DNA from: Ascochyta rabiei
Lineage: Eukaryota > Ascomycota > Dothideomycetes > Pleosporales > Didymellaceae
DNA length: 64,000 nucleotides
Direction: 5' to 3'
Assembly: GCF_004011695.2 (NCBI RefSeq)
Contig: NC_082411.1
Location: 558,001 to 622,000, forward strand
Shown piece by piece: positions 1 through 64,000 of this stretch; the first letter of the stretch is position 1; the number at the start of each line of letters is the position of its first letter. The notes under the pieces were generated by a model, which was not told where the DNA came from, made no database searches, and worked only from the letters and a program-made list of their open reading frames with translations. The position numbers and the translations under genes were made by a program.

Positions 1-1015
1 AATAGTAGTAAGCCTTAATACTTAAAAAAGATAGAGTTATTAATAGATAGGGAATAATAGGTAGTAGTAGCTATTATACTAGGTATAGTAGAGCTTAGCG
101 TTTATAGTAAAGAGGTTATTATTATTATATATATAAGTGTGCTTACGCTTAGTATAGGTATAGTACGTCTTACTAGCACTAAGAATATAGTTAGCTGTAG
201 AAGGTTAGTAGGTAAGTAGGCCTATAATAGAAGTAGAATATATATAAGACTAACTAGTAAGGATAGTAAGAAGGTAGTATAGGCAGTATAGAACAGCACT
301 AGTAGAGATAGAGACTAGGTTCTTATTATCTAAATTACTCTTAACCTTACAGTTACCTATATAATAGTAGTAAGCTTTCTATATATATAGTTAGGCTCTA
401 TAACTATATTAGAAACTATAGAAAGAGAATACTAGAGAATATTATAGATAGAGGGGAGGGACTATAGCAGACTATAACTACCCCCTCTAAGAGGACTACT
501 AGCCTCTTAGCTAGTAGCCTAGTAGCTATAACTAGAAGTAATAATAGATATAGTAGGTTAAGTATAGATATAATATAAAAAAATAGGGTAGGTATAAGAT
601 AGGTTAATTAGGTAGAAGCGTAGAGTAGTATAGTAGCTAACTTAGGTAGGTACACTAGGTAAAATAAAAACAACCTAGGTGCGCGTAGGGACTACTCTAG
701 GTAAACTACAGACTATACTAGTAGCTAACCTACTAAGAGGTAGGCCCTTACGTAACTATAACTAGCTCTAGAGTTTACCTGCTACTAGCGTCCCTCTAGT
801 CTACGTAAAATGTAGAAAGGACCCTATAAAATATATTTAGCTAGAGAGAGATAGAGAAAGAAGGTATGTTATAGGCTTAGACCTTATCTAAGAATTAAGT
901 AAGGTAGGGTAGTTACGTGCCCTATAGATATATTAGAAGAATACGCAACATATTACCTCCTTAAGAGATATAATACTATATTAACCCATATTTTATTCTA
1001 CCCTAAGGCTAGTCT
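1..1015. other. Uncharacterised RIP-degraded sequence
   Basis: I recognise no gene, LTR or terminal repeat here on either strand. The stretch shows the same CpA/TpG loss as the rest of the window, so it is most likely another decayed element. Its right edge is set by the point (about 1016) where similarity to the 3' part of the C2 element (about 48148 onward) begins. The corresponding 3' LTR and 3' leader of C2 (47208-48147) have no counterpart here that I can see, so this is foreign sequence replacing or interrupting the C1 3' end. Confidence 0.5.
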
Positions 1016-1039
1016 ATAATAATAAGAATTGCCTATTAG

Positions 1040-1830
1040 TATTTGTTTTATCTTCGTTTAGCTTATTTTAGCATCTTTTAATATATTTAGGGCCGTAATA
1101 AGTATACTAACACCTATTTAAGGCTTTCTATTAATATAGCATGCCTTTACTCTAGTTGTTATATAGTTACTACTACTTATACTACTATTATTAATATAGC
1201 TAGTATTAAGACTACCTCTATAATACTTACTACTAATATACCTATATTTATTAATACAAAGACTATATTAGGTAAGTCTATTTTTAACTAGGCTATCTTG
1301 TTACTAGGTATAATTTAAGAGTACGTTCTGTCTCTTTTTAGCTTATTATAGCATAATCTAACCTTTATAGAAACTATTTACTATAGAAAGACCTACTTAT
1401 ACTCTATAATAGCAACACTTACGTATATAAGTTAATCTTATCTAGTATATATATTAAGAAGTAAGATTAATCTAAGGCTAGTGCTGTTAAGGCTAAGATA
1501 AAGTAAAAGAAGATATTAGAGAAGAGTAGTAGTAAGACTAATCTAGACGCGCCTATTACTCCCTATAAGAAGGTATTATAGCATATTTTAACCTATTTTA
1601 ACAATATCTAACTTCTTTTATAGTTAAAGTACTAGATTACAGGTACTAGGAAAACTCTTAGTTAGCTCTAGGAGGAGTAGGAGGCTGCTAAGCAGGCTGC
1701 CGCTAATACTACTACTACTACTACTACTACTAAAAAGCCTTATAGTTATAGAGCTTCTACTTATACCTAGAGTAGTAGTCTTAGTTAGTAAATATTCTCT
1801 ATAATAGAAGGTTTAGATTAATAATACCTA
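1040..1830 (+). pseudogene. Antisense reading frame at the 3' end of C1, unknown
   Basis: The interval between the end of pol and the missing 3' LTR reads best on the plus strand, opposite to pol. The translation (RIP stops read through) is rich in Lys, Ser and Ala and ends in an Ala/Thr/Lys-rich tract at about 1680-1790, encoded in part by a CTA/ACT trinucleotide run at 1708-1731. The C2 copy at 48170-48960 has the same layout. I do not recognise the protein. RIP destroys the difference between a real stop and a former Gln codon, so the frame is inferred from composition and from conservation between copies, not from an intact ORF. Confidence 0.35.
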
Positions 1831-2179
1831 AGTTTATAGTTAGTAGATAGGTTTAGGCTAATATAGTAATTAGGTGTATTACACTCTAAGATAGTTAAAA
1901 TAATACTAGAAAGATTTTCTTCTATACTAATTCTTATATATTTACTTATAATTATAACTATATAATATAATAGTTAACTTTTTTTACCTTTTTATATTAA
2001 AAATAGCTATAATAGGCTAAAAGATATCTACTTTAGCTAGTCTGCATTTCTTAGGGTAAGGTAGAGTTATGTTTTGCCTTAGCATAAAGTATTAAATACT
2101 TATTAATTAAAAAAACCCTTATAGTGAAAAATTATAATTAAGTAAAGATATTTAGCCTTTTTAGTTCCTCTCTTTTTTA

Positions 2180-3234
2180 GACTTTAATCTTAACGTCTTA
2201 TTACGCAGTCTAAGCAGTTACTTTATTATTTTCTGGTATTATTTTAGCGCTTCTTTAGAAAGATTTGTACTAATTTCCTAGGAATTTTCTAAGTTAGGGA
2301 ATCTGTCCTACTTAATAAGGTATTCCTATTATCTATTAGCTAATTACCTTCTATTAAGGACATTTTCTATATCCTACACCCTTTCTTCCCTCTTAACTAT
2401 AGGTTTTTATATTTATTTCTATATAGTAAGAAGTTAACTCCTTAGTATATATAGGTCTAGTAGTAACGTATAGAATAATATATAGATCTCTTTTATTTCT
2501 AGTAGGTCTACTCTATATATACTAGGGCTACTCTAGGCTATAATAGTTCTAGGTTCTAGGTATTTCTAGTCTAGCTTTCTTTTTAGGCGTACTGTTCTAA
2601 TATTCTTACTAGAGACTAGTACTTTATTACCTACTTTAAAGGGTGCTAGTAATTGTTTCTTATTTAAGTATTTCTTTTAATACTTATTTAACCTTTCTAT
2701 ATTTGCTTTACAGGTAGCCTATAAGAAAACAACTTTAGTAGCTAATTTCTTTATAAGGAGAGATTCTTTACCTTTTAATACTAAAGTAGGCTAATCTGTA
2801 CCCCTTAGATCTATACTGTAATAGGCTTAGAAGGGTGTTATATCTATAGATACGTAAATATAATAATTATATATAAATTCTATAATTAGTAATCTATAGG
2901 GCCTAATTATCTTATTCTAGAGTATAATAGTAACGTAAGTATTAATTAAGAGTCTAATTTTACCTTTCTGTTTAGCTATCTGTCTAGGGATAAAAGGCTA
3001 ATATTAAGACTCTTTTTAAATTTAAATAGTGGTTAAAGGTTTCCTACGTCTTTAAATATGTTAACAGCCCCTAATCTAAGATAATTTATGCTAGAGCGCT
3101 ATATAGTAAGATAATCTCTCTAATCTAGGTATATACTAGATCTTTTCTATACTAATTAGCTCTAGCTAGTATATAGTATAATATTCTTATTAATTTATAT
3201 ACTACTACTAGTATAGAGTTGTATACTAACCTAG
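2180..3234 (-). pseudogene. C1 Pol C-terminus: integrase tail and chromodomain
   Basis: On the minus strand, roughly 2400 down to 2240 reads as a chromodomain: the core resembles E-Y-L-I-K-[W]-D-x-F-P-x-L-E-N-S-[W]-E, where both bracketed Trp codons are now TAG. In chromodomain Ty3 elements of fungi (chromovirus lineage) this module at the end of integrase binds modified histone H3 and steers integration to heterochromatin. Upstream, to 3234, is degraded integrase sequence homologous to about 49560-50390 of C2. The reading stops at the A1 insertion and resumes at 13691. Inactive. Confidence 0.85.
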
Positions 3235-3239
3235 CTACC

Positions 3240-3694
3240 TATTAAAGTTATACTTTAGTTAAAGACTATAAACACTAATTCTATTAATTCTCAGGGATAA
3301 GTACTAGTAGATTAGCTAGGGTTATTGACTAAGTAAAGCTTATAAAGATAGGGTGCACTAAATAGTATAGAGTAGACTATCTAGTTTAAGTAAAGGTTAA
3401 GATTCTAAAGATAAACTTAGTTAATAAGGTTAAATATTAACTATAAGGGTTATATTCCTACTAACTATATACTAAGGAGATATAATACTTATTAATAAGT
3501 AATTAGAGTTAATCTAATAAAATATATAAGGGTGCTTATAGATAAGTATATTATACTATACTTATTAATAAGTAGTTATATAATAACCCTTTCTATTCTA
3601 TTCTTCTCTACTATTTATTCCTTTAGGGCAGAGTTAGGGGTCTTAGTTAGCTAGTATTTATGTTTATGCTGTGCTCTAGCATAGAATTATAACA
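3240..3694 (-). repeat. A1 3' LTR
   Basis: 455 bp, direct copy of 13230-13685 with scattered, mostly RIP-type differences and a 1-bp length change. Related to the plus-strand LTR at 18004-18487. The minus-strand start reads TGTTATAATTC. The adjoining purine tract on its right, on the minus strand, identifies it as the 3' LTR. Confidence 0.92.
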
Positions 3695-3700
3695 CTATTA

Positions 3701-3714
3701 CCTCTTTCTCTTTA
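3701..3714 (-). other. A1 polypurine tract
   Basis: On the minus strand this reads TAAAGAGAAAGAGG, just upstream of the 3' LTR. This is the expected position for the primer of plus-strand DNA synthesis in an LTR retrotransposon and it fixes the element's orientation. Confidence 0.7.
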
Positions 3715-3913
3715 GTTTATCCTTAAACTATATAATTATCTGTTAGAGTTTTATATAATCTATAATCTCTATATCTAGTAACCTATAAGTTAAAATATTC
3801 TTATATACCTATAATATTTATCTTATATTAGAAATCTGTTAAGCTAATACACCTACTAAAGTCTCTTATAATTATTATTTCTTTAGCAGCTATAAGTACT
3901 ATATTATACTATG

Positions 3914-4305
3914 TAGTCTAAAGGGTCTAAAGTATACTAACTATATAAAGGCTAGTAAGCTATATATAAATATATCTTAGGTATTATTAGATAAGACTTA
4001 TAAGAAGTATAAGAAAAAGGTAGAAGTAGATAAGTTACTTCTTATAACTATAATTACGCAATTATTACATAATAAGAAAATTCTAAAATAGGTAAATAAA
4101 CGTGTGTAGTAAAAGGCGCTGTATTTAGTAAATAGGATAGTTAAGGCTAGTAAGTTAGACCTAGCTAAGAAAGTTAATTCTAACTATTCTATAGCGTCTA
4201 TTAGTATATATACCTTACTAGCTACATAAAGTACTCTTAATTTAATTATAGAGTCTGTAGTAAATTATAGTACTTACGTACTAATTAGTAGTAGCTTATA
4301 AGGTG
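3914..4305 (+). pseudogene. Antisense Lys-rich reading frame at the 3' end of A1
   Basis: Opposite to the A1 pol strand, this stretch reads as a Lys-rich, probably coiled-coil segment (for example K-T-Y-K-K-Y-K-K-K-V-E near 3988-4020, then a Q/K-rich run). It lies between the 3' LTR and the P1 insertion. The composition resembles the basic C-terminal tails found after the DDE domain in fungal pogo-type transposases, but I see no catalytic motif, so that resemblance is weak. It is equally well described as an element-specific antisense frame, as also suspected in C, B and N. Confidence 0.3.
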
Positions 4306-4387
4306 CGTAGGTAGTTTCTATATATTTTCTAAGTCTAGGTATCGTAACTACTTAACTAGATACCTTTGTTAATTGCTATTACCCTTA

Positions 4388-6233
4388 ACGTGTTTTACTA
4401 CTATGTAGCGCACCCCTACTAAGTAGTATACCCTTACTAATATTATAACTATTATAGACTATTACTACTATACTACAACACTATACTAAAATTTACTCTA
4501 GCCTAATATATTATTTAGAAGCGTTACTATTATTTATATCTATAATTTCTACTGTATAGATACGTATATTATAGCTAGTCTTACTATAACGCCTATAGTA
4601 CCTCTTTTTACATACCCTCTTTATAGGCTGTTTAGCTACCTCCCTATTACTATAGTTCTTCTTAGCTATTAAATTCTGTACGTTACCTACTATAAGACTT
4701 TTCTATTTAAATATACTTTCTTTTACAACTATACTACTCTATTAGAGTAGCTATTACCTTATAAATACTAGCTAGTTTCTACACCTATAATACTAAATTA
4801 TTACCTATAATAGCTATACCTTTTATAAGCAAATTAACAGCCTATAGAAGAGAAGAGACTAGTATTTCTCTATACCTTTATAAACAATTATAAACTAGCG
4901 TTAATTACACCTCTATCTCCTTTAGAGTAGCTAGCGTTTTTAACTTCTATAGGGTAGCCTCTAGTAGTAGAGGTGTTAGCGTGCAAAGCACTACATTAAG
5001 CTTTAATAGCACTTGCTCTAGGTTGTAGGGTACTAAACTAGAGCCTCTAAAGCTTACTAGGATATTTTCCTTTATAATTACCTTAATAAAAGTAATATTA
5101 AAGAGTAGTAAGAACGTCTCTTTCTTAACTTATATAACGGAGTACCTTACTTAGCTATTAATCTTAGTAGAGTATGCCTGCTTTAAAGGGGTAAAATAGC
5201 CTATATTAAGTAGCTATAGTACGTATAATAAGTAAGAAGGTATATAAAGAGTAATAATCTTCTATTTCTTATAATACTTATAGTATTTATGGCTCTAGTA
5301 GCTCTTATAGCTATCTATAATTAGTAGATAGTATATACCTATAGTACGCTCCTCTATATATATATTAAAGTACTTTAGCTACTTTACACTACACTTATTT
5401 ATTATCTAGCTATTAGTACTAGTCTTAATTACCTAATTATAAGGTAGTTCTGTATACTAGCTTAATATAAAGACCTTACTACTAAAGATAATAAAGAGTA
5501 GGATAGCCTACCTACTAGCGTAGATGCCCTAAATAATTATAACCTAGTTATAATTACCTAGCTATAGCTTCTTAGAATTACTTTACTTCTTAGAGCCTAT
5601 AAAGACTATCTAAGCAGTAATTATACCTATTATAAAGCTAAACTTAGTAAGTTATATATATCTTTATTTAGGATTCTATACTTCTACTTTATATTTCCAA
5701 CTAGATTAAACTAGAGCTCTATAACGCGTAGATCTTTATTTAGAGCTTATAAACAATTATATAAGTAACTGTGTTAAAGCTTAACCTCCTTAGTATACGT
5801 TCTAAACCTGTCTACCTAGTTCTTACTAATAGGTCCTTTACTATATATTATAAGGAGATTATTAGCTATTTCTTATATAATAGTTCTTATAGCACCTATT
5901 TCTTATATATCTCGCTTAAGTATATATACTACTATTACCTCCTTCTTTATCTTATCTAGCTTACTTAAGTTAGGTTAATAGTTACGTTTCGCGCGCTTTC
6001 TAGCGTGTTATTATCTTAGCGTTGTTTCTAGGACGTTAAATGCCCTAGATGTGTGTTTTATACTATCTAGTGCAGTAGCTTCTATAGCTTAGAGAGTAAG
6101 GTAGAGTATACCTTTTTTATAGGATTATTACACGTAGTGTTATAGTAGTATTATTATAATAGTCTATAATAGTTGCGATGTTAGTAAGAGCACGCTGCTT
6201 AGTAGGGGTGTGCTACTTAGTGGTAAAACACCT
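4388..6233 (-). mobile_element. P1: Fot1/pogo-type transposon inserted in A1
   Basis: 1846 bp bounded by TA (4386-4387 and 6234-6235), as for Tc1/mariner-pogo elements. The terminal inverted repeats begin ACGTGTTTTACTAC and contain a tandemly repeated subterminal motif (about 4400-4435 and 6180-6220). It is homologous to P2 (25388-27235) in the opposite orientation. Length and TA target match the Fot1 and Pot2 groups of fungal transposons. Confidence 0.92.
4533..5961 (-). pseudogene. P1 transposase (DDE_1, pogo/Fot1 family), RIP-inactivated
   Basis: By alignment with P2 this encodes the CENP-B-like DNA-binding domain followed by the DDE catalytic domain. Segments at about 5440-5720 correspond to the P2 block containing the first catalytic Asp, the N-R-E-W-type motif and the later catalytic region, but are more decayed. 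A 62-codon open stretch at 5771-5959 on the plus strand is an antisense shadow. It would have cut and pasted the element at TA sites; it is full of RIP stops and cannot make protein. Confidence 0.8.
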
Positions 6234-6235
6234 TA

Positions 6236-8610
6236 TATATTACTATTTTTTTAACTTCCTATTTATCTTTACTATTAGCTTAATAATAGAAGTTCCCTTA
6301 GATAGGTGTTCTAAGGTTAGCTAGTTCTAATAGTAATATATAGAACACTAGATAGATCTTTACATTCTTTAGCAGATTAAGTCTATAGTTAACTAGGCTT
6401 ATCTACTTAGAAATAAAAAAGGGTCTAACTCTAATGTAGTCTAGTTTTTTTATTAGTCTTTATATACAAAGGTTTTTTATAAAGAAATAGACTTTATCCC
6501 CTTCTTTTAGCTAAGGTACTGTTTTTCTTTTCTAGTTAATATATAAGATTACTTATTCTTAAGCCTTACTAATGTTTTCTAGTGCTTTCTTATACACTTC
6601 TTTTAGTCTTACTACTAAGAATATTATAAAGTTAGTCTAAATTAGTGTATATAGACTTCTAGTAAACAAATTTAGGTATATCCTATAATTTAGAAAGAAT
6701 AGTAATACTTTTATTATTTCTAATAATTTGTTATTATATATAATGTATGCTATAGGTAATAGTAAAACCTTATTATCTTACTACTAGTTACTATATATCT
6801 ATAGGTATATTTCTATAGCCTAATTAATTCTTTTAGTTATCTATCTATCTATAGATAATAGGCTATTAAAAGCTTCTTCTTAGTACTAATAGCTACTAAG
6901 AGCGTAGTCTAATAATTTAATATAAAGAGCTTATCTTAATTAATAATAATTAATTCTAGTATACTATAATACCTTATATATTAATCTAGTAACACTTATA
7001 TAAGCTGCTCTATAGTATAACTATATTAAAAAGGTATTATTTTAGCGTACTTAGTAAATCTATTAACTATAATAAAGATTTAGTTATAGTTATATCTAGT
7101 TATAGAGTCTCTTAAGATAGGTAGCTATATAATAGAATCTATTATAATATTTATCTATAATACTATAGGTAGCTCTATTACCTATATTTCTCTATATTTA
7201 CAGGTGTACTATATTTATTTTACTAACAGTTAACTTAGTTCTTAATATATTTAGTAACCTTGTCCTTTATATTACTAAACTTATAGTTTTACTTAATAGG
7301 TTATATTAGATATGTAATTCTAGGGTGTTTACATAGTAGGTTATTATAGTAATTAGCTATAATTTTATCTTAAAGTTTCTCTAGTACGTCTAATATAATA
7401 TACTTTTTGTTTTTAATTTATATTATATTATTTAGTTACTACAATAGTCTAAATAATCTACTATTATTAATTCCTAGTACTATAAACTAGTTTATTGTCT
7501 TTTCTCTAGTAAGGTTATATTATCTGCTAAGTGCATTAGCTCTACTATTATCTTTACCTAGCGTATATAATATCTTAAATTTATATTACCTAAGTATCTT
7601 AGACTAATATACTTATTATTAATTTAAGACCCTAGTAGTAGTAAAGTATACTAGGTTCTTATAGTTAGTATAGATAGTAAGTTCTAAGCAGCTTTCTATA
7701 TATAGTTACTACTATTGTAGAACTAATATAATTTTAAATAATTCTTTATTAGATATATTATAGTATTCTTTAGGTCCTAAGAACTTATATAAGTAGGAAG
7801 TAAAAGAGTACTATAGTCTATTCTTTTCATATATAATATATACCCCTAAAATAAGATCTAAGGTATTAGTCTCTATACGTATTAGTTTACTACTAGAAAA
7901 TATAATTAATATAGAAGGTGTAGTATAGGCTTACTTAAGTGCCTTAAATATAATATTCTATTCTTATCTCTACTTAAATAGTGTATCCTTCTATATAAGC
8001 TTTATTAGTAGAATTATAATCTTAAAGTAGTCTTTAATAAAGCGTTAGTTAAAGTTTATAAATCCTAAGAATTTCTAGATCTATTTAACTTTTTTTAGCG
8101 TCTACTAAGTCTTAACTACTTCTACTTTTATTAGACTAATCTTAACTCTGTGTTGTCCTATAATATACTCTAGAAATTTAACTTCCTTCTTATACTATTT
8201 ACACTTCTTAGGTTTAAGGTATAGGTCTACCTACCTTAGGCATTCTAGCATTTCTATAACGTATTATTTATACTCTTTTAGTATCTTTAAGTATACTAGA
8301 ATATTATCTAAGTACGCTACTATAGTTCTATTAAGGTATACTCTTAGGACGTTATTAATTAACTTTTAGTATATTACTAGTATGTTTATTAGACTAAATA
8401 GTAGAACTAGGTACTTATAGAGTCTATATTACGTCTTAAATACTATTTTCTATTTTTTTTTCTTTCTTTATGTGTATAAGGTTGTACGTGCCTTATAAGT
8501 CTAATACTATAAAGAACTAAGCTTCTACTAGCTAGTCCTGTAACTCTGTAATATTTAGAAGCAGGTAGTAGTCTTTAATAGCAAGTTTATTAAGCTTTCT
8601 AAAGTTAATA
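6236..8610 (-). pseudogene. A1 Pol: RT C-half, RNase H, integrase
   Basis: Read on the minus strand. The RT core V-A-Y-L-D-N-I-L-V-Y (originally Y-L-D-D) lies at about 8285-8320. RNase H follows at about 7640-7930, with the E-T-[D]-A-S-D-type start and the N-K-E-L-F segment. Integrase follows at about 6300-7400, with the core R-Y-N-Y-N...V-N-R-F-T-K-Y-A-K-I-I-P near 7030-7130. Asp and Glu catalytic codons are partly converted to Asn and Lys by RIP. The reading is interrupted by F at 8611; removing F and one TA rejoins RT in frame (see findings). The same integrase segment recurs on the plus strand at 63751-64000. Confidence 0.88.
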
Positions 8611-10474
8611 ACGTACCCTACAGGCGAGCCGCTTAACAGGTAAGCCGCTTACTTTTACTAAGCCCCTACTAAACTCTACCCTATTATAGCCTAAAATAAC
8701 CTAGTTTAGTACTGTAAAGTGCAGTATAGCCTATAATACTATTTAGAAACTACTTCTACCTCTTTCTAACACGTTTGCGCGTTGTGTCCTGTCTAATTGC
8801 ACTATCTACAGCGTCTTTAGGAGGGCTTACCTCCTTTAGCACACACCTACTTCTTTACCTTCTTCCTATTACTACGCGCCCTAAACTCCTTTAGAGTTGT
8901 TAATTATAGGCTATCCTTAACTATTAGGGTCCCTTCTACCTAAACTTACTTTCTTTTATGTAATTTTTGTTGTATAGCTACCTTATTAGTAGCTTAAAGC
9001 TAAGTAATCTTCTATTGCGCTAACACTAGCTTGTACGCAATTATTGCTGCCCCTTTTACTACCTTCTTAAACGCCTTAACTATAGAGGTAGGCGAACTAT
9101 CTATATACCTCTAAATCCTTATCTTTATAAGCGTTAATTGCAACCTAGGTTTAAGGGTCTTGCTTAGGGTTTGCGACTGCTAGAGCTTGTTGTTAACAGG
9201 TAGTAGTGGTAATAGAGTGCGTAACTTTACATTAAGGGCTATTATAACCCGGTCTAGGTTAAATAGGACTAATCTAGCACCTTAGAACCCTCCCTAGATG
9301 TTCTTAGAAGTAATTATAGTATTATAGGCGCGTATAAAGTATAGTAGGAACTCTGTCTTTATAATATAGTTAATCTAGTTACGTATAAGTATTTTAGCTT
9401 AGCGCCTATACGCCTTCTTTAAAGTAGTAAAACAACCTATATTAAGAGGCTGTATAAGGTATAATAAGTAAGAAGGTAAATAGAGAGTAATAATCTTATA
9501 ATCCTTATAGTATTACTGGAATTTAAGAGAGTTATAGCTCTTATAACCATTAATAATAAGTAAATAGTAGGTGCTAATAGTACGCTCCTTTATATGCCTG
9601 TTAAAGTGCTTTAACTAGTTAAGACTAAGCTTATTAGTAGTCTAGCCGTTATTAGAGACTCTAATAACCTAGTTGTAAGGCAGATCCTCTTCTTTTTACT
9701 AGGCAGAGAGGTAGTAGTAGGCTTTAAAGATAAGTAAGGCCGGAATAGCCTATCCTTTAGCATTAATGCTTACTATAGCCGTAGCCTACTCTTAGTTGCC
9801 TAGCTAGATAGCCTTTAGCCGACTCTGTCGTTCTAAAGCTATAATAACTACTTCTAAGGAGATCTAGCCTATTATAAAGCCTGTCTTGTTAAAGTTATAC
9901 GTGTCTTTATCCTAGATACTATACTTAGCTTTAATATTAGCTACTAGGCTAAACTAGCCCTATAGAACCTTAGAATCCTTATAGAAAGCTCTCTTATAGT
10001 CGTACTTACGATTAAACTTAACTTTAAGCTCTAGGTGTTGCTTAACAAACGTACTAGGCTAGTTTACGCTAATAGGGCCTAGATTATACTTAGCGTGTAA
10101 AGAAATAGCTATAGTAGCTATATCTAAGAGCTAAGGGGAAAATCCTTACGTATCTAGCTTAAGAACATGCTTAATTATTACCTCCTTCTTATTGTTATCT
10201 AGCTTCTATAAGTTAGCTATAGAATCTGCGCGTAAAGGTCGTCCTATATATTAGTTACTTAGTGTCTTTTAAGAGACCCTATAGATAGCTGCAGCGCGTT
10301 ACTAAGAGAGATTTGCGTCTTGTTTAAGAGCCTAGAGCGCAAGCTATATCTAAGCTTTCTTTAACACGTCTAAATAGTGTTGTTAAGAAGACATTAGTAT
10401 AGGAGGAGAAGTTTAGTAGGGGCTTAGTAAAAGTAAGTAGCTTACCTGTTAAGCAGCTTGCTTATAGGGTACGT
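8611..10474 (-). mobile_element. F: second Fot1/pogo-type family, inserted in A1 reverse transcriptase
   Basis: 1864 bp bounded by TA (8609-8610 and 10475-10476). Inverted termini begin ACGTACCCTA and continue with a duplicated subterminal motif, GAGCCGCTTAAC then TAAGCCGCTTAC (8625-8652, mirrored at 10428-10462). By eye it keeps more CpA, TpG and CpG than its surroundings, so it suffered less RIP and is probably a late arrival. Its transposase is related to that of P1 and P2 but clearly a different family. Confidence 0.93.
8790..10390 (-). pseudogene. F transposase (DDE_1, pogo/Fot1 family)
   Basis: On the minus strand near 9905-9886 it reads Y-N-F-N-K-T-G-F, a RIP-altered form of the Y-N-F-D-E-T-G-F motif that holds the first catalytic Asp. 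It is followed by S-R-L-K-A-I, a N-x-E-[W]-A-T-A-I segment and A-I-P-A-L-L-I-F near 9750-9700, all typical of the fungal Fot1 group. The N-terminal CENP-B-type helix-turn-helix should lie at about 10000-10350. Stops at former Trp and Gln codons inactivate it. It would have catalysed cut-and-paste transposition at TA sites. Confidence 0.83.
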
Positions 10475-10476
10475 TA

Positions 10477-13190
10477 TAGGGTTATAGCTTACTATCCTTC
10501 TTAGAAATAAATATAATTAGGTACTCTACAGGCTGCAGGTAATTCTAATCTCCTAATAAATTACTTCTTAAGGTTCTCCTTAATATACTTATAAAGTACT
10601 TTATTCTCCTTTTCTAATAACTAATATAATAGCCTAAAAGTTAGTGTCTTTCCTTCCTAGAGCTTAATCTAGTAATCCTAGGGTTTATGCTTAGGTAGAG
10701 CTTTTACTATAAGCTCTTCTCTAAATATCTCTATATACTATATATATATATTAGAGATAGTAGAAGGTATACTCCTCTTCTTCTTAATTCTTCCTTTATA
10801 ATCCTTAGGGTATTTAGCATCTATAGAGTTAACTACTTAATCTTAGCACATCTTATATATTAAAGAGATATTATTAATCTTCTTTTATCTACTAGCTACT
10901 ATATACGCTGCGTAGGCGTAAATATATTAGTACTGTATTTATATTTATCTAATAAAAGGCTTTCTTATACCTAGTCTATCTTTAGGTTATACTTTTATAA
11001 TTAGAGAAGTTCTAGTATAATATTATATATAGCCTTTATAAAGATATCTAGGTTTATTTCCTTATAGTACCCCTATATCTATAGGGGTGCTACTACTACT
11101 TTAAGTATAATTAGTAGATTATCTAGCATTAATTCTCTATTAGCTACTTAGAGTAAGTAAGGGTTCTCTTTATAATATAATCTAAGCTTAGCTTACTATA
11201 TTACTATTCTAGATATACAACTTACTTATAGTCCTAAGTCTAAGAGTACTATTAAGGCTACTCTATTTAGTTTAATAGGTAGCTTAATAAGGTAATTATT
11301 CCTAATACTATTAATAGATTAATCCCTAGGGCTTATAGGCGCTGGCCTAAAAAGGTCCCCTCTTTACTAAACCCTTTAAACTCCTTTATACTATAATGCT
11401 TCTTAAAATCTATATTAAGGTAATTCTACTAGTGTGTATTATAGTAACTTCTATTAACTACTAGCTATATTTATATTATAGCCTATAGGTTATCTATTTT
11501 AGAAAAATATACTTTCTAGTATTTATTAATAGGATAAAGTTTATATAGGTTATTATAACACTAGTACTATTAACTATAATAGAGGCTTTATTATACTAGG
11601 AACTATCCTATACTAAGCTTCTTATTATAGTAGATTATATATATATCCTTAGTGTATACTATCTACATAAGGTTTCTATATTCTAGGTTTTAGTAGTCTA
11701 GAATATACTATAATTATAGGCTAATTATTAGTAGTGCTTTTTTCTACTTCTGTATACGTTCTAGGCTAAGCTATATTTCTTACTTACACTAAAGCTAGTC
11801 TTTAGCTTCTTTTAGGTCCTTAGTAAACTATTTACTATTATTACTTCCTTTTCTAAACTAGTAAACAAGCTGTTAGAGTTTAAGTATTATTTCTGTAATT
11901 TTAGGTACTCCTACAGGACTAATAATTTCTTAATATATTTAGTAATAGGCTTCTTTATTATTACGCTTCTAGTGTTGTTAAGCTATACGTTCTTATCTGC
12001 GTATTAGTAGAGTACTACTTTAGTTAAACTCTTATTCTAAGGTGTCTAGTAGGTTGTCTATCATTTGCTAGTTGTTATTAGAGTAGCACTCTGTTTCTAT
12101 ACCTGTCTAGGCGTTCTAGTAGAGTAGTACTACACAAATTAGGGGTACAATACAGTTGTTATTATACTCTAGACTAGACTCTAGGTCTTCTAGCAGTTAT
12201 TCTATGTTATTAGTAAGAATTTCTTAATTACTAGTATCTATATTATTATAATTATAGGTAGGTATATTTTACTAGCAGTAAACCTTATTTATCTAGTAGT
12301 CCCTAGTAAAGTAGCCTAGTTTACTACAGTTATAGTAGTCCTTACTACCTCTATATTAGTTACCTCCCTTAGGCTTCTTATTCTATTACTTTAGTAGTCT
12401 CTTATTAGAGTTTAAGAGGTCTATTACTTTAGGTATATAGTATCTACTTAAAGTGTTACTATAGATATAGTAACTAGTATTTAGCTAGTTATAGCCTTCT
12501 TACTATACTTAATTTAAGTTATTACGCTACTAGTTGCTTAGTAGCAGCCTATTAGTAGCAATAACAGTAGTGCGTGCACTAGGGTTATCTTAAAGTTCTT
12601 ACTAAAGTTTATAGAGTTATATATTAATGTTACTAATAGTGTTAAAAAGCTTATTAAGGGTTTATATGCTTGCACTAGTGCGTATAAGTTCTTTCTTAAC
12701 CTTAGGCTTTAATTCTTATTAAGATATAGTAATTAGGGCAATATTATCCTAGTTAGAGTTAGTAGTAAGCTGCTAAAACTCTACAGTATAGTTAGTAGCT
12801 AACCTATCCTATCTAATCTTCTAAATGTTATATTAAGCAATATGTAGTTTATTAGAGACTCCAAAGATTAGCTTAATCTTTTCTTTAAATAGGTTAAAGT
12901 CTTTTATCTATTTATCTACGTTATCTAGAGCCTTACTAGCTTAGTACTGCTGTATAAAGGGCTTAATCTAGGTAAACACTTTACTATATATATAGCTAGC
13001 TCTAAGGACTACTTATTTAGCCTTAGAAACCTTCTTACCTTAAAAGGTAAAGAAGAGGTCTTACTGTATAAGCTAGTTATTTAGCTTACTACAATCTCTA
13101 TGGTAAAGGTTAGGCTTATTAACATTTATAGTGCTAGTAGTAATAGTTACATCTATATTAATGTTGCTAGATATAGAGTTACTAGGGGTA
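10477..13190 (-). pseudogene. A1 Gag, protease and RT N-half
   Basis: Minus strand. Gag runs from about 13190 down: a capsid-like segment (V-D-K-x-I-K-D-F-N-L-F-K-E-K-I near 12930-12880) and then a nucleocapsid zinc knuckle at 12296-12337. The knuckle reads Y-Y-N-C-S-K-L-G-Y-F-T-R-D-Y, which is C-x2-C-x4-H-x4-C once TAC/TAT are returned to their pre-RIP Cys/His codons. Protease and the start of RT follow to 10477, where F has inserted. The plus-strand copy A2 has the same gag at 18560-19241, and comparing the two supports the frame. Non-functional. Confidence 0.87.
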
Positions 13191-13229
13191 GCATAGGATC
13201 TAATAGTACTTATCTTAGAGGTGTTTAAA

Positions 13230-13685
13230 TAATTAAAGTTATACCTTAGTTAAAGAATATAAGCACTTATTCTATTAGTTTTTAGGGATAAGTACTAGTA
13301 GATTAGTTAGGGTTATTAACAAAGCAAAGCTTTTAAAGATAGGGTGCACTAAATAGTATAGAGTAGACTATCTAGTTTAAGCATAGGTTAAGATTTTAAA
13401 AATAAACTTAATTAATAAGGTTAAACACAAACTATAAGGGTTATATTCCTACTAACTATATACTAAGTAGATATAATACTTATTAATAAGTAACTAGAGT
13501 TAGTCTAATAAAGTATATAAGGGTACTTATAGATAAGATTATTATACTTTACTTATTAATAAGCAGTTATATATTAACCCTTTCTATTCTATTCTTCTCT
13601 ACTGTTTATTCCTTTAGGGCGGAGGTAGAGGTCTTAGTTAGCTAGTACTTATATTTATGCCGTGCCCTAGCATAGAATCGTAACA
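13230..13685 (-). repeat. A1 5' LTR
   Basis: 456 bp, paired with 3240-3694. Promoter and polyadenylation signals would be inside but cannot be picked out after RIP. It is followed on its right by the CTACC duplication (13686-13690) and then C1 sequence. I could not identify a convincing primer-binding site next to it. Confidence 0.92.
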
Positions 13686-13690
13686 CTACC

Positions 13691-16600
13691 TTACTAAGGG
13701 GTAATTCTGTACTAAAATCTATTATTACGTCCTTCTATAGTTAGCTTAGTACTAGTAAAGGTTATAATAACCTATATAGTTTATATTAGGTAGTAGTTAA
13801 TCTCCTACATACTAAGTAGCTATAGTAGTAGTTAGATATATTCTTAGGAATGCCCTTCTAGGTATATCTGCGCTAAATCTTCTCTAAGGTCCTTTATACT
13901 CTAAAGTATCCTAATATTAGGTTATTATAACATTATTTAACTACTTATACCTTATCTTCTAGCCTTATAAGTAAGATACACTTCTTTTTAGCTATAATAT
14001 CTTTTTCTAGGTTATCTAATTCTATTTTAACGTTACTTAACTCTTTTTTAGTACTAGAGAGTTTGTCTATATTGTCTAAGTCTGTTATTATCTCTATATA
14101 ACTATTCTCTCTTAATTCTTCTCTTTTAAGATCTCTTATATTCTTTCTTCTTTTTATAGATAAATAAAGGGTTATAGCTACTACTAGAGGAGTATTAGGT
14201 TTCTTTCTAGTTAGGATTTCCTAAAGTAGTTGTATAAAAGCCTTATTATACTTTTATAAGAGGTCTTATACCTTTCTTATATAGTTAGAACACTATAAGA
14301 GTCTATCTATAGAGTTTATAGACTCTAGGTAGTAAGTAATTATAAAGTTATACTTAGATAGCACTATATATACCCTTACTTACTAATAGCTAAGAACCTT
14401 TATCTCTATAAACTATATTAGGTTTTAGTAATCTGTTAAGATCTTAAAGAAGGTACTGTCTAACTATCCTTACTAATACTATAGGCTTTAAACAATTATA
14501 AGAAGCTTCTAGTTATAATTATTATAGTTATACTTAGCTTGTATTAACTTCTTTAAATAGAAGTCTACAGGCCTCTATTAGGCTAGCTTCCCCTCCTTAG
14601 AGACTAGTTAACTAAGGATTCCTAAGATAGTACCTCTAGAGGCATCTACTTCTATTCTAGTCTGTCTTCTAGGTATAAAATAAACTAAGATTAGTACGTT
14701 AATAAATAAATCCTTTATATTCTAGAAAGCTTATAGGGATTCTTTACTTAGCTTAAGAGGCTAACTCTTCTCTTTCTTTATTACTTAACTAGATTTAGCT
14801 AAATCTAGCCCTTTCTAGGTTAATTAGGTTAATAGTAAGGCTAATTTAGAAAACTCTATGAAAAACCTCTAATAGTAGTTTACAAAGCCTATAAATACTT
14901 AGATATTACAAACTATATACAGAATTAGCTATTCTTAGATTATTTTAACTCTATCTAGAGTAATACTTACCTCTTTAGGTAAGACTATATACCTAAGGTA
15001 CTCTATATATTAATAGTACTATTTATACTTATATAGGTATATATAGAGGTTTACTATATAAAGCCTCTTTAAGACCTTATTAATATATCTAATATAGTCT
15101 TTCGCTATTTTAGAGTATACTAATATGTTATCTAGATATATAATATAAGTTATATTAACTAATCCTATTAGTACCTTATTTATATAGGCCTTAAATTAGG
15201 TAGAAGTATTTATAAGTCTAAATAGTATTACTATATACTTAGAATATCTATACCTAGTTTAAAAAGTAGTCTTCTACTTATTTTCTTTCTTAATTTAGAT
15301 ATAGTAATATACCTTATATATATTTAGTTTAGTATAGAACTTAGCTTATACTAGTTATTCTAGTAACTCTATAATTAGTAGTAATAGATAGTAGTTCTTA
15401 ACTATTATCTTATTTAGACCTCTATAGTCTATATACAGTCTTAGGTTACTATAATTCTTCTTAAAAAAGAGAATAGGCGCTCTAGCTAGTAACCTTAAGT
15501 GTTATATCTAGCTACGTTATAGATATTCTACTAGGTACTTTCTAAGTATCTCTAATTCTATTACAGATAGTCTGTATAATAGTTAGTAGAGAGAAGTAGC
15601 TTCTTCTATAATATTAATTACTAGGTTATACTCTCTATACTCTAGTAGAACCTAAGTATTATCTTCTAATTCTAAGTACGCATAATTGCGATACCCTTCT
15701 AAAATTAGGCCTCTTTTAGTAGATATTAGGTTATATATATCTACTAAGCTTACTATATATATTTAAATATCTACTAAGAGACTTCCTATAGTGCGTTTAA
15801 ACTCTTTAGTATCTTCTAACGCTTTTTTTCTCTAGTTTAGGAGAGTTCTTATACTTCTTTCCTTAGAAGAGTATATACTAGCTTAAATAGCTTAGCTTAG
15901 GGTTTATCTAATTAATCTAGAGTAATCTAAGGTATATCTTATTCTTTTATAGGTCTATAACTATAAAAGGTATTTATTAGACCTCCTGTCTTCTATAGAA
16001 GTTAATAATAGATACTTCTACTATAGTTACTCTATAGATAGGTAATTCTACTCTACCTACACCTTTAGCTACTATTTTATTTAATAGTATAACCTCTAGA
16101 TTCTGCTCCTTTACTAGAAGAACTAAAATTAAGTTTAGTTATAACTCTATATCTATTAAGGCTTCTACGTTTTCTACGTTACCTATAGATACTTTAACTA
16201 TAAGTAGGTATATATATTCTAGGTATACTACCTTATAAAGAGAGATATTTTCCTTCTTCTTCTTAGATAATTTAATATAGGCTATAAGAGAGGAGATTAG
16301 GTCTTAGGCCTCTTTTCTCTTTCTAACTTGTCTAGAGTAGGGTCTTTCTAGTTTAACTTTAGCTTTAGGTAGTTAGGGTAGTAGTAACTAGTTTCTTTAT
16401 ACTTAAGGTATGTGTTTTAGCCCTTATATAGCCTGTCTTAGCCCTTTTTACCCTTTACTAGCTTCTTATAGAACTTCTTAGACTTAAATAACTTTTTTAG
16501 AGTTTTTATATTCCCCTCTAACCTAAAGTTACTAGATTAGTGCTTCTGTAGTCCTTTGTTATTTGTCTTACCCTTAGCTAGAGTCTTTTTAGATAGCTGT

Positions 16601-17600
16601 TAGCTATAATAACCTATTCTCTAGTTAATAATATTAGCTTATTTCTCTACTATTAGGATTATATCTCTTTATTTATAGAGAATATAAAATAAGTTCTTTT
16701 ATATACTAGAGAGTAGTATAGTAATATATTCTAGGACTTAGAGCTTTAGCGTATATAAGTTACCTATTTCTTTCTATAGTAGATATATAAAGTCTAACAG
16801 ATCTATAGAGAACTAAGATTTCTACTACTTATATTACTTTAAGGAATTATACACTACTTACTTATATTTAGCTAGTATTTCTAGAGTATCTAGTATAATT
16901 CTCTTTAGCTCTTACTACGTTAGTTCCTAGGTTAGCTAATTATAGTAGTTAGTTATGTAGTAAGCCTACTATAACGTCTTTAGGTTCTCTAAGATATACC
17001 TTATACTAAAGTTAATTATTTATTCCTCTATAAGGAAATTAATAAGAAATTTAGGGAAGTATCCCTTACAGTTTCTCTTCTAATAGTTATATTTAGCGCA
17101 GTTACGCTTTATATACTTTTATAGGGGTTTAGATTATAAAAGATTAATAAATAAGAAAAATTATAGTTTCTCTACCCCTTCTAGTACTTTTTAGAAGGAT
17201 AGAATTATTACAAGATCTCCTTTATTATATTTGCGTCTAAGTTTATTAAGAAAGAAAAGTTCCTCTTAGTCTTTTATCTTTTACAACTATTTACGCAAGT
17301 TTTCTAACTCCTATTTTTAATTACCTACTTCTAGGCTATTCTAACCCTCTCTAGCTAAAGCTGCCCTATAGATATAAATTCTAGAGTAAGGTCTACTACC
17401 TAGAGGATCTATAGATCCTTTTAAGGCACTATAGACACTTAGTGTCTATTAAGGTATCTTCTTATCTATAGAGAGAGGTGTTACCTTACGCTCTACTAGC
17501 TTTCCTAGAAGTAGATTGTCTTAGTTCCTCTCTAAGGATAGTAAGCCTGTATAATTTAGTTTAAGACTTATAGTAGCTAAGGTCTATCTTTTAGTAATAA
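13691..17600 (-). pseudogene. C1 Gag-Pol, N-terminal part through integrase
   Basis: Minus strand, from right to left: gag (about 17600-16400); protease with A-L-I-D-x-E-L-x-L-N-L-I near 16165-16125 (family motif A-L-I-D-S-G); RT with the Y-L-D-N core at about 15125-15155; RNase H with R-I-E-V-D-A-S-R-G near 14670-14640, containing a conserved Asp; and the start of integrase to 13691. Pol continues across A1 at 3234. It matches C2 (50390-54700) along its length. RIP has turned Trp and Gln codons to stops throughout. Confidence 0.88.
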
Positions 17601-17617
17601 TATAGAAGTAATTAGAA

Positions 17618-17819
17618 TATGAAGAGTATATAAAGTGATTGTAAGAGAGAATAGAGTTAAAGAGAATAGTAAGTGTATTAAGGTACGTAGTATATAGTAA
17701 CAAGACTAATTACTAGAGTATTAGTAATATTTTCTAAAACCTTTATATAGTCTAGGCTAACTAGCCCTATAGTAGCTTGCTAAGACTAGTAGAGGTACCT
17801 CTAGGCCTAGCGCCTAACA
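17618..17819 (-). repeat. C1 5' LTR
   Basis: 202 bp, homologous to both LTRs of C2 (47208-47409 and 54736-54937). It ends on the right with CGCCTAACA. The outer flank CTAGT would be the target duplication, but the other end of the element is not in the window. Confidence 0.88.
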
Positions 17820-18003
17820 CTAGTATTAGCATACGTAGACTAAGAAACGCTAACCTAGAACTAATAGGTCTATCTTAACTAGTAAGAATATCTTATATAG
17901 GGATTAGCTAAAAACCTATAGAATAACGTCTATAATATATTATAGATATATATTATAGAAATAGTAATAGAAGGTATTAAGAAGTAGCTTAAGAGGGAAG
18001 GGC
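17820..18003. other. Spacer between C1 and A2
   Basis: 184 bp of RIP-altered sequence with no recognisable feature. It is the only interval between 1016 and 64000 that I cannot assign to an element; it may be the original target of C1 and A2. Confidence 0.5.
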
Positions 18004-18487
18004 TGTTATAATTCTGTACTAGGGCACAGCATAAACATAAGTATTAGCTAACTAAGCCCCTAAACTCTATCCTAAAGGAATTACCTATTAAGAAGGATAT
18101 AATAGAGAAGAATATTATATAACTACTTATTAATACGCATAATATATATAATTACTTTTTAATATGTATAGTATAATATACTTATCTATAAGTACCCTTA
18201 TATATTTTATTAGAATAACTCTAGTTACTTATTAAAAAGCACTATATCTCTTTAGTATATAATTAGTAGAAATATAACCGCTATAGTTTGTGTTTAACCT
18301 TATTAATTAAGTTTGTCTTTAGAATCTTAACCTACTCTTAAACTAGATAGTCTACTCTATACTATTTATTACACCCTATCTTTATAAGCTTTACTTAGTT
18401 AATAACCCTAACTAATCTACTAGTGCTTATCCCTAAGGACTAATAGAATTAGTGCTTATAGTCTTTAACTAAGGTATAACTTTTACA
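18004..18487 (+). repeat. A2 5' LTR
   Basis: 484 bp, TGTTATAATTC at the start and CA at the end, homologous to the A1 LTRs but with extra bases around 18060-18160. It opens a plus-strand copy of family A. Confidence 0.88.
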
Positions 18488-18559
18488 TTTTAAACACTTC
18501 TAAGATAAGTACTATTAGATCCTATACTACTTCTAGTAACTATATATCTAGTAATATTA

Positions 18560-19241
18560 ATATAGATATAACTATTACTACTAGCATAATAAATATTAGT
18601 AAGCCTAACCTTTCCTATAGAGATTATAGTAAGCTTAATAACTTATTTATATAGTAGAACCTCTTCTTTACCTTCTAAGGTAAGAAGGTTCTTAAGATTA
18701 AATAAGTAGTCTTTATTACTAGCTATATGCGTAGTAAAGTATTTACCTAGATTAAACCCTTTATACAGCAGTACTAAGCTAGTAAAGCTTTAGATAACGT
18801 AGATATATAGATATAGGACTTTAACCTATTTAAAGAAAAGATTAAGCTAATCTTTAGAGTCTCTAATAAACTATATATTGCTTAACGTAACATTTAGAAG
18901 ATTAAGTAGAACAGGTTAGCTAATAGCTACGCTGCAGAGCTTTAGTAGCTTACTGCTAACACTAACTAAAATAACACTACTCTAATTACTATGTTTTAAT
19001 AGAAATTAAAGCCTAAGGTTAAGAAAGAACTTATACGCTCTAGCGCAAGCACAGACACCCTTAATAAGCTTATTAATAATACTGTTAATATTAATATATA
19101 ACTCTAAAAACCTTAGTAAGAACTTTAAGATAATTCTAGAGCACATACTACTGTTATTGCTACTAACAGGCTACTACTAAGGAACTAGTAGCGCAACAAC
19201 TTAAATAGAGAATAATAAGAAGAACGTAACTAGCCTAATAC
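18560..19241 (+). pseudogene. A2 Gag, truncated by G1
   Basis: Plus-strand copy of the A1 gag. It matches the capsid region and continues to 19241, where the LTR of G1 begins abruptly before the zinc knuckle. The missing part of A2 is not next to G1. The only other plus-strand piece of family A is integrase at 63751-64000, which suggests that A2 continues on the far side of B with its middle deleted. Confidence 0.82.
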
Positions 19242-19496
19242 TGTTCTAGTATAAGTATTAAAGTATCTTGTTAGCAGGCACATTAGGAAGGATACTTATT
19301 ATTATTATTATTAGAGGTTAGAGAGATAGGTAATACAGTAATTAAATTCTATAAGTAAGTGTTTCTAGTAGTTGTTATAGGTGTTATGCCTTAATAGTTT
19401 CTATTAAGGCCTCTTATACCTTTCTACTAGCTAGATTACGTATACTAGCTAAGTATTCTAGTTCTTACTAAGGTAGTTACTGTATATACTAGTATA
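19242..19496 (-). repeat. G1 3' LTR
   Basis: 255 bp, inverted copy of 46376-46630 and of 30621-30878. It contains a TTA/AAT microsatellite at about 19298-19315. On the minus strand it is preceded by the purine run AAGGGAGGGAGG (19499-19510), the polypurine tract. Confidence 0.9.
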
Positions 19497-19920
19497 AACC
19501 TCCCTCCCTTAAGAGCTTAGCCCTATTAAGTAAATAAACTAAGTTAAAACTAAACTCTAAACTAATTACTAACCCTCTTTATTACTCTGCTTGTTCTTTT
19601 CCTATACTACCTCCCTGTTTTTACAATCTAGTTAAGGCTCTAGTTTTCTAAGTAGGTTATTAACTAGAGTCTTCTAATAGCTTAGGGGTAGAAGAGTCTA
19701 GTATGTGTCTTAATAGACTCTTATCTAAGGTACTACCTAATTTATATATTATCTAGGTAGTAGCCTCTATTAATTTAATAGTTAGACTATTAAATAACTT
19801 ATTAAGAGTACTTCTTTATATATGTTGTCTGTTCTATAACTTCTATCCTTTCTTATATTCTAGTACTACTTCTTTATTAGTAGAGAAGGATTAATTAGGG
19901 ATACCTAACTCTTTATTAGC

Positions 19921-20116
19921 TGTTAGGTTCCTAGTTCCTAAGTGCTCTGCACTAAGACTAAACGACTAGTAAATAGAGTAGGGGTGGCGTATCTATATAA
20001 CCTAGCTAGATTACTCTAATTACTTAGGGGTAATTCGTCTATCTATAACCTGTAATTACACTCTCTACCTTTAAGAACTTAATAACGTGCTACCCCTTCT
20101 AAAAGGGATTCTAACA
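19921..20116 (+). repeat. N1 5' LTR
   Basis: 196 bp; matches 23848-24043 with about a dozen differences. Identical by eye to the N2 LTR at 45756-45951. Confidence 0.9.
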
Positions 20117-20649
20117 TTTAAATCGCTCCCTAATACACGTTGATAAAATGCAGACTAGATAATAAAGCTAATAAGTAAGCTAGTCTAAAAGCAGTTAACC
20201 CTTAGGTACACTAGTGCCCTCTAGATTTATTATTAAGGAAGACTCTGCTACTGCTTGCATCTAAAGCTAAACTCCCTCTGTTTAAGAAGACGCTGCAGAG
20301 AACTCTAGTCTAGCTAAAGGTAGAGTAAATAAGTAGAGATAAGGAGGATAGTTACTAACTCCTTCTAGGCTATAAACACCTATAATTGTTTAGAACGCTA
20401 CACTACGTTCTCTAACAGACTAAGGACTAGTAGACCCCTGTAATTAGTTAAAAAGAACCTAGAGGCAAAGTAAGATTAATTAACTCTGTTAACTAAGGGC
20501 TAACTATAAGTTAGGAGACACCTTAGTACTCCCTCTAACCTTAACTCTACTTAGGACCCTAATAACAACATCCTTAGGCCTATTAGGTAACCTTCTAAAG
20601 CTAGACCTACTACAAAGATATAATAAGAAGTTAAGAGCAGAATATAACT

Positions 20650-21720
20650 ACTAAGAACGTAACTATGAATTATATTTTCTATACTTACTAATTAACTTTA
20701 TAAAAGAGAGCTAGAAGGTAGATTTTAGGATAATGTACCTTTCTAAGCTACTTAAAACTCTATAGAAATCCTATTACACAACAGAACAGACTAGTTCTCT
20801 ATTCTAGCTACCTACCTAGGAAATACTAAAAACCGTTATATTAAATACCTTAGAAACGCTGTTAGAAGGAAAATAATAAGCCTATAAGACTCTTAAGAGA
20901 ATCTAATAGAAGCTAAATTAGTTACCTATAGATTTGCTAGATGCCCTTTAACCCTTATAGAAAGAACTAGGCTTAGCTTAAACTCTAGAACTCTAAGTAA
21001 TAGAGTATATCTTGTCTCTACGTAAAGAAATTTAGAGAGATCTATTTCTACTCTCTGTTAATAGACGTAGTAACCTTCTAATAGTAGAAGAACATGTAAA
21101 CGTTATCTACTGCAGAAAGAACCTAGATAAGGAATTAAAGGCTACTTCTGCAAAGAGGTGGCTATAAAAGGCTAGTAACAAGAGAGAAGAGGTAGAGGAA
21201 TTAGAAAAACCCCTAAAGAAATAAAAATAGGCTAATAGAGGCTATAATAGGCTATCTATACATAGAACTATAGGTACTACGCTGTTTAGAGTATACTATA
21301 GCATAGATTCTATTAGTTCTAACTAGCCTAGTATACCTTATAGCGTTAGGGAATTACCTCTAGAGGTATAAGTAGCTAGTAAGGTTATTACTTTATAACA
21401 AGAATGTAAGAAAAAAATTATTACTGTAAATAAATACTAGAAATTATACGTAGATAAGAAACGCTTAGTATATACGTTTAAAATAGGTAATTAAGTAATA
21501 GTGTTAAATTAGCATATTAGGTTAATAAGGCCTAAGAAAAAGCTTAACTAGAAGTACCTAGGTCTAGGTTGTATAGTAGACAAGTATAGTCTAATAGTAT
21601 TTAAAGTTAACTTTCTAGGCTTATAGAGTGTATATCTAGTCTTCTATATATTATTACTAGAGCCTTAAAATCTATAGGGCCTTATTCTACACCTAGAGGT
21701 CCTAATTGTAGATATACTGC
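20650..21720 (+). pseudogene. N1 Gag-like protein joined to an integrase C-terminal tail
   Basis: Plus strand. The first part (20650-21250) reads as a charged helical protein with R-R-S-N-L-L-I-V-E-E-H-V near 21060 and a Lys/Glu-rich end, consistent with Gag, although I see no zinc knuckle. From about 21390 to 21680 it reads as the end of a Ty3 integrase: K-L-Y-V-D-K-K-R, V-Y-T-F-K-I-G-N, R-P-K-K-K-L-N, then V-F-Y-I-L-L-L-E-P. This is the usual domain found after the integrase core. Protease, RT, RNase H and the integrase catalytic core are not visible between them, which implies a large internal deletion ancestral to both N copies. Confidence 0.6.
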
Positions 21721-22349
21721 GTAAATATAGTAATAATATCTATAAAGTAGATACTATACCAGATAGGCGTAAAGAAGAACATAATTAGTAGGAATATCTA
21801 GTTAGATAGACTAGCTATAGAGAAGAAGAGAACTCCTAGAAGCCTATATAAAATATTTCTAGTAACGTCCTCTAATAATTTTAGAAATCTAAGGGTATTA
21901 TACTAAAAAGGAATCTAAAAGAAAAGATCTATAGGGGTTAAGGTTAACCTCTAAAGAAGAAGAGAAAGAAGTAAAGGTAATAAGAGTATTCTAAGGAGAT
22001 AACGTACCTTTACTAGTTTTCCTATAGGGGTTTTAGGGTGTTTAATAGCATTATACTCTAGAATTAACTTAGCTAAGCTTATAAGCATCTCTTAGGATCT
22101 ATTATTACCTATTATAGACTATAAGAGCCTATTATAAATTATAAACAGCTTAACCTAAGGGTATAAAACTTATTATATTATAGGAGGGAAATATAGAATA
22201 TAAAAGTAAGTACTCTATTAAATTAAGCCTAAGGCTTAGGTATATCTAGAATTTCTAAGGAAAATCTAACTATAGAAATTATTTAGGGTTATGTTATTAT
22301 ATAAGCTATAATAGCCTATTAGGGCCTATTATAACGTGTTCTTACTACC

Positions 22350-23620
22350 TTTAAGTACTATTATAGTAGTCTAGCTTCTTCTAGAGCACCTTTATCTTCT
22401 TTATTACAGCACCCTTCTTTAAGCTAGTAGCAGAATCCTTCTCTACCTTTAGAATAGCTATCTCTATAACTATAGCCTTACCCTTCTTCTTATAATTAGA
22501 AATAGAGTTAGTAACATTATTATAAACCTTAACCTATAATAAGTTAGTATAGCCTATTTAGAAATAGAATTAGTATATATACCTACTTATAAGGGGAATT
22601 AGTCTTCTTAGTAACCCTATTAGCTATAGTAACCTTAAGACTATACTTACTAGCCTTAGCATAGGCTAAGACTAATTTCTTAGTACGCTAGCGCTAGTCT
22701 AGGCAGAAATTAGAGTAAGAGTTCTTGTTCTTAGTAATAGCACTACTATATAGATAGAGGTAAGAAGTATAAGGAATATACGTACTACTAAACGTGTTAG
22801 AATAACCTATAATAGACTAAGACTACTTAAAAAGACAACTTACTAGCTATAATCCTTAGAAATAGGCTAATAGAGCTCTATAAGCTTAAGTTTAGCTAAC
22901 TTCTTCTCTAATATAGTTAGTAGGCGCTACTAGGGCTTACTATTAACTATGTCCTAGTTAGAATCCTAGATACTAAACTCTAACTCCTAGAGAATTTTTT
23001 AAATCTTAGGTAGCTCTATATTATTCTTAGGGTAAAGCTACTAAAAGTCAGTATAACCTATAATAAGTAATAATTATATAGAAGGGGGATATATACTATA
23101 ATACACTTCTAGTTAGTAGAGAAGTACTAGACATAGTATATAACCTAGTTAGACTTACCTAATTCTATCTCTATAACCTAGGTAGAGTATATAGTAGTAT
23201 TAGTAGGTATAACCTAGATATAAACGTAACTAACCTAGCTATACTACTTATACTAGCCTATAGTAAAGCTATAGATATACTAAGTATACACCTAAAATAA
23301 CTACACGCTATTATAGGCAAAATTATTACTAACTACGTTTAGATCTATAGTGTAAAGGTAAGGTAGCAGGCTTAGTGTTAAGGATTATGCTTATAAAGTT
23401 ATTAGAGCCTAGAGGATCTAGTTAGCTGCCTATAGAGTTATACTAACCTATAATAACCTATAAGAGGTTATTCTAGTTTAGTAAAGGAAATTCTGCCTAT
23501 ACTAAAGAAAAGTACTAACTTACTAAAAAGTAGAGTAGAGTATAGAAGTAATAGTCTAAAATAGGTAGTAATATTAGGTATACCTAGGCAGGAAGCTAGC
23601 AGTATATAGACCTACTTATT
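22350..23620 (-). pseudogene. N1 antisense reading frame, unknown
   Basis: Minus strand, opposite to gag. The translation includes a segment with W-R-L-L-T-I-L-E-K-K-L-A-K-L-K (near 22935-22880), a Lys-rich stretch with A-K-A-S-K-Y-S-L-K-V-T near 22660-22620, and a terminal coiled-coil-like Lys/Glu region near 22480-22350. I know no family for it. Its place, antisense between the coding region and the 3' LTR, parallels the antisense frames of A, B and C. Confidence 0.35.
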
Positions 23621-23847
23621 TTCTAGGTACCTATAAAAATTTAAGGTAAAGGTAAAGGTAAGAGTAAAGGTAAAGATAGGGGTAAACGCAACTACTAGCA
23701 GGTTTAAGAGAATTACCTCTATTACTAGATAACCTCTCCTTAGTACTTAGGACGTCTTATAGCCTATAGTAGCCTATTATTACTAGCCTAGGTTTAGGTA
23801 ACTATAATACTAATTGCTTAGGACGAACAATCCTAGAAGGGGGATAT

Positions 23848-24043
23848 TATTAGGTCTTTAGTCTCTAAGTGCTATATACTAAGACTAAAGGCCTAGTAAA
23901 TAGAGTAGGGGTAGCGTATCTATATAACCTAGCTAGATTACTCTAATTACTTAGAAGTAATTCGTCTATCTATAACCTGCAATTACACTCTCTACCTTTA
24001 AGTACTTAATAACGTACTACCCCTCCTAAAAGGGATCCTAACA
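23848..24043 (+). repeat. N1 3' LTR
   Basis: 196 bp, preceded by the polypurine run at 23836-23845 and followed by the TTAGC duplication. Confidence 0.9.
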
Positions 24044-25387
24044 TTAGCCCTAAAGCAATCTTTCTTAGATATCTTTATCTACTGCTAATGCCTCTTTACT
24101 ATAGCAACGTTATTATCTCTACTCTTCTAAAGAAACTTTATAAGCTTCTTATTATTAAGACTAAAAATACAGAGTATCTCTTACTAGACTAGGTAAGAGT
24201 TATACTAAGTCTAGTAATAGATAGCTTTAGAAATCTAGAAGAAGAAAGCTAGCGCTATGTCTGCTAGGAAAGCAAAGGGAGTACTACTATACTTAATTAA
24301 ATAACCTAATAGTAATAAAGGTTCTAGCGTAAGTATCTAATAAGAACTAGTAATATCTTTATATAATCCTATCTTTAGAATCTCTATTATCTCTCTATTC
24401 TCTATAACTAGTACGTACTAAGAGAGTATAGTTTAGCGTCTTATTATAAATAGTCTAGTAGAACTATATAGTAGTGCTAGGTAGGAGATCTTAACGTCCC
24501 TATACTTATAAGGATACTTCTTCTCCTTAGCACCTACTACGTCTTATACTAACTTAGGGTAGTTAACTATATCTACCTATTCCTTAATATAACTATTATA
24601 TTATTTAATTCTATTATCTTTCCTCTAAGCTAAGTATTCTATAACTAAATTGTAGAAGCCTTTTAGAGTAATAGTGTAGTTATCTTTATCTTTATTATTA
24701 AACGATACTAAGCCCTATATTATATCTATTCCCCTACCTAACTCTATAGTATTATAGAGGTTATAATCTACGTACTTAAATAACGTCTAATCTCTAGACT
24801 TAGTATATTTAGTGTAGTATAGGTAGAAGATTAAGTTAGTTTAATAATAGAGTACTATATAGTAAAGCTAGTACTATAGATTACCTCTTACTAGCTATTA
24901 GATAATAAAGTAGTATATAATTCTATACTACTCTAGGTTACTTTTACTATACTTTATATAGGTATAATAGTTATATATATTAAAGTATTTATCTACTATC
25001 TTCTAGAGTTCTAGATTAATTTAAAATATAGAGGAAAACACAGACACTATAATAGTGCCCTTCTAGTTTAGACTGTCTACCTTAGCTTAAAAATGTTAAG
25101 ATAGGTACCTAGAGACAAAGTTACTCTAGTTAAGGTTAAGTACTATAGAAACTAGGCAGAATTAATAGGACTGTAGACTATCTATTGTGTTTAATACATA
25201 GAGCTATTCTTTAAACAGAATCGTAGTTTTTAGGTTACTTCTCTACTTCTCTTAGCTTACCTTATTCTTATATATTAATATAAGTAGGTTAGATATTATA
25301 GTAGTGTTAAAAGTATAGACTAGTAAGCTAAGTTTACTAACAGTATACTAGAAATAAGAAAAGTAAACTTATAATAGGTTAACTATA

Positions 25388-27235
25388 ACGTGTTTTACTA
25401 CTAAGCAGTTACTACTACTAAGTAGTTACCCCTTACTAAAATCGCGACTATTATAGACTATTATAATAATACTACTACAACGTAAAACGTAATTAACCTA
25501 TAATAAAGGCACACTCTACCTTACTATCTAGGCTACCTAAGCTACCCCTTCTAATACTACAAAACACGCGTCTAGAGTATTTAATATCCTCTAAACAACG
25601 CTAGTATAATAACGCGCTAGAAAGCGCACCTAACGCAACTATTAACCTAACTTAAGTAAGCTAGATAAGATAGAGGAGGAGGTAATAGTAGTATATATAC
25701 TTAAGCTAGATACGTAAGAAATAGGCACTATAAGGACTATAGTATAAGAAATAGCTAATAATCTTCTTACTACACATAGTAAAGGACCTATTAGTAAGAA
25801 CTAGGTAGATAGGTTTAGAACGCGTACTAAGGAGGTTAAGCTTTAACACAGTTACTTATATAATTATTAATAAGCTCTAAATAAAGATCTACGCACTATA
25901 GAGCTCTAGTTTAAGCTAGTCAGAAATATAAAGGAGAAGTACAGAATTCTAGATAAAGATATATATAACTTTAATAAGTCTAGCTTTATAATAGGTATAA
26001 TTACTGCTTAGATAGTCTTTATAGGCTCTAAGAAGTAAAGCAATTCTAAGAAGATATAGCTAGGTAATTGTAACTAGGTTATAATTATCTAGGGCATCTA
26101 CGCTAGTAGGTAGGCTATTCTACCCTTTATTATCTTTAGTAGTAAGGTTTTTATATTAAGCAGGTATACAGGACTACCTTATAACTAGGTAATTAAGACT
26201 AGCACTAATAGCTAGATAATAAATAAGCTTAGTATAAAGTAGCTAAAGTACTTTAATGCGTATATAAAGGAGTATACTATAGGTATATACTATCTACTAA
26301 TTATAAATAGCTATAAGAGCTACTAGAGCTATAAATTCTATAAGTACTATAAGAAATAGAAGATAATTACTCTCTATATACCTTCTTATATGTTACACCT
26401 ACTATAGCTGCTTAATATAGGCTATTTTACCCCTTTAAAGCAGGCGTACTCTACTAAGATTAACAGCTAGGTAAGGTACTCTATTACGTATTTTTAAGAA
26501 AGAGACATCCTTACTAGCCTTTTACATTGCTTTTAACAAGGTAATTATAAAGGAAAATATCCTAGTAAGCTTTAGAGGCTCTAGTTTAGTACCCTATAAC
26601 CTAGTGTAAGTGCTATTAAAGCTTAATATAGTGCTTTGCACGCTAACACCTCTACTACTAGAGGCTACCCTATAGAAGTTAAAAACGCTAGCTACCCTAA
26701 AGAAGATAGAGGTATAATTAACGCTAGTCTATAAGCGCATATAAAGGTATAGAGAATTACTAGTCTCTTCTCTTCTATAGGCTGTTAATTTGCTTATAAA
26801 AGGTATAGCTATTATAGGTTATAATTTAGTATTTTAGGCGTAGAAACTAGCTAGTATTTATAAGGTAATAGCTACTCTAACCGAGTAGTATAGTTGTAAA
26901 AAAAAGTATATTTAAATAGAGAAGAGTCTTATAGTAGGTAACGTACAGGATTTAATAGCTAAGAAGAACTATAGTAGTAGAGAGGTAGCTAAATAGTCTA
27001 TAAAGAGGGTATATAAGAAGAGGCACTATAGATATTATAGTAAGACTAGCTATAATATATGTACCTATACAGCAGAAATTATAGATATAGATAATAGTAA
27101 CGCTTCTAAATAGTATATTAGGCTAGAGTAATTATTAGTATAGTGTTGTAGTGTAGTTATAATAGTCTGCAATAGTTACGATTTTAGTAAGAGGTAACTG
27201 CTTAGTAGTAGTAACTACTTAGTAGTGAAACACGT
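25388..27235 (+). mobile_element. P2: Fot1/pogo-type transposon inserted in G1
   Basis: 1848 bp bounded by TA (25386-25387 and 27236-27237). The inverted termini start ACGTGTTTTACTAC and carry two tandem copies of a TACTAAGYAGTTAC-type motif (25400-25433, mirrored at 27190-27225). G2 has the uninterrupted site at about 40475-40490; joining the G1 flanks with a single TA reproduces it. It is the same family as P1. Confidence 0.95.
25660..27090 (+). pseudogene. P2 transposase (CENP-B/DDE_1, pogo family)
   Basis: Plus strand. The DNA-binding part includes N-[W]-V-D-R-F-R-T-R (about 25800-25826), the usual CENP-B-type motif, and A-L-N-K-D-L-R-T-I-E. The catalytic part begins Y-N-F-N-K-S-S-F-I-I-G (25965-25997; the family has Y-N-F-D-E-[S/T]-G-F). 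It continues through N-[W]-V-I-I-I-[W]-G-I-Y-A, L-P-Y-N-[W]-V-I, L-L-I-I-N-S-Y-K-S (the D-G-H-E-S block, about 26306-26332) and L-L-N-I-G-Y-F-T-P-L-K (the L-D-V-G-x-F block, about 26408-26440). Bracketed Trp are now TAG. Acidic catalytic residues are changed to Asn or Lys by RIP, so it is dead. Confidence 0.9.
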
Positions 27236-29070
27236 TATAGTAGGTAATTATTCTTCTACTAGTACCTCTCTTCTTTTAGGTTTTCTCTTTTATAGTACTC
27301 TTAGGCCTATATATCTAGAAGCTGCACACACTCTAAATTCTTAAGAAGCTTCTAACTAATCTTTATATAGAAGAGAATAAAGGCTAAGTAGCTATTAGTA
27401 TATTTACACTTAGCGCTATTCTAGATATTATTTATTACGTCTTTACTAATCTCTGTGTCTTCCTGTATAGATTAAACGTCTAATATTAATAGGTAGTTAA
27501 CTTTAGGGCTTATAACGTCTTAGAATAATCAAATTCTAATAGCCTGATTAACAATTATTCCCTAGTTAAATAGTTCTCTAGTACTAAAGTAACAGAGCTA
27601 AATTACGTTCCTCTAGACTGTTAGTGCTTATAAAATACATCTATTATACAGCATTACTTTTCTTTTTTATTAATACCTAACTTAAAGGCTATATAGTTTA
27701 GGTTAGTAGGTACTATAGACAACAGGTTACTTTAGTATTCTTATTTAATACTTTTAATAATATACTTAGGGGATTTATTACCTATTAGAAATAGCTTTAT
27801 ATTAGTCTATAGCCTTATTAGAGTAAGAGATAATCCTTCTAAGAAAACACTTAATTAGCCTGCAGTCCTTACGCTTGTTACTAGCTTAGTAAGTAACTAT
27901 AATCTTTATTATAATACTAAAAGGGCTAGTGTCTAAACTCTATTAAGAGTATACTCTAGCGACGCTTATATTAGTATAAGGAATTTCTTAGAGCTAAATA
28001 TTATAGTATTTAATATTACCTACTCCTAAGTATTTCTTATTTTAGTACGTAGGGTGTTCTAACACCTTTTAGGTTAAATATTAGTACTAGTAGTTAGGTC
28101 TTCTATACTGTAAGTGCTTATATCTACTATAAGTATGTTTTTAAAGTTAGGTCCCTAATTAGGTATATATTCTACTCTGCTGCCTTTAGCTTTAGTATAC
28201 CATTACCTAGTGCTTTTACCCCTACTATAAGTAGGTAGTTCTTATTATTTAGGTGCGTAATAAAGTTTATTATATCCTAATAGAGCATATTAAGGGCTTA
28301 GTAGACTATATTCTAGTTACTTAAGTTATAGAACTTATCCTTCTTCTTTTATAGTATAGATAGGCGTTAGTAAATTACTAAGTTAATAAACTTAGTAAGG
28401 TAGTTATATTAACTTAGTAGATATAGTATATAATTAAGTTAAGTATTATATACTCTATAGCAGACTATAAGCAGTATAGTTTTACTATATTTACTAGAAT
28501 ATTTTTACTATTCTTATTTTTATAGATATATTTTATAGCTTATACTATTTCTATTATCTTCCTCTAGTAGTAGTCTGTTACTAATTAGATTGCTAGGTAT
28601 TAACTATTAAAGTTGTTTATACCTCTGTATTATATAACTAGGTTTAGGGTTTACTAGATAATGTCTAATATTAGGTGTATTATAGCTACTAATTTATTAC
28701 ACTTAGTAACTACTATACTTATCTAGAGGTTAAGCCTTTCCTTCTATGCCTATAGCTCTTCTTACGTAATCTCTATTATAAACTAGCTAACTGTAGATCC
28801 CTATATATATAGTATTAGAACGTTAGTAACCTTAGTAATGTCTTTACTCTTAATAGCCTTTAAAGCTAATAACTACTACACAGCCCTCTCTTCTAGTTCT
28901 AGCTCTTTCTAAGTAATTGCCTATTACTGTAATTTTATAAACTTTATATATAGTTAAGTAGATATTAAGAAGTAATAACTTAATATTATAAGGAGGAGAA
29001 TTAGAAGTAATAGGGTTACTCTGTTTTAAGAGTGTCCTAGGCAGCTATAGGCCTACTTTTCTTCTACACT

Positions 29071-29141
29071 TTTACTTACTATTTATATTTTTACCTACTA
29101 TTTATATTTTTACATACTTACTTTTACTTACTATAATTGTT
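29071..29141. repeat. Short AT-rich direct repeats in G1
   Basis: Repeated units of the type TTTTACTTACTATTTAT, between the end of pol and ORF3 on the element map. The same repeat block is in G2 at 38587-38651. Confidence 0.7.
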
Positions 29142-29569
29142 AGTTGTTTATAAACAGTTAGTTTAGTTTTAAGCTATTAGCTTACACCTTTCTCTATACT
29201 TAGTAAGTACCTAGGCTAAGTTATCTTTACTAGCGTTAGGTTTTAGCTAATTAGAAGTTAACTAGTAAGACCTAGTAACTACTAATTAGCTTGTAGCTTT
29301 AGTAGCTAGAACGTTACCTTTCTATCTTTAGTTATATGTCCTATAGACTATACTACTACTTCTTATTACTAAAGTCGAAGTTAGATAAGTTATTATATAT
29401 TTTATATTATAGTCCTTTATACTATATAAGAGGTTAAGAGTAGATTTTAATACTTAAAAAGTTGTAATTAGTAGGTGCTCTTCCCTTACTTACTAGAATA
29501 GGGGTACTTAGACTCTTAGCAGCCTTACTTTATCTACTTTATTAAAATATATTCTTATAGTTTTAATTC

Positions 29570-29795
29570 TACGTATCTTCTCTCTATACCTGTATAGGTC
29601 TTCTTTCTTCTAACTAAATATTATCTAGTAAACGCTTATAGAACTTCTTTATTCTTTACTCTAGTACTGTATATAGTATACTAGTTCTATTAAGGTCTTT
29701 AAGTAAATAGGTGCTCCTATCTAGCTATATTCTGTTAGGTAACACTTAGTATAGCCTAAGCTACTTCTTTCTTAACTTCTTCTCTCTAGACATAT
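29570..29795 (-). pseudogene. G1 Pol C-terminal fragment (integrase tail)
   Basis: Inverted counterpart of G2 37927-38160: R-D-K-K-L-R-K-K-[W], then G-T-Y-L-L-K-D-L-N-R-T-S and K-K-F-Y-K-R-L-L in the better G2 copy. It stops at 29795 at the LTR of B. The rest of the G1 polyprotein is not in the window. Confidence 0.8.
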
Positions 29796-30020
29796 TATAG
29801 GTAAGAATATTACTTAATATAAGGAGGTTTATCGTCTTTAATAGTAAGCCCTAATAGCTTACTAAGATTATCTAATATACACTCCTAACAATTACGTGCC
29901 TCTAATCCCTAATAGCCCCTTAAACTCTTACTAGTTAATATGCCTAATAATTACGTACATCTAAACCCTAATATCTTACTAAGCTCTTACTAGTTAGTCT
30001 TATACTTTTACTCTACTATA
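29796..30020 (-). repeat. B 3' LTR
   Basis: 225 bp, same length and orientation as 63526-63750, with mostly RIP-type differences. It ends on the right at CTACTATA (CTACTACA in the other copy). Confidence 0.8.
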
Positions 30021-30035
30021 CATCTCTTCTACTCT
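30021..30035 (-). other. B polypurine tract
   Basis: On the minus strand this reads AGAGTAGAAGAGATG directly before the LTR start, as expected for the plus-strand primer. It supports reading 29796-30020 as the 3' LTR of a minus-strand element. Confidence 0.6.
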
Positions 30036-30620
30036 AAGAGCTTAGACCTCTTAAGCTTATATCTACCTCTACCTATTATTCTACACCTTTATAACCCTAC
30101 CGTCTACTCTAGTAGAAAACCTATTAATGTTTACCTCTTTACTTTAAACAATTTTTTAATACTACCCAGCAGTTTATTAGGCTATTGCTTAATAGTTTAT
30201 ATTTACCTAACTATGTTTAGTCTAGTATTTAGACATCTAAGCCTATTATAACTAATTTCTAAAGCCCTATTAGTTTAGAACTTTAAGAAAGAAGTATATA
30301 TAGGACCTAATCTATTTACTATAATAGCTAAGGGAAGTCTAGGTATTAGTTATTTATTTATCTAGTAAATCTTCTACTTATATGTTTATTCGCCTACGTT
30401 ATTAGAGGAGGGCAACCTAATAGCCTATTAGTAGCTGTTTAAGAACTAATAACCTTCTAGCCCTAGGCCTACTAATTAGTAGACCGTTTAGACTAGCCTA
30501 ACAACCTACTACCTTTTACTAAGTAATGTTACTCTTACTAACGTAATAGTAAATAACTTTTACTAGCTTTAGGTTCCTTTAGGTTAACGTATCTAAGCCT
30601 AATAGCTATAGAGAAGGTAG
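30036..30620. other. B 3' non-coding region left of G2
   Basis: About 585 bp with no reading I can support. It continues at 46635 once G2 and one copy of the GTAG duplication are removed. Confidence 0.5.
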
Positions 30621-30878
30621 TGTGCTAGTACATACAGTAACTTCCTTAGTAAGAACTAGAATACTTAGCTAGTGTACGTAATTTAGCCGGTAGAAGAGTA
30701 TAAGAGACCTTAACAGAAACTGTTAAGGTAGAACACCTATAATAATAACTAGAAACACTTACTTATAGAATTTAACTACTATATTACTAATCTCTTTAAC
30801 CCTTAATAATAATAATAATAATAAGTATCCTTTCTAATGTGCCTGCTAATAAGATGCTTTAATACTTATACTAGAATA
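30621..30878 (+). repeat. G2 5' LTR
   Basis: 258 bp starting TGTGCTAGTACATACAG. It contains an AAT microsatellite at about 30809-30831. It pairs with 46376-46630 and inversely with 19242-19496. Confidence 0.92.
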
Positions 30879-30881
30879 AAA

Positions 30882-30899
30882 TAGTAACCTAACTAGAGG
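30882..30899 (+). other. G2 primer-binding site (putative)
   Basis: TAGTAACCTAACTAGAGG starts 3 nt after the LTR; before RIP the first bases would be TGGTAACC, complementary to a tRNA 3' end of the type GGTTACCA. Element B has a similar TAGTAAC at the same distance from its 5' LTR (63516-63523, minus strand). Confidence 0.5.
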
Positions 30900-30930
30900 G
30901 CACAGTATAGTAGGCAATATTAAAATTCTA

Positions 30931-31145
30931 CTACTCTAAAGGCTAGGGTATAGTTTAGGAATTATTCTGTTAACTCTAGACTAGAACGTTATTATCTAAA
31001 TATCTGCTACTCTAAAGGCTAGGGCACGGCCTAGGAATTTTCCTAATAACTTTAGAGTAGGACGTTATTATCTAAATATCTGCTACTCTAAAGGGTAGGG
31101 CACAGCCTAGGAATTATCCCGTTAATTCTGGACTAGGACGTTACT
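30931..31145 (+). repeat. Three 76-bp tandem repeats in the G2 leader
   Basis: Copies start at 30931, 31007 and 31083 (the last incomplete), each beginning CTACTCTAAAGG and ending near TCTAAATATCTG. They lie between the primer site and gag. Tandem leader repeats in LTR elements often hold promoter or packaging signals; here the role is unknown. Confidence 0.9.
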
Positions 31146-31479
31146 ATTAGACCTATTATTTAGAAAACAAGAAAAACAAGTTTAAAACAAGGTAGGCATC
31201 TAGTTAACCTAGAAAAGCTTTAGCTAAGGGACTATCTTAGTTTAATTTCTAATACTTATTATATATATTATCTGCACAGTTCTACTTAGCCCTATTCCTT
31301 AGGATCTGCTTAGCTCTATTTCTTAGGACTTAGGATAAGAGGAACATAAAAGACAGGGACGAAGCTACTCTAATAGATAGAGTAATTAAGATTACTTTAA
31401 TTATAAGAAACTATTATCTACTTAATATAATAGACTACTAAGGATTAGTATACACTACTATAGATAACCCTTTAGACTC

Positions 31480-32600
31480 TATAGAGACACTATCTTCTCT
31501 AATAGAAAACAGCTATTAGGTTATTGTTCTAATAAAGGAAAGGTCTATCTAACTATCCTTTAATAGAAAGGAGTTTATAGAGTTTCTTAATAACTATAAC
31601 TATATAGTAGAAAACAGAGGGTTAAGTATTAAGTAGAAGGTTAGAGTTCTCTCTAACTACTACTATAATTACTATAGAAGGTTTATTAAACACCTAAAAC
31701 TATACGCTTTAGATAATTAGGTTAAGCTTTAGATTGCTATAAAGAATTACTAGAAAGACTAGGACACTGCTTAACGTATAGGTAATTAAGTGTTCCTTAA
31801 AGCCTATATTAAAGAAACCTCTTAAGCCTTTCTTAGACTATTATACTACTATACTAACTTTATAGTATATAGTAATATATATTAGAAGAATAATTAAATT
31901 CTAACCTTTAATAAAGGATACTACTTCTTCTTAGGACTGCTAAAGGTTAATAAAGACCTTATCCTCTTTAATATGTAAAACAGACTAGATATAAAGGATT
32001 AATCTTTGTTTATACTTAATAATATCTATAATTTTATAAAAAAGGTATATATGCAGCGCTAAGGCTTAAAGAAATTAGCGCTTAGAAGGGATAATAAATA
32101 TACTAAGGAAACCTAGCACCTTATAAACAGCACTAAGGAGCTAATTAACGCTAAGTCTATTATTACCTAGGCTAAGGATTAACTATCTAGTTAGGGTAGT
32201 AAGAGTAAAACACCCCTACCTCCTATTGTTAATAAAGACGTTAAAGAGCTTATCTAGGCAATAGGTAGATAGAAGCTATCTCTAGTAGAAGTTAGCATCC
32301 TTATAAACTCTAACAATTAGATAAGAGAGATCCTTTAGTCTCCTACTAATAACGCTTACTTTATTTCTTAAGTAACTAGAGCTAGTGCTACTTAGGAAAG
32401 GGACAATAGCTCTTATATTACTAACGCACCTAGAAACGTTAACCTAAAATAAGAAGTAAACTACTTCTAAGGAAGAGAGTATAGTAACTCTTATAATATA
32501 TATAGAGAGCTAAACTACTAAGCTTATAAGTATAAATTATATAGAGTACTTACCTATATATAGTAGTGTAGTTTTTAACTTAACTAAGATAGTTAACACA
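31480..32600 (+). pseudogene. G2 Gag
   Basis: Plus strand. It reads F-N-R-K-E-F-I-E-F-L-N-N-Y near 31558-31600, then V-E-N-R-G-L-S-I-K-[Q]-K-V-R, I-K-N-Y and a D-T-A-[Q]-R segment near 31765-31780. This is the order of the capsid domain of Ty3 Gag in the fungal group that includes element B. It is followed by a long Lys-rich region to about 32600. I could not place a zinc knuckle with confidence. It would form the virus-like particle; RIP stops make it inactive. Confidence 0.75.
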
Positions 32601-35600
32601 GATACTACTTTAGCCCTACTTACTATTAAATTAAACCTATCTAAGGATCTGTCCTACCTACTTTTTAACTTAATTAGTTAAAATAGAAGATTTAAGAGTA
32701 CTTTAAAGTTTTATAGGATGTTTTAGACTAGCTAGCCTCTATAGTTAAGCTAAATCTATTTAAAGGTGTAGACTCTAGGCCTAGAGGGGTAATATATAGA
32801 TCTAGGCTAGGCCTAAACATATAGAGAAAGATTATTAGAAGTGTTAGTACACTAACTATAATAGATAATTATAAGCTAGACTATAAGTTATTACACTCTT
32901 TTTAGAACTTCTAAATTCTAGACAATAACTTTTATAAAGTTTATAGTCTTAATTATATTAATAATAGAGATATTATACTAGAGGTATATAATATTAAAGA
33001 TAGCTCCTTCTTAAGTGTAGTAACTAGGTTAGATAAGGCACACAACCGCTAAGTTAATACTATTCTAGAAAGAGCTTAGAGAGCTATAGTTAGGAAAGAA
33101 AGACCTTTAATTTCTTAATAAGCTATAGTTAAGTAAGTATATAATAATACTAGAGATAAGTTAGTAGTAGATATTAAAGACTTATTAGGGTTAAGCCCTT
33201 TGCTAATAGAGAATAAGTAAATAATACCTTTTACTAGTTAACCTTATAGTTAGCTATATACTATTATTAAACTACTATTATAAGAGAGGGTATTAGAAAC
33301 TACTCTACTATTAACGTAGTAAAAGAGGAAGCATTTAATAATTAGCTTAGATAATAGGATAGCAGACCTACTTAAACTATCTAAAAACAAGATTCTAACT
33401 GCAATTCTTTATTAAGAAGTATAAGGGATTACTGTTAGAGATTTAGTCTTCTAGGGTTATATCTAAGTAATGTTCTAGAAGCTTATAAAGGAATTAGACT
33501 CTAACCTAATAGTTAGCAGGAGCGTTAACGTAGCAATCCTAGGGGCTAGAAGTTCTAACTAATTAGGAGTTAACAGGTCTTACTAGTTAACTACTAATTA
33601 GCTAGAGATTATAAGGGTCTGCACTAGCGCTAAGTTTAGCAAAAATTACCCTGCAATTAAGAATAGTAGAGCTTAATACTTTAATGTTAGATTAGAGAGG
33701 AATACTTATAGAAGCTACTAAGTAGAAGCATATAGTAATACTTAGAACAATAAAGATCCTCTAAATAAGCTAGCTAAAACTATATAAACTACTAGGTTAG
33801 AGAAGCTAGTATACTAAGATTTACTAATATACTAGGCTTATATTAGGTTATATACAGTTAGCTACTTAATTAACACTAGAGCTTAGATGTATTTAATAAG
33901 GTTTAGTACTTCTTAAGTGCTAGGAATAGTGTATAAAGATATAACACACCTAATAGAAAAAGAGTAGGGTGTTATTACAGCTAATAGTAGCATAGATCTA
34001 TTTATTAGAATGTTATAGAATGCTCTAGTCTAGATTAGAGAAGTTATAACCCTAACGCACTTTAGACTTATAAGAAACCTAATAAGATTAGTTATTCTTA
34101 GAACGCTATAGTGCTTATTAGTAAGACTAGCTATATAGTACAACATTTCTAGAAGAACTACGTACTATAATATATCTAATAACAGTAGAAGGAACGCTAC
34201 TTTTATTATATTAGACCTATTTCCTTACTACTTTACCCTAGTTAAGTATAACTAGGATAGGGGAAAAGTTAGAGGAACTCCTTAATTAGGCTAGGATGTT
34301 CTAATACTAGTAAAGACCTAATAACACTAAAGTTCTGTTACTTAGTAGAAGTAAACTACTACTTCCTACGTACAACTATAGATTTAGAAATCTTAAAAGG
34401 CCTAAGTAGTTTTATCTTTACATAGAATAATGCTAGTAGTCTCTAGTAGATCTCTAAGGGAGAGGACTCTAGGCAAGTATATGCGGATAAGGACTTCCTT
34501 ATCTTACTATCCTAAATAAACTTATAATTATTAAGGGTAAGAGGTTAGCATAACATAGTTAAAAACTAAGAAGTTAATATACTCTATAAACAAGTAGAGG
34601 TAAAGGTTTAACCTATTAATAATCTATAACCTAATAAACCTATAGAACTTAGTTAGAAAGACTAGAAAAGAGTTGTATATAAATAACAGTAGCTAATACT
34701 TAGTTTAAGCCTATATAATATTAGGCCTTTTAATTACTTATTTAAATAGTAATATACTCTATTCCTAAGAGGAAAAAGGCTTACTCCCTAGAGAATAAAA
34801 GATTAGAAGTTTAGCAATACTCTATTTCTAGCAGAGATAGTACTCTTTAAGGAAATAATTCTAAACAGAAAAGTAGCTATAGCTTTTACTTTTTCTAAAT
34901 CTAGCTAGATAAAGAAGGAGGTTTCTTCTCTATACTAAATTAGGATAATTCTATATAAAGCTTAGTAGGTTAAGACCTTCCCTATTGTAACAAGTCTAGA
35001 AGGAGAACTTATTAAGATGTTAAATAAAAGATTAGAATAAGGAATATTTAAGTAATGCAACAGCTAATATAGAAACCTATAGCATTTAGTGTCTAAGAAA
35101 GATAGTAGATTTTAGTTTATTAATAACGCTTAATATATAAATAGGGTCTCTGTTTAAGATATAGGAACTCTGCTAACTACAGATAAGTTCTCTAAGAGGT
35201 TTACTAGCTATAAGATTATATTATTTATAGACTTTTTCTCTAGTTATAACTAAATAATACTGTATAAAGATAGTAGAGACATAACAGTAGTTATAACGCT
35301 AATTAGCCTTTTATAATTATATACCCTAGTTTAAGAGGCTACTAACTTAGTAGCTGTCTTCTAAAGAATTATAATAAAGATTCTTAAGGATTACTAGCTA
35401 GATACACTTCTTTTTCTTAACAACATTACTAGTAGTAGTCTAAAGACAGATTATAATAGTAAGGAGGCTTTACCTAGTATTAGGTAATATATACTTAAGT
35501 ATATCTAGTAACTAGATAGAGTCCTTATAGACGTAGAAAGAGCTAGAGGTACAGTGTTAAGACTTAAATACTACTAGAGACATAATTAATTAGGGGTAGT

Positions 35601-38160
35601 TAGCTATAAAGTTATAGTAGAAGGCTAATATTTAGTATAAAAGAAAGTTAACAAAATAAGCAATTAGCTAGAGTGTTGGAACCTAAAGGAGGTCTAGATA
35701 TTTATAGGAATTGTAGTTTACTACTATATCTAGATACCCTTATTTACCTTAAAAGCAAAGCTACTATTCTAGTTATTAAAGAATAACGTAGTATAGTAAT
35801 AGGATAATATAGAATAGAGCTTAATGTTACTTCTAAAAGAGTATATTATCAATATACCTACGCTTATAATAATATCTTATAAAAATCCTAGTTTAGTATT
35901 TCTCTTAGTTAATATAAGTAATAAATGTGTAGGAGTATACTATAAATTAATAGGCCTAGATAGAAAACAATACCTATATAGATTTAAAAGCACTATCTAG
36001 TCTAAGGTAGAAAGTAGGTAGTACTTAATAAAGCTTAAATATATGGTAGTTATTTAGGCACTTAAGAAGTTTAGGATGTAGCTATATAGTATACACTTTA
36101 TTATTAAGACTAATACCTAAATATTAATTACCTAGCTAAATAGGTTGTTGTTAGACTTTCTAGGCTTAGTTATAAACAGGTAGCTTACTATAATTCTACT
36201 CTAGAACTTTAAAATACGCTATATACTAGGAAAGAAGAATATAGTTATAGATACACTATTAAGATACCTAAGGCTAGAGGGGTAGAAGAACTTAGATAAA
36301 CCTAAATCTAACATTAAAGAGTTTATTAAAAACCTAATAGTAAACGTGTTGTTAGGTAACTAGGTTACTATAAGGACTACCTAGATTCTAAGACAGGAAT
36401 ACTTCTAGAAATTAGAAGATATTGCTGTTTTTCTACACTTCCTAAAGACCCTAGTTAGGTTAAGTAGGAATAAGTGTAGGGCTTAGAAGAAGAGAGCTAA
36501 CGTACTCTACGGTCGAGCAGATTACACAATCGAGCGGATTACTTAAAACCCTACTAAAATTTTCCAAAACCACAACGCTTTATTTTAACAACTACGTAAT
36601 AAAATCTTTTTAAATTCTTAGAATAGTATTGTATAGCTACTAGTAAGTACATACCTAGGTTTTAGCTTTATAGCTATAATAGTTATAGAAATAGCCTGCA
36701 AATTGTGCTAAACACCCCTATAAAACAGTAATTACTTATTAACTTCTGTGTTATAGATTCTAGCACTCTAAAACTTTTAAATACTATTATTTATATTAGT
36801 GCAGCCCTGTTCTAAATATTGTAGAAGATTTTATTGCGTGGTTGTTAAGATAAAGGGTTGTAGTTTTAGGCAATTTTAGTAGAGTTTTAAGTAATCTGCT
36901 CGACCGTGTAATCTGCTCGACCGTAGAGTACGTTATAAACTTCTTTAAGAGAGATAGCTACTTATTATAATAAACATTAAGGAATATTGCTATTAGGCGT
37001 GTAGTTAATAATGTAGATATCTAAACTGTAGTTATATAGAATATCTACTAAACTATTAGTTATAGGGGTATAAACGCAGTATCCTCTATAGTCTCTTAAT
37101 AATACTACTAGCTTAATATATATAGAAGTATTAAGAGAAAATTCTCTACGTATAAGAAGTGCTAACTTAGAGTAACTAAGATTATAAAGGATATACTAAC
37201 TAGTACCTACTTCTATACACTATAGGAGTTAGTTACTATTAATATTATATACATGCTAATAATTAGAGGCTTCTAGTACCTAGTTACAGCTAGAAAATAC
37301 TTAAGTAGGTAGATAGAGGTAAGGGCGCTTTATAATAATAATTTATTAATAGTAGTAAAGTTCCTATATAAAGAAATCGTCTGTAGGTAGAGTACTATAA
37401 GAAGACTTATAGTTAATAGTAGACTTAACTTTACTAAAGTATTTAAGAGGCTTACTTTAATCTATAGGATTAAGAGGGTACAGGCATCTATATATAACCC
37501 TTAAGTAATAGAAAAGGTAGAGGGTAGATATAAACCTATTGTTAACGCACTTATAAAGCTTAAGGGGTCTTAGGTAGATAACCTCCTAATAGTGCTCTTA
37601 GCTAACAGAATCTCTATATAATCTATAGGATACTTAGCATATTAACTTATTACTAGCTAGAACCTAGTTCTTCTAATTAAACTATCACTACTAATATAGC
37701 AAACACTACTATTCTAGAAGGTTAAGAATAGAGCTAAACTACTTGCAATTAGAGCTATATAGTTAGATCTCTAGAATTAGTTCCTAAAAGATGTAGTTAG
37801 CATAACTAATCAACTAAGAGCGTTAAAAAAGGAATATTAGGATAATAACAACAAAGTTTAGTATAAGCAGATTAACCCTAGAGACCTAGTTCTACTGTAG
37901 GACTTAGTAGGATAAATTAACATGTCTAGAGATAAGAAGTTAAGAAAGAAGTAGCTTAGGCTATACTAAGTGTTATTTAACAGAATATAGCTAGATAGGG
38001 GTACCTATTTACTTAAAGACCTTAATAGAACTAGTATACTATATACAGTACTAGAGTAGATAATAAAGAAGTTCTATAAGCGTTTACTAGAGGATATTTA
38101 GTTAGAAGAGAAGGAACTTATAAAGGTATAGAGAGAAGATACCTAGAATTAAAACTATAA
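32600..38160 (+). pseudogene. G2 Pol: protease, RT, RNase H, integrase
   Basis: Plus strand. RT runs about 34870-35830, with F-L-N-N-I-T at 35413-35430 (catalytic D-D now N-N) followed by K-T-D-Y-N-S-K-E-A-L-P. RNase H is about 35890-36260, including K-L-K-Y-M-V-V-I-[Q]-A-L-K-K-F and L-G-K-K-N-I-V-I-D. Integrase is about 36940-38160, including L-V-T-A-R-K-Y-L-S-R-[W] near 37280, R-L-I-V-N-S-R near 37400, V-[Q]-A-S-I-Y-N-P near 37480 and the basic tail. The 434-bp MITE M1 lies between RNase H and integrase; removing it and one TA restores continuity. Protease should fall in 32600-33700 but its D-S-G is not clear. Confidence 0.88.
36500..36933 (+). mobile_element. M1: 434-bp TA-flanked MITE in G2 pol
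   Basis: Bounded by TA (36498-36499 and 36934-36935). Inverted termini ACGTACTCTACGG are followed by two tandem TCGAGCRGATTAC motifs at each end. There is no coding capacity. It has the same length and family as M2 (51887-52320), but with its middle in the opposite orientation. It retains more CpA and TpG than the host element. The terminal ACGTACYCTA is shared with transposon F, suggesting mobilisation by an F-like transposase. Confidence 0.93.
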
Positions 38161-38586
38161 GAATATGTTTCTGCAGAGCAGATAAGGTAAGGCTACTAAG
38201 AATTTAAGTACCCCTATTCTAGCAGGTAAGAGAAGAATACTAGCTAGTTATAATTTACTAAATATTAAAATCTACTCTTAACCTCTTATAGAGTATAAAA
38301 GACTATAATATAAAATATATAATAACTTATCTAATTTAGACTCTAATAATAAGAAATAGCAGTGTAGTCTATAGAACGGACTGCTAAAGATAGAGAGGTA
38401 GCGTTCCTAACTGCTAAAGCTACAAGCTAATTAGCAGCTCCTAGGTCTTACTAGTTAACCCCTAATTAGCTAAAACCTAACGCTAGTAAAAATAACTTAG
38501 CCTAGGTACTTACTAAGTATAGAGAAAGGTGTAAGCTAACACCTTATAACTAAAATAACTGTTTATAAATAATTAATAATTATAGC

Positions 38587-38651
38587 AAGTAAAAGTAAGT
38601 AAGTAAAACTATAAATAGTAAGTAAAAAATATAAATAGTAAGTAAAAGTAT
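38587..38651. repeat. Short AT-rich direct repeats in G2
   Basis: Units such as ATAAATAGTAAGTAAAA repeated two to three times between the end of pol and ORF3; also present in G1 at 29071-29141. Confidence 0.75.
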
Positions 38652-41600
38652 AGAAGAAAAGTAGGCCTACAGCTGCCTAGGACACTCTTAAAGCAGAGCT
38701 ACCCTGTTACTTCTAACTCTTCCTCTTATAATATTAGCTTATAACTTCTTTATATCTACTTAACTATATATAAAGTTTATAATATTATAGTAAAGAGTAA
38801 TTACATAGAAAGAGCTAGAACTAGAAGAGGGGGTAGTGTAGTAGTTATTAGTCTTAAAGGCTATTAAGAGTAAGGATATTACTAAGGTTACTAATATCCT
38901 AATACTATATATAGAGGGATCTACAGTTAGCTAGTTTATAATAGAGATTACGTAAGAAGAGCTATAGGTATATAGAAAAAGGCTTAACTTCTAGATAAGT
39001 ATAGTAGTTACTAAGTTTAACAAATTAGTAGCTATAATATACTTTATATTAGATATTATCTAGTAAACCCTAAACCTAGTTGCATAATATAGAGGTATAA
39101 GCAACTTTAATAGTTAATACCTAGTAATCTAATTAGTAATAGACTATAACTAGAGGAAGATAATAGAAATAGTATAAGCTATAAAATACATCTATAAAAA
39201 TAAGAATAGTAAAAATATTCTAGTAAACGTAGTAATACTATACTGCCTATATTTTGCTATAGAATATATAATACGTAACTTAATTATATACTATATCTAC
39301 TAAGTAGACGCTAACAACCTTATAAAGCTTATTAACTTAGTAATTTACTAACGCCTATCTATACTATAAAAGAGAAAGGATAAGTTCTATAACTTAAGTA
39401 ACTAGAAGACAGTCTACTAAGCCCTTAATATGCTCTAGTAGGATATAATAAGCTTTATTACACACCTAAATAATAAGAACTACCTACTAGTAGTAAAGGT
39501 AAAAGTACTAGGTAAAGGCGTACTAAAGCTAAAAGTAACAGAGTAGGACGTGTGCCTAACTAGGGACCTAACTTTAAAAATATAATAATAGTAGATATAA
39601 GCACTTACACTATAGAAGCCCTAACTACTAGCACTAATCTTTAGCCTAAAAGGTGTTAGGACACCCTACTTACTAAAAGAAACGATTACTTAGGAGTAGG
39701 CAGCATTAAATGCTATAATATTTACCTTTAAGAACTTTCTTATACTAATATAGGCAGCGCTAGAGTATATTCTTAACAGAGTTTAGATACTAGCCCCTTT
39801 AGCATTACTATCTAGGTTATAGTTACTTACTAAGCTAGTAATAAGTATAAGGACTATAGGCTAGTTAATTATTTCTCTAGAAGGATTATCTCTTACCCTA
39901 ATAAGGCTATAGACTAATACAGAGCTATTCCTAATAGGTAACAAATTCCCTAAGGATGTTATTAAAAGCATTAAATAAGATTACTAAAGAAACCTGTCGT
40001 CTACAACACCTAATAACCTTAACTAGATAGCCTTTAAGTTAGGTGTTAATAAAATAGGAAAGTAGCGCTGTATAATACATGTAATATATAAGCACTAACA
40101 GTCTAAAAAAGCTTAAGTTAGCTCTGTTACTTTAGTACTAGAGGACTATTAAACTAGGGAACAATTATTAATTAGGCTATTATAATTAAGGTTATTTTAA
40201 AACGTTATAAGCCTTAAAGTTAACTCTCTATTAATATTAGACGTTTAGTCTATACAGGAAGACGTAGAGATTAGTAAAGACGTAATAAATAATATCTAAG
40301 ATAGTGCTAAGTGCAAATACACTGTTAGTTAATCTACCTTTATTCTCCTCTACATAAAGATTAATTAGAAGCTCCTTAAGGATCTAGAGCGTGTAAAGCT
40401 CCTAGGTGCATAGGTCTAAGAGTGCTGTAAGGAAGAAGAAACTTAAAAGAAGAAAGGTGCTAGTAGAAGAATAATAACCTACTATACAGTAAACCTATTA
40501 TAAGTTTACTTTCCTTATTTCTAGTATAATGTAGGTAAACTTAGCTTACTAGTCTGCACTCTTAATACTACTATAATATCTAACCTGCTTATACTAATAT
40601 ATAAGAAAAAGACTAGCTAGAGGAAGTAAAGAAGTAACCTAAAAACTAGAATCCTGTTTTAAGAGCAGCTCTGTGTACTAAATATAATGGATAGTCTATA
40701 GTTCTATTAATTCTGCCTAGTTCCTATAGTATTTAACCTTAACTAGAATAACTTTATCTCTAGGAACCTATCTTAACATTTTTAAGCTAAGGCAGACAGT
40801 CTAAACTAGAAAGGTACTATTATAGTCTCTGTATTTACTTCTATATTTTAAAACAATCTAGAACTCTAGAAAATAGTAGATAAATACTTTAATATATATA
40901 ACTATTATACCTATATAAAGTATAGTAAAAGTAACCTAGAGTAGTATAGAATTATATACTACTTTATTATCTAATAGCTAGTAAGAGGTAATCTATAGTA
41001 CTAGCTTTACTATATAGTACTCTATTATTAAACTAACTTAATCTTCTACCTATACTACACTAAATATACTTAGTCTAGAGATTAGACGTTGTTTAAGTAC
41101 GTAGATTATAACCTCTATAATACTATAGAGTTAGATAGGGGAATAGATATAATATAGGGCTTAGTATCGTTTAATAATAAAGATAAAGATAACTACACTA
41201 TTACTCTAAAAGGCTTCTACAATTTAGTTATAGAATACTTAGCTTAGAGGAAAGATAATAGAATTAAATAATATAATAGTTATATTAAGGAGTAGGTAGA
41301 TATAGTTAACTACCCTAAGTTAGTATAAGACGTAGTAGGTGCTAAGGAGAAGAAGTATCCTTATAAGTATAGGGACGTTAAGATCTCCTACCTAGCACTA
41401 CTATATAGTTCTACTAGACTATTTATAATAAGACGCTAAACTATACTCTCTTAGTACGTACTAGTTATAGAGAATAGAGAGATAATAGAGATTCTAAAGA
41501 TAGGATTATATAAAGATATTACTAGTTCTTATTAGATACTTACGCTAGAACCTTTATTACTATTAGGTTATTTAATTAAGTATAGTAGTACTCCCTTTGC

Positions 41601-41828
41601 TTTCCTAGCAGACATAGCGCTAGCTTTCTTCTTCTAGATTTCTAAAGCTATCTATTACTAGACTTAGTATAACTCTTACCTAGTCTAGTAAGAGATACTC
41701 TGTATTTTTAGTCTTAATAATAAGAAGCTTATAAAGTTTCTTTAGAAGAGTAGAGATAATAACGTTGCTATAGTAAAGAGGCATTAGCAGTAGATAAAGA
41801 TATCTAAGAAAGATTGCTTTAGGGCTAA

Positions 41829-42024
41829 TGTTAGGATCCCTTTTAGGAGGGGTAGTACGTTATTAAGTACTTAAAGGTAGAGAGTGTAATTGCAGGTTAT
41901 AGATAGACGAATTACTTCTAAGTAATTAGAGTAATCTAGCTAGGTTATATAGATACGCTACCCCTACTCTATTTACTAGGCCTTTAGTCTTAGTATATAG
42001 CACTTAGAGACTAAAGACCTAATA
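41829..42024 (-). repeat. N2 3' LTR
   Basis: 196 bp, counterpart of 23848-24043. On the minus strand it is preceded by the purine run at 42027-42036. Confidence 0.9.
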
Positions 42025-42251
42025 ATATCCCCCTTCTAGGATTGTTCGTCCTAAGCAATTAGTATTATAGTTACCTAAACCTAGGCTAGTAATAATAGGC
42101 TACTATAGGCTATAAGACGTCCTAAGTACTAAGGAGAGGTTATCTAGTAATAGAGGTAATTCTCTTAAACCTGCTAGTAGTTGCGTTTACCCCTATCTTT
42201 ACCTTTACTCTTACCTTTACCTTTACCTTAAATTTTTATAGGTACCTAGAA

Positions 42252-43522
42252 AATAAGTAGGTCTATATACTGCTAGCTTCCTGCCTAGGTATACCTAATA
42301 TTACTACCTATTTTAGACTATTACTTCTATACTCTACTCTACTTTTTAGTAAGTTAGTACTTTTCTTTAGTATAGGCAGAATTTCCTTTACTAAACTAGA
42401 ATAACCTCTTATAGGTTATTATAGGTTAGTATAACTCTATAGGCAGCTAACTAGATCCTCTAGGCTCTAATAACTTTATAAGCATAATCCTTAACACTAA
42501 GCCTGCTACCTTACCTTTACACTATAGATCTAAACGTAGTTAGTAATAATTTTGCCTATAATAGCGTGTAGTTATTTTAGGTGTATACTTAGTATATCTA
42601 TAGCTTTACTATAGGCTAGTATAAGTAGTATAGCTAGGTTAGTTACGTTTATATCTAGGTTATACCTACTAATACTACTATATACTCTACCTAGGTTATA
42701 GAGATAGAATTAGGTAAGTCTAACTAGGTTATATACTATGTCTAGTACTTCTCTACTAACTAGAAGTGTATTATAGTATATATCCCCCTTCTATATAATT
42801 ATTACTTATTATAGGTTATACTGACTTTTAGTAGCTTTACCCTAAGAATAATATAGAGCTACCTAAGATTTAAAAAATTCTCTAGGAGTTAGAGTTTAGT
42901 ATCTAGGATTCTAACTAGGACATAGTTAATAGTAAGCCCTAGTAGCGCCTACTAACTATATTAGAGAAGAAGTTAGCTAAACTTAAGCTTATAGAGCTCT
43001 ATTAGCCTATTTCTAAGGATTATAGCTAGTAAGTTGTCTTTTTAAGTAGTCTTAGTCTATTATAGGTTATTCTAACACGTTTAGTAGTACGTATATTCCT
43101 TATACTTCTTACCTCTATCTATATAGTAGTGCTATTACTAAGAACAAGAACTCTTACTCTAATTTCTGCCTAGACTAGCGCTAGCGTACTAAGAAATTAG
43201 TCTTAGCCTATGCTAAGGCTAGTAAGTATAGTCTTAAGGTTACTATAGCTAATAGGGTTACTAAGAAGACTAATTCCCCTTATAAGTAGGTATATATACT
43301 AATTCTATTTCTAAATAGGCTATACTAACTTATTATAGGTTAAGGTTTATAATAATGTTACTAACTCTATTTCTAATTATAAGAAGAAGGGTAAGGCTAT
43401 AGTTATAGAGATAGCTATTCTAAAGGTAGAGAAGGATTCTGCTACTAGCTTAAAGAAGGGTGCTGTAATAAAGAAGATAAAGGTGCTCTAGAAGAAGCTA
43501 GACTACTATAATAGTACTTAAA
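42252..43522 (+). pseudogene. N2 antisense reading frame, unknown
   Basis: Inverted copy of 22350-23620. On the plus strand it reads L-P-K-I near 42860, then K-K-L-A-K-L-K, a Lys-rich segment near 43190-43270 and a terminal Lys/Glu coiled-coil-like part near 43380-43522. No family recognised. It is identical to the N1 copy wherever I compared them, so the second copy adds no independent evidence for the frame. Confidence 0.35.
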
Positions 43523-44151
43523 GGTAGTAAGAACACGTTATAATAGGCCCTAATAGGCTATTATAGCTTATATAATAACATAACCCTAAATAATTTCTAT
43601 AGTTAGATTTTCCTTAGAAATTCTAGATATACCTAAGCCTTAGGCTTAATTTAATAGAGTACTTACTTTTATATTCTATATTTCCCTCCTATAATATAAT
43701 AAGTTTTATACCCTTAGGTTAAGCTGTTTATAATTTATAATAGGCTCTTATAGTCTATAATAGGTAATAATAGATCCTAAGAGATGCTTATAAGCTTAGC
43801 TAAGTTAATTCTAGAGTATAATGCTATTAAACACCCTAAAACCCCTATAGGAAAACTAGTAAAGGTACGTTATCTCCTTAGAATACTCTTATTACCTTTA
43901 CTTCTTTCTCTTCTTCTTTAGAGGTTAACCTTAACCCCTATAGATCTTTTCTTTTAGATTCCTTTTTAGTATAATACCCTTAGATTTCTAAAATTATTAG
44001 AGGACGTTACTAGAAATATTTTATATAGGCTTCTAGGAGTTCTCTTCTTCTCTATAGCTAGTCTATCTAACTAGATATTCCTACTAATTATGTTCTTCTT
44101 TACGCCTATCTGGTATAGTATCTACTTTATAGATATTATTACTATATTTAC

Positions 44152-45222
44152 GCAGTATATCTACAATTAGGACCTCTAGGTGTAGAATAAGGCCCTATAG
44201 ATTTTAAGGCTCTAGTAATAATATATAGAAGACTAGATATACACTCTATAAGCCTAGAAAGTTAACTTTAAATACTATTAGACTATACTTGTCTACTATA
44301 CAACCTAGACCTAGGTACTTCTAGTTAAGCTTTTTCTTAGGCCTTATTAACCTAATATGCTAATTTAACACTATTACTTAATTACCTATTTTAAACGTAT
44401 ATACTAAGCGTTTCTTATCTACGTATAATTTCTAGTATTTATTTACAGTAATAATTTTTTTCTTACATTCTTGTTATAAAGTAATAACCTTACTAGCTAC
44501 TTATACCTCTAGAGGTAATTCCCTAACGCTATAAGGTATACTAGGCTAGTTAGAACTAATAGAATCTATGCTATAGTATACTCTAAACAGCGTAGTACCT
44601 ATAGTTCTATGTATAGATAGCCTATTATAGCCTCTATTAGCCTATTTTTATTTCTTTAGGGGTTTTTCTAATTCCTCTACCTCTTCTCTCTTGTTACTAG
44701 CCTTTTATAGCCACCTCTTTGCAGAAGTAGCCTTTAATTCCTTATCTAGGTTCTTTCTGCAGTAGATAACGTTTACATGTTCTTCTACTATTAGAAGGTT
44801 ACTACGTCTATTAACAGAGAGTAGAAATAGATCTCTCTAAATTTCTTTACGTAGAGACAAGATATACTCTATTACTTAGAGTTCTAGAGTTTAAGCTAAG
44901 CCTAGTTCTTTCTATAAGGGTTAAAGGGCATCTAGCAAATCTATAGGTAACTAATTTAGCTTCTATTAGATTCTCTTAAGAGTCTTATAGGCTTATTATT
45001 TTCCTTCTAACAGCGTTTCTAAGGTATTTAATATAACGGTTTTTAGTATTTCCTAGGTAGGTAGCTAGAATAGAGAACTAGTCTGTTCTGTTGTGTAATA
45101 GGATTTCTATAGAGTTTTAAGTAGCTTAGAAAGGTACATTATCCTAAAATCTACCTTCTAGCTCTCTTTTATAAAGTTAATTAGTAAGTATAGAAAATAT
45201 AATTCATAGTTACGTTCTTAGT
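44152..45222 (-). pseudogene. N2 Gag-like frame with integrase tail
   Basis: Inverted copy of the frame described for N1 (20650-21720): Gag-like protein followed by a Ty3 integrase C-terminal domain, with the protease, RT, RNase H and integrase core missing. It agrees with N1 base for base in the segments compared, RIP changes included. Confidence 0.6.
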
Positions 45223-45755
45223 AGTTATATTCTGCTCTTAACTTCTTATTATATCTTTGTAGTAGGTCTAGCTTTAGAAGGTTACCTAATAGGCCTAAGG
45301 ATGTTGTTATTAGGGTCCTAAGTAGAGTTAAGGTTAGAGGGAGTACTAAGGTGTCTCCTAACTTATAGTTAGCCCTTAGTTAACAGAGTTAATTAATCTT
45401 ACTTTGCCTCTAGGTTCTTTTTAACTAATTACAGGGGTCTACTAGTCCTTAGTCTGTTAGAGAACGTAGTGTAGCGTTCTAAACAATTATAGGTGTTTAT
45501 AGCCTAGAAGGAGTTAGTAACTATCCTCCTTATCTCTACTTATTTACTCTACCTTTAGCTAGACTAGAGTTCTCTGCAGCGTCTTCTTAAACAGAGGGAG
45601 TTTAGCTTTAGATGCAAGCAGTAGCAGAGTCTTCCTTAATAATAAATCTAGAGGGCACTAGTGTACCTAAGGGTTAACTGCTTTTAGACTAGCTTACTTA
45701 TTAGCTTTATTATCTAGTCTGCATTTTATCAACGTGTATTAGGGAGCGATTTAAA

Positions 45756-45951
45756 TGTTAGAATCCCTTTTAGAAGGGGTAGCACGTTATTAAGTTCTTA
45801 AAGGTAGAGAGTGTAATTACAGGTTATAGATAGACGAATTACCCCTAAGTAATTAGAGTAATCTAGCTAGGTTATATAGATACGCCACCCCTACTCTATT
45901 TACTAGTCGTTTAGTCTTAGTGCAGAGCACTTAGGAACTAGGAACCTAACA
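45756..45951 (-). repeat. N2 5' LTR
   Basis: 196 bp, counterpart of 19921-20116, identical by eye. Confidence 0.9.
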
Positions 45952-46375
45952 GCTAATAAAGAGTTAGGTATCCCTAATTAATCCTTCTCTACTAATAAAG
46001 AAGTAGTACTAGAATATAAGAAAGGATAGAAGTTATAGAACAGACAACATATATAAAGAAGTACTCTTAATAAGTTATTTAATAGTCTAACTATTAAATT
46101 AATAGAGGCTACTACCTAGATAATATATAAATTAGGTAGTACCTTAGATAAGAGTCTATTAAGACACATACTAGACTCTTCTACCCCTAAGCTATTAGAA
46201 GACTCTAGTTAATAACCTACTTAGAAAACTAGAGCCTTAACTAGATTGTAAAAACAGGGAGGTAGTATAGGAAAAGAACAAGCAGAGTAATAAAGAGGGT
46301 TAGTAATTAGTTTAGAGTTTAGTTTTAACTTAGTTTATTTACTTAATAGGGCTAAGCTCTTAAGGGAGGGAGGTT

Positions 46376-46630
46376 TATACTAGTATATACAGTAACTACC
46401 TTAGTAAGAACTAGAATACTTAGCTAGTATACGTAATCTAGCTAGTAGAAAGGTATAAGAGGCCTTAATAGAAACTATTAAGGCATAACACCTATAACAA
46501 CTACTAGAAACACTTACTTATAGAATTTAATTACTGTATTACCTATCTCTCTAACCTCTAATAATAATAATAATAAGTATCCTTCCTAATGTGCCTACTA
46601 ATAAGATACTTTAATACTTATACTAGAATA
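46376..46630 (+). repeat. G2 3' LTR
   Basis: 255 bp, preceded by the polypurine tract at 46361-46372 and followed by the GTAG duplication. It contains an AAT microsatellite at 46559-46577. It resembles the G1 LTR more than its own 5' LTR, as expected if this end was involved in gene conversion. Confidence 0.9.
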
Positions 46631-47207
46631 GTAGCAGCTAGAATCTATATAAGCAGCCCTAGATCTACTCCTTCTCTTTCTTATTATCTTTAGCTTCTAC
46701 TTAGTTTAATTTCCTAACTTCCTACTTCTTTAACCTTTAACAACCTATTAGGCTTTTAGGCCCTTATTTTAATCTCTTCTTTTATTATGTCTACCTTGTC
46801 TTTTAGATCTTAAGTTAAGTATAGCAGTAGTAGTAGTAGTAAGAAGCTTCTATCTAGAGGTTAAGGCTGTATAGATTCTAGTATTAGCCTAACTAAAGCT
46901 TATTATCTTTCTCTATAGGAATAAGCTTAGCTTATTTATAAGACTCTTATTCCTTTGTTTTTTAACCCTAATAGGTTATTAACAGTTCCTTCTAGTTCTT
47001 CCTTTTCTAAATAATAATATAGACAGTACCTTAGCGTATAATATTATAGAAGCTCTTATAACAGCTCTTATTAGTAGGGCTAATCTTTCTTCTTTTCTCT
47101 ATAATATTGCTGCTGCCTATACACGCATCTACTAGTTTAACACTCTACCTTCTAGGGAGAATTCCTATATTAATTCTAATGCTATTTACTATAACTAGGT
47201 GCCCTAC

Positions 47208-47409
47208 TATTAAGAGTGTACAAAGCGATTACGAGAGAGGATAGAGTTAAAGAGGATAGTAGGTGTATTAAGGTACGTAGTATATAGTAACAAGACTAGT
47301 TACTAGAGTATTAGTAATAACCTCTAACACCTTTATATAGTCTAGGCTGGCTAGCACTATAGTAGCTTGCTAAGACTAGCAGAGGTACCCCTAGGCCTAG
47401 CGCCTAACA
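47208..47409 (-). repeat. C2 3' LTR
   Basis: 202 bp, paired with 54736-54937 and related to 17618-17819. The minus-strand start reads TGTTAGGCGCTAGG. Confidence 0.93.
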
Positions 47410-48169
47410 ATACCTCCCTTCTCTAGATTGTTTAGCTTAAATAATAGTATAATTAGTAATACTATATTATTTTAGCCTAGCTTTAGATATATTTACTCTG
47501 TCTATCCTGTTATAGCTAATTCTAGCTAGGTTTAGGCGTTTTAGACGCCTTATAAGGCTAGATAGAGCTTAATCCTAATTCTACCTTTACCTAGTAAAAG
47601 TTAAACAGAAATCCTCTCTTACCTCTTACTTTACCTCTAGGGTCTAGGCAGCCGCCTATGTAGGCTAAAGCTCTAACTAGGTAGCTAGCAGTATATAAGC
47701 TATCTATACCCCTAGTTTTATTAGTTACTACTATATCCTACTTTATTTTAGTAAGTACTAATCTATTCTATCTAGCACTTTTATAAGGATAGCTAAGGGA
47801 TTTTCTAGGTCTTTCTAGCACGTTCTAACACATTTAAGCTGATAGCACCGCATAAGACACCTTAGTAACCTTTTTAGACTGTTTCTAACTGCTACTGCCT
47901 ACTACTAACTATTACTAACTGTTACTAACTACTATTTGCTATAGCTGTTATGTTAATGCCTGCTTACTATAAGATTAACATTACTAAGAATAATAGAACT
48001 GCTAAGTAGTACTATATACTCTACCTCTACTATATTACTAATAGTAATATATATAGAGACTGTTGTTTCTCTACTAACCTAGCTTTATAGGGTAGCCTAC
48101 GTTATAGGGACACCTAGGCCTACTACTATAGAGAGTGTTATAATAGCAACAAGAATTACCTATTAGTAC

Positions 48170-48960
48170 GTGTTTTATCTCCTTTTAGCTTGTTTTAGTA
48201 TCTTTTAACACGTTTAGGGCCCTAATAAGTATACTAACAGCTATTTAAGGCTCTCTAGTAACATAGCGCGCCTTTACTCTAGTTATTACCTAGTTACTAC
48301 TACTTATACCGCTATTATTAATACTGCTAGAGTTAAGACTACCCCTATAACACCTGCTACTACTACGCCTATATCTATTAATAAGAAGACCGTAATAGGC
48401 AAGTCTATTATTAACTAGGCTAGCCTATTACTAGGTATAATTTAAGAGTACTTTCTAATATGTTTTAGCTTATTATAGCATAATCTAACCTTTATAGGAA
48501 CTATTTACTATAGGAAGAGCTACTTATACTCTATAATAGCAACACTTATATATATAAGTTAACCTTATCTAGTATCTACATTAAGAAGTAAGATTAATCT
48601 AAGGCTAGTGCTGTTAAGGCTAAGATAAAGTAAAAGAAGCTGTTAGAGAAGAGTAGTAGCAAGTCTAATCTAGATGCGCCTATTACCCCCTATAAGAAGG
48701 TATTATAGCACGTTTTAACCTATTTTAATAATATCTAACTTCTTTTAGTTAAAGTACTAGATTATAGGCACTAGAAAGACCCTTAGTTAACTCTAGAAGG
48801 AATAAGAGGAGTAGGAAGCTGCTAAACAGGCTGCTGCTAACGCTGCCGCTACTACTGCTGCTGCTAAGAAGCCTTATAGTAGTTATAAGGCTACTACTCA
48901 TACCTATAGTAGTAGTTATAGTTAATAGATGTTCTCTATAATAGAAGGTTTAGATTAATA
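48170..48960 (+). pseudogene. Antisense reading frame at the 3' end of C2
   Basis: Counterpart of 1040-1830 in C1, opposite to pol. It reads through a Lys/Ser-rich segment (K-A-S-A-V-K-A-K-I-K near 48600-48630), T-P-Y-K-K-V-L near 48685, then L-[W]-K-E-[W]-E-E and an Ala-rich run (48820-48870) ending near 48940. The Ala/Lys tract is encoded by GCT/GCC repeats. Keeping this frame in both copies argues for a real protein, but I do not know its family. Confidence 0.4.
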
Positions 48961-49289
48961 ATACCTAAGTTTATAGTTAGTAGATAGTTTTAGGCTAATA
49001 TAGTAATTAGGTGTATTATACTCTTATATAGTCTAAATAATACTAGAAAGGTGTTCTTTTATACTAATTCTTCTATATTTACTTATAATTATAACTATAT
49101 AATATAGCATATAACTTTCTTTATCTTCTTATATTAGAAATAGCTATAATAGGCTAAAAGATGTCTACTTTAGCTAGACTATATTTCTTAGGGTAAGGTA
49201 GAGTTATGTTTTCCCTTAGTATAAACAATTAAATACTTATTAATTAAAAAACCCCTATAGGGAAAAATTATAATTAAGTAAAGGTATTT

Positions 49290-52200
49290 AGCCTTTTTAG
49301 TCCCCCCCTTTTTTAGACTTTAACCTTAACGTCTTATTACGCGGTCTAAGCCGTTACTATATTATTTTCTAGTATTATTTTAGCACTTCTTTAGAAAGAT
49401 TTATACTAATTTCCTAGAAGTTTTCTAATTTAGGGAATCTATCCTACTTAATAAGGTATTCCTACTGTCTGTTATCTAGTTACCTTCTATTAAGGACTTT
49501 TTCTATATTCTATACCTTCTCTTCTCCTTTAACTATAAGTTCTTGTATTTATTTCTATATAATTAGGAGTTAACTTCTTAGTATATATAGGTCTAGCAGT
49601 AATATATAGAATACTAGATAGATTTCTTTTATTTCTAGCAGGTCTACTCTGTATATACTAGAGCTAATCTAGGCTATAATAGTCCTAGGTTCTAGGTATT
49701 TCTAGTCTAGCTTCTTTTTTAGGCGTACTGTCCTAATATTCTTACTAGAGACTAGTACTTTATTGCCTACTTTAAAGGGTGCTAGTAGTCGTTTCTTATC
49801 TAAGTACCTCTTTTAATACTTATTTAACTTTTCTATATTTGCTTTGCAAGTAGCCTATAAGGTAATAACTCTAGCAGCTAATTTCTTTATAAGGGGAGAT
49901 TCTCTACCTTTTAATGCTAAAGTAGGCTAATCAAGGCTTCTTAAATCTATACTGTAACAGGTTTAGAAAGGTGTTATGTTTATTAATATGTAAATACTCT
50001 TATTATATATAAATTCTATAATTAATATCTATAGGGCCTAATTATCTTATTTTAGAGTATAATAGCAATATAAGTACTATTTAAGAGTCTAATTTTACCT
50101 TTCTATTTAGCTATCTGTCTAGAGATAATAGGCTAATGTTAAGACTTATCTTAAGTTTAAATAGTAGTTAACAGTTTCCTACGTCTTTAAGTTTATTAGT
50201 AGCCTCTAATCTAAGATAATTTATGCTAGCGCGCTGTATAAATAGATAATTTCTCTAATCTAGGTGTATGCTAGGTCTTTTCTATCCTAATTAGCGCTAG
50301 CTAGTATACAGTGTAATATTTTAGTTAATTTATACACTACTACTAGTATTAAGTTATATACTAGCCTAGCTACCTTACTAGAGAGTAGTTCTATAATAAA
50401 ATCTATTATTACGTCCTCCTATAGTTAACTTAGTACTAGTAAACGTTATAGTAACCTGTATAGTTTATATTAGACAGTAGTTAATCTCCTATATACTAAG
50501 CAGTTATAGTAGTAGTTAGATATATCTTTATTAATGCCCTTCTAGGTATATCTGCGCTAAATCTTCTCTAAGGTTCTTTATACTCTAAAGTGTTCTAATA
50601 TTAGATTATTATAACGTTCTTTAATAACTTATAATTTATCTTTTAGCCTTACAAGTAAGATACGCCTCTCCTTAGCTATATTATCTTTTTCTAGCTTATT
50701 TTATCCTATTTTAACATTGCTTAACTCTTTTTTAGTGCTAGAGAGTTTGTCTGTGTTATCTAAGTCTGTTATTAGCTCTATCTAACTGTTCTCTCTTAAT
50801 TCTTCTCTTTTAAGATCCCTTATGTCCTTTCTTTCTTTTATAGACAAATAAAGGGTTATAGCTACTACTAGAGGAGTATTAGGGTTTCTTTTAGTTAGGA
50901 TCTTCTAAAGTAGTTGTATAAAAGCCTTATTATACTTTTATAAGGGGTCTTACGCCTCTCTTATATAATTAGGACGCTGTAAGGGTCTATCTACAGAGTT
51001 TATAGACCCTAGGCAATAGGTAATTACAAAGTTAAACTTAGATAACACTAAGTATGCCCTTACTTACTAATAGCTAAGAACCTTTATCTCTATAAACTAT
51101 TTTAGGTTTTAGTAATCTATTAAGATCTTAAAGAAGGTACTGTCTAAGTATCTTTGCTAATGCTGTAGGCTCTAGATAATTATAAGAAGTTCCTAGTTAT
51201 AAGTATTATAGTTATACTCTGCTTAGATTAACTTCTTTAAATAGAAGTCTATAGGCCTCTATTAGGCTAGCTTCCCCTCCCTAGAGACTAGTTAACTAAG
51301 GATTCCTAAGATAGCGCCTCTAGAGGCATCTACTTCTATTCTAGTCTGTCTCCTAGGTATAAAATAATCTAAGATAGGTACGTTAATAAATAAATCCTTT
51401 ATATTCTAGAAAGCTTATAAGGATTCTTTACTTAGCTTAAGAGGCTAACTCTCCTTCTTTCTTATTGCTTAACTAGATTTAGCCGAATTCAGCCCTTTCT
51501 AGGTTAATTAGGTTAATAGTAAGGCTAATTTAGAAAACCCTGTAATAAATCTCTAATAGTAGTTTATAAAGCCTATAAATACTTAGATATTACAAACTAT
51601 GCGCAGAATTAGCTATTCTTAGATTGTTTTAACCCTATCTAGGTTAATACTTACCTCTTTAGGTAAGACTATATACCTAAAGTACTCTGTGCGTTAATAG
51701 TACTATTTATACTTATCTAAGCGCATATAGAGGTTTACTTTACAAAGCCTCTCTAAGACCTTCTTAACGTGTCTAATATAGTCTTCCTCTGTCTTAGAGT
51801 ATACTAATATGTTGTCTAGATATATAATATAAGTTATATTAACTAATCCTATTAGTACCTTGTTCATATAGGCCTAAAATTAGGTAACGTACTCTACGGT
51901 CGAGCAGATTACACGATCGAGCGGATTACTTAAAACCCTACCAAAATTGCCTAAAACCACAACCCTTTATCTCAACAACCACGCAATAAAATCTTCTAAA
52001 ATTTTTAGGACAGGGCTGCACTAATATAAATAAGAGTATTTAAAAGTCTTAGAGTGCTAGAATCTATAACACAGACGTTATTAAGCGATTACTGTTTTAT
52101 AGGGGTGTTTAGCACTATTTGTAGGCTATTTCTATAACTATTATAGCTATAAAGCTAAAATCTAGATATGTACTTACTAATAACTATACAATACTATTCT

Positions 52201-53330
52201 AAGATTTTAAGAAGATTTTATTACGTGGTTGTTGAAATAAAGGGTTGTAGTTTTGGACAATTTTGGTAGAGTTTTAAGTAATCCGCTCGATTGTGTAATC
52301 TGCTCGACTGTAGAGTACGTTAGAAGTATTTATAAGTCTAAATAGCATTACTATATACTTAAAATATCTATACCTAGTTTAAAAAGTAGTCTTCTACTTA
52401 TCCTCTTTCTTAATTTAGATATAGTAATATACCTTACGTATAATTAGTTTAGTATAGAACTTAGCTTACGCTAGTTGTTCTAGTAACTCTGTAATTAGTA
52501 GTAATAGATACTAGTTTTTAACTGTTATCTTATTTAGACCTCTATAGTCTACACATAGTTATAGGTTACTATCTTTCTTCTTTAAAAAGAGAATAGGCGC
52601 CTCTGCTAGCGACCTTAAGTGTTATATCTAGCTACGTTATAGATATTCTACTAGATACTTCCTAAGTATCTCTAATTCTGTTATAGATAGTCTGTATAAC
52701 AGTTAGTAGAGAGAAGTAGCTCCTTCTATAATATTAATTGCTAGGTTATACTCTCTATACTCTAGTAGGACCTAAGTATTATCCTCTAATCCTAAGTACG
52801 CATATTTGTAATACACTTCTAGAGTTAGGCTCTTTTTAGTAGATATTAGGTTATATATACCTACTAAGTTTACTATATATATATAAACGTCTACTAAGGG
52901 ACTTCTTATAGTACGTTTAAACTCTTTAGCATCTTCTAACCCTATTTTTTCTAGTTTAGAAGAGTCTTAATACTTCTTTCCTTAGAAGAGTATGCACTAG
53001 CTTAAATAGCTTAGCTTAGGGTTTATCTAGTTAATCTAGGGTAATCTAAGGTATATCTTATATCTTTATAGGTCTATAACTATAAAAGGTATCTATTAGA
53101 CCTTCTGTCTTCTATAGAAGTTAATAATAGATACTTCTACTATAGTTACTCTATAGATAGGCAATTCTGCTCTACCTACACCTTTAGCTACTATTTTATT
53201 TAATAGTGTAACCTCTAGATTCTACTTCTTTGCTAGAAGAACTAAAATTAAGTTTAGTTATAACCCTCTATCTATTAAGGCTTCTATGTTTTCTGTGTTA
53301 CCTATAGATACTTTAACTATAAGTAGGTAT
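49290..53330 (-). pseudogene. C2 Pol with chromodomain
   Basis: Minus strand. Protease has A-L-I-D-R-G-L-x-L-N-L-I near 53285-53250 (family A-L-I-D-S-G). RT has Y-L-D-N-I-L-V-Y-S at about 51797-51830, one Asp changed to Asn. RNase H is about 51000-51400 and integrase about 49560-50700. The chromodomain is near 49500-49400, with E-Y-L-I-K-[W]-D-R-F-P-K-L-E-N-F-[W]-E. M2 interrupts RT at 51887; in C1 the same site is empty (15195-15205). The chromodomain would tether integration to H3K9-methylated chromatin, which fits the nested, heterochromatin-like setting. Confidence 0.9.
51887..52320 (-). mobile_element. M2: 434-bp TA-flanked MITE in C2 RT
   Basis: Bounded by TA (51885-51886 and 52321-52322), with inverted termini ACGTACTCTACGG and tandem TCGAGCRGATTAC motifs. 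It is exactly as long as M1. It keeps many CpA and TpG dinucleotides (for example around 51945-51990 and 52230-52270), so it has been little affected by RIP. C1 shows the empty site. Confidence 0.95.
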
Positions 53331-53379
53331 ATATATTCTAGGTACACTACCTTATAAAGAGAGATATTCTTCTTCTTCT

Positions 53380-54700
53380 TCTTAGATAATTTAATGTAGG
53401 CTATAAGAGAGGAGATTAGCTCTTAGGTCTCTTGTCTTTTCCTAACTTATATAGAGTAGGGTCTTTCTAGTTTAACTTTAGCTTTAGGTAGTTAGGGCAG
53501 TAGTAACTAGTTTCTCTGTACTTAAGGTACGTGTTTTAGGCCTTATATAGCCTATCTTAGCCCTTTTTACCCTTTACTAGCTTCTTATAGAACTTCTTAA
53601 ACTTAAATAACTTTTTTAGGGTTTTTATATTCCCCTCTAACCTAGAGTTACTAAATTAGCGCTTCTGTAGTCCTTTATTAGTTGTCTTGCCCTTAGCTAG
53701 AGTCTTCTTAGGTAGCTGTTAGCTATACTAACCTAGTCTCTAGTTAATAATATTAGCTTATTCCTCTACCTTTAGGATTATGTCTCTTTAATTATAGAGG
53801 ATAAGGAATAAGTCCTTTTATATACTAGAGAGCAGTGTAGTAACATATTCTAGGACTTAAAGCTCTAGCGTATATAAGTTACCTAGTTCCTTCTATAGTA
53901 GGCGTATAAAATCTAACAGATCTATAGGAGACTAAGATTTCTACTACTTATATTACTTTAAGGATTTATACGCTACTTACTTACGTTTAGCTAGTATTTC
54001 TAGAGTATCTAGTATAATTCTTTTTAGCTCTTACTATATTAGTTCCTAGGTTAGCTAATTACAGTAGTTAGTTATGCAGTAGGCCTACTACAACGTCTTT
54101 AGGTTCTCTAAGAGGTACCTTATACTAAAGTTAATCTTTTATTCCTCTATAAGGAAATTAACTAGGGATTAGAGGAAGTATCTCTTATAATCTCTCTCCT
54201 AATAGTTATATTTAGCGCCGTTGCGCTTTATATACTTCTATAGGGGTTTAGGTTATAAAAGGTTTATAGATAGAGAAGATTATAGTTTCTCTACCTCTTC
54301 TAGTACTTTTTAAAAGGATAGGATTGTTACTAGATCTTCTTTATTGTATTTGCGTCTAAGTTTATAAAGAAAGGAAAGTTCCTTATAGTCTTTTGTCTCT
54401 TATAACTATTTACGTAAGTTTTCTAACTCCTATTATTAATTACCTACTTCTAGGCTATTCTAGCCTTCTTTAGCTAAAGCTGCCCTATAGATGTAAATTC
54501 TAGGGTAAGGTATACTACCTAGAGGGCCTACAGATCCTCTTAAGGCACTATAGATACTTAGTATCTATTAAGGTATCTTCTTATCTGTAGAGGGAGGTGT
54601 TACCTTACGCTCTACTAGCTCTCCTACAGGTAGGTTATCTTAGTTCCTCTCTAAGGATAGTAAGCCTAGATAATTTAGTTTAAGACTTATAGTAGCTTAG
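53380..54700 (-). pseudogene. C2 Gag
   Basis: Minus strand, between the 5' LTR and protease, matching 16400-17600 of C1. Cys/Trp/Tyr-rich codons near 53640-53740 may be the remains of a nucleocapsid zinc knuckle, but RIP makes the Cys and His positions uncertain. The assignment rests mainly on position and on alignment with C1. Confidence 0.6.
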
Positions 54701-54735
54701 GTCTATCTTTAATCGTAATATAAGAGTAATTAGAA

Positions 54736-54937
54736 TATAAAGAGTGTACAAAGTAATTATAAGAGAGGATAGAGTTAAAGAGAATAGTAGGTGTATTAAG
54801 GTACGTAGTGTGTAGTAACAAGACTAATTACTAGAGTACTAGCGATAACCTCTAACACCTTTATATAGTCTAGGCTAGCTAGCCCTATAGTAGCTCGCTA
54901 AGACTAGCAGAGGTACCCCTAGGCCTAGCGCCTAACA
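54736..54937 (-). repeat. C2 5' LTR
   Basis: 202 bp, paired with 47208-47409, followed by the CCTAC duplication (54938-54942). Confidence 0.93.
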
Positions 54938-56549
54938 CCTACTTCTTTTTTTACTTCTACTATTCTTTACGCGCCTAAGTTGCTAGCAATCCTACGTCTC
55001 TAGTTACTCTTAGCGCCTAATAGTAGTACTATTAAGGTGCTATTAATAATAGTTACTAACCTCTATATACTATTAGTGCCTATAGTCCTCTTATTTAAGG
55101 GTTCTTACTTACTATAACTAACGCTGCTGTTTAATACTCTACTTATAACAACTCTAACTATCCTAATACTTACTATAATTATTATTAGAAGAGGTCTGCG
55201 CTATATACTTAGACTTACAATACTAATAGTAATCTTAACCTACTAGGCTCCTATACTAAGTATTTTGCTAATAGCTATAAGAACTATTCTTTTAGTAAGT
55301 TCTAATATCCTATTGAGCCTTATCTCTGCTAACTTCTTCTTAGCTATTACTTGTTATGCTACTTCTATAATGCCTAGTTCTACTAAGGCTAACTACTATA
55401 AGATAGGCTGCGCTAAAGCTTACTCTTACTTAGACACTAATAACTCCCTTACTAGTTACAGCTACTTTATTAATAATTATTTTAGCGCTAGCTAGAAGGA
55501 CGCTTAGAAAACCTTAGAGGAAGAGGTAGTAAGCCTTAGCTATAAGATCTCTATTACTTAGGACATTCCTTACTTAGGTTCGCTCTAAGGGGTTATTAGG
55601 CACTTCTTCTTGTACTTCCCTTTGTAATTAGCTCTAGGCTGTTACTACTACTGCTAAAGGAGTTTACAGGGCTAGGAAATTTACTTCTCTTTTATAGGCT
55701 TTAGGTTTTTAGATTACTCCCCTAAGTAATAATAAACAGGCTATTAGCTCTCTAACTTCTTGTGCTAGTGGCTAAATAGATACTAATACTATATTAGAGG
55801 CTAATAACATAGACTTAGATAAGCCTCTTTATACCCCTAGTAGTTCTCCTTTAGTTACTAATAGTAGGTTAGAGCAGTTTATACGCTTAGCTAGCTTCTT
55901 TCCTATAACTTATACTACTTCTACTTATAGTTCTATATCTATCTCTTCTAAAAGGTCTCTTAGCGTTTTTAAGAATGCTGTAGAGAGTTTTAGCAGCCCT
56001 TGTTATTTTCTACCTAGTTCTCTGCTACGCCCTAATAGGCCTCTAGGTTATTACTATTAGTCTTCTTCTATTAGCTAGGTTCTTAAGGGCGATTTAGCTT
56101 GTAGCTCCCTAGGTGCTTAGCCTGCTGCTTAGTCTCCTTACACGCCTCTAGCTAAAGGTTGTAATAATTATTCCTAGCTCCCTTTTAAATATTATTACTA
56201 TAGCTCTAGTAATACTCCCTAAAAGTCTAGTCGTGGCAGCTGTGGTGGTTCTTCTAGTGCTGTTTAATTTGTTCCTTTACTAGTACTATTCTTAGTTCTA
56301 TTAGTATTAAATTCTAATAATAATTTAGTTTTTATTTCCTTATTGTAACTCCTTCCCCTACCTAAATCTTTAGCTAACCCTTAGCTAAAATCTAATGGTT
56401 AGCTTTTGTTAATACTGTCCTACACTTTATACTCTACTCTTTACTTATCTATTATTATTTATAGCAAGTAGACCCTAACTAACTATTATTTTAGTAGTCT
56501 ATTAGGTTCTATTTCTAAGTCCTTAGCTAGCACTGTCCTTTAGTCTATT

Positions 56550-59500
56550 ATTTCTTATTAATAGAATTTAGTTAGCCTATTCCTAGCGTATATTTCTTTT
56601 AGTACTACTCTGTTAAGCTCCTCTAGTATATATGTTCCCTTATCTATTTTCCTTCTAATTAAGAACAGACCTTTCTACTTTAGTATAAGTTTATTTAGTT
56701 AGCTTATATTAATATTACAGACTATATCTTAGAGTAATACTTAGTCCCTATAGTCTATTAGAATTAGCCTAAGCATTACCTAATTATTAAACTATTCTTT
56801 ATCTAAGTCTCTTAGTTAAACAACGTAATCTACTACCTTTTTAAGCTACTTGTCCCTATACTAAAATTGTTTTACTCTAAGTACTAGTAGCTCTGCTATA
56901 GTCTAGATTGTAGACTATAGTAGGGTCTACTAGGTTAGTATTTATAATTTAACTAGTAGGATATTTTATCTTCTACACACTAAGTATGTTAGCGTCTTTC
57001 CTATTAACTGTTTTACTATAACTTAGTCTGCCTATAATACTAGGTATAGGTTTAAGGTTTAGTTACTAGATATTTTTCTTAATATACTAACAATATCTTT
57101 ATATCTATGCTTAATAGGTTCTTAGGCCTAGGGGTAGAAGGTACTTACTATTACCTAGTTAATCCTATAAAGCTTTGTTAGCGCTTTAACTAGTGCTTAG
57201 TTTTTAGGTCTACTATCTATTAACATCTTTAGGGGGAGACTCTATCTTACAAAGATATCCTGTTCTAGAAATTAAACCACACTTACTAAGTTATTCTTAA
57301 CTAGTGCCTAGGCTTCTACGTATCTAGACATGTAATCCTAACACACTACTAGGTATTTATAGTTTTCTCTTCTAATAGGCATATACACGACGTTAATTAT
57401 AATCTATTTCTATAGACTATTAGGGCTAACTATAGAGTGTAGTTCTTTATTAAACTACTAGGTAGAGTAGAATTAACATTCTTTATAGGTCTTAACGTAT
57501 TATTTAATCTAATTAAACATCTTTAGCTAGAAGTATTAGTACTAGATCTTCTACTACGTTCCTTCTCTTCCCCAATGCCTAGATTCGTTATGTAGGGTGC
57601 AGACAATCTCCTCCTACTAGTTAGGATTATTTATAACTTGTCTTAATAGTTTATTAGGTGCTGCTTTTGCCTAGAGGACGTTGTTAATAACAGTAAATCT
57701 TAAGGCCTCCTTTCTTAGTTTGCGTAGGTCTGCTTAGGAAAGACTATTAGGGTTCTTTATTATTAGTAGCTATTATATAATATTATAGAAGTATTCTGTA
57801 TAAAGAGACTCTAATACTATAAGGTTAATTAAGTTTATCTAGTACGCGTACTGCAGATCCTAATAGTTTATTAGGTTGTTTAATATTCTTATAGACCTAA
57901 GATGCTAAGTATTAAGGTTCTTAACATCTTCCTTAGGCTGGCTTAGGGCTTTCTATCCCTTTCTCTCTAGTTGTCTAGAGAGTACGTCTGCTACTACGTT
58001 CTTCTTTCCTATAACATGTTAAATCTTAAATTCCTACATATTAAGTAAGGCTAACTATTAAGTAATTAGGGCTCCTAGAAGGTCTATAGCACTTTAGTTA
58101 AGCTAATCTACTAAGGTGCAGGCGTCTGTTTTAATAATAAAGTAGATGCTGTATATCTATAGCTAAAATTTCTTAAGAGCTAGTAATAATACTTTACACT
58201 TGTGTTTGCCTAAGTCCTAGCCTTATTCTGCAGTAGACTAGACTCCTAATTTATAACGTATTAGGTACTAGCAGCCTATTAGGTCTTCCTATAAGATAAC
58301 TGCTCCCTAACCTTTCTTACTACTATCTACTAATATAATTACTAGCTGCAGAAGTTCTATATAGTTAATAGTTACTAAAGTAGAAGTAGTTATTAGACAC
58401 ACTTTAAGTTTCTCTATTACCTAGCTTGCTTTAATAGTCTATTAGAACTTAGCATCTTTTTAGAGTAAGTTAAACAGAGGTGCTATAATAGGGCTAAATT
58501 TAGGAATCTAAATGTAGTAGTAAATATTAAGTCTATAGAATATTTATACATTCTTTAGGGTTATATAGAGGGGCTAGTTAATAATCTTTTATACCTTTTT
58601 TATTACTAGGTACCTACCTCTTTTGTCTACAACGTACCCTACTACTCCTATGCTGTTATAGCACTAATTACTCTTTAGGGCTAAGGTAGTAGCTCCTACT
58701 ATCTTAAGGTTTTAGAGCACTTAGTTAATGTTTATTATGTGCTCGCTAATAAACCTCTAGATTCTCTGTTTAGGTAACTTATTATTATAGTTTATTTTTA
58801 GACCCTTTATAGTAATATTGTCTATATACAGTATATAATAGAATAGGACTAGATTCTAGAGTACTTTTATTACTACGCGTATAAACTCTACTATAGAGTT
58901 TATTATTTCTATTAGAAGCGTGTATTAATGTATAAGCCAATAGCTTAGAGTTATAAACATAGTTAATAGATAAGAGTCTAGGTGTAGCTCTACTTAGTTA
59001 TATCTAGAGATGAAGTTAATAAGAGATTAAACCTAACATCTAGCAAACTCTTCTAAGAACTTATTAGGATTAGGTAGTAAGTTTACATCTCTTATTATAA
59101 CCTTGTTAATCTGTTATATATTATTAATAAGCTATTATCTAGTATCCTTTTTCTTAACTAAGAACTATAGGTTGCTGTATAGGCTCTTACTATACTCTAA
59201 GACTATATAGTTAAGATATTCCTAGATTATTTATTCTACTACGCCCCTTAGTTTCCTTAGGACTAGGAAATGTTTTCCTTCTAAGTAGCATATAGTACTG
59301 TGTTAATTTATACTAGAGGGTAGATATCTATATAGATTTACCTAGACTTAGGAAAATTAAAGTATAAGACTACCTCTTAATAGTAGAATACTTTAATTAA
59401 CATCTCTTATTCCCTAGGCTACAGCCAGTCCGCTATCTTTATTTTCTAAAGTTGTTCTAGGGTTAATCTAGTACCTAATAGAAAGCTAGCAGTATAGTCC

Positions 59501-60500
59501 TTAATATGCCTCTAAAACTGCTGCTAGCCCTAATCTAAGTTTATTAGCTGTTAAAATAAGCTCTTTTCTACTAGTTTTAGCGTCCTTCTACAGCATATAG
59601 GGTTACTGTTAAGTTATAGACTAGTTAGACCTTCTTAGCTTTAGATTTATACGTAGTGCTGCACCTAAGTTTAATAGAATATTAAGTAGCTTCTTCTCTT
59701 TATTATACTAGTTCTGCCTAGTAGAGGTAGTTTAGGTCTAGAAGTATATTAGATAGTACCTTATTATGTCTACTCTTATAGAGGTGCTTATCTTCCTTAA
59801 TTATAGTATACAGTAGATAGTAATCTAGCTAGAGCCTATCTAGTCTTATAGTAGCGCATCCTAAGAGTCTATTAAGTCTTTATCTGTTTGCTGTTAGGGT
59901 TTTTAAAGGTTTTAGAGATTTAGGCCTAACGCTTACTCTCCTTATCCTTTTAAATGCATTAACTTATAGGTTATTATTCTAACTATGTTATCTATTACCC
60001 CTATAAACGTTGTATATAATTTACAGTCTTTAGAGTAGATAGTATACCTTATTTATCTATCTACTTAGTACTAGAATATGTATTATGCGTCTGCTAGGTA
60101 TGGGTTCCTAAGGATAACTAGGCTTAATAATAATTTTAGTATAAAGAAGTTAGTAGGGATTATAATATTTCTATTTATAACTAGGGTATACTAAATTATC
60201 CTAGTAAAGGCTTTAAAGGTACTATTAGTAGCCTATAGGTGTAAGGACGCCATTTCGTTTAGTATAGACGTTATTACTAATCTAGCTACTTAAGCTATCT
60301 TTAGCTAAATAGTGTTAAGTTCTGCTCTAGAGTCTAGTAGTGCTAATATCTAGGCATTGTAAATGGCTATTAGGGCTTATAGGCAGTCTCTTTAGACATA
60401 CTTAAAACTATATTCCTAATTATACTCTCTTTACTCCTCTATAGTCCTTTCTTATTCTTCTTCTTTAAGGTCTATACTATAAGTATAGTAGAGCTACTAG
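56550..60500 (-). pseudogene. B Pol: protease, RT, RNase H, integrase
   Basis: Minus strand. Protease A-L-L-D-S-R-A-E-L-N-T-I near 60348-60313 is almost intact D-S-G. RT has L-Y-I-D-N-I-T-I-K-G near 58850-58815. RNase H at about 58000-58340 has L-V-D-S-S-K-K-G-[W]-G-A-V, G-K-H-K-C-K and K-T-D-A-C-T-L-V, and ends V-V-A-D-V-L-S-R near 57975. The integrase core is near 57180-57420 (V-V-Y-M-P, then L-I-D-S-R-P-K-N). The tail ends E-E-L-N-R-V-V-L-K near 56610, then R-N-R-L-T-K-F-Y. This is the Ty3 lineage, common in fungi, that lacks a chromodomain. Confidence 0.9.
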
Positions 60501-60899
60501 CAAGGGAATATACGTGCGGCTATTAATATTCTATTAGTACTTAATTTATAAGAGTAAGCTTAAATAATTTATCTATTATAAGCCTCTATATAGAAATATT
60601 TAGAACAGGAAAGTATTATGATATTAACCTAGAAGCGTTATTAATCCTTTTCTTAATTAGGTGCTAGTATTCCTAATAAGTCTAGGTCTGCTTTAGCGTA
60701 GTACGGTTTGCCTAGTCTTTGCTAGAGCTCTAGGGCTAATACTAACACATCCTTAAGGGATACCTTAATAGTAGTTTAGAGGACCTAGCAAAGTATCTTA
60801 TTTAGGTCTACTACAAGGTTGTCTAGTAGTTAGTACTTTTTTGCATTTTCTTATGTTCTTAGGTTAGGGGCCTAGTTGTTAACATCTATTTCTTCTTTA

Positions 60900-62560
60900 A
60901 ACGCTACTGCCTTAGGGACCTTCTATACTGTGTTCTTACTTTTATAATTCTAAACAGTAGAGGTATAACCTAATAATGCTTTAGAAACTATACTATTTCT
61001 TATATAGTAATTAGTCTATATTAGGTTAACTATTACTATAGATTAAATGTCAAGTTATCCTTTAAAAACCTTATAGCTCTTACTTTCTTTTAACACTATT
61101 ATTACTATCTTTAGTTTTTAGGCGTAGTCTTCTTCTTTAAAAAGGCCTACCTCTTAATCTGCATTAAGGTTTATAACAATAGCGCTACTAGTAACCCTAA
61201 TATTACCTTAAGTATAGTGTTCTTTCACGTATAGGTTAATAGTAGTTAGTAGTTTAACTACTACGTGCCCTTTCCTGTTAAGCTGTTCCTTAATACCCTC
61301 CTTTACTATTTTTATAATATATATTCCTAACATATTATAGATGTTACTCTATAGGTTTTTAGCTAATCCCTATATAAGACGTCCTTGCTAGTTAAGGTAG
61401 ACCTATTAATTCTAGATTAGCTTCTTTTAGTCTGCGCATGCTAACGCTAGGTAGCCTTCCTTTCTATAGGCATAATAAACTATTAGGCCTCTTAGTTAGC
61501 TATATCTCTGCAGCGTTATCCTAGCTAGAAAAAGCCCTTCTTATTAAGTAACAGGGTAATAATTAAAGCTAGTAGGGTTTTGCGTCTTAATAGGTCTTTA
61601 GTATTACCTTTTAAGACCTATTAAGGCTATACTAACTTTCTATTATATATCTTTATATAAAAGCAGTTCTACTTCCTACAGCTTCTAAGGAGTAAGTAAG
61701 AGATTTATGCTATTATGCTTAATCCTAGAGAACTTCTTAATAAGGTTGTTTACCTCTCCTTGTGCGGGCTAATGCCCTAGTAGCATTTAGACTTCTTATT
61801 TACCTAGAGGGCATGCTCTAGATAGCCTCTTTAGCACGCCCTCTTTGTTTAACTAGGCTAGTTTTAATATATTTAGGAGTTCTAATAGTTTATTAAGTAC
61901 CTATACCTTAGTTGTTGTTATTCCCTTCTTAAAAACTAGGTTAAATAATTTAAGTTCTAACTCTTATAAGGTAACCTTACTTAAAAAACGCTTTAATTTT
62001 AGTGTAGTAAAAGAGCTCTAGGCAGGTTATAGTAAGTTTATATTTATTTAATACCTAATTAAGATATTAAAAATTTAGGCCTTTTGCTAGGTAGAATTCT
62101 TTATATAATTCTGCTACTATCCTAGCTTCTAGGTATTGTTTAAACCTAGAGCTGAAGTTGTCTAGGTACCCTTAGAGCGATAAGTTTAGGGTTAATAAGT
62201 ATAAAATGCACTAAGTGCGCAGCAAATCCTTATTCTCTTCCTGCTAGGCCTTATCCTAGCTTTAGAATTGTTGTTAGAGTGCTTCCTTAACAGCTTACTA
62301 ATTAGTTACTACCTAGGCAGCTGTAAAGTCCATTATACTTAACTTAATAATCTCTTAGTAAGTATAGGTATAGTAACTAAGAAGTCTGCTAATATAGTTC
62401 TTAATAGTCTATTAGTAGAAAACAGAGTGTTGTTGAATCTCCTTTAGGAATTAGGTTATGTTATCTCTACTAAATACTAGGGGTATGTCTATGAAAGGGG
62501 CTTACTTATTAGCGTAGGTGTGCTAGTTCTCTTAGGCAAAATATCCTACTCTATTAGTAA
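60900..62560 (-). pseudogene. B Gag
   Basis: Minus strand. It reads F-S-R-D-N-I-T-[Q]-F-L-K-E-I near 62485-62440 (family F-x-G-K-D-I-T-x-F-L), then Y-T-Y-T-Y-[Q]-E-I-I-K near 62370, M-D-F-T-A-A near 62333, and Q-S-[Q]-D-K-A-[Q]-[Q] near 62255. This matches the capsid part of Gag in this lineage. The nucleocapsid part toward 60900 is too decayed to show a knuckle. Confidence 0.75.
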
Positions 62561-63160
62561 TAATAGAAAGGATTTAGCGTAAGTCTAAGTCTCCTAAAGT
62601 ATTATTGCTTAGTAGTAACGTGTTTAGAGTCTCTAAATGTTTAGGATAGAGATAAGCTACTGTAGTTTCTACTTCTAGAGGTAATACAGTAAATCCTTCC
62701 CTTATAGCATTCTAATAGGTGCTAGAGAGAGCTTTATACGTTAGAGTGTTTAATATACTAGTAAGTTTTAATTACTACTTTTGTTTTTAGGCATTTATTA
62801 ATACTAAAAATTGTAGGTAGTTACTTATTAGAACGTGTCTTTTTATCTTATTTAAAATAGCTTTGCTTAGGTGTTCTCTATACGTGTCTTTTAAGGGGTT
62901 TCTTTAGTTCTCCTATAGTTCCTATATTTATATTATTATTACTTACCCTTATTCTAACGCCTGTAGGATTACTAGGCTACATCCTAATAAATTATCAGCG
63001 TTTCCTTATAGTTTAGTTCTATTACCTTTTTCTATTATTTCCTATTACTATACAATTGTCTAATAAGTAGAGGTTTTTATAGCCTTAATAAATCTATAAG
63101 ATTACTTCCTTACTAAGACTATACATACTGCATGTAAGGGCTGTAACTATTATAACTATA

Positions 63161-63289
63161 TAGACTTTTTACTATAAGTTCTAATAGATTCCTAAGCCTA
63201 GCTTAGTTCTATACTACTAGTATGTGTAGACTTTTTACTATAGGTTCTAACAGATTCCTAAGCCTAGCTTAGTTCTATACTGTTAGTAT
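63161..63289. repeat. 76-bp tandem duplication in the B leader
   Basis: The unit beginning TAGACTTTTTACTATA starts at 63161 and again at 63237, the second copy being shorter. It sits between gag and the 5' LTR on the element map, as do the G2 leader repeats, and has the same 76-bp period though a different sequence. Confidence 0.85.
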
Positions 63290-63525
63290 TAGATCTATCT
63301 AACGCCTTATACTCTATACTATTTTCTAGGCCTACTACTTAGTATATAACTACTTACTAGACCTATCCTATAAACCTTATTATAACTATATAGAAGACAT
63401 TATAAAGGAGATGCTGTTTTTTTACATACTATTTATTAATATTCTATTAAGTACTAGCTATAGTAGCTTTAGTATTTCTAAGGCTAAGGCTTATAGGTAT
63501 TTAAGTTGTATATTAGTTACTATTT

Positions 63526-63750
63526 TAAAGGTAAGAATATTACTTAATATAAGAAGGTTTGTTGTCTTTAATAGTAAGCCCTAATAGCTTGCTGAGATTA
63601 TCTAATATACCCTCCTAACAATCACGTGCCTCTAATCCCTAATAGCCTCTTAAACCCTTACTAGTTAATATGCCTAATACTTATATACATCTAAACCCTA
63701 ATGTCTTACTAAGCCCTTACTAGTTAGCCTTATACTTTTACTTTACTACA
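63526..63750 (-). repeat. B 5' LTR
   Basis: 225 bp, paired with 29796-30020. On the minus strand it is followed after a few bases by TAGTAAC (63517-63523), a likely former TGGTAAC primer site. The sequence to the right belongs to family A. Confidence 0.8.
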
Positions 63751-64000
63751 CTATTAGTAAAATAAACATAGTATATATGCAAAATACAGAGAAATATAGG
63801 TAATAGAGCTACCTATAGTACTATAGATAAATATTATAATAGATTTTATTATACAGCTGCCTATCGTAAGAGACTATATAACTAGATATAACTATAACTT
63901 AATCTTTAATATAGTTAATAGATTTACTAATTATACTAAGATAATACCTTTTTAATCTAGCTATACTACAGAGCAGCTTATATAAGTATTTCTAGATTAA
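63751..64000 (+). pseudogene. Family A integrase core fragment (probable A2 continuation)
   Basis: Plus strand. It matches the A1 integrase in inverse (about 7000-7210): D-Y-I-T-R-Y-N-Y-N, V-N-R-F-T-N-Y-T-K-I-I-P-F and T-T-E-[Q]-L-I at about 63870-63990. It runs off the window end. Its strand agrees with A2 (18004-19241), so it is probably the same element beyond G1 and B, with protease, RT and RNase H deleted. Confidence 0.85.

What the first reader, a model, noticed from the sequence alone, without database searches (positions are those of the whole stretch)
38740..46375. Large Ty3 element with an unrecognised ~1150-codon reading region between pol and the 3' LTR
G1 and G2 both hold about 3.5 kb of coding-like sequence downstream of integrase, in the position of env in retrovirus-like Ty3 elements, preceded by a conserved AT-rich repeat block. 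It belongs to no family I know and has no obvious env hallmarks. It may be a captured host gene, a new element-encoded protein, or an older insertion fixed in the family. This is my best candidate for something undescribed.
Basis: partly seen in the sequence, partly recalled or inferred. Interest (0 to 1): 0.75.

Follow-up and report, generated by a model that had tools for sequence, protein, structure and literature searches.

The report
Jumping gene carrying putative oxygenase gene
A large family of mutated jumping genes in a fungal genome carries, besides its usual copying machinery, one extra gene of about 1,140 codons that looks like an iron-dependent oxygenase; it might have helped the element resist silencing by its host, but that role is untested.

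Summary
The outer Ty3-order LTR element (30621-46630; about 11.45 kb without insertions) has one sense reading frame of about 1,140 codons between pol and the 3' LTR. In the window a separate nested LTR element (41829-45951, GCTAA duplication) splits it; 6 of 6 other copies examined lack that insertion. The frame belongs to the family: 26 of 40 counted copies have integrase upstream at 405-447 bases. Every scored copy holds stops, but its frame bias matches pol in the same copies and shared transversions favour third positions (14/14/31). A profile of seven natural copies found three uninterrupted proteins elsewhere (E 2e-146 to 1e-98); the window's own copy matches one over 918 positions (355 bits). 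They share HxD...H...R and match Pfam PhyH just under its cut-off (best E 2.4e-4, 21.9 against 22 bits). No membrane segment was seen, so not env. Best reading: an element-borne PhyH-like 2OG-Fe(II) dioxygenase. Substrate and role, perhaps counter-silencing, are inferred. Predicted folds failed and the relatives' surroundings could not be seen. Search listings showed no described fungal LTR element of this kind.

The parts
30617..30620 (.). Target-site duplication GTAG, 5' copy of the outer element
   Evidence: Sequence read; repeated at 46631-46634. Four bases only, so weak by itself.
30621..30878 (+). 5' LTR of the outer element
   Evidence: 30625-30878 is 88.6% identical to 46380-46630; ends set by eye
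30923..31147 (+). 76-nt tandem repeat, three copies, behind the 5' LTR
35833..36126 (+). RNase H remnant of pol
   Evidence: RT_RNaseH_2 E 0.0034 in the window; 3.4e-8 in the less mutated copy L047
36495..36938 (.). Small inverted-repeat element inserted in pol of this copy
   Evidence: Self-inverted ends and a copy at 51882-52325; in 16 of the 18 other copies with a measured RT gap the stretch is 430-437 bases shorter, in two 454 and 472
37037..37175 (+). Integrase zinc-binding region, placed by position in L047
   Evidence: Integrase_H2C2 E 9.8e-4 in L047 residues 919-964, 19.6 bits against a cut-off of 25.5; coordinates carried over
38568..38652 (+). AT-rich repeat block between pol and the extra gene
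38740..41828 (+). Extra gene, first part (start codon not identified)
   Evidence: homology to P0001 begins at about codon 102-103 of the L041 frame
41098..41106 (+). HxD motif position (reads YVD here)
   Evidence: Aligned codons 773-775: H in 5 of 13 copies, Y (TAY) in 8; D in 12 of 13, N in 1
41404..41406 (+). Distal histidine position (reads Y here)
   Evidence: H in 4, Y in 8, R in 1 of 13 copies; position
41824..41828 (.). Target-site duplication GCTAA of the nested element, 5' copy
   Evidence: uninserted site in L009 and L034-L038
41829..45951 (-). Nested, internally deleted chromodomain LTR element; not part of the extra gene
   Evidence: LTRs about 41829-42024 and 45756-45951, 90.7% identical; weak Chromo at 43997-44131, E 0.024; two longer relatives, about 69% identical, carry RT, RNase H, integrase zinc domain and Chromo on this strand
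45952..45956 (.). Target-site duplication GCTAA, 3' copy
45952..46290 (+). Extra gene, last part with its stop codon at 46288-46290
   Evidence: the C-terminus ends GK..RAE in L041 as in P0001
46362..46375 (+). Polypurine tract before the 3' LTR
   Evidence: sequence read
46376..46630 (+). 3' LTR of the outer element
46631..46634 (.). Target-site duplication GTAG, 3' copy
   Evidence: sequence read

Best explanation
The outer element is a Ty3-order LTR retrotransposon whose family carries an extra sense gene of about 1,140 codons between pol and the 3' LTR. Shown: the frame is a regular part of the family, was protein-coding, and is homologous over about 900-1,030 positions to an uninterrupted protein elsewhere. 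Supported but not proven: its C-terminal third is a 2-oxoglutarate/Fe(II) dioxygenase domain of the phytanoyl-CoA dioxygenase (PhyH) type, with HxD, a distal H 102 residues on, and arginines 10 and 11 after it. Inferred: the enzyme served the element, most likely by oxidising a mark or base that host silencing places on the element's nucleic acid or chromatin. Every scored copy in this genome is now interrupted by stops of the RIP type.
For: Part of the family: 26 of 40 counted post-pol places have integrase upstream on the same strand at 405-447 bases, 19 have the RT region, 18 both (two shorter second pieces and one were left out; the lists are capped, so these are lower bounds). LTR pairs 11,430-11,476 bases apart enclose it on C13, C10, C20 and C8 (by hand, not exhaustive). 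Coding: over five shared copies 113 codon columns with a stop against 182 and 165 in the other sense frames; pol in the same copies 145 against 202 and 211; over 13 copies 158 against 217 and 198. Transversions present in at least two of 13 copies: 14, 14, 31 by codon position, p 0.007. Homology: P0001 (E 2.2e-146), P0002, P0003 by profile. Pairwise against P0001: the window's copy 29.8% over 918 positions, 355 bits; L036 36% over 1,034, 596 bits (its E-values are for a three-protein database). The window's copy was not in the profile. Domain: PhyH is the best Pfam match of all three proteins; with the domain alone P0001 21.9, P0003 19.4, P0002 13.7 bits, E 2.4e-4, 0.0014, 0.078. H671, D673, H773, R783 and R784 of P0001 are identical in the three. 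In the element copies every change at the first H is to TAY, the RIP direction.
Against: PhyH stays under the cut-off of 22 bits in all three. Two AlphaFold2 models had mean pLDDT 37.5 and 36.2 and were not used. No solved dioxygenase matches by sequence; the best structure match, a Clp protease at E 0.0046 to another part, I take as chance. NCBIfam gives nothing credible. The copies scanned do not match PhyH themselves. In the element copies the second H is kept in 4 of 13; the arginine at +10 is R in 7 of 13; at +11 there is a stop in 12 of 13 and R in 1. One antisense frame is as sparse in stops (112 against 113 in five copies, 153 against 158 in 13), though pol shows the same (124 against 145); 37 codons hold a stop in all copies. 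The third-position bias weakens with stricter counting (3, 5, 10, p 0.11), pol had too few such sites to serve as control (2, 1, 2), and G1 against G2 gives 17, 15, 25, in the same direction but weak. If the gene protected against RIP, it failed here.
Confidence: 0.7

Rival explanations
1. A new element-encoded protein whose C-terminal part only resembles a dioxygenase: the triad residues are structural or chance, and the protein acts otherwise, for example as a nucleic-acid-binding or assembly factor.
For: Sub-threshold PhyH score; no usable fold; no Pfam match of note in the rest of the protein.
Against: Three proteins, two of them only 37% identical, share the triad at catalytic-like spacing and the same best family.
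Confidence: 0.2
2. A host gene captured by the retrotransposon long ago, carried as cargo with no benefit to the element.
For: PhyH-family genes exist in this genome without stops (four of five matches). Other LTR elements carry acquired genes (PMC2864245 section 5 read; PMC9289625 abstract and passages read).
Against: Kept at near full length in dozens of copies and, by the third-position bias, probably under amino-acid constraint while active. No uninterrupted homologue found in this genome: all 45 scored matches to P0001 hold stops.
Confidence: 0.15
3. An env-like membrane protein that makes the element retrovirus-like.
For: Position between pol and 3' LTR; two RxKR-like sites in P0003.
Against: No 19-residue window above 1.6 on the Kyte-Doolittle scale in P0001 to P0003; no Pfam env match. 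The true N-terminus of the element's gene is not known.
Confidence: 0.02
4. The reading region is itself a separate transposon nested in the outer element and fixed there.
For: The given interval does contain a nested element.
Against: That element is 41829-45951; in 6 of 6 other copies examined the extra gene runs on unbroken across its site. Self-comparison shows no other flanking repeat around 38740-46375.
Confidence: 0.03

Closest known systems
Phalaenopsis Ty3/gypsy elements with an AlkB-type 2-ODD gene (PMC9289625; abstract and passages seen)
   Same: Ty3/gypsy element with an additional open reading frame holding a 2OG-Fe(II) dioxygenase domain.
   Different: Plant, about 25 kb, AlkB-type with m6A RNA demethylation shown in vitro; here fungal, about 11.45 kb, PhyH-like, no activity known. 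No AlkB match to the proteins here.
Fungal DNA transposons with TET/JBP dioxygenase (PMC12730594; passages seen)
   Same: Fungal mobile elements carrying a dioxygenase; the author suggests it counteracts C-to-T hypermutation.
   Different: Those are DNA transposons and Helitrons; [quoted passage not shown] The domain here matches PhyH, not TET/JBP.
Fungal gypsy elements with an additional ORF of unknown function or a dUTPase (PMC2864245; section 5 read)
   Same: Fungal Ty3/gypsy elements with coding additions.
   Different: No dioxygenase is described in that section; its additional ORF could not be compared because no sequence was at hand.
Plant LTR elements with additional ORFs between pol and 3' LTR (PMC7264820; passages seen)
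   Same: A sense ORF between pol and the 3' LTR present in many copies of a family.
   Different: Plant; the sense ORFs described in those passages are ENV-like.
PhyH family, PF05721
   Same: Best family match; in P0001 it covers model positions 87-212 of 213, with the triad.
   Different: Below the curated cut-off, about 600 residues of other sequence in front, and here borne by a mobile element.

Membership tests
Ty3/gypsy LTR retrotransposon (outer element) | Two LTRs with target-site duplication and polypurine tract | tested here: met
   30621-30878 and 46376-46630, GTAG on both sides, purine run before 46376
Ty3/gypsy LTR retrotransposon (outer element) | RNase H followed by integrase, in that order | tested here: met
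   One copy scanned, L047: RNase H residues 656-760 above cut-off, integrase zinc domain 919-964 below cut-off, E 9.8e-4
Ty3/gypsy LTR retrotransposon (outer element) | Reverse transcriptase domain | tested here: inconclusive
   No RVT match in the window or in L047; the copies are heavily mutated
Ty3/gypsy LTR retrotransposon (outer element) | Placement by an RT tree | not tested
   No tree was built
2OG-Fe(II) dioxygenase, PhyH type (extra gene) | Profile match at or above the curated cut-off | tested here: not met
   P0001 21.9, P0003 19.4, P0002 13.7 bits against 22; whole proteins 18.5, 15.7, 15.4
2OG-Fe(II) dioxygenase, PhyH type (extra gene) | HxD...H iron triad and an arginine about 10 residues on | tested here: met
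   3 of 3 homologues. In 13 element copies: first H 5, Y 8; D 12, N 1; second H 4, Y 8, R 1; +10 R in 7; +11 a stop in 12, R in 1. That these residues define the family is recalled knowledge
2OG-Fe(II) dioxygenase, PhyH type (extra gene) | Double-stranded beta-helix fold | tested here: inconclusive
   Models of mean pLDDT 37.5 and 36.2
2OG-Fe(II) dioxygenase, PhyH type (extra gene) | 2OG-dependent oxidation | not testable with these tools
   Needs a bench assay
Retroviral or errantivirus-like env | Signal peptide and transmembrane segment | tested here: not met
   on the homologues P0001 to P0003; the element gene's own start is unknown
TET/JBP or AlkB dioxygenase | Match to the family's Pfam model | tested here: not met
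   Only PhyH and one chance ribosomal match at E up to 10

The most novel reading that the evidence does not exclude
A lineage of fungal Ty3 retrotransposons encodes its own PhyH-like dioxygenase as a counter-silencing enzyme that removes or alters a host-placed mark on element DNA, RNA or chromatin, in fungi whose genome defence includes RIP.
Probability: 0.22. Interest if true: 0.85.

Novelty: new variant of a known kind. Interest (0 to 1): 0.62.

Why it matters
Dioxygenases on mobile elements are known from a plant Ty3 lineage (AlkB; PMC9289625, abstract and passages seen) and from fungal DNA transposons (TET/JBP; [quoted passage not shown] A fungal LTR family with a different dioxygenase type, present in dozens of copies, would give the question of counter-silencing by retrotransposons a concrete protein family to test, and the uninterrupted homologues make it testable without touching the mutated element.

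Tried and rejected
Rejected: that the nested element explains the reading region (it only splits it). Led nowhere: Pfam on mutated copies of the gene (a DUF6908 match of E 0.18 did not recur there); protein searches with single copies L034 and L041 (nothing at E up to 1); IMG/VR and prokaryote contigs; phages; both fold predictions; solved structures (matches I take as chance, the best a Clp protease at E 0.0046). My first frame tests used L034 as reference and were blurred by its indels; they were redone on L041. The resemblance to a dioxygenase was first noticed by eye from recalled fungal proteins, then tested.
Full report
What is there. The window lies in a 40.9-Mb genome of unnamed origin and is AT-rich with RIP-like dinucleotide bias (TA/AT 2.04, (CA+TG)/(AC+GT) 0.27). 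That the genome is fungal is inferred from this signature, not read from a name. The outer element runs from a 5' LTR at 30621-30878 to a 3' LTR at 46376-46630. A less mutated copy, L047, shows RNase H before the integrase zinc domain, the Ty3 order; the integrase match is below its cut-off. Reverse transcriptase was not recognised by profile and no tree was made, so 'Ty3' rests on order and structure.

The nested element. In L009 and L034-L038, 6 of 6 other copies examined, the outer element runs on without it. Two relatives of the nested element, about 69% identical to it, keep reverse transcriptase, RNase H, integrase zinc domain and chromodomain on the minus strand; the window's copy keeps a weak chromodomain (E 0.024). 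A closer relative on C20 is about 7.3 kb where the window's copy is 4.1 kb (arithmetic), so about 3.2 kb is missing, by its position mostly pol. It is not the extra gene.

G1 and G2. They are 88% identical over 38740-40484, as expected of separate copies, but without any difference from 41293 to 46596 (55 differences in the 6,149 bases from 40485 on). A recent conversion or duplication of that stretch is the simplest reading, and it explains why both hold the nested element at one site.

The extra gene belongs to the family. The region 39000-41800 gave 42 matches from 40 scored of 87 candidates. Of the 40 places counted (two shorter second pieces left out), 26 have integrase upstream on the same strand at 405-447 bases, 19 the RT region, 18 both; the integrase and RT lists were themselves capped at 40 of 95 and 40 of 71 candidates, so these are lower bounds. 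Four LTR pairs, on C13, C10, C20 and C8, lie 11,430 to 11,476 bases apart and enclose the gene (by hand).

It was coding. In L041 the frame has 84 stops against 137 and 137 in the other sense frames, in L036 87 against 143 and 149. Over five shared copies 113 codon columns hold a stop against 182 and 165, while pol in those copies has 145 against 202 and 211; over 13 copies the gene has 158 against 217 and 198, and 37 codons hold a stop in all. An antisense frame is as sparse (112 in five, 153 in 13), and pol shows the same (124), so this alone would not decide the strand. Transversions, which RIP does not make, shared by at least two of 13 copies fall 14, 14, 31 on the three codon positions (p 0.007); with at least three copies 3, 5, 10 (p 0.11); in the five shared copies 0, 4, 7 (p 0.03). 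Pol gave only 2, 1, 2 and is no useful control. G1 against G2 gives 17, 15, 25. Homology settles strand and frame.

Homology. Searches with single mutated copies found nothing. A profile of seven natural copies found P0001 (1,024 residues, E 2.2e-146), P0002 (477, E 5.7e-99) and P0003 (1,095, E 9.6e-99) among 7,997 candidates scored. P0002 nearly fills its contig of 1,589 bases and may be a fragment. L036 matches P0001 at 36% over 1,034 positions (596 bits), the window's own copy, which was not in the profile, at 29.8% over 918 (355 bits). The C-terminal ending agrees, which fixes the stop at 46288-46290. All 45 scored matches to P0001 in this genome hold stops (45 of 106 candidates scored), as do all 81 matches to the C-terminal piece.

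What it may be. PhyH is the best Pfam match of all three proteins (P0001 E 0.0027, P0002 0.022, P0003 0.019). The domain alone gives P0001 21.9, P0003 19.4 and P0002 13.7 bits against a cut-off of 22. H671, D673, H773 and R783/R784 of P0001 are identical in the three. In 13 element copies the first position is H in 5 and Y in 8, D in 12 with one N, the second H in 4, Y in 8, R in 1; the next arginines are R in 7 of 13 at +10 and, at +11, a stop in 12 with R in 1. H to Y is the expected RIP change; the stop at +11 is not explained by one RIP step. The first 600 or so residues match no family. Structure prediction failed, probably for want of sequences, and no solved dioxygenase matched. So a dioxygenase is likely, not shown.

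How it most likely works. The gene lies in the sense direction behind pol and the AT-rich block, so it may be read from a separate or spliced transcript; this was not tested. A 2OG-Fe(II) enzyme kept by a retrotransposon most plausibly acts on a mark set by the host on the element's nucleic acid or chromatin. The models are an AlkB gene of orchid Ty3 elements, active in vitro (PMC9289625, abstract and passages seen), and TET/JBP of fungal DNA transposons, for which an effect against C-to-T hypermutation is proposed (PMC12730594, passages seen). The ruin of every scored copy here shows that any protection was not lasting. A cargo gene without benefit, or a non-enzymatic role, remains possible.

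Novelty. The listings of eight literature searches showed, by title and start of abstract, no fungal LTR retrotransposon with a dioxygenase gene; the library lacks most subscription journals and no repeat database was at hand, so this is not proof of absence. The Leptosphaeria element Rolly came to mind by recall as a possible relative; the only passage seen gives no sequence or size, so this was not tested.

Noticed in passing
41829-45951: Internally deleted chromodomain LTR element; the two retained parts overlap at 44602-44615 when matched to other copies, which would fit a template switch at a short repeat.
   Followed up: partly
19239-25387 and 40485-46633: Inverted arms of two element copies with a core free of differences over 41293-46596 in RIP-mutated DNA: a likely recent conversion or duplication tract.
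   Followed up: partly
4386-6237 and about 25384-27237: A 1.85-kb element with ~100-base terminal inverted repeats in two copies, 89% identical.
   Followed up: no
36495-36938 and 51882-52325: A ~440-base inverted-repeat element in two copies, 93% identical in inverted orientation; further matches in L019 and L022.
   Followed up: no
L009:2691-5474: The nested element's family inserted beside another copy of the outer element, at the position of window 39207: an independent insertion.
   Followed up: partly
42050-44650: Dispersed short motif around TATAATAGGC in the post-pol part of the nested element; meaning unknown.
   Followed up: no
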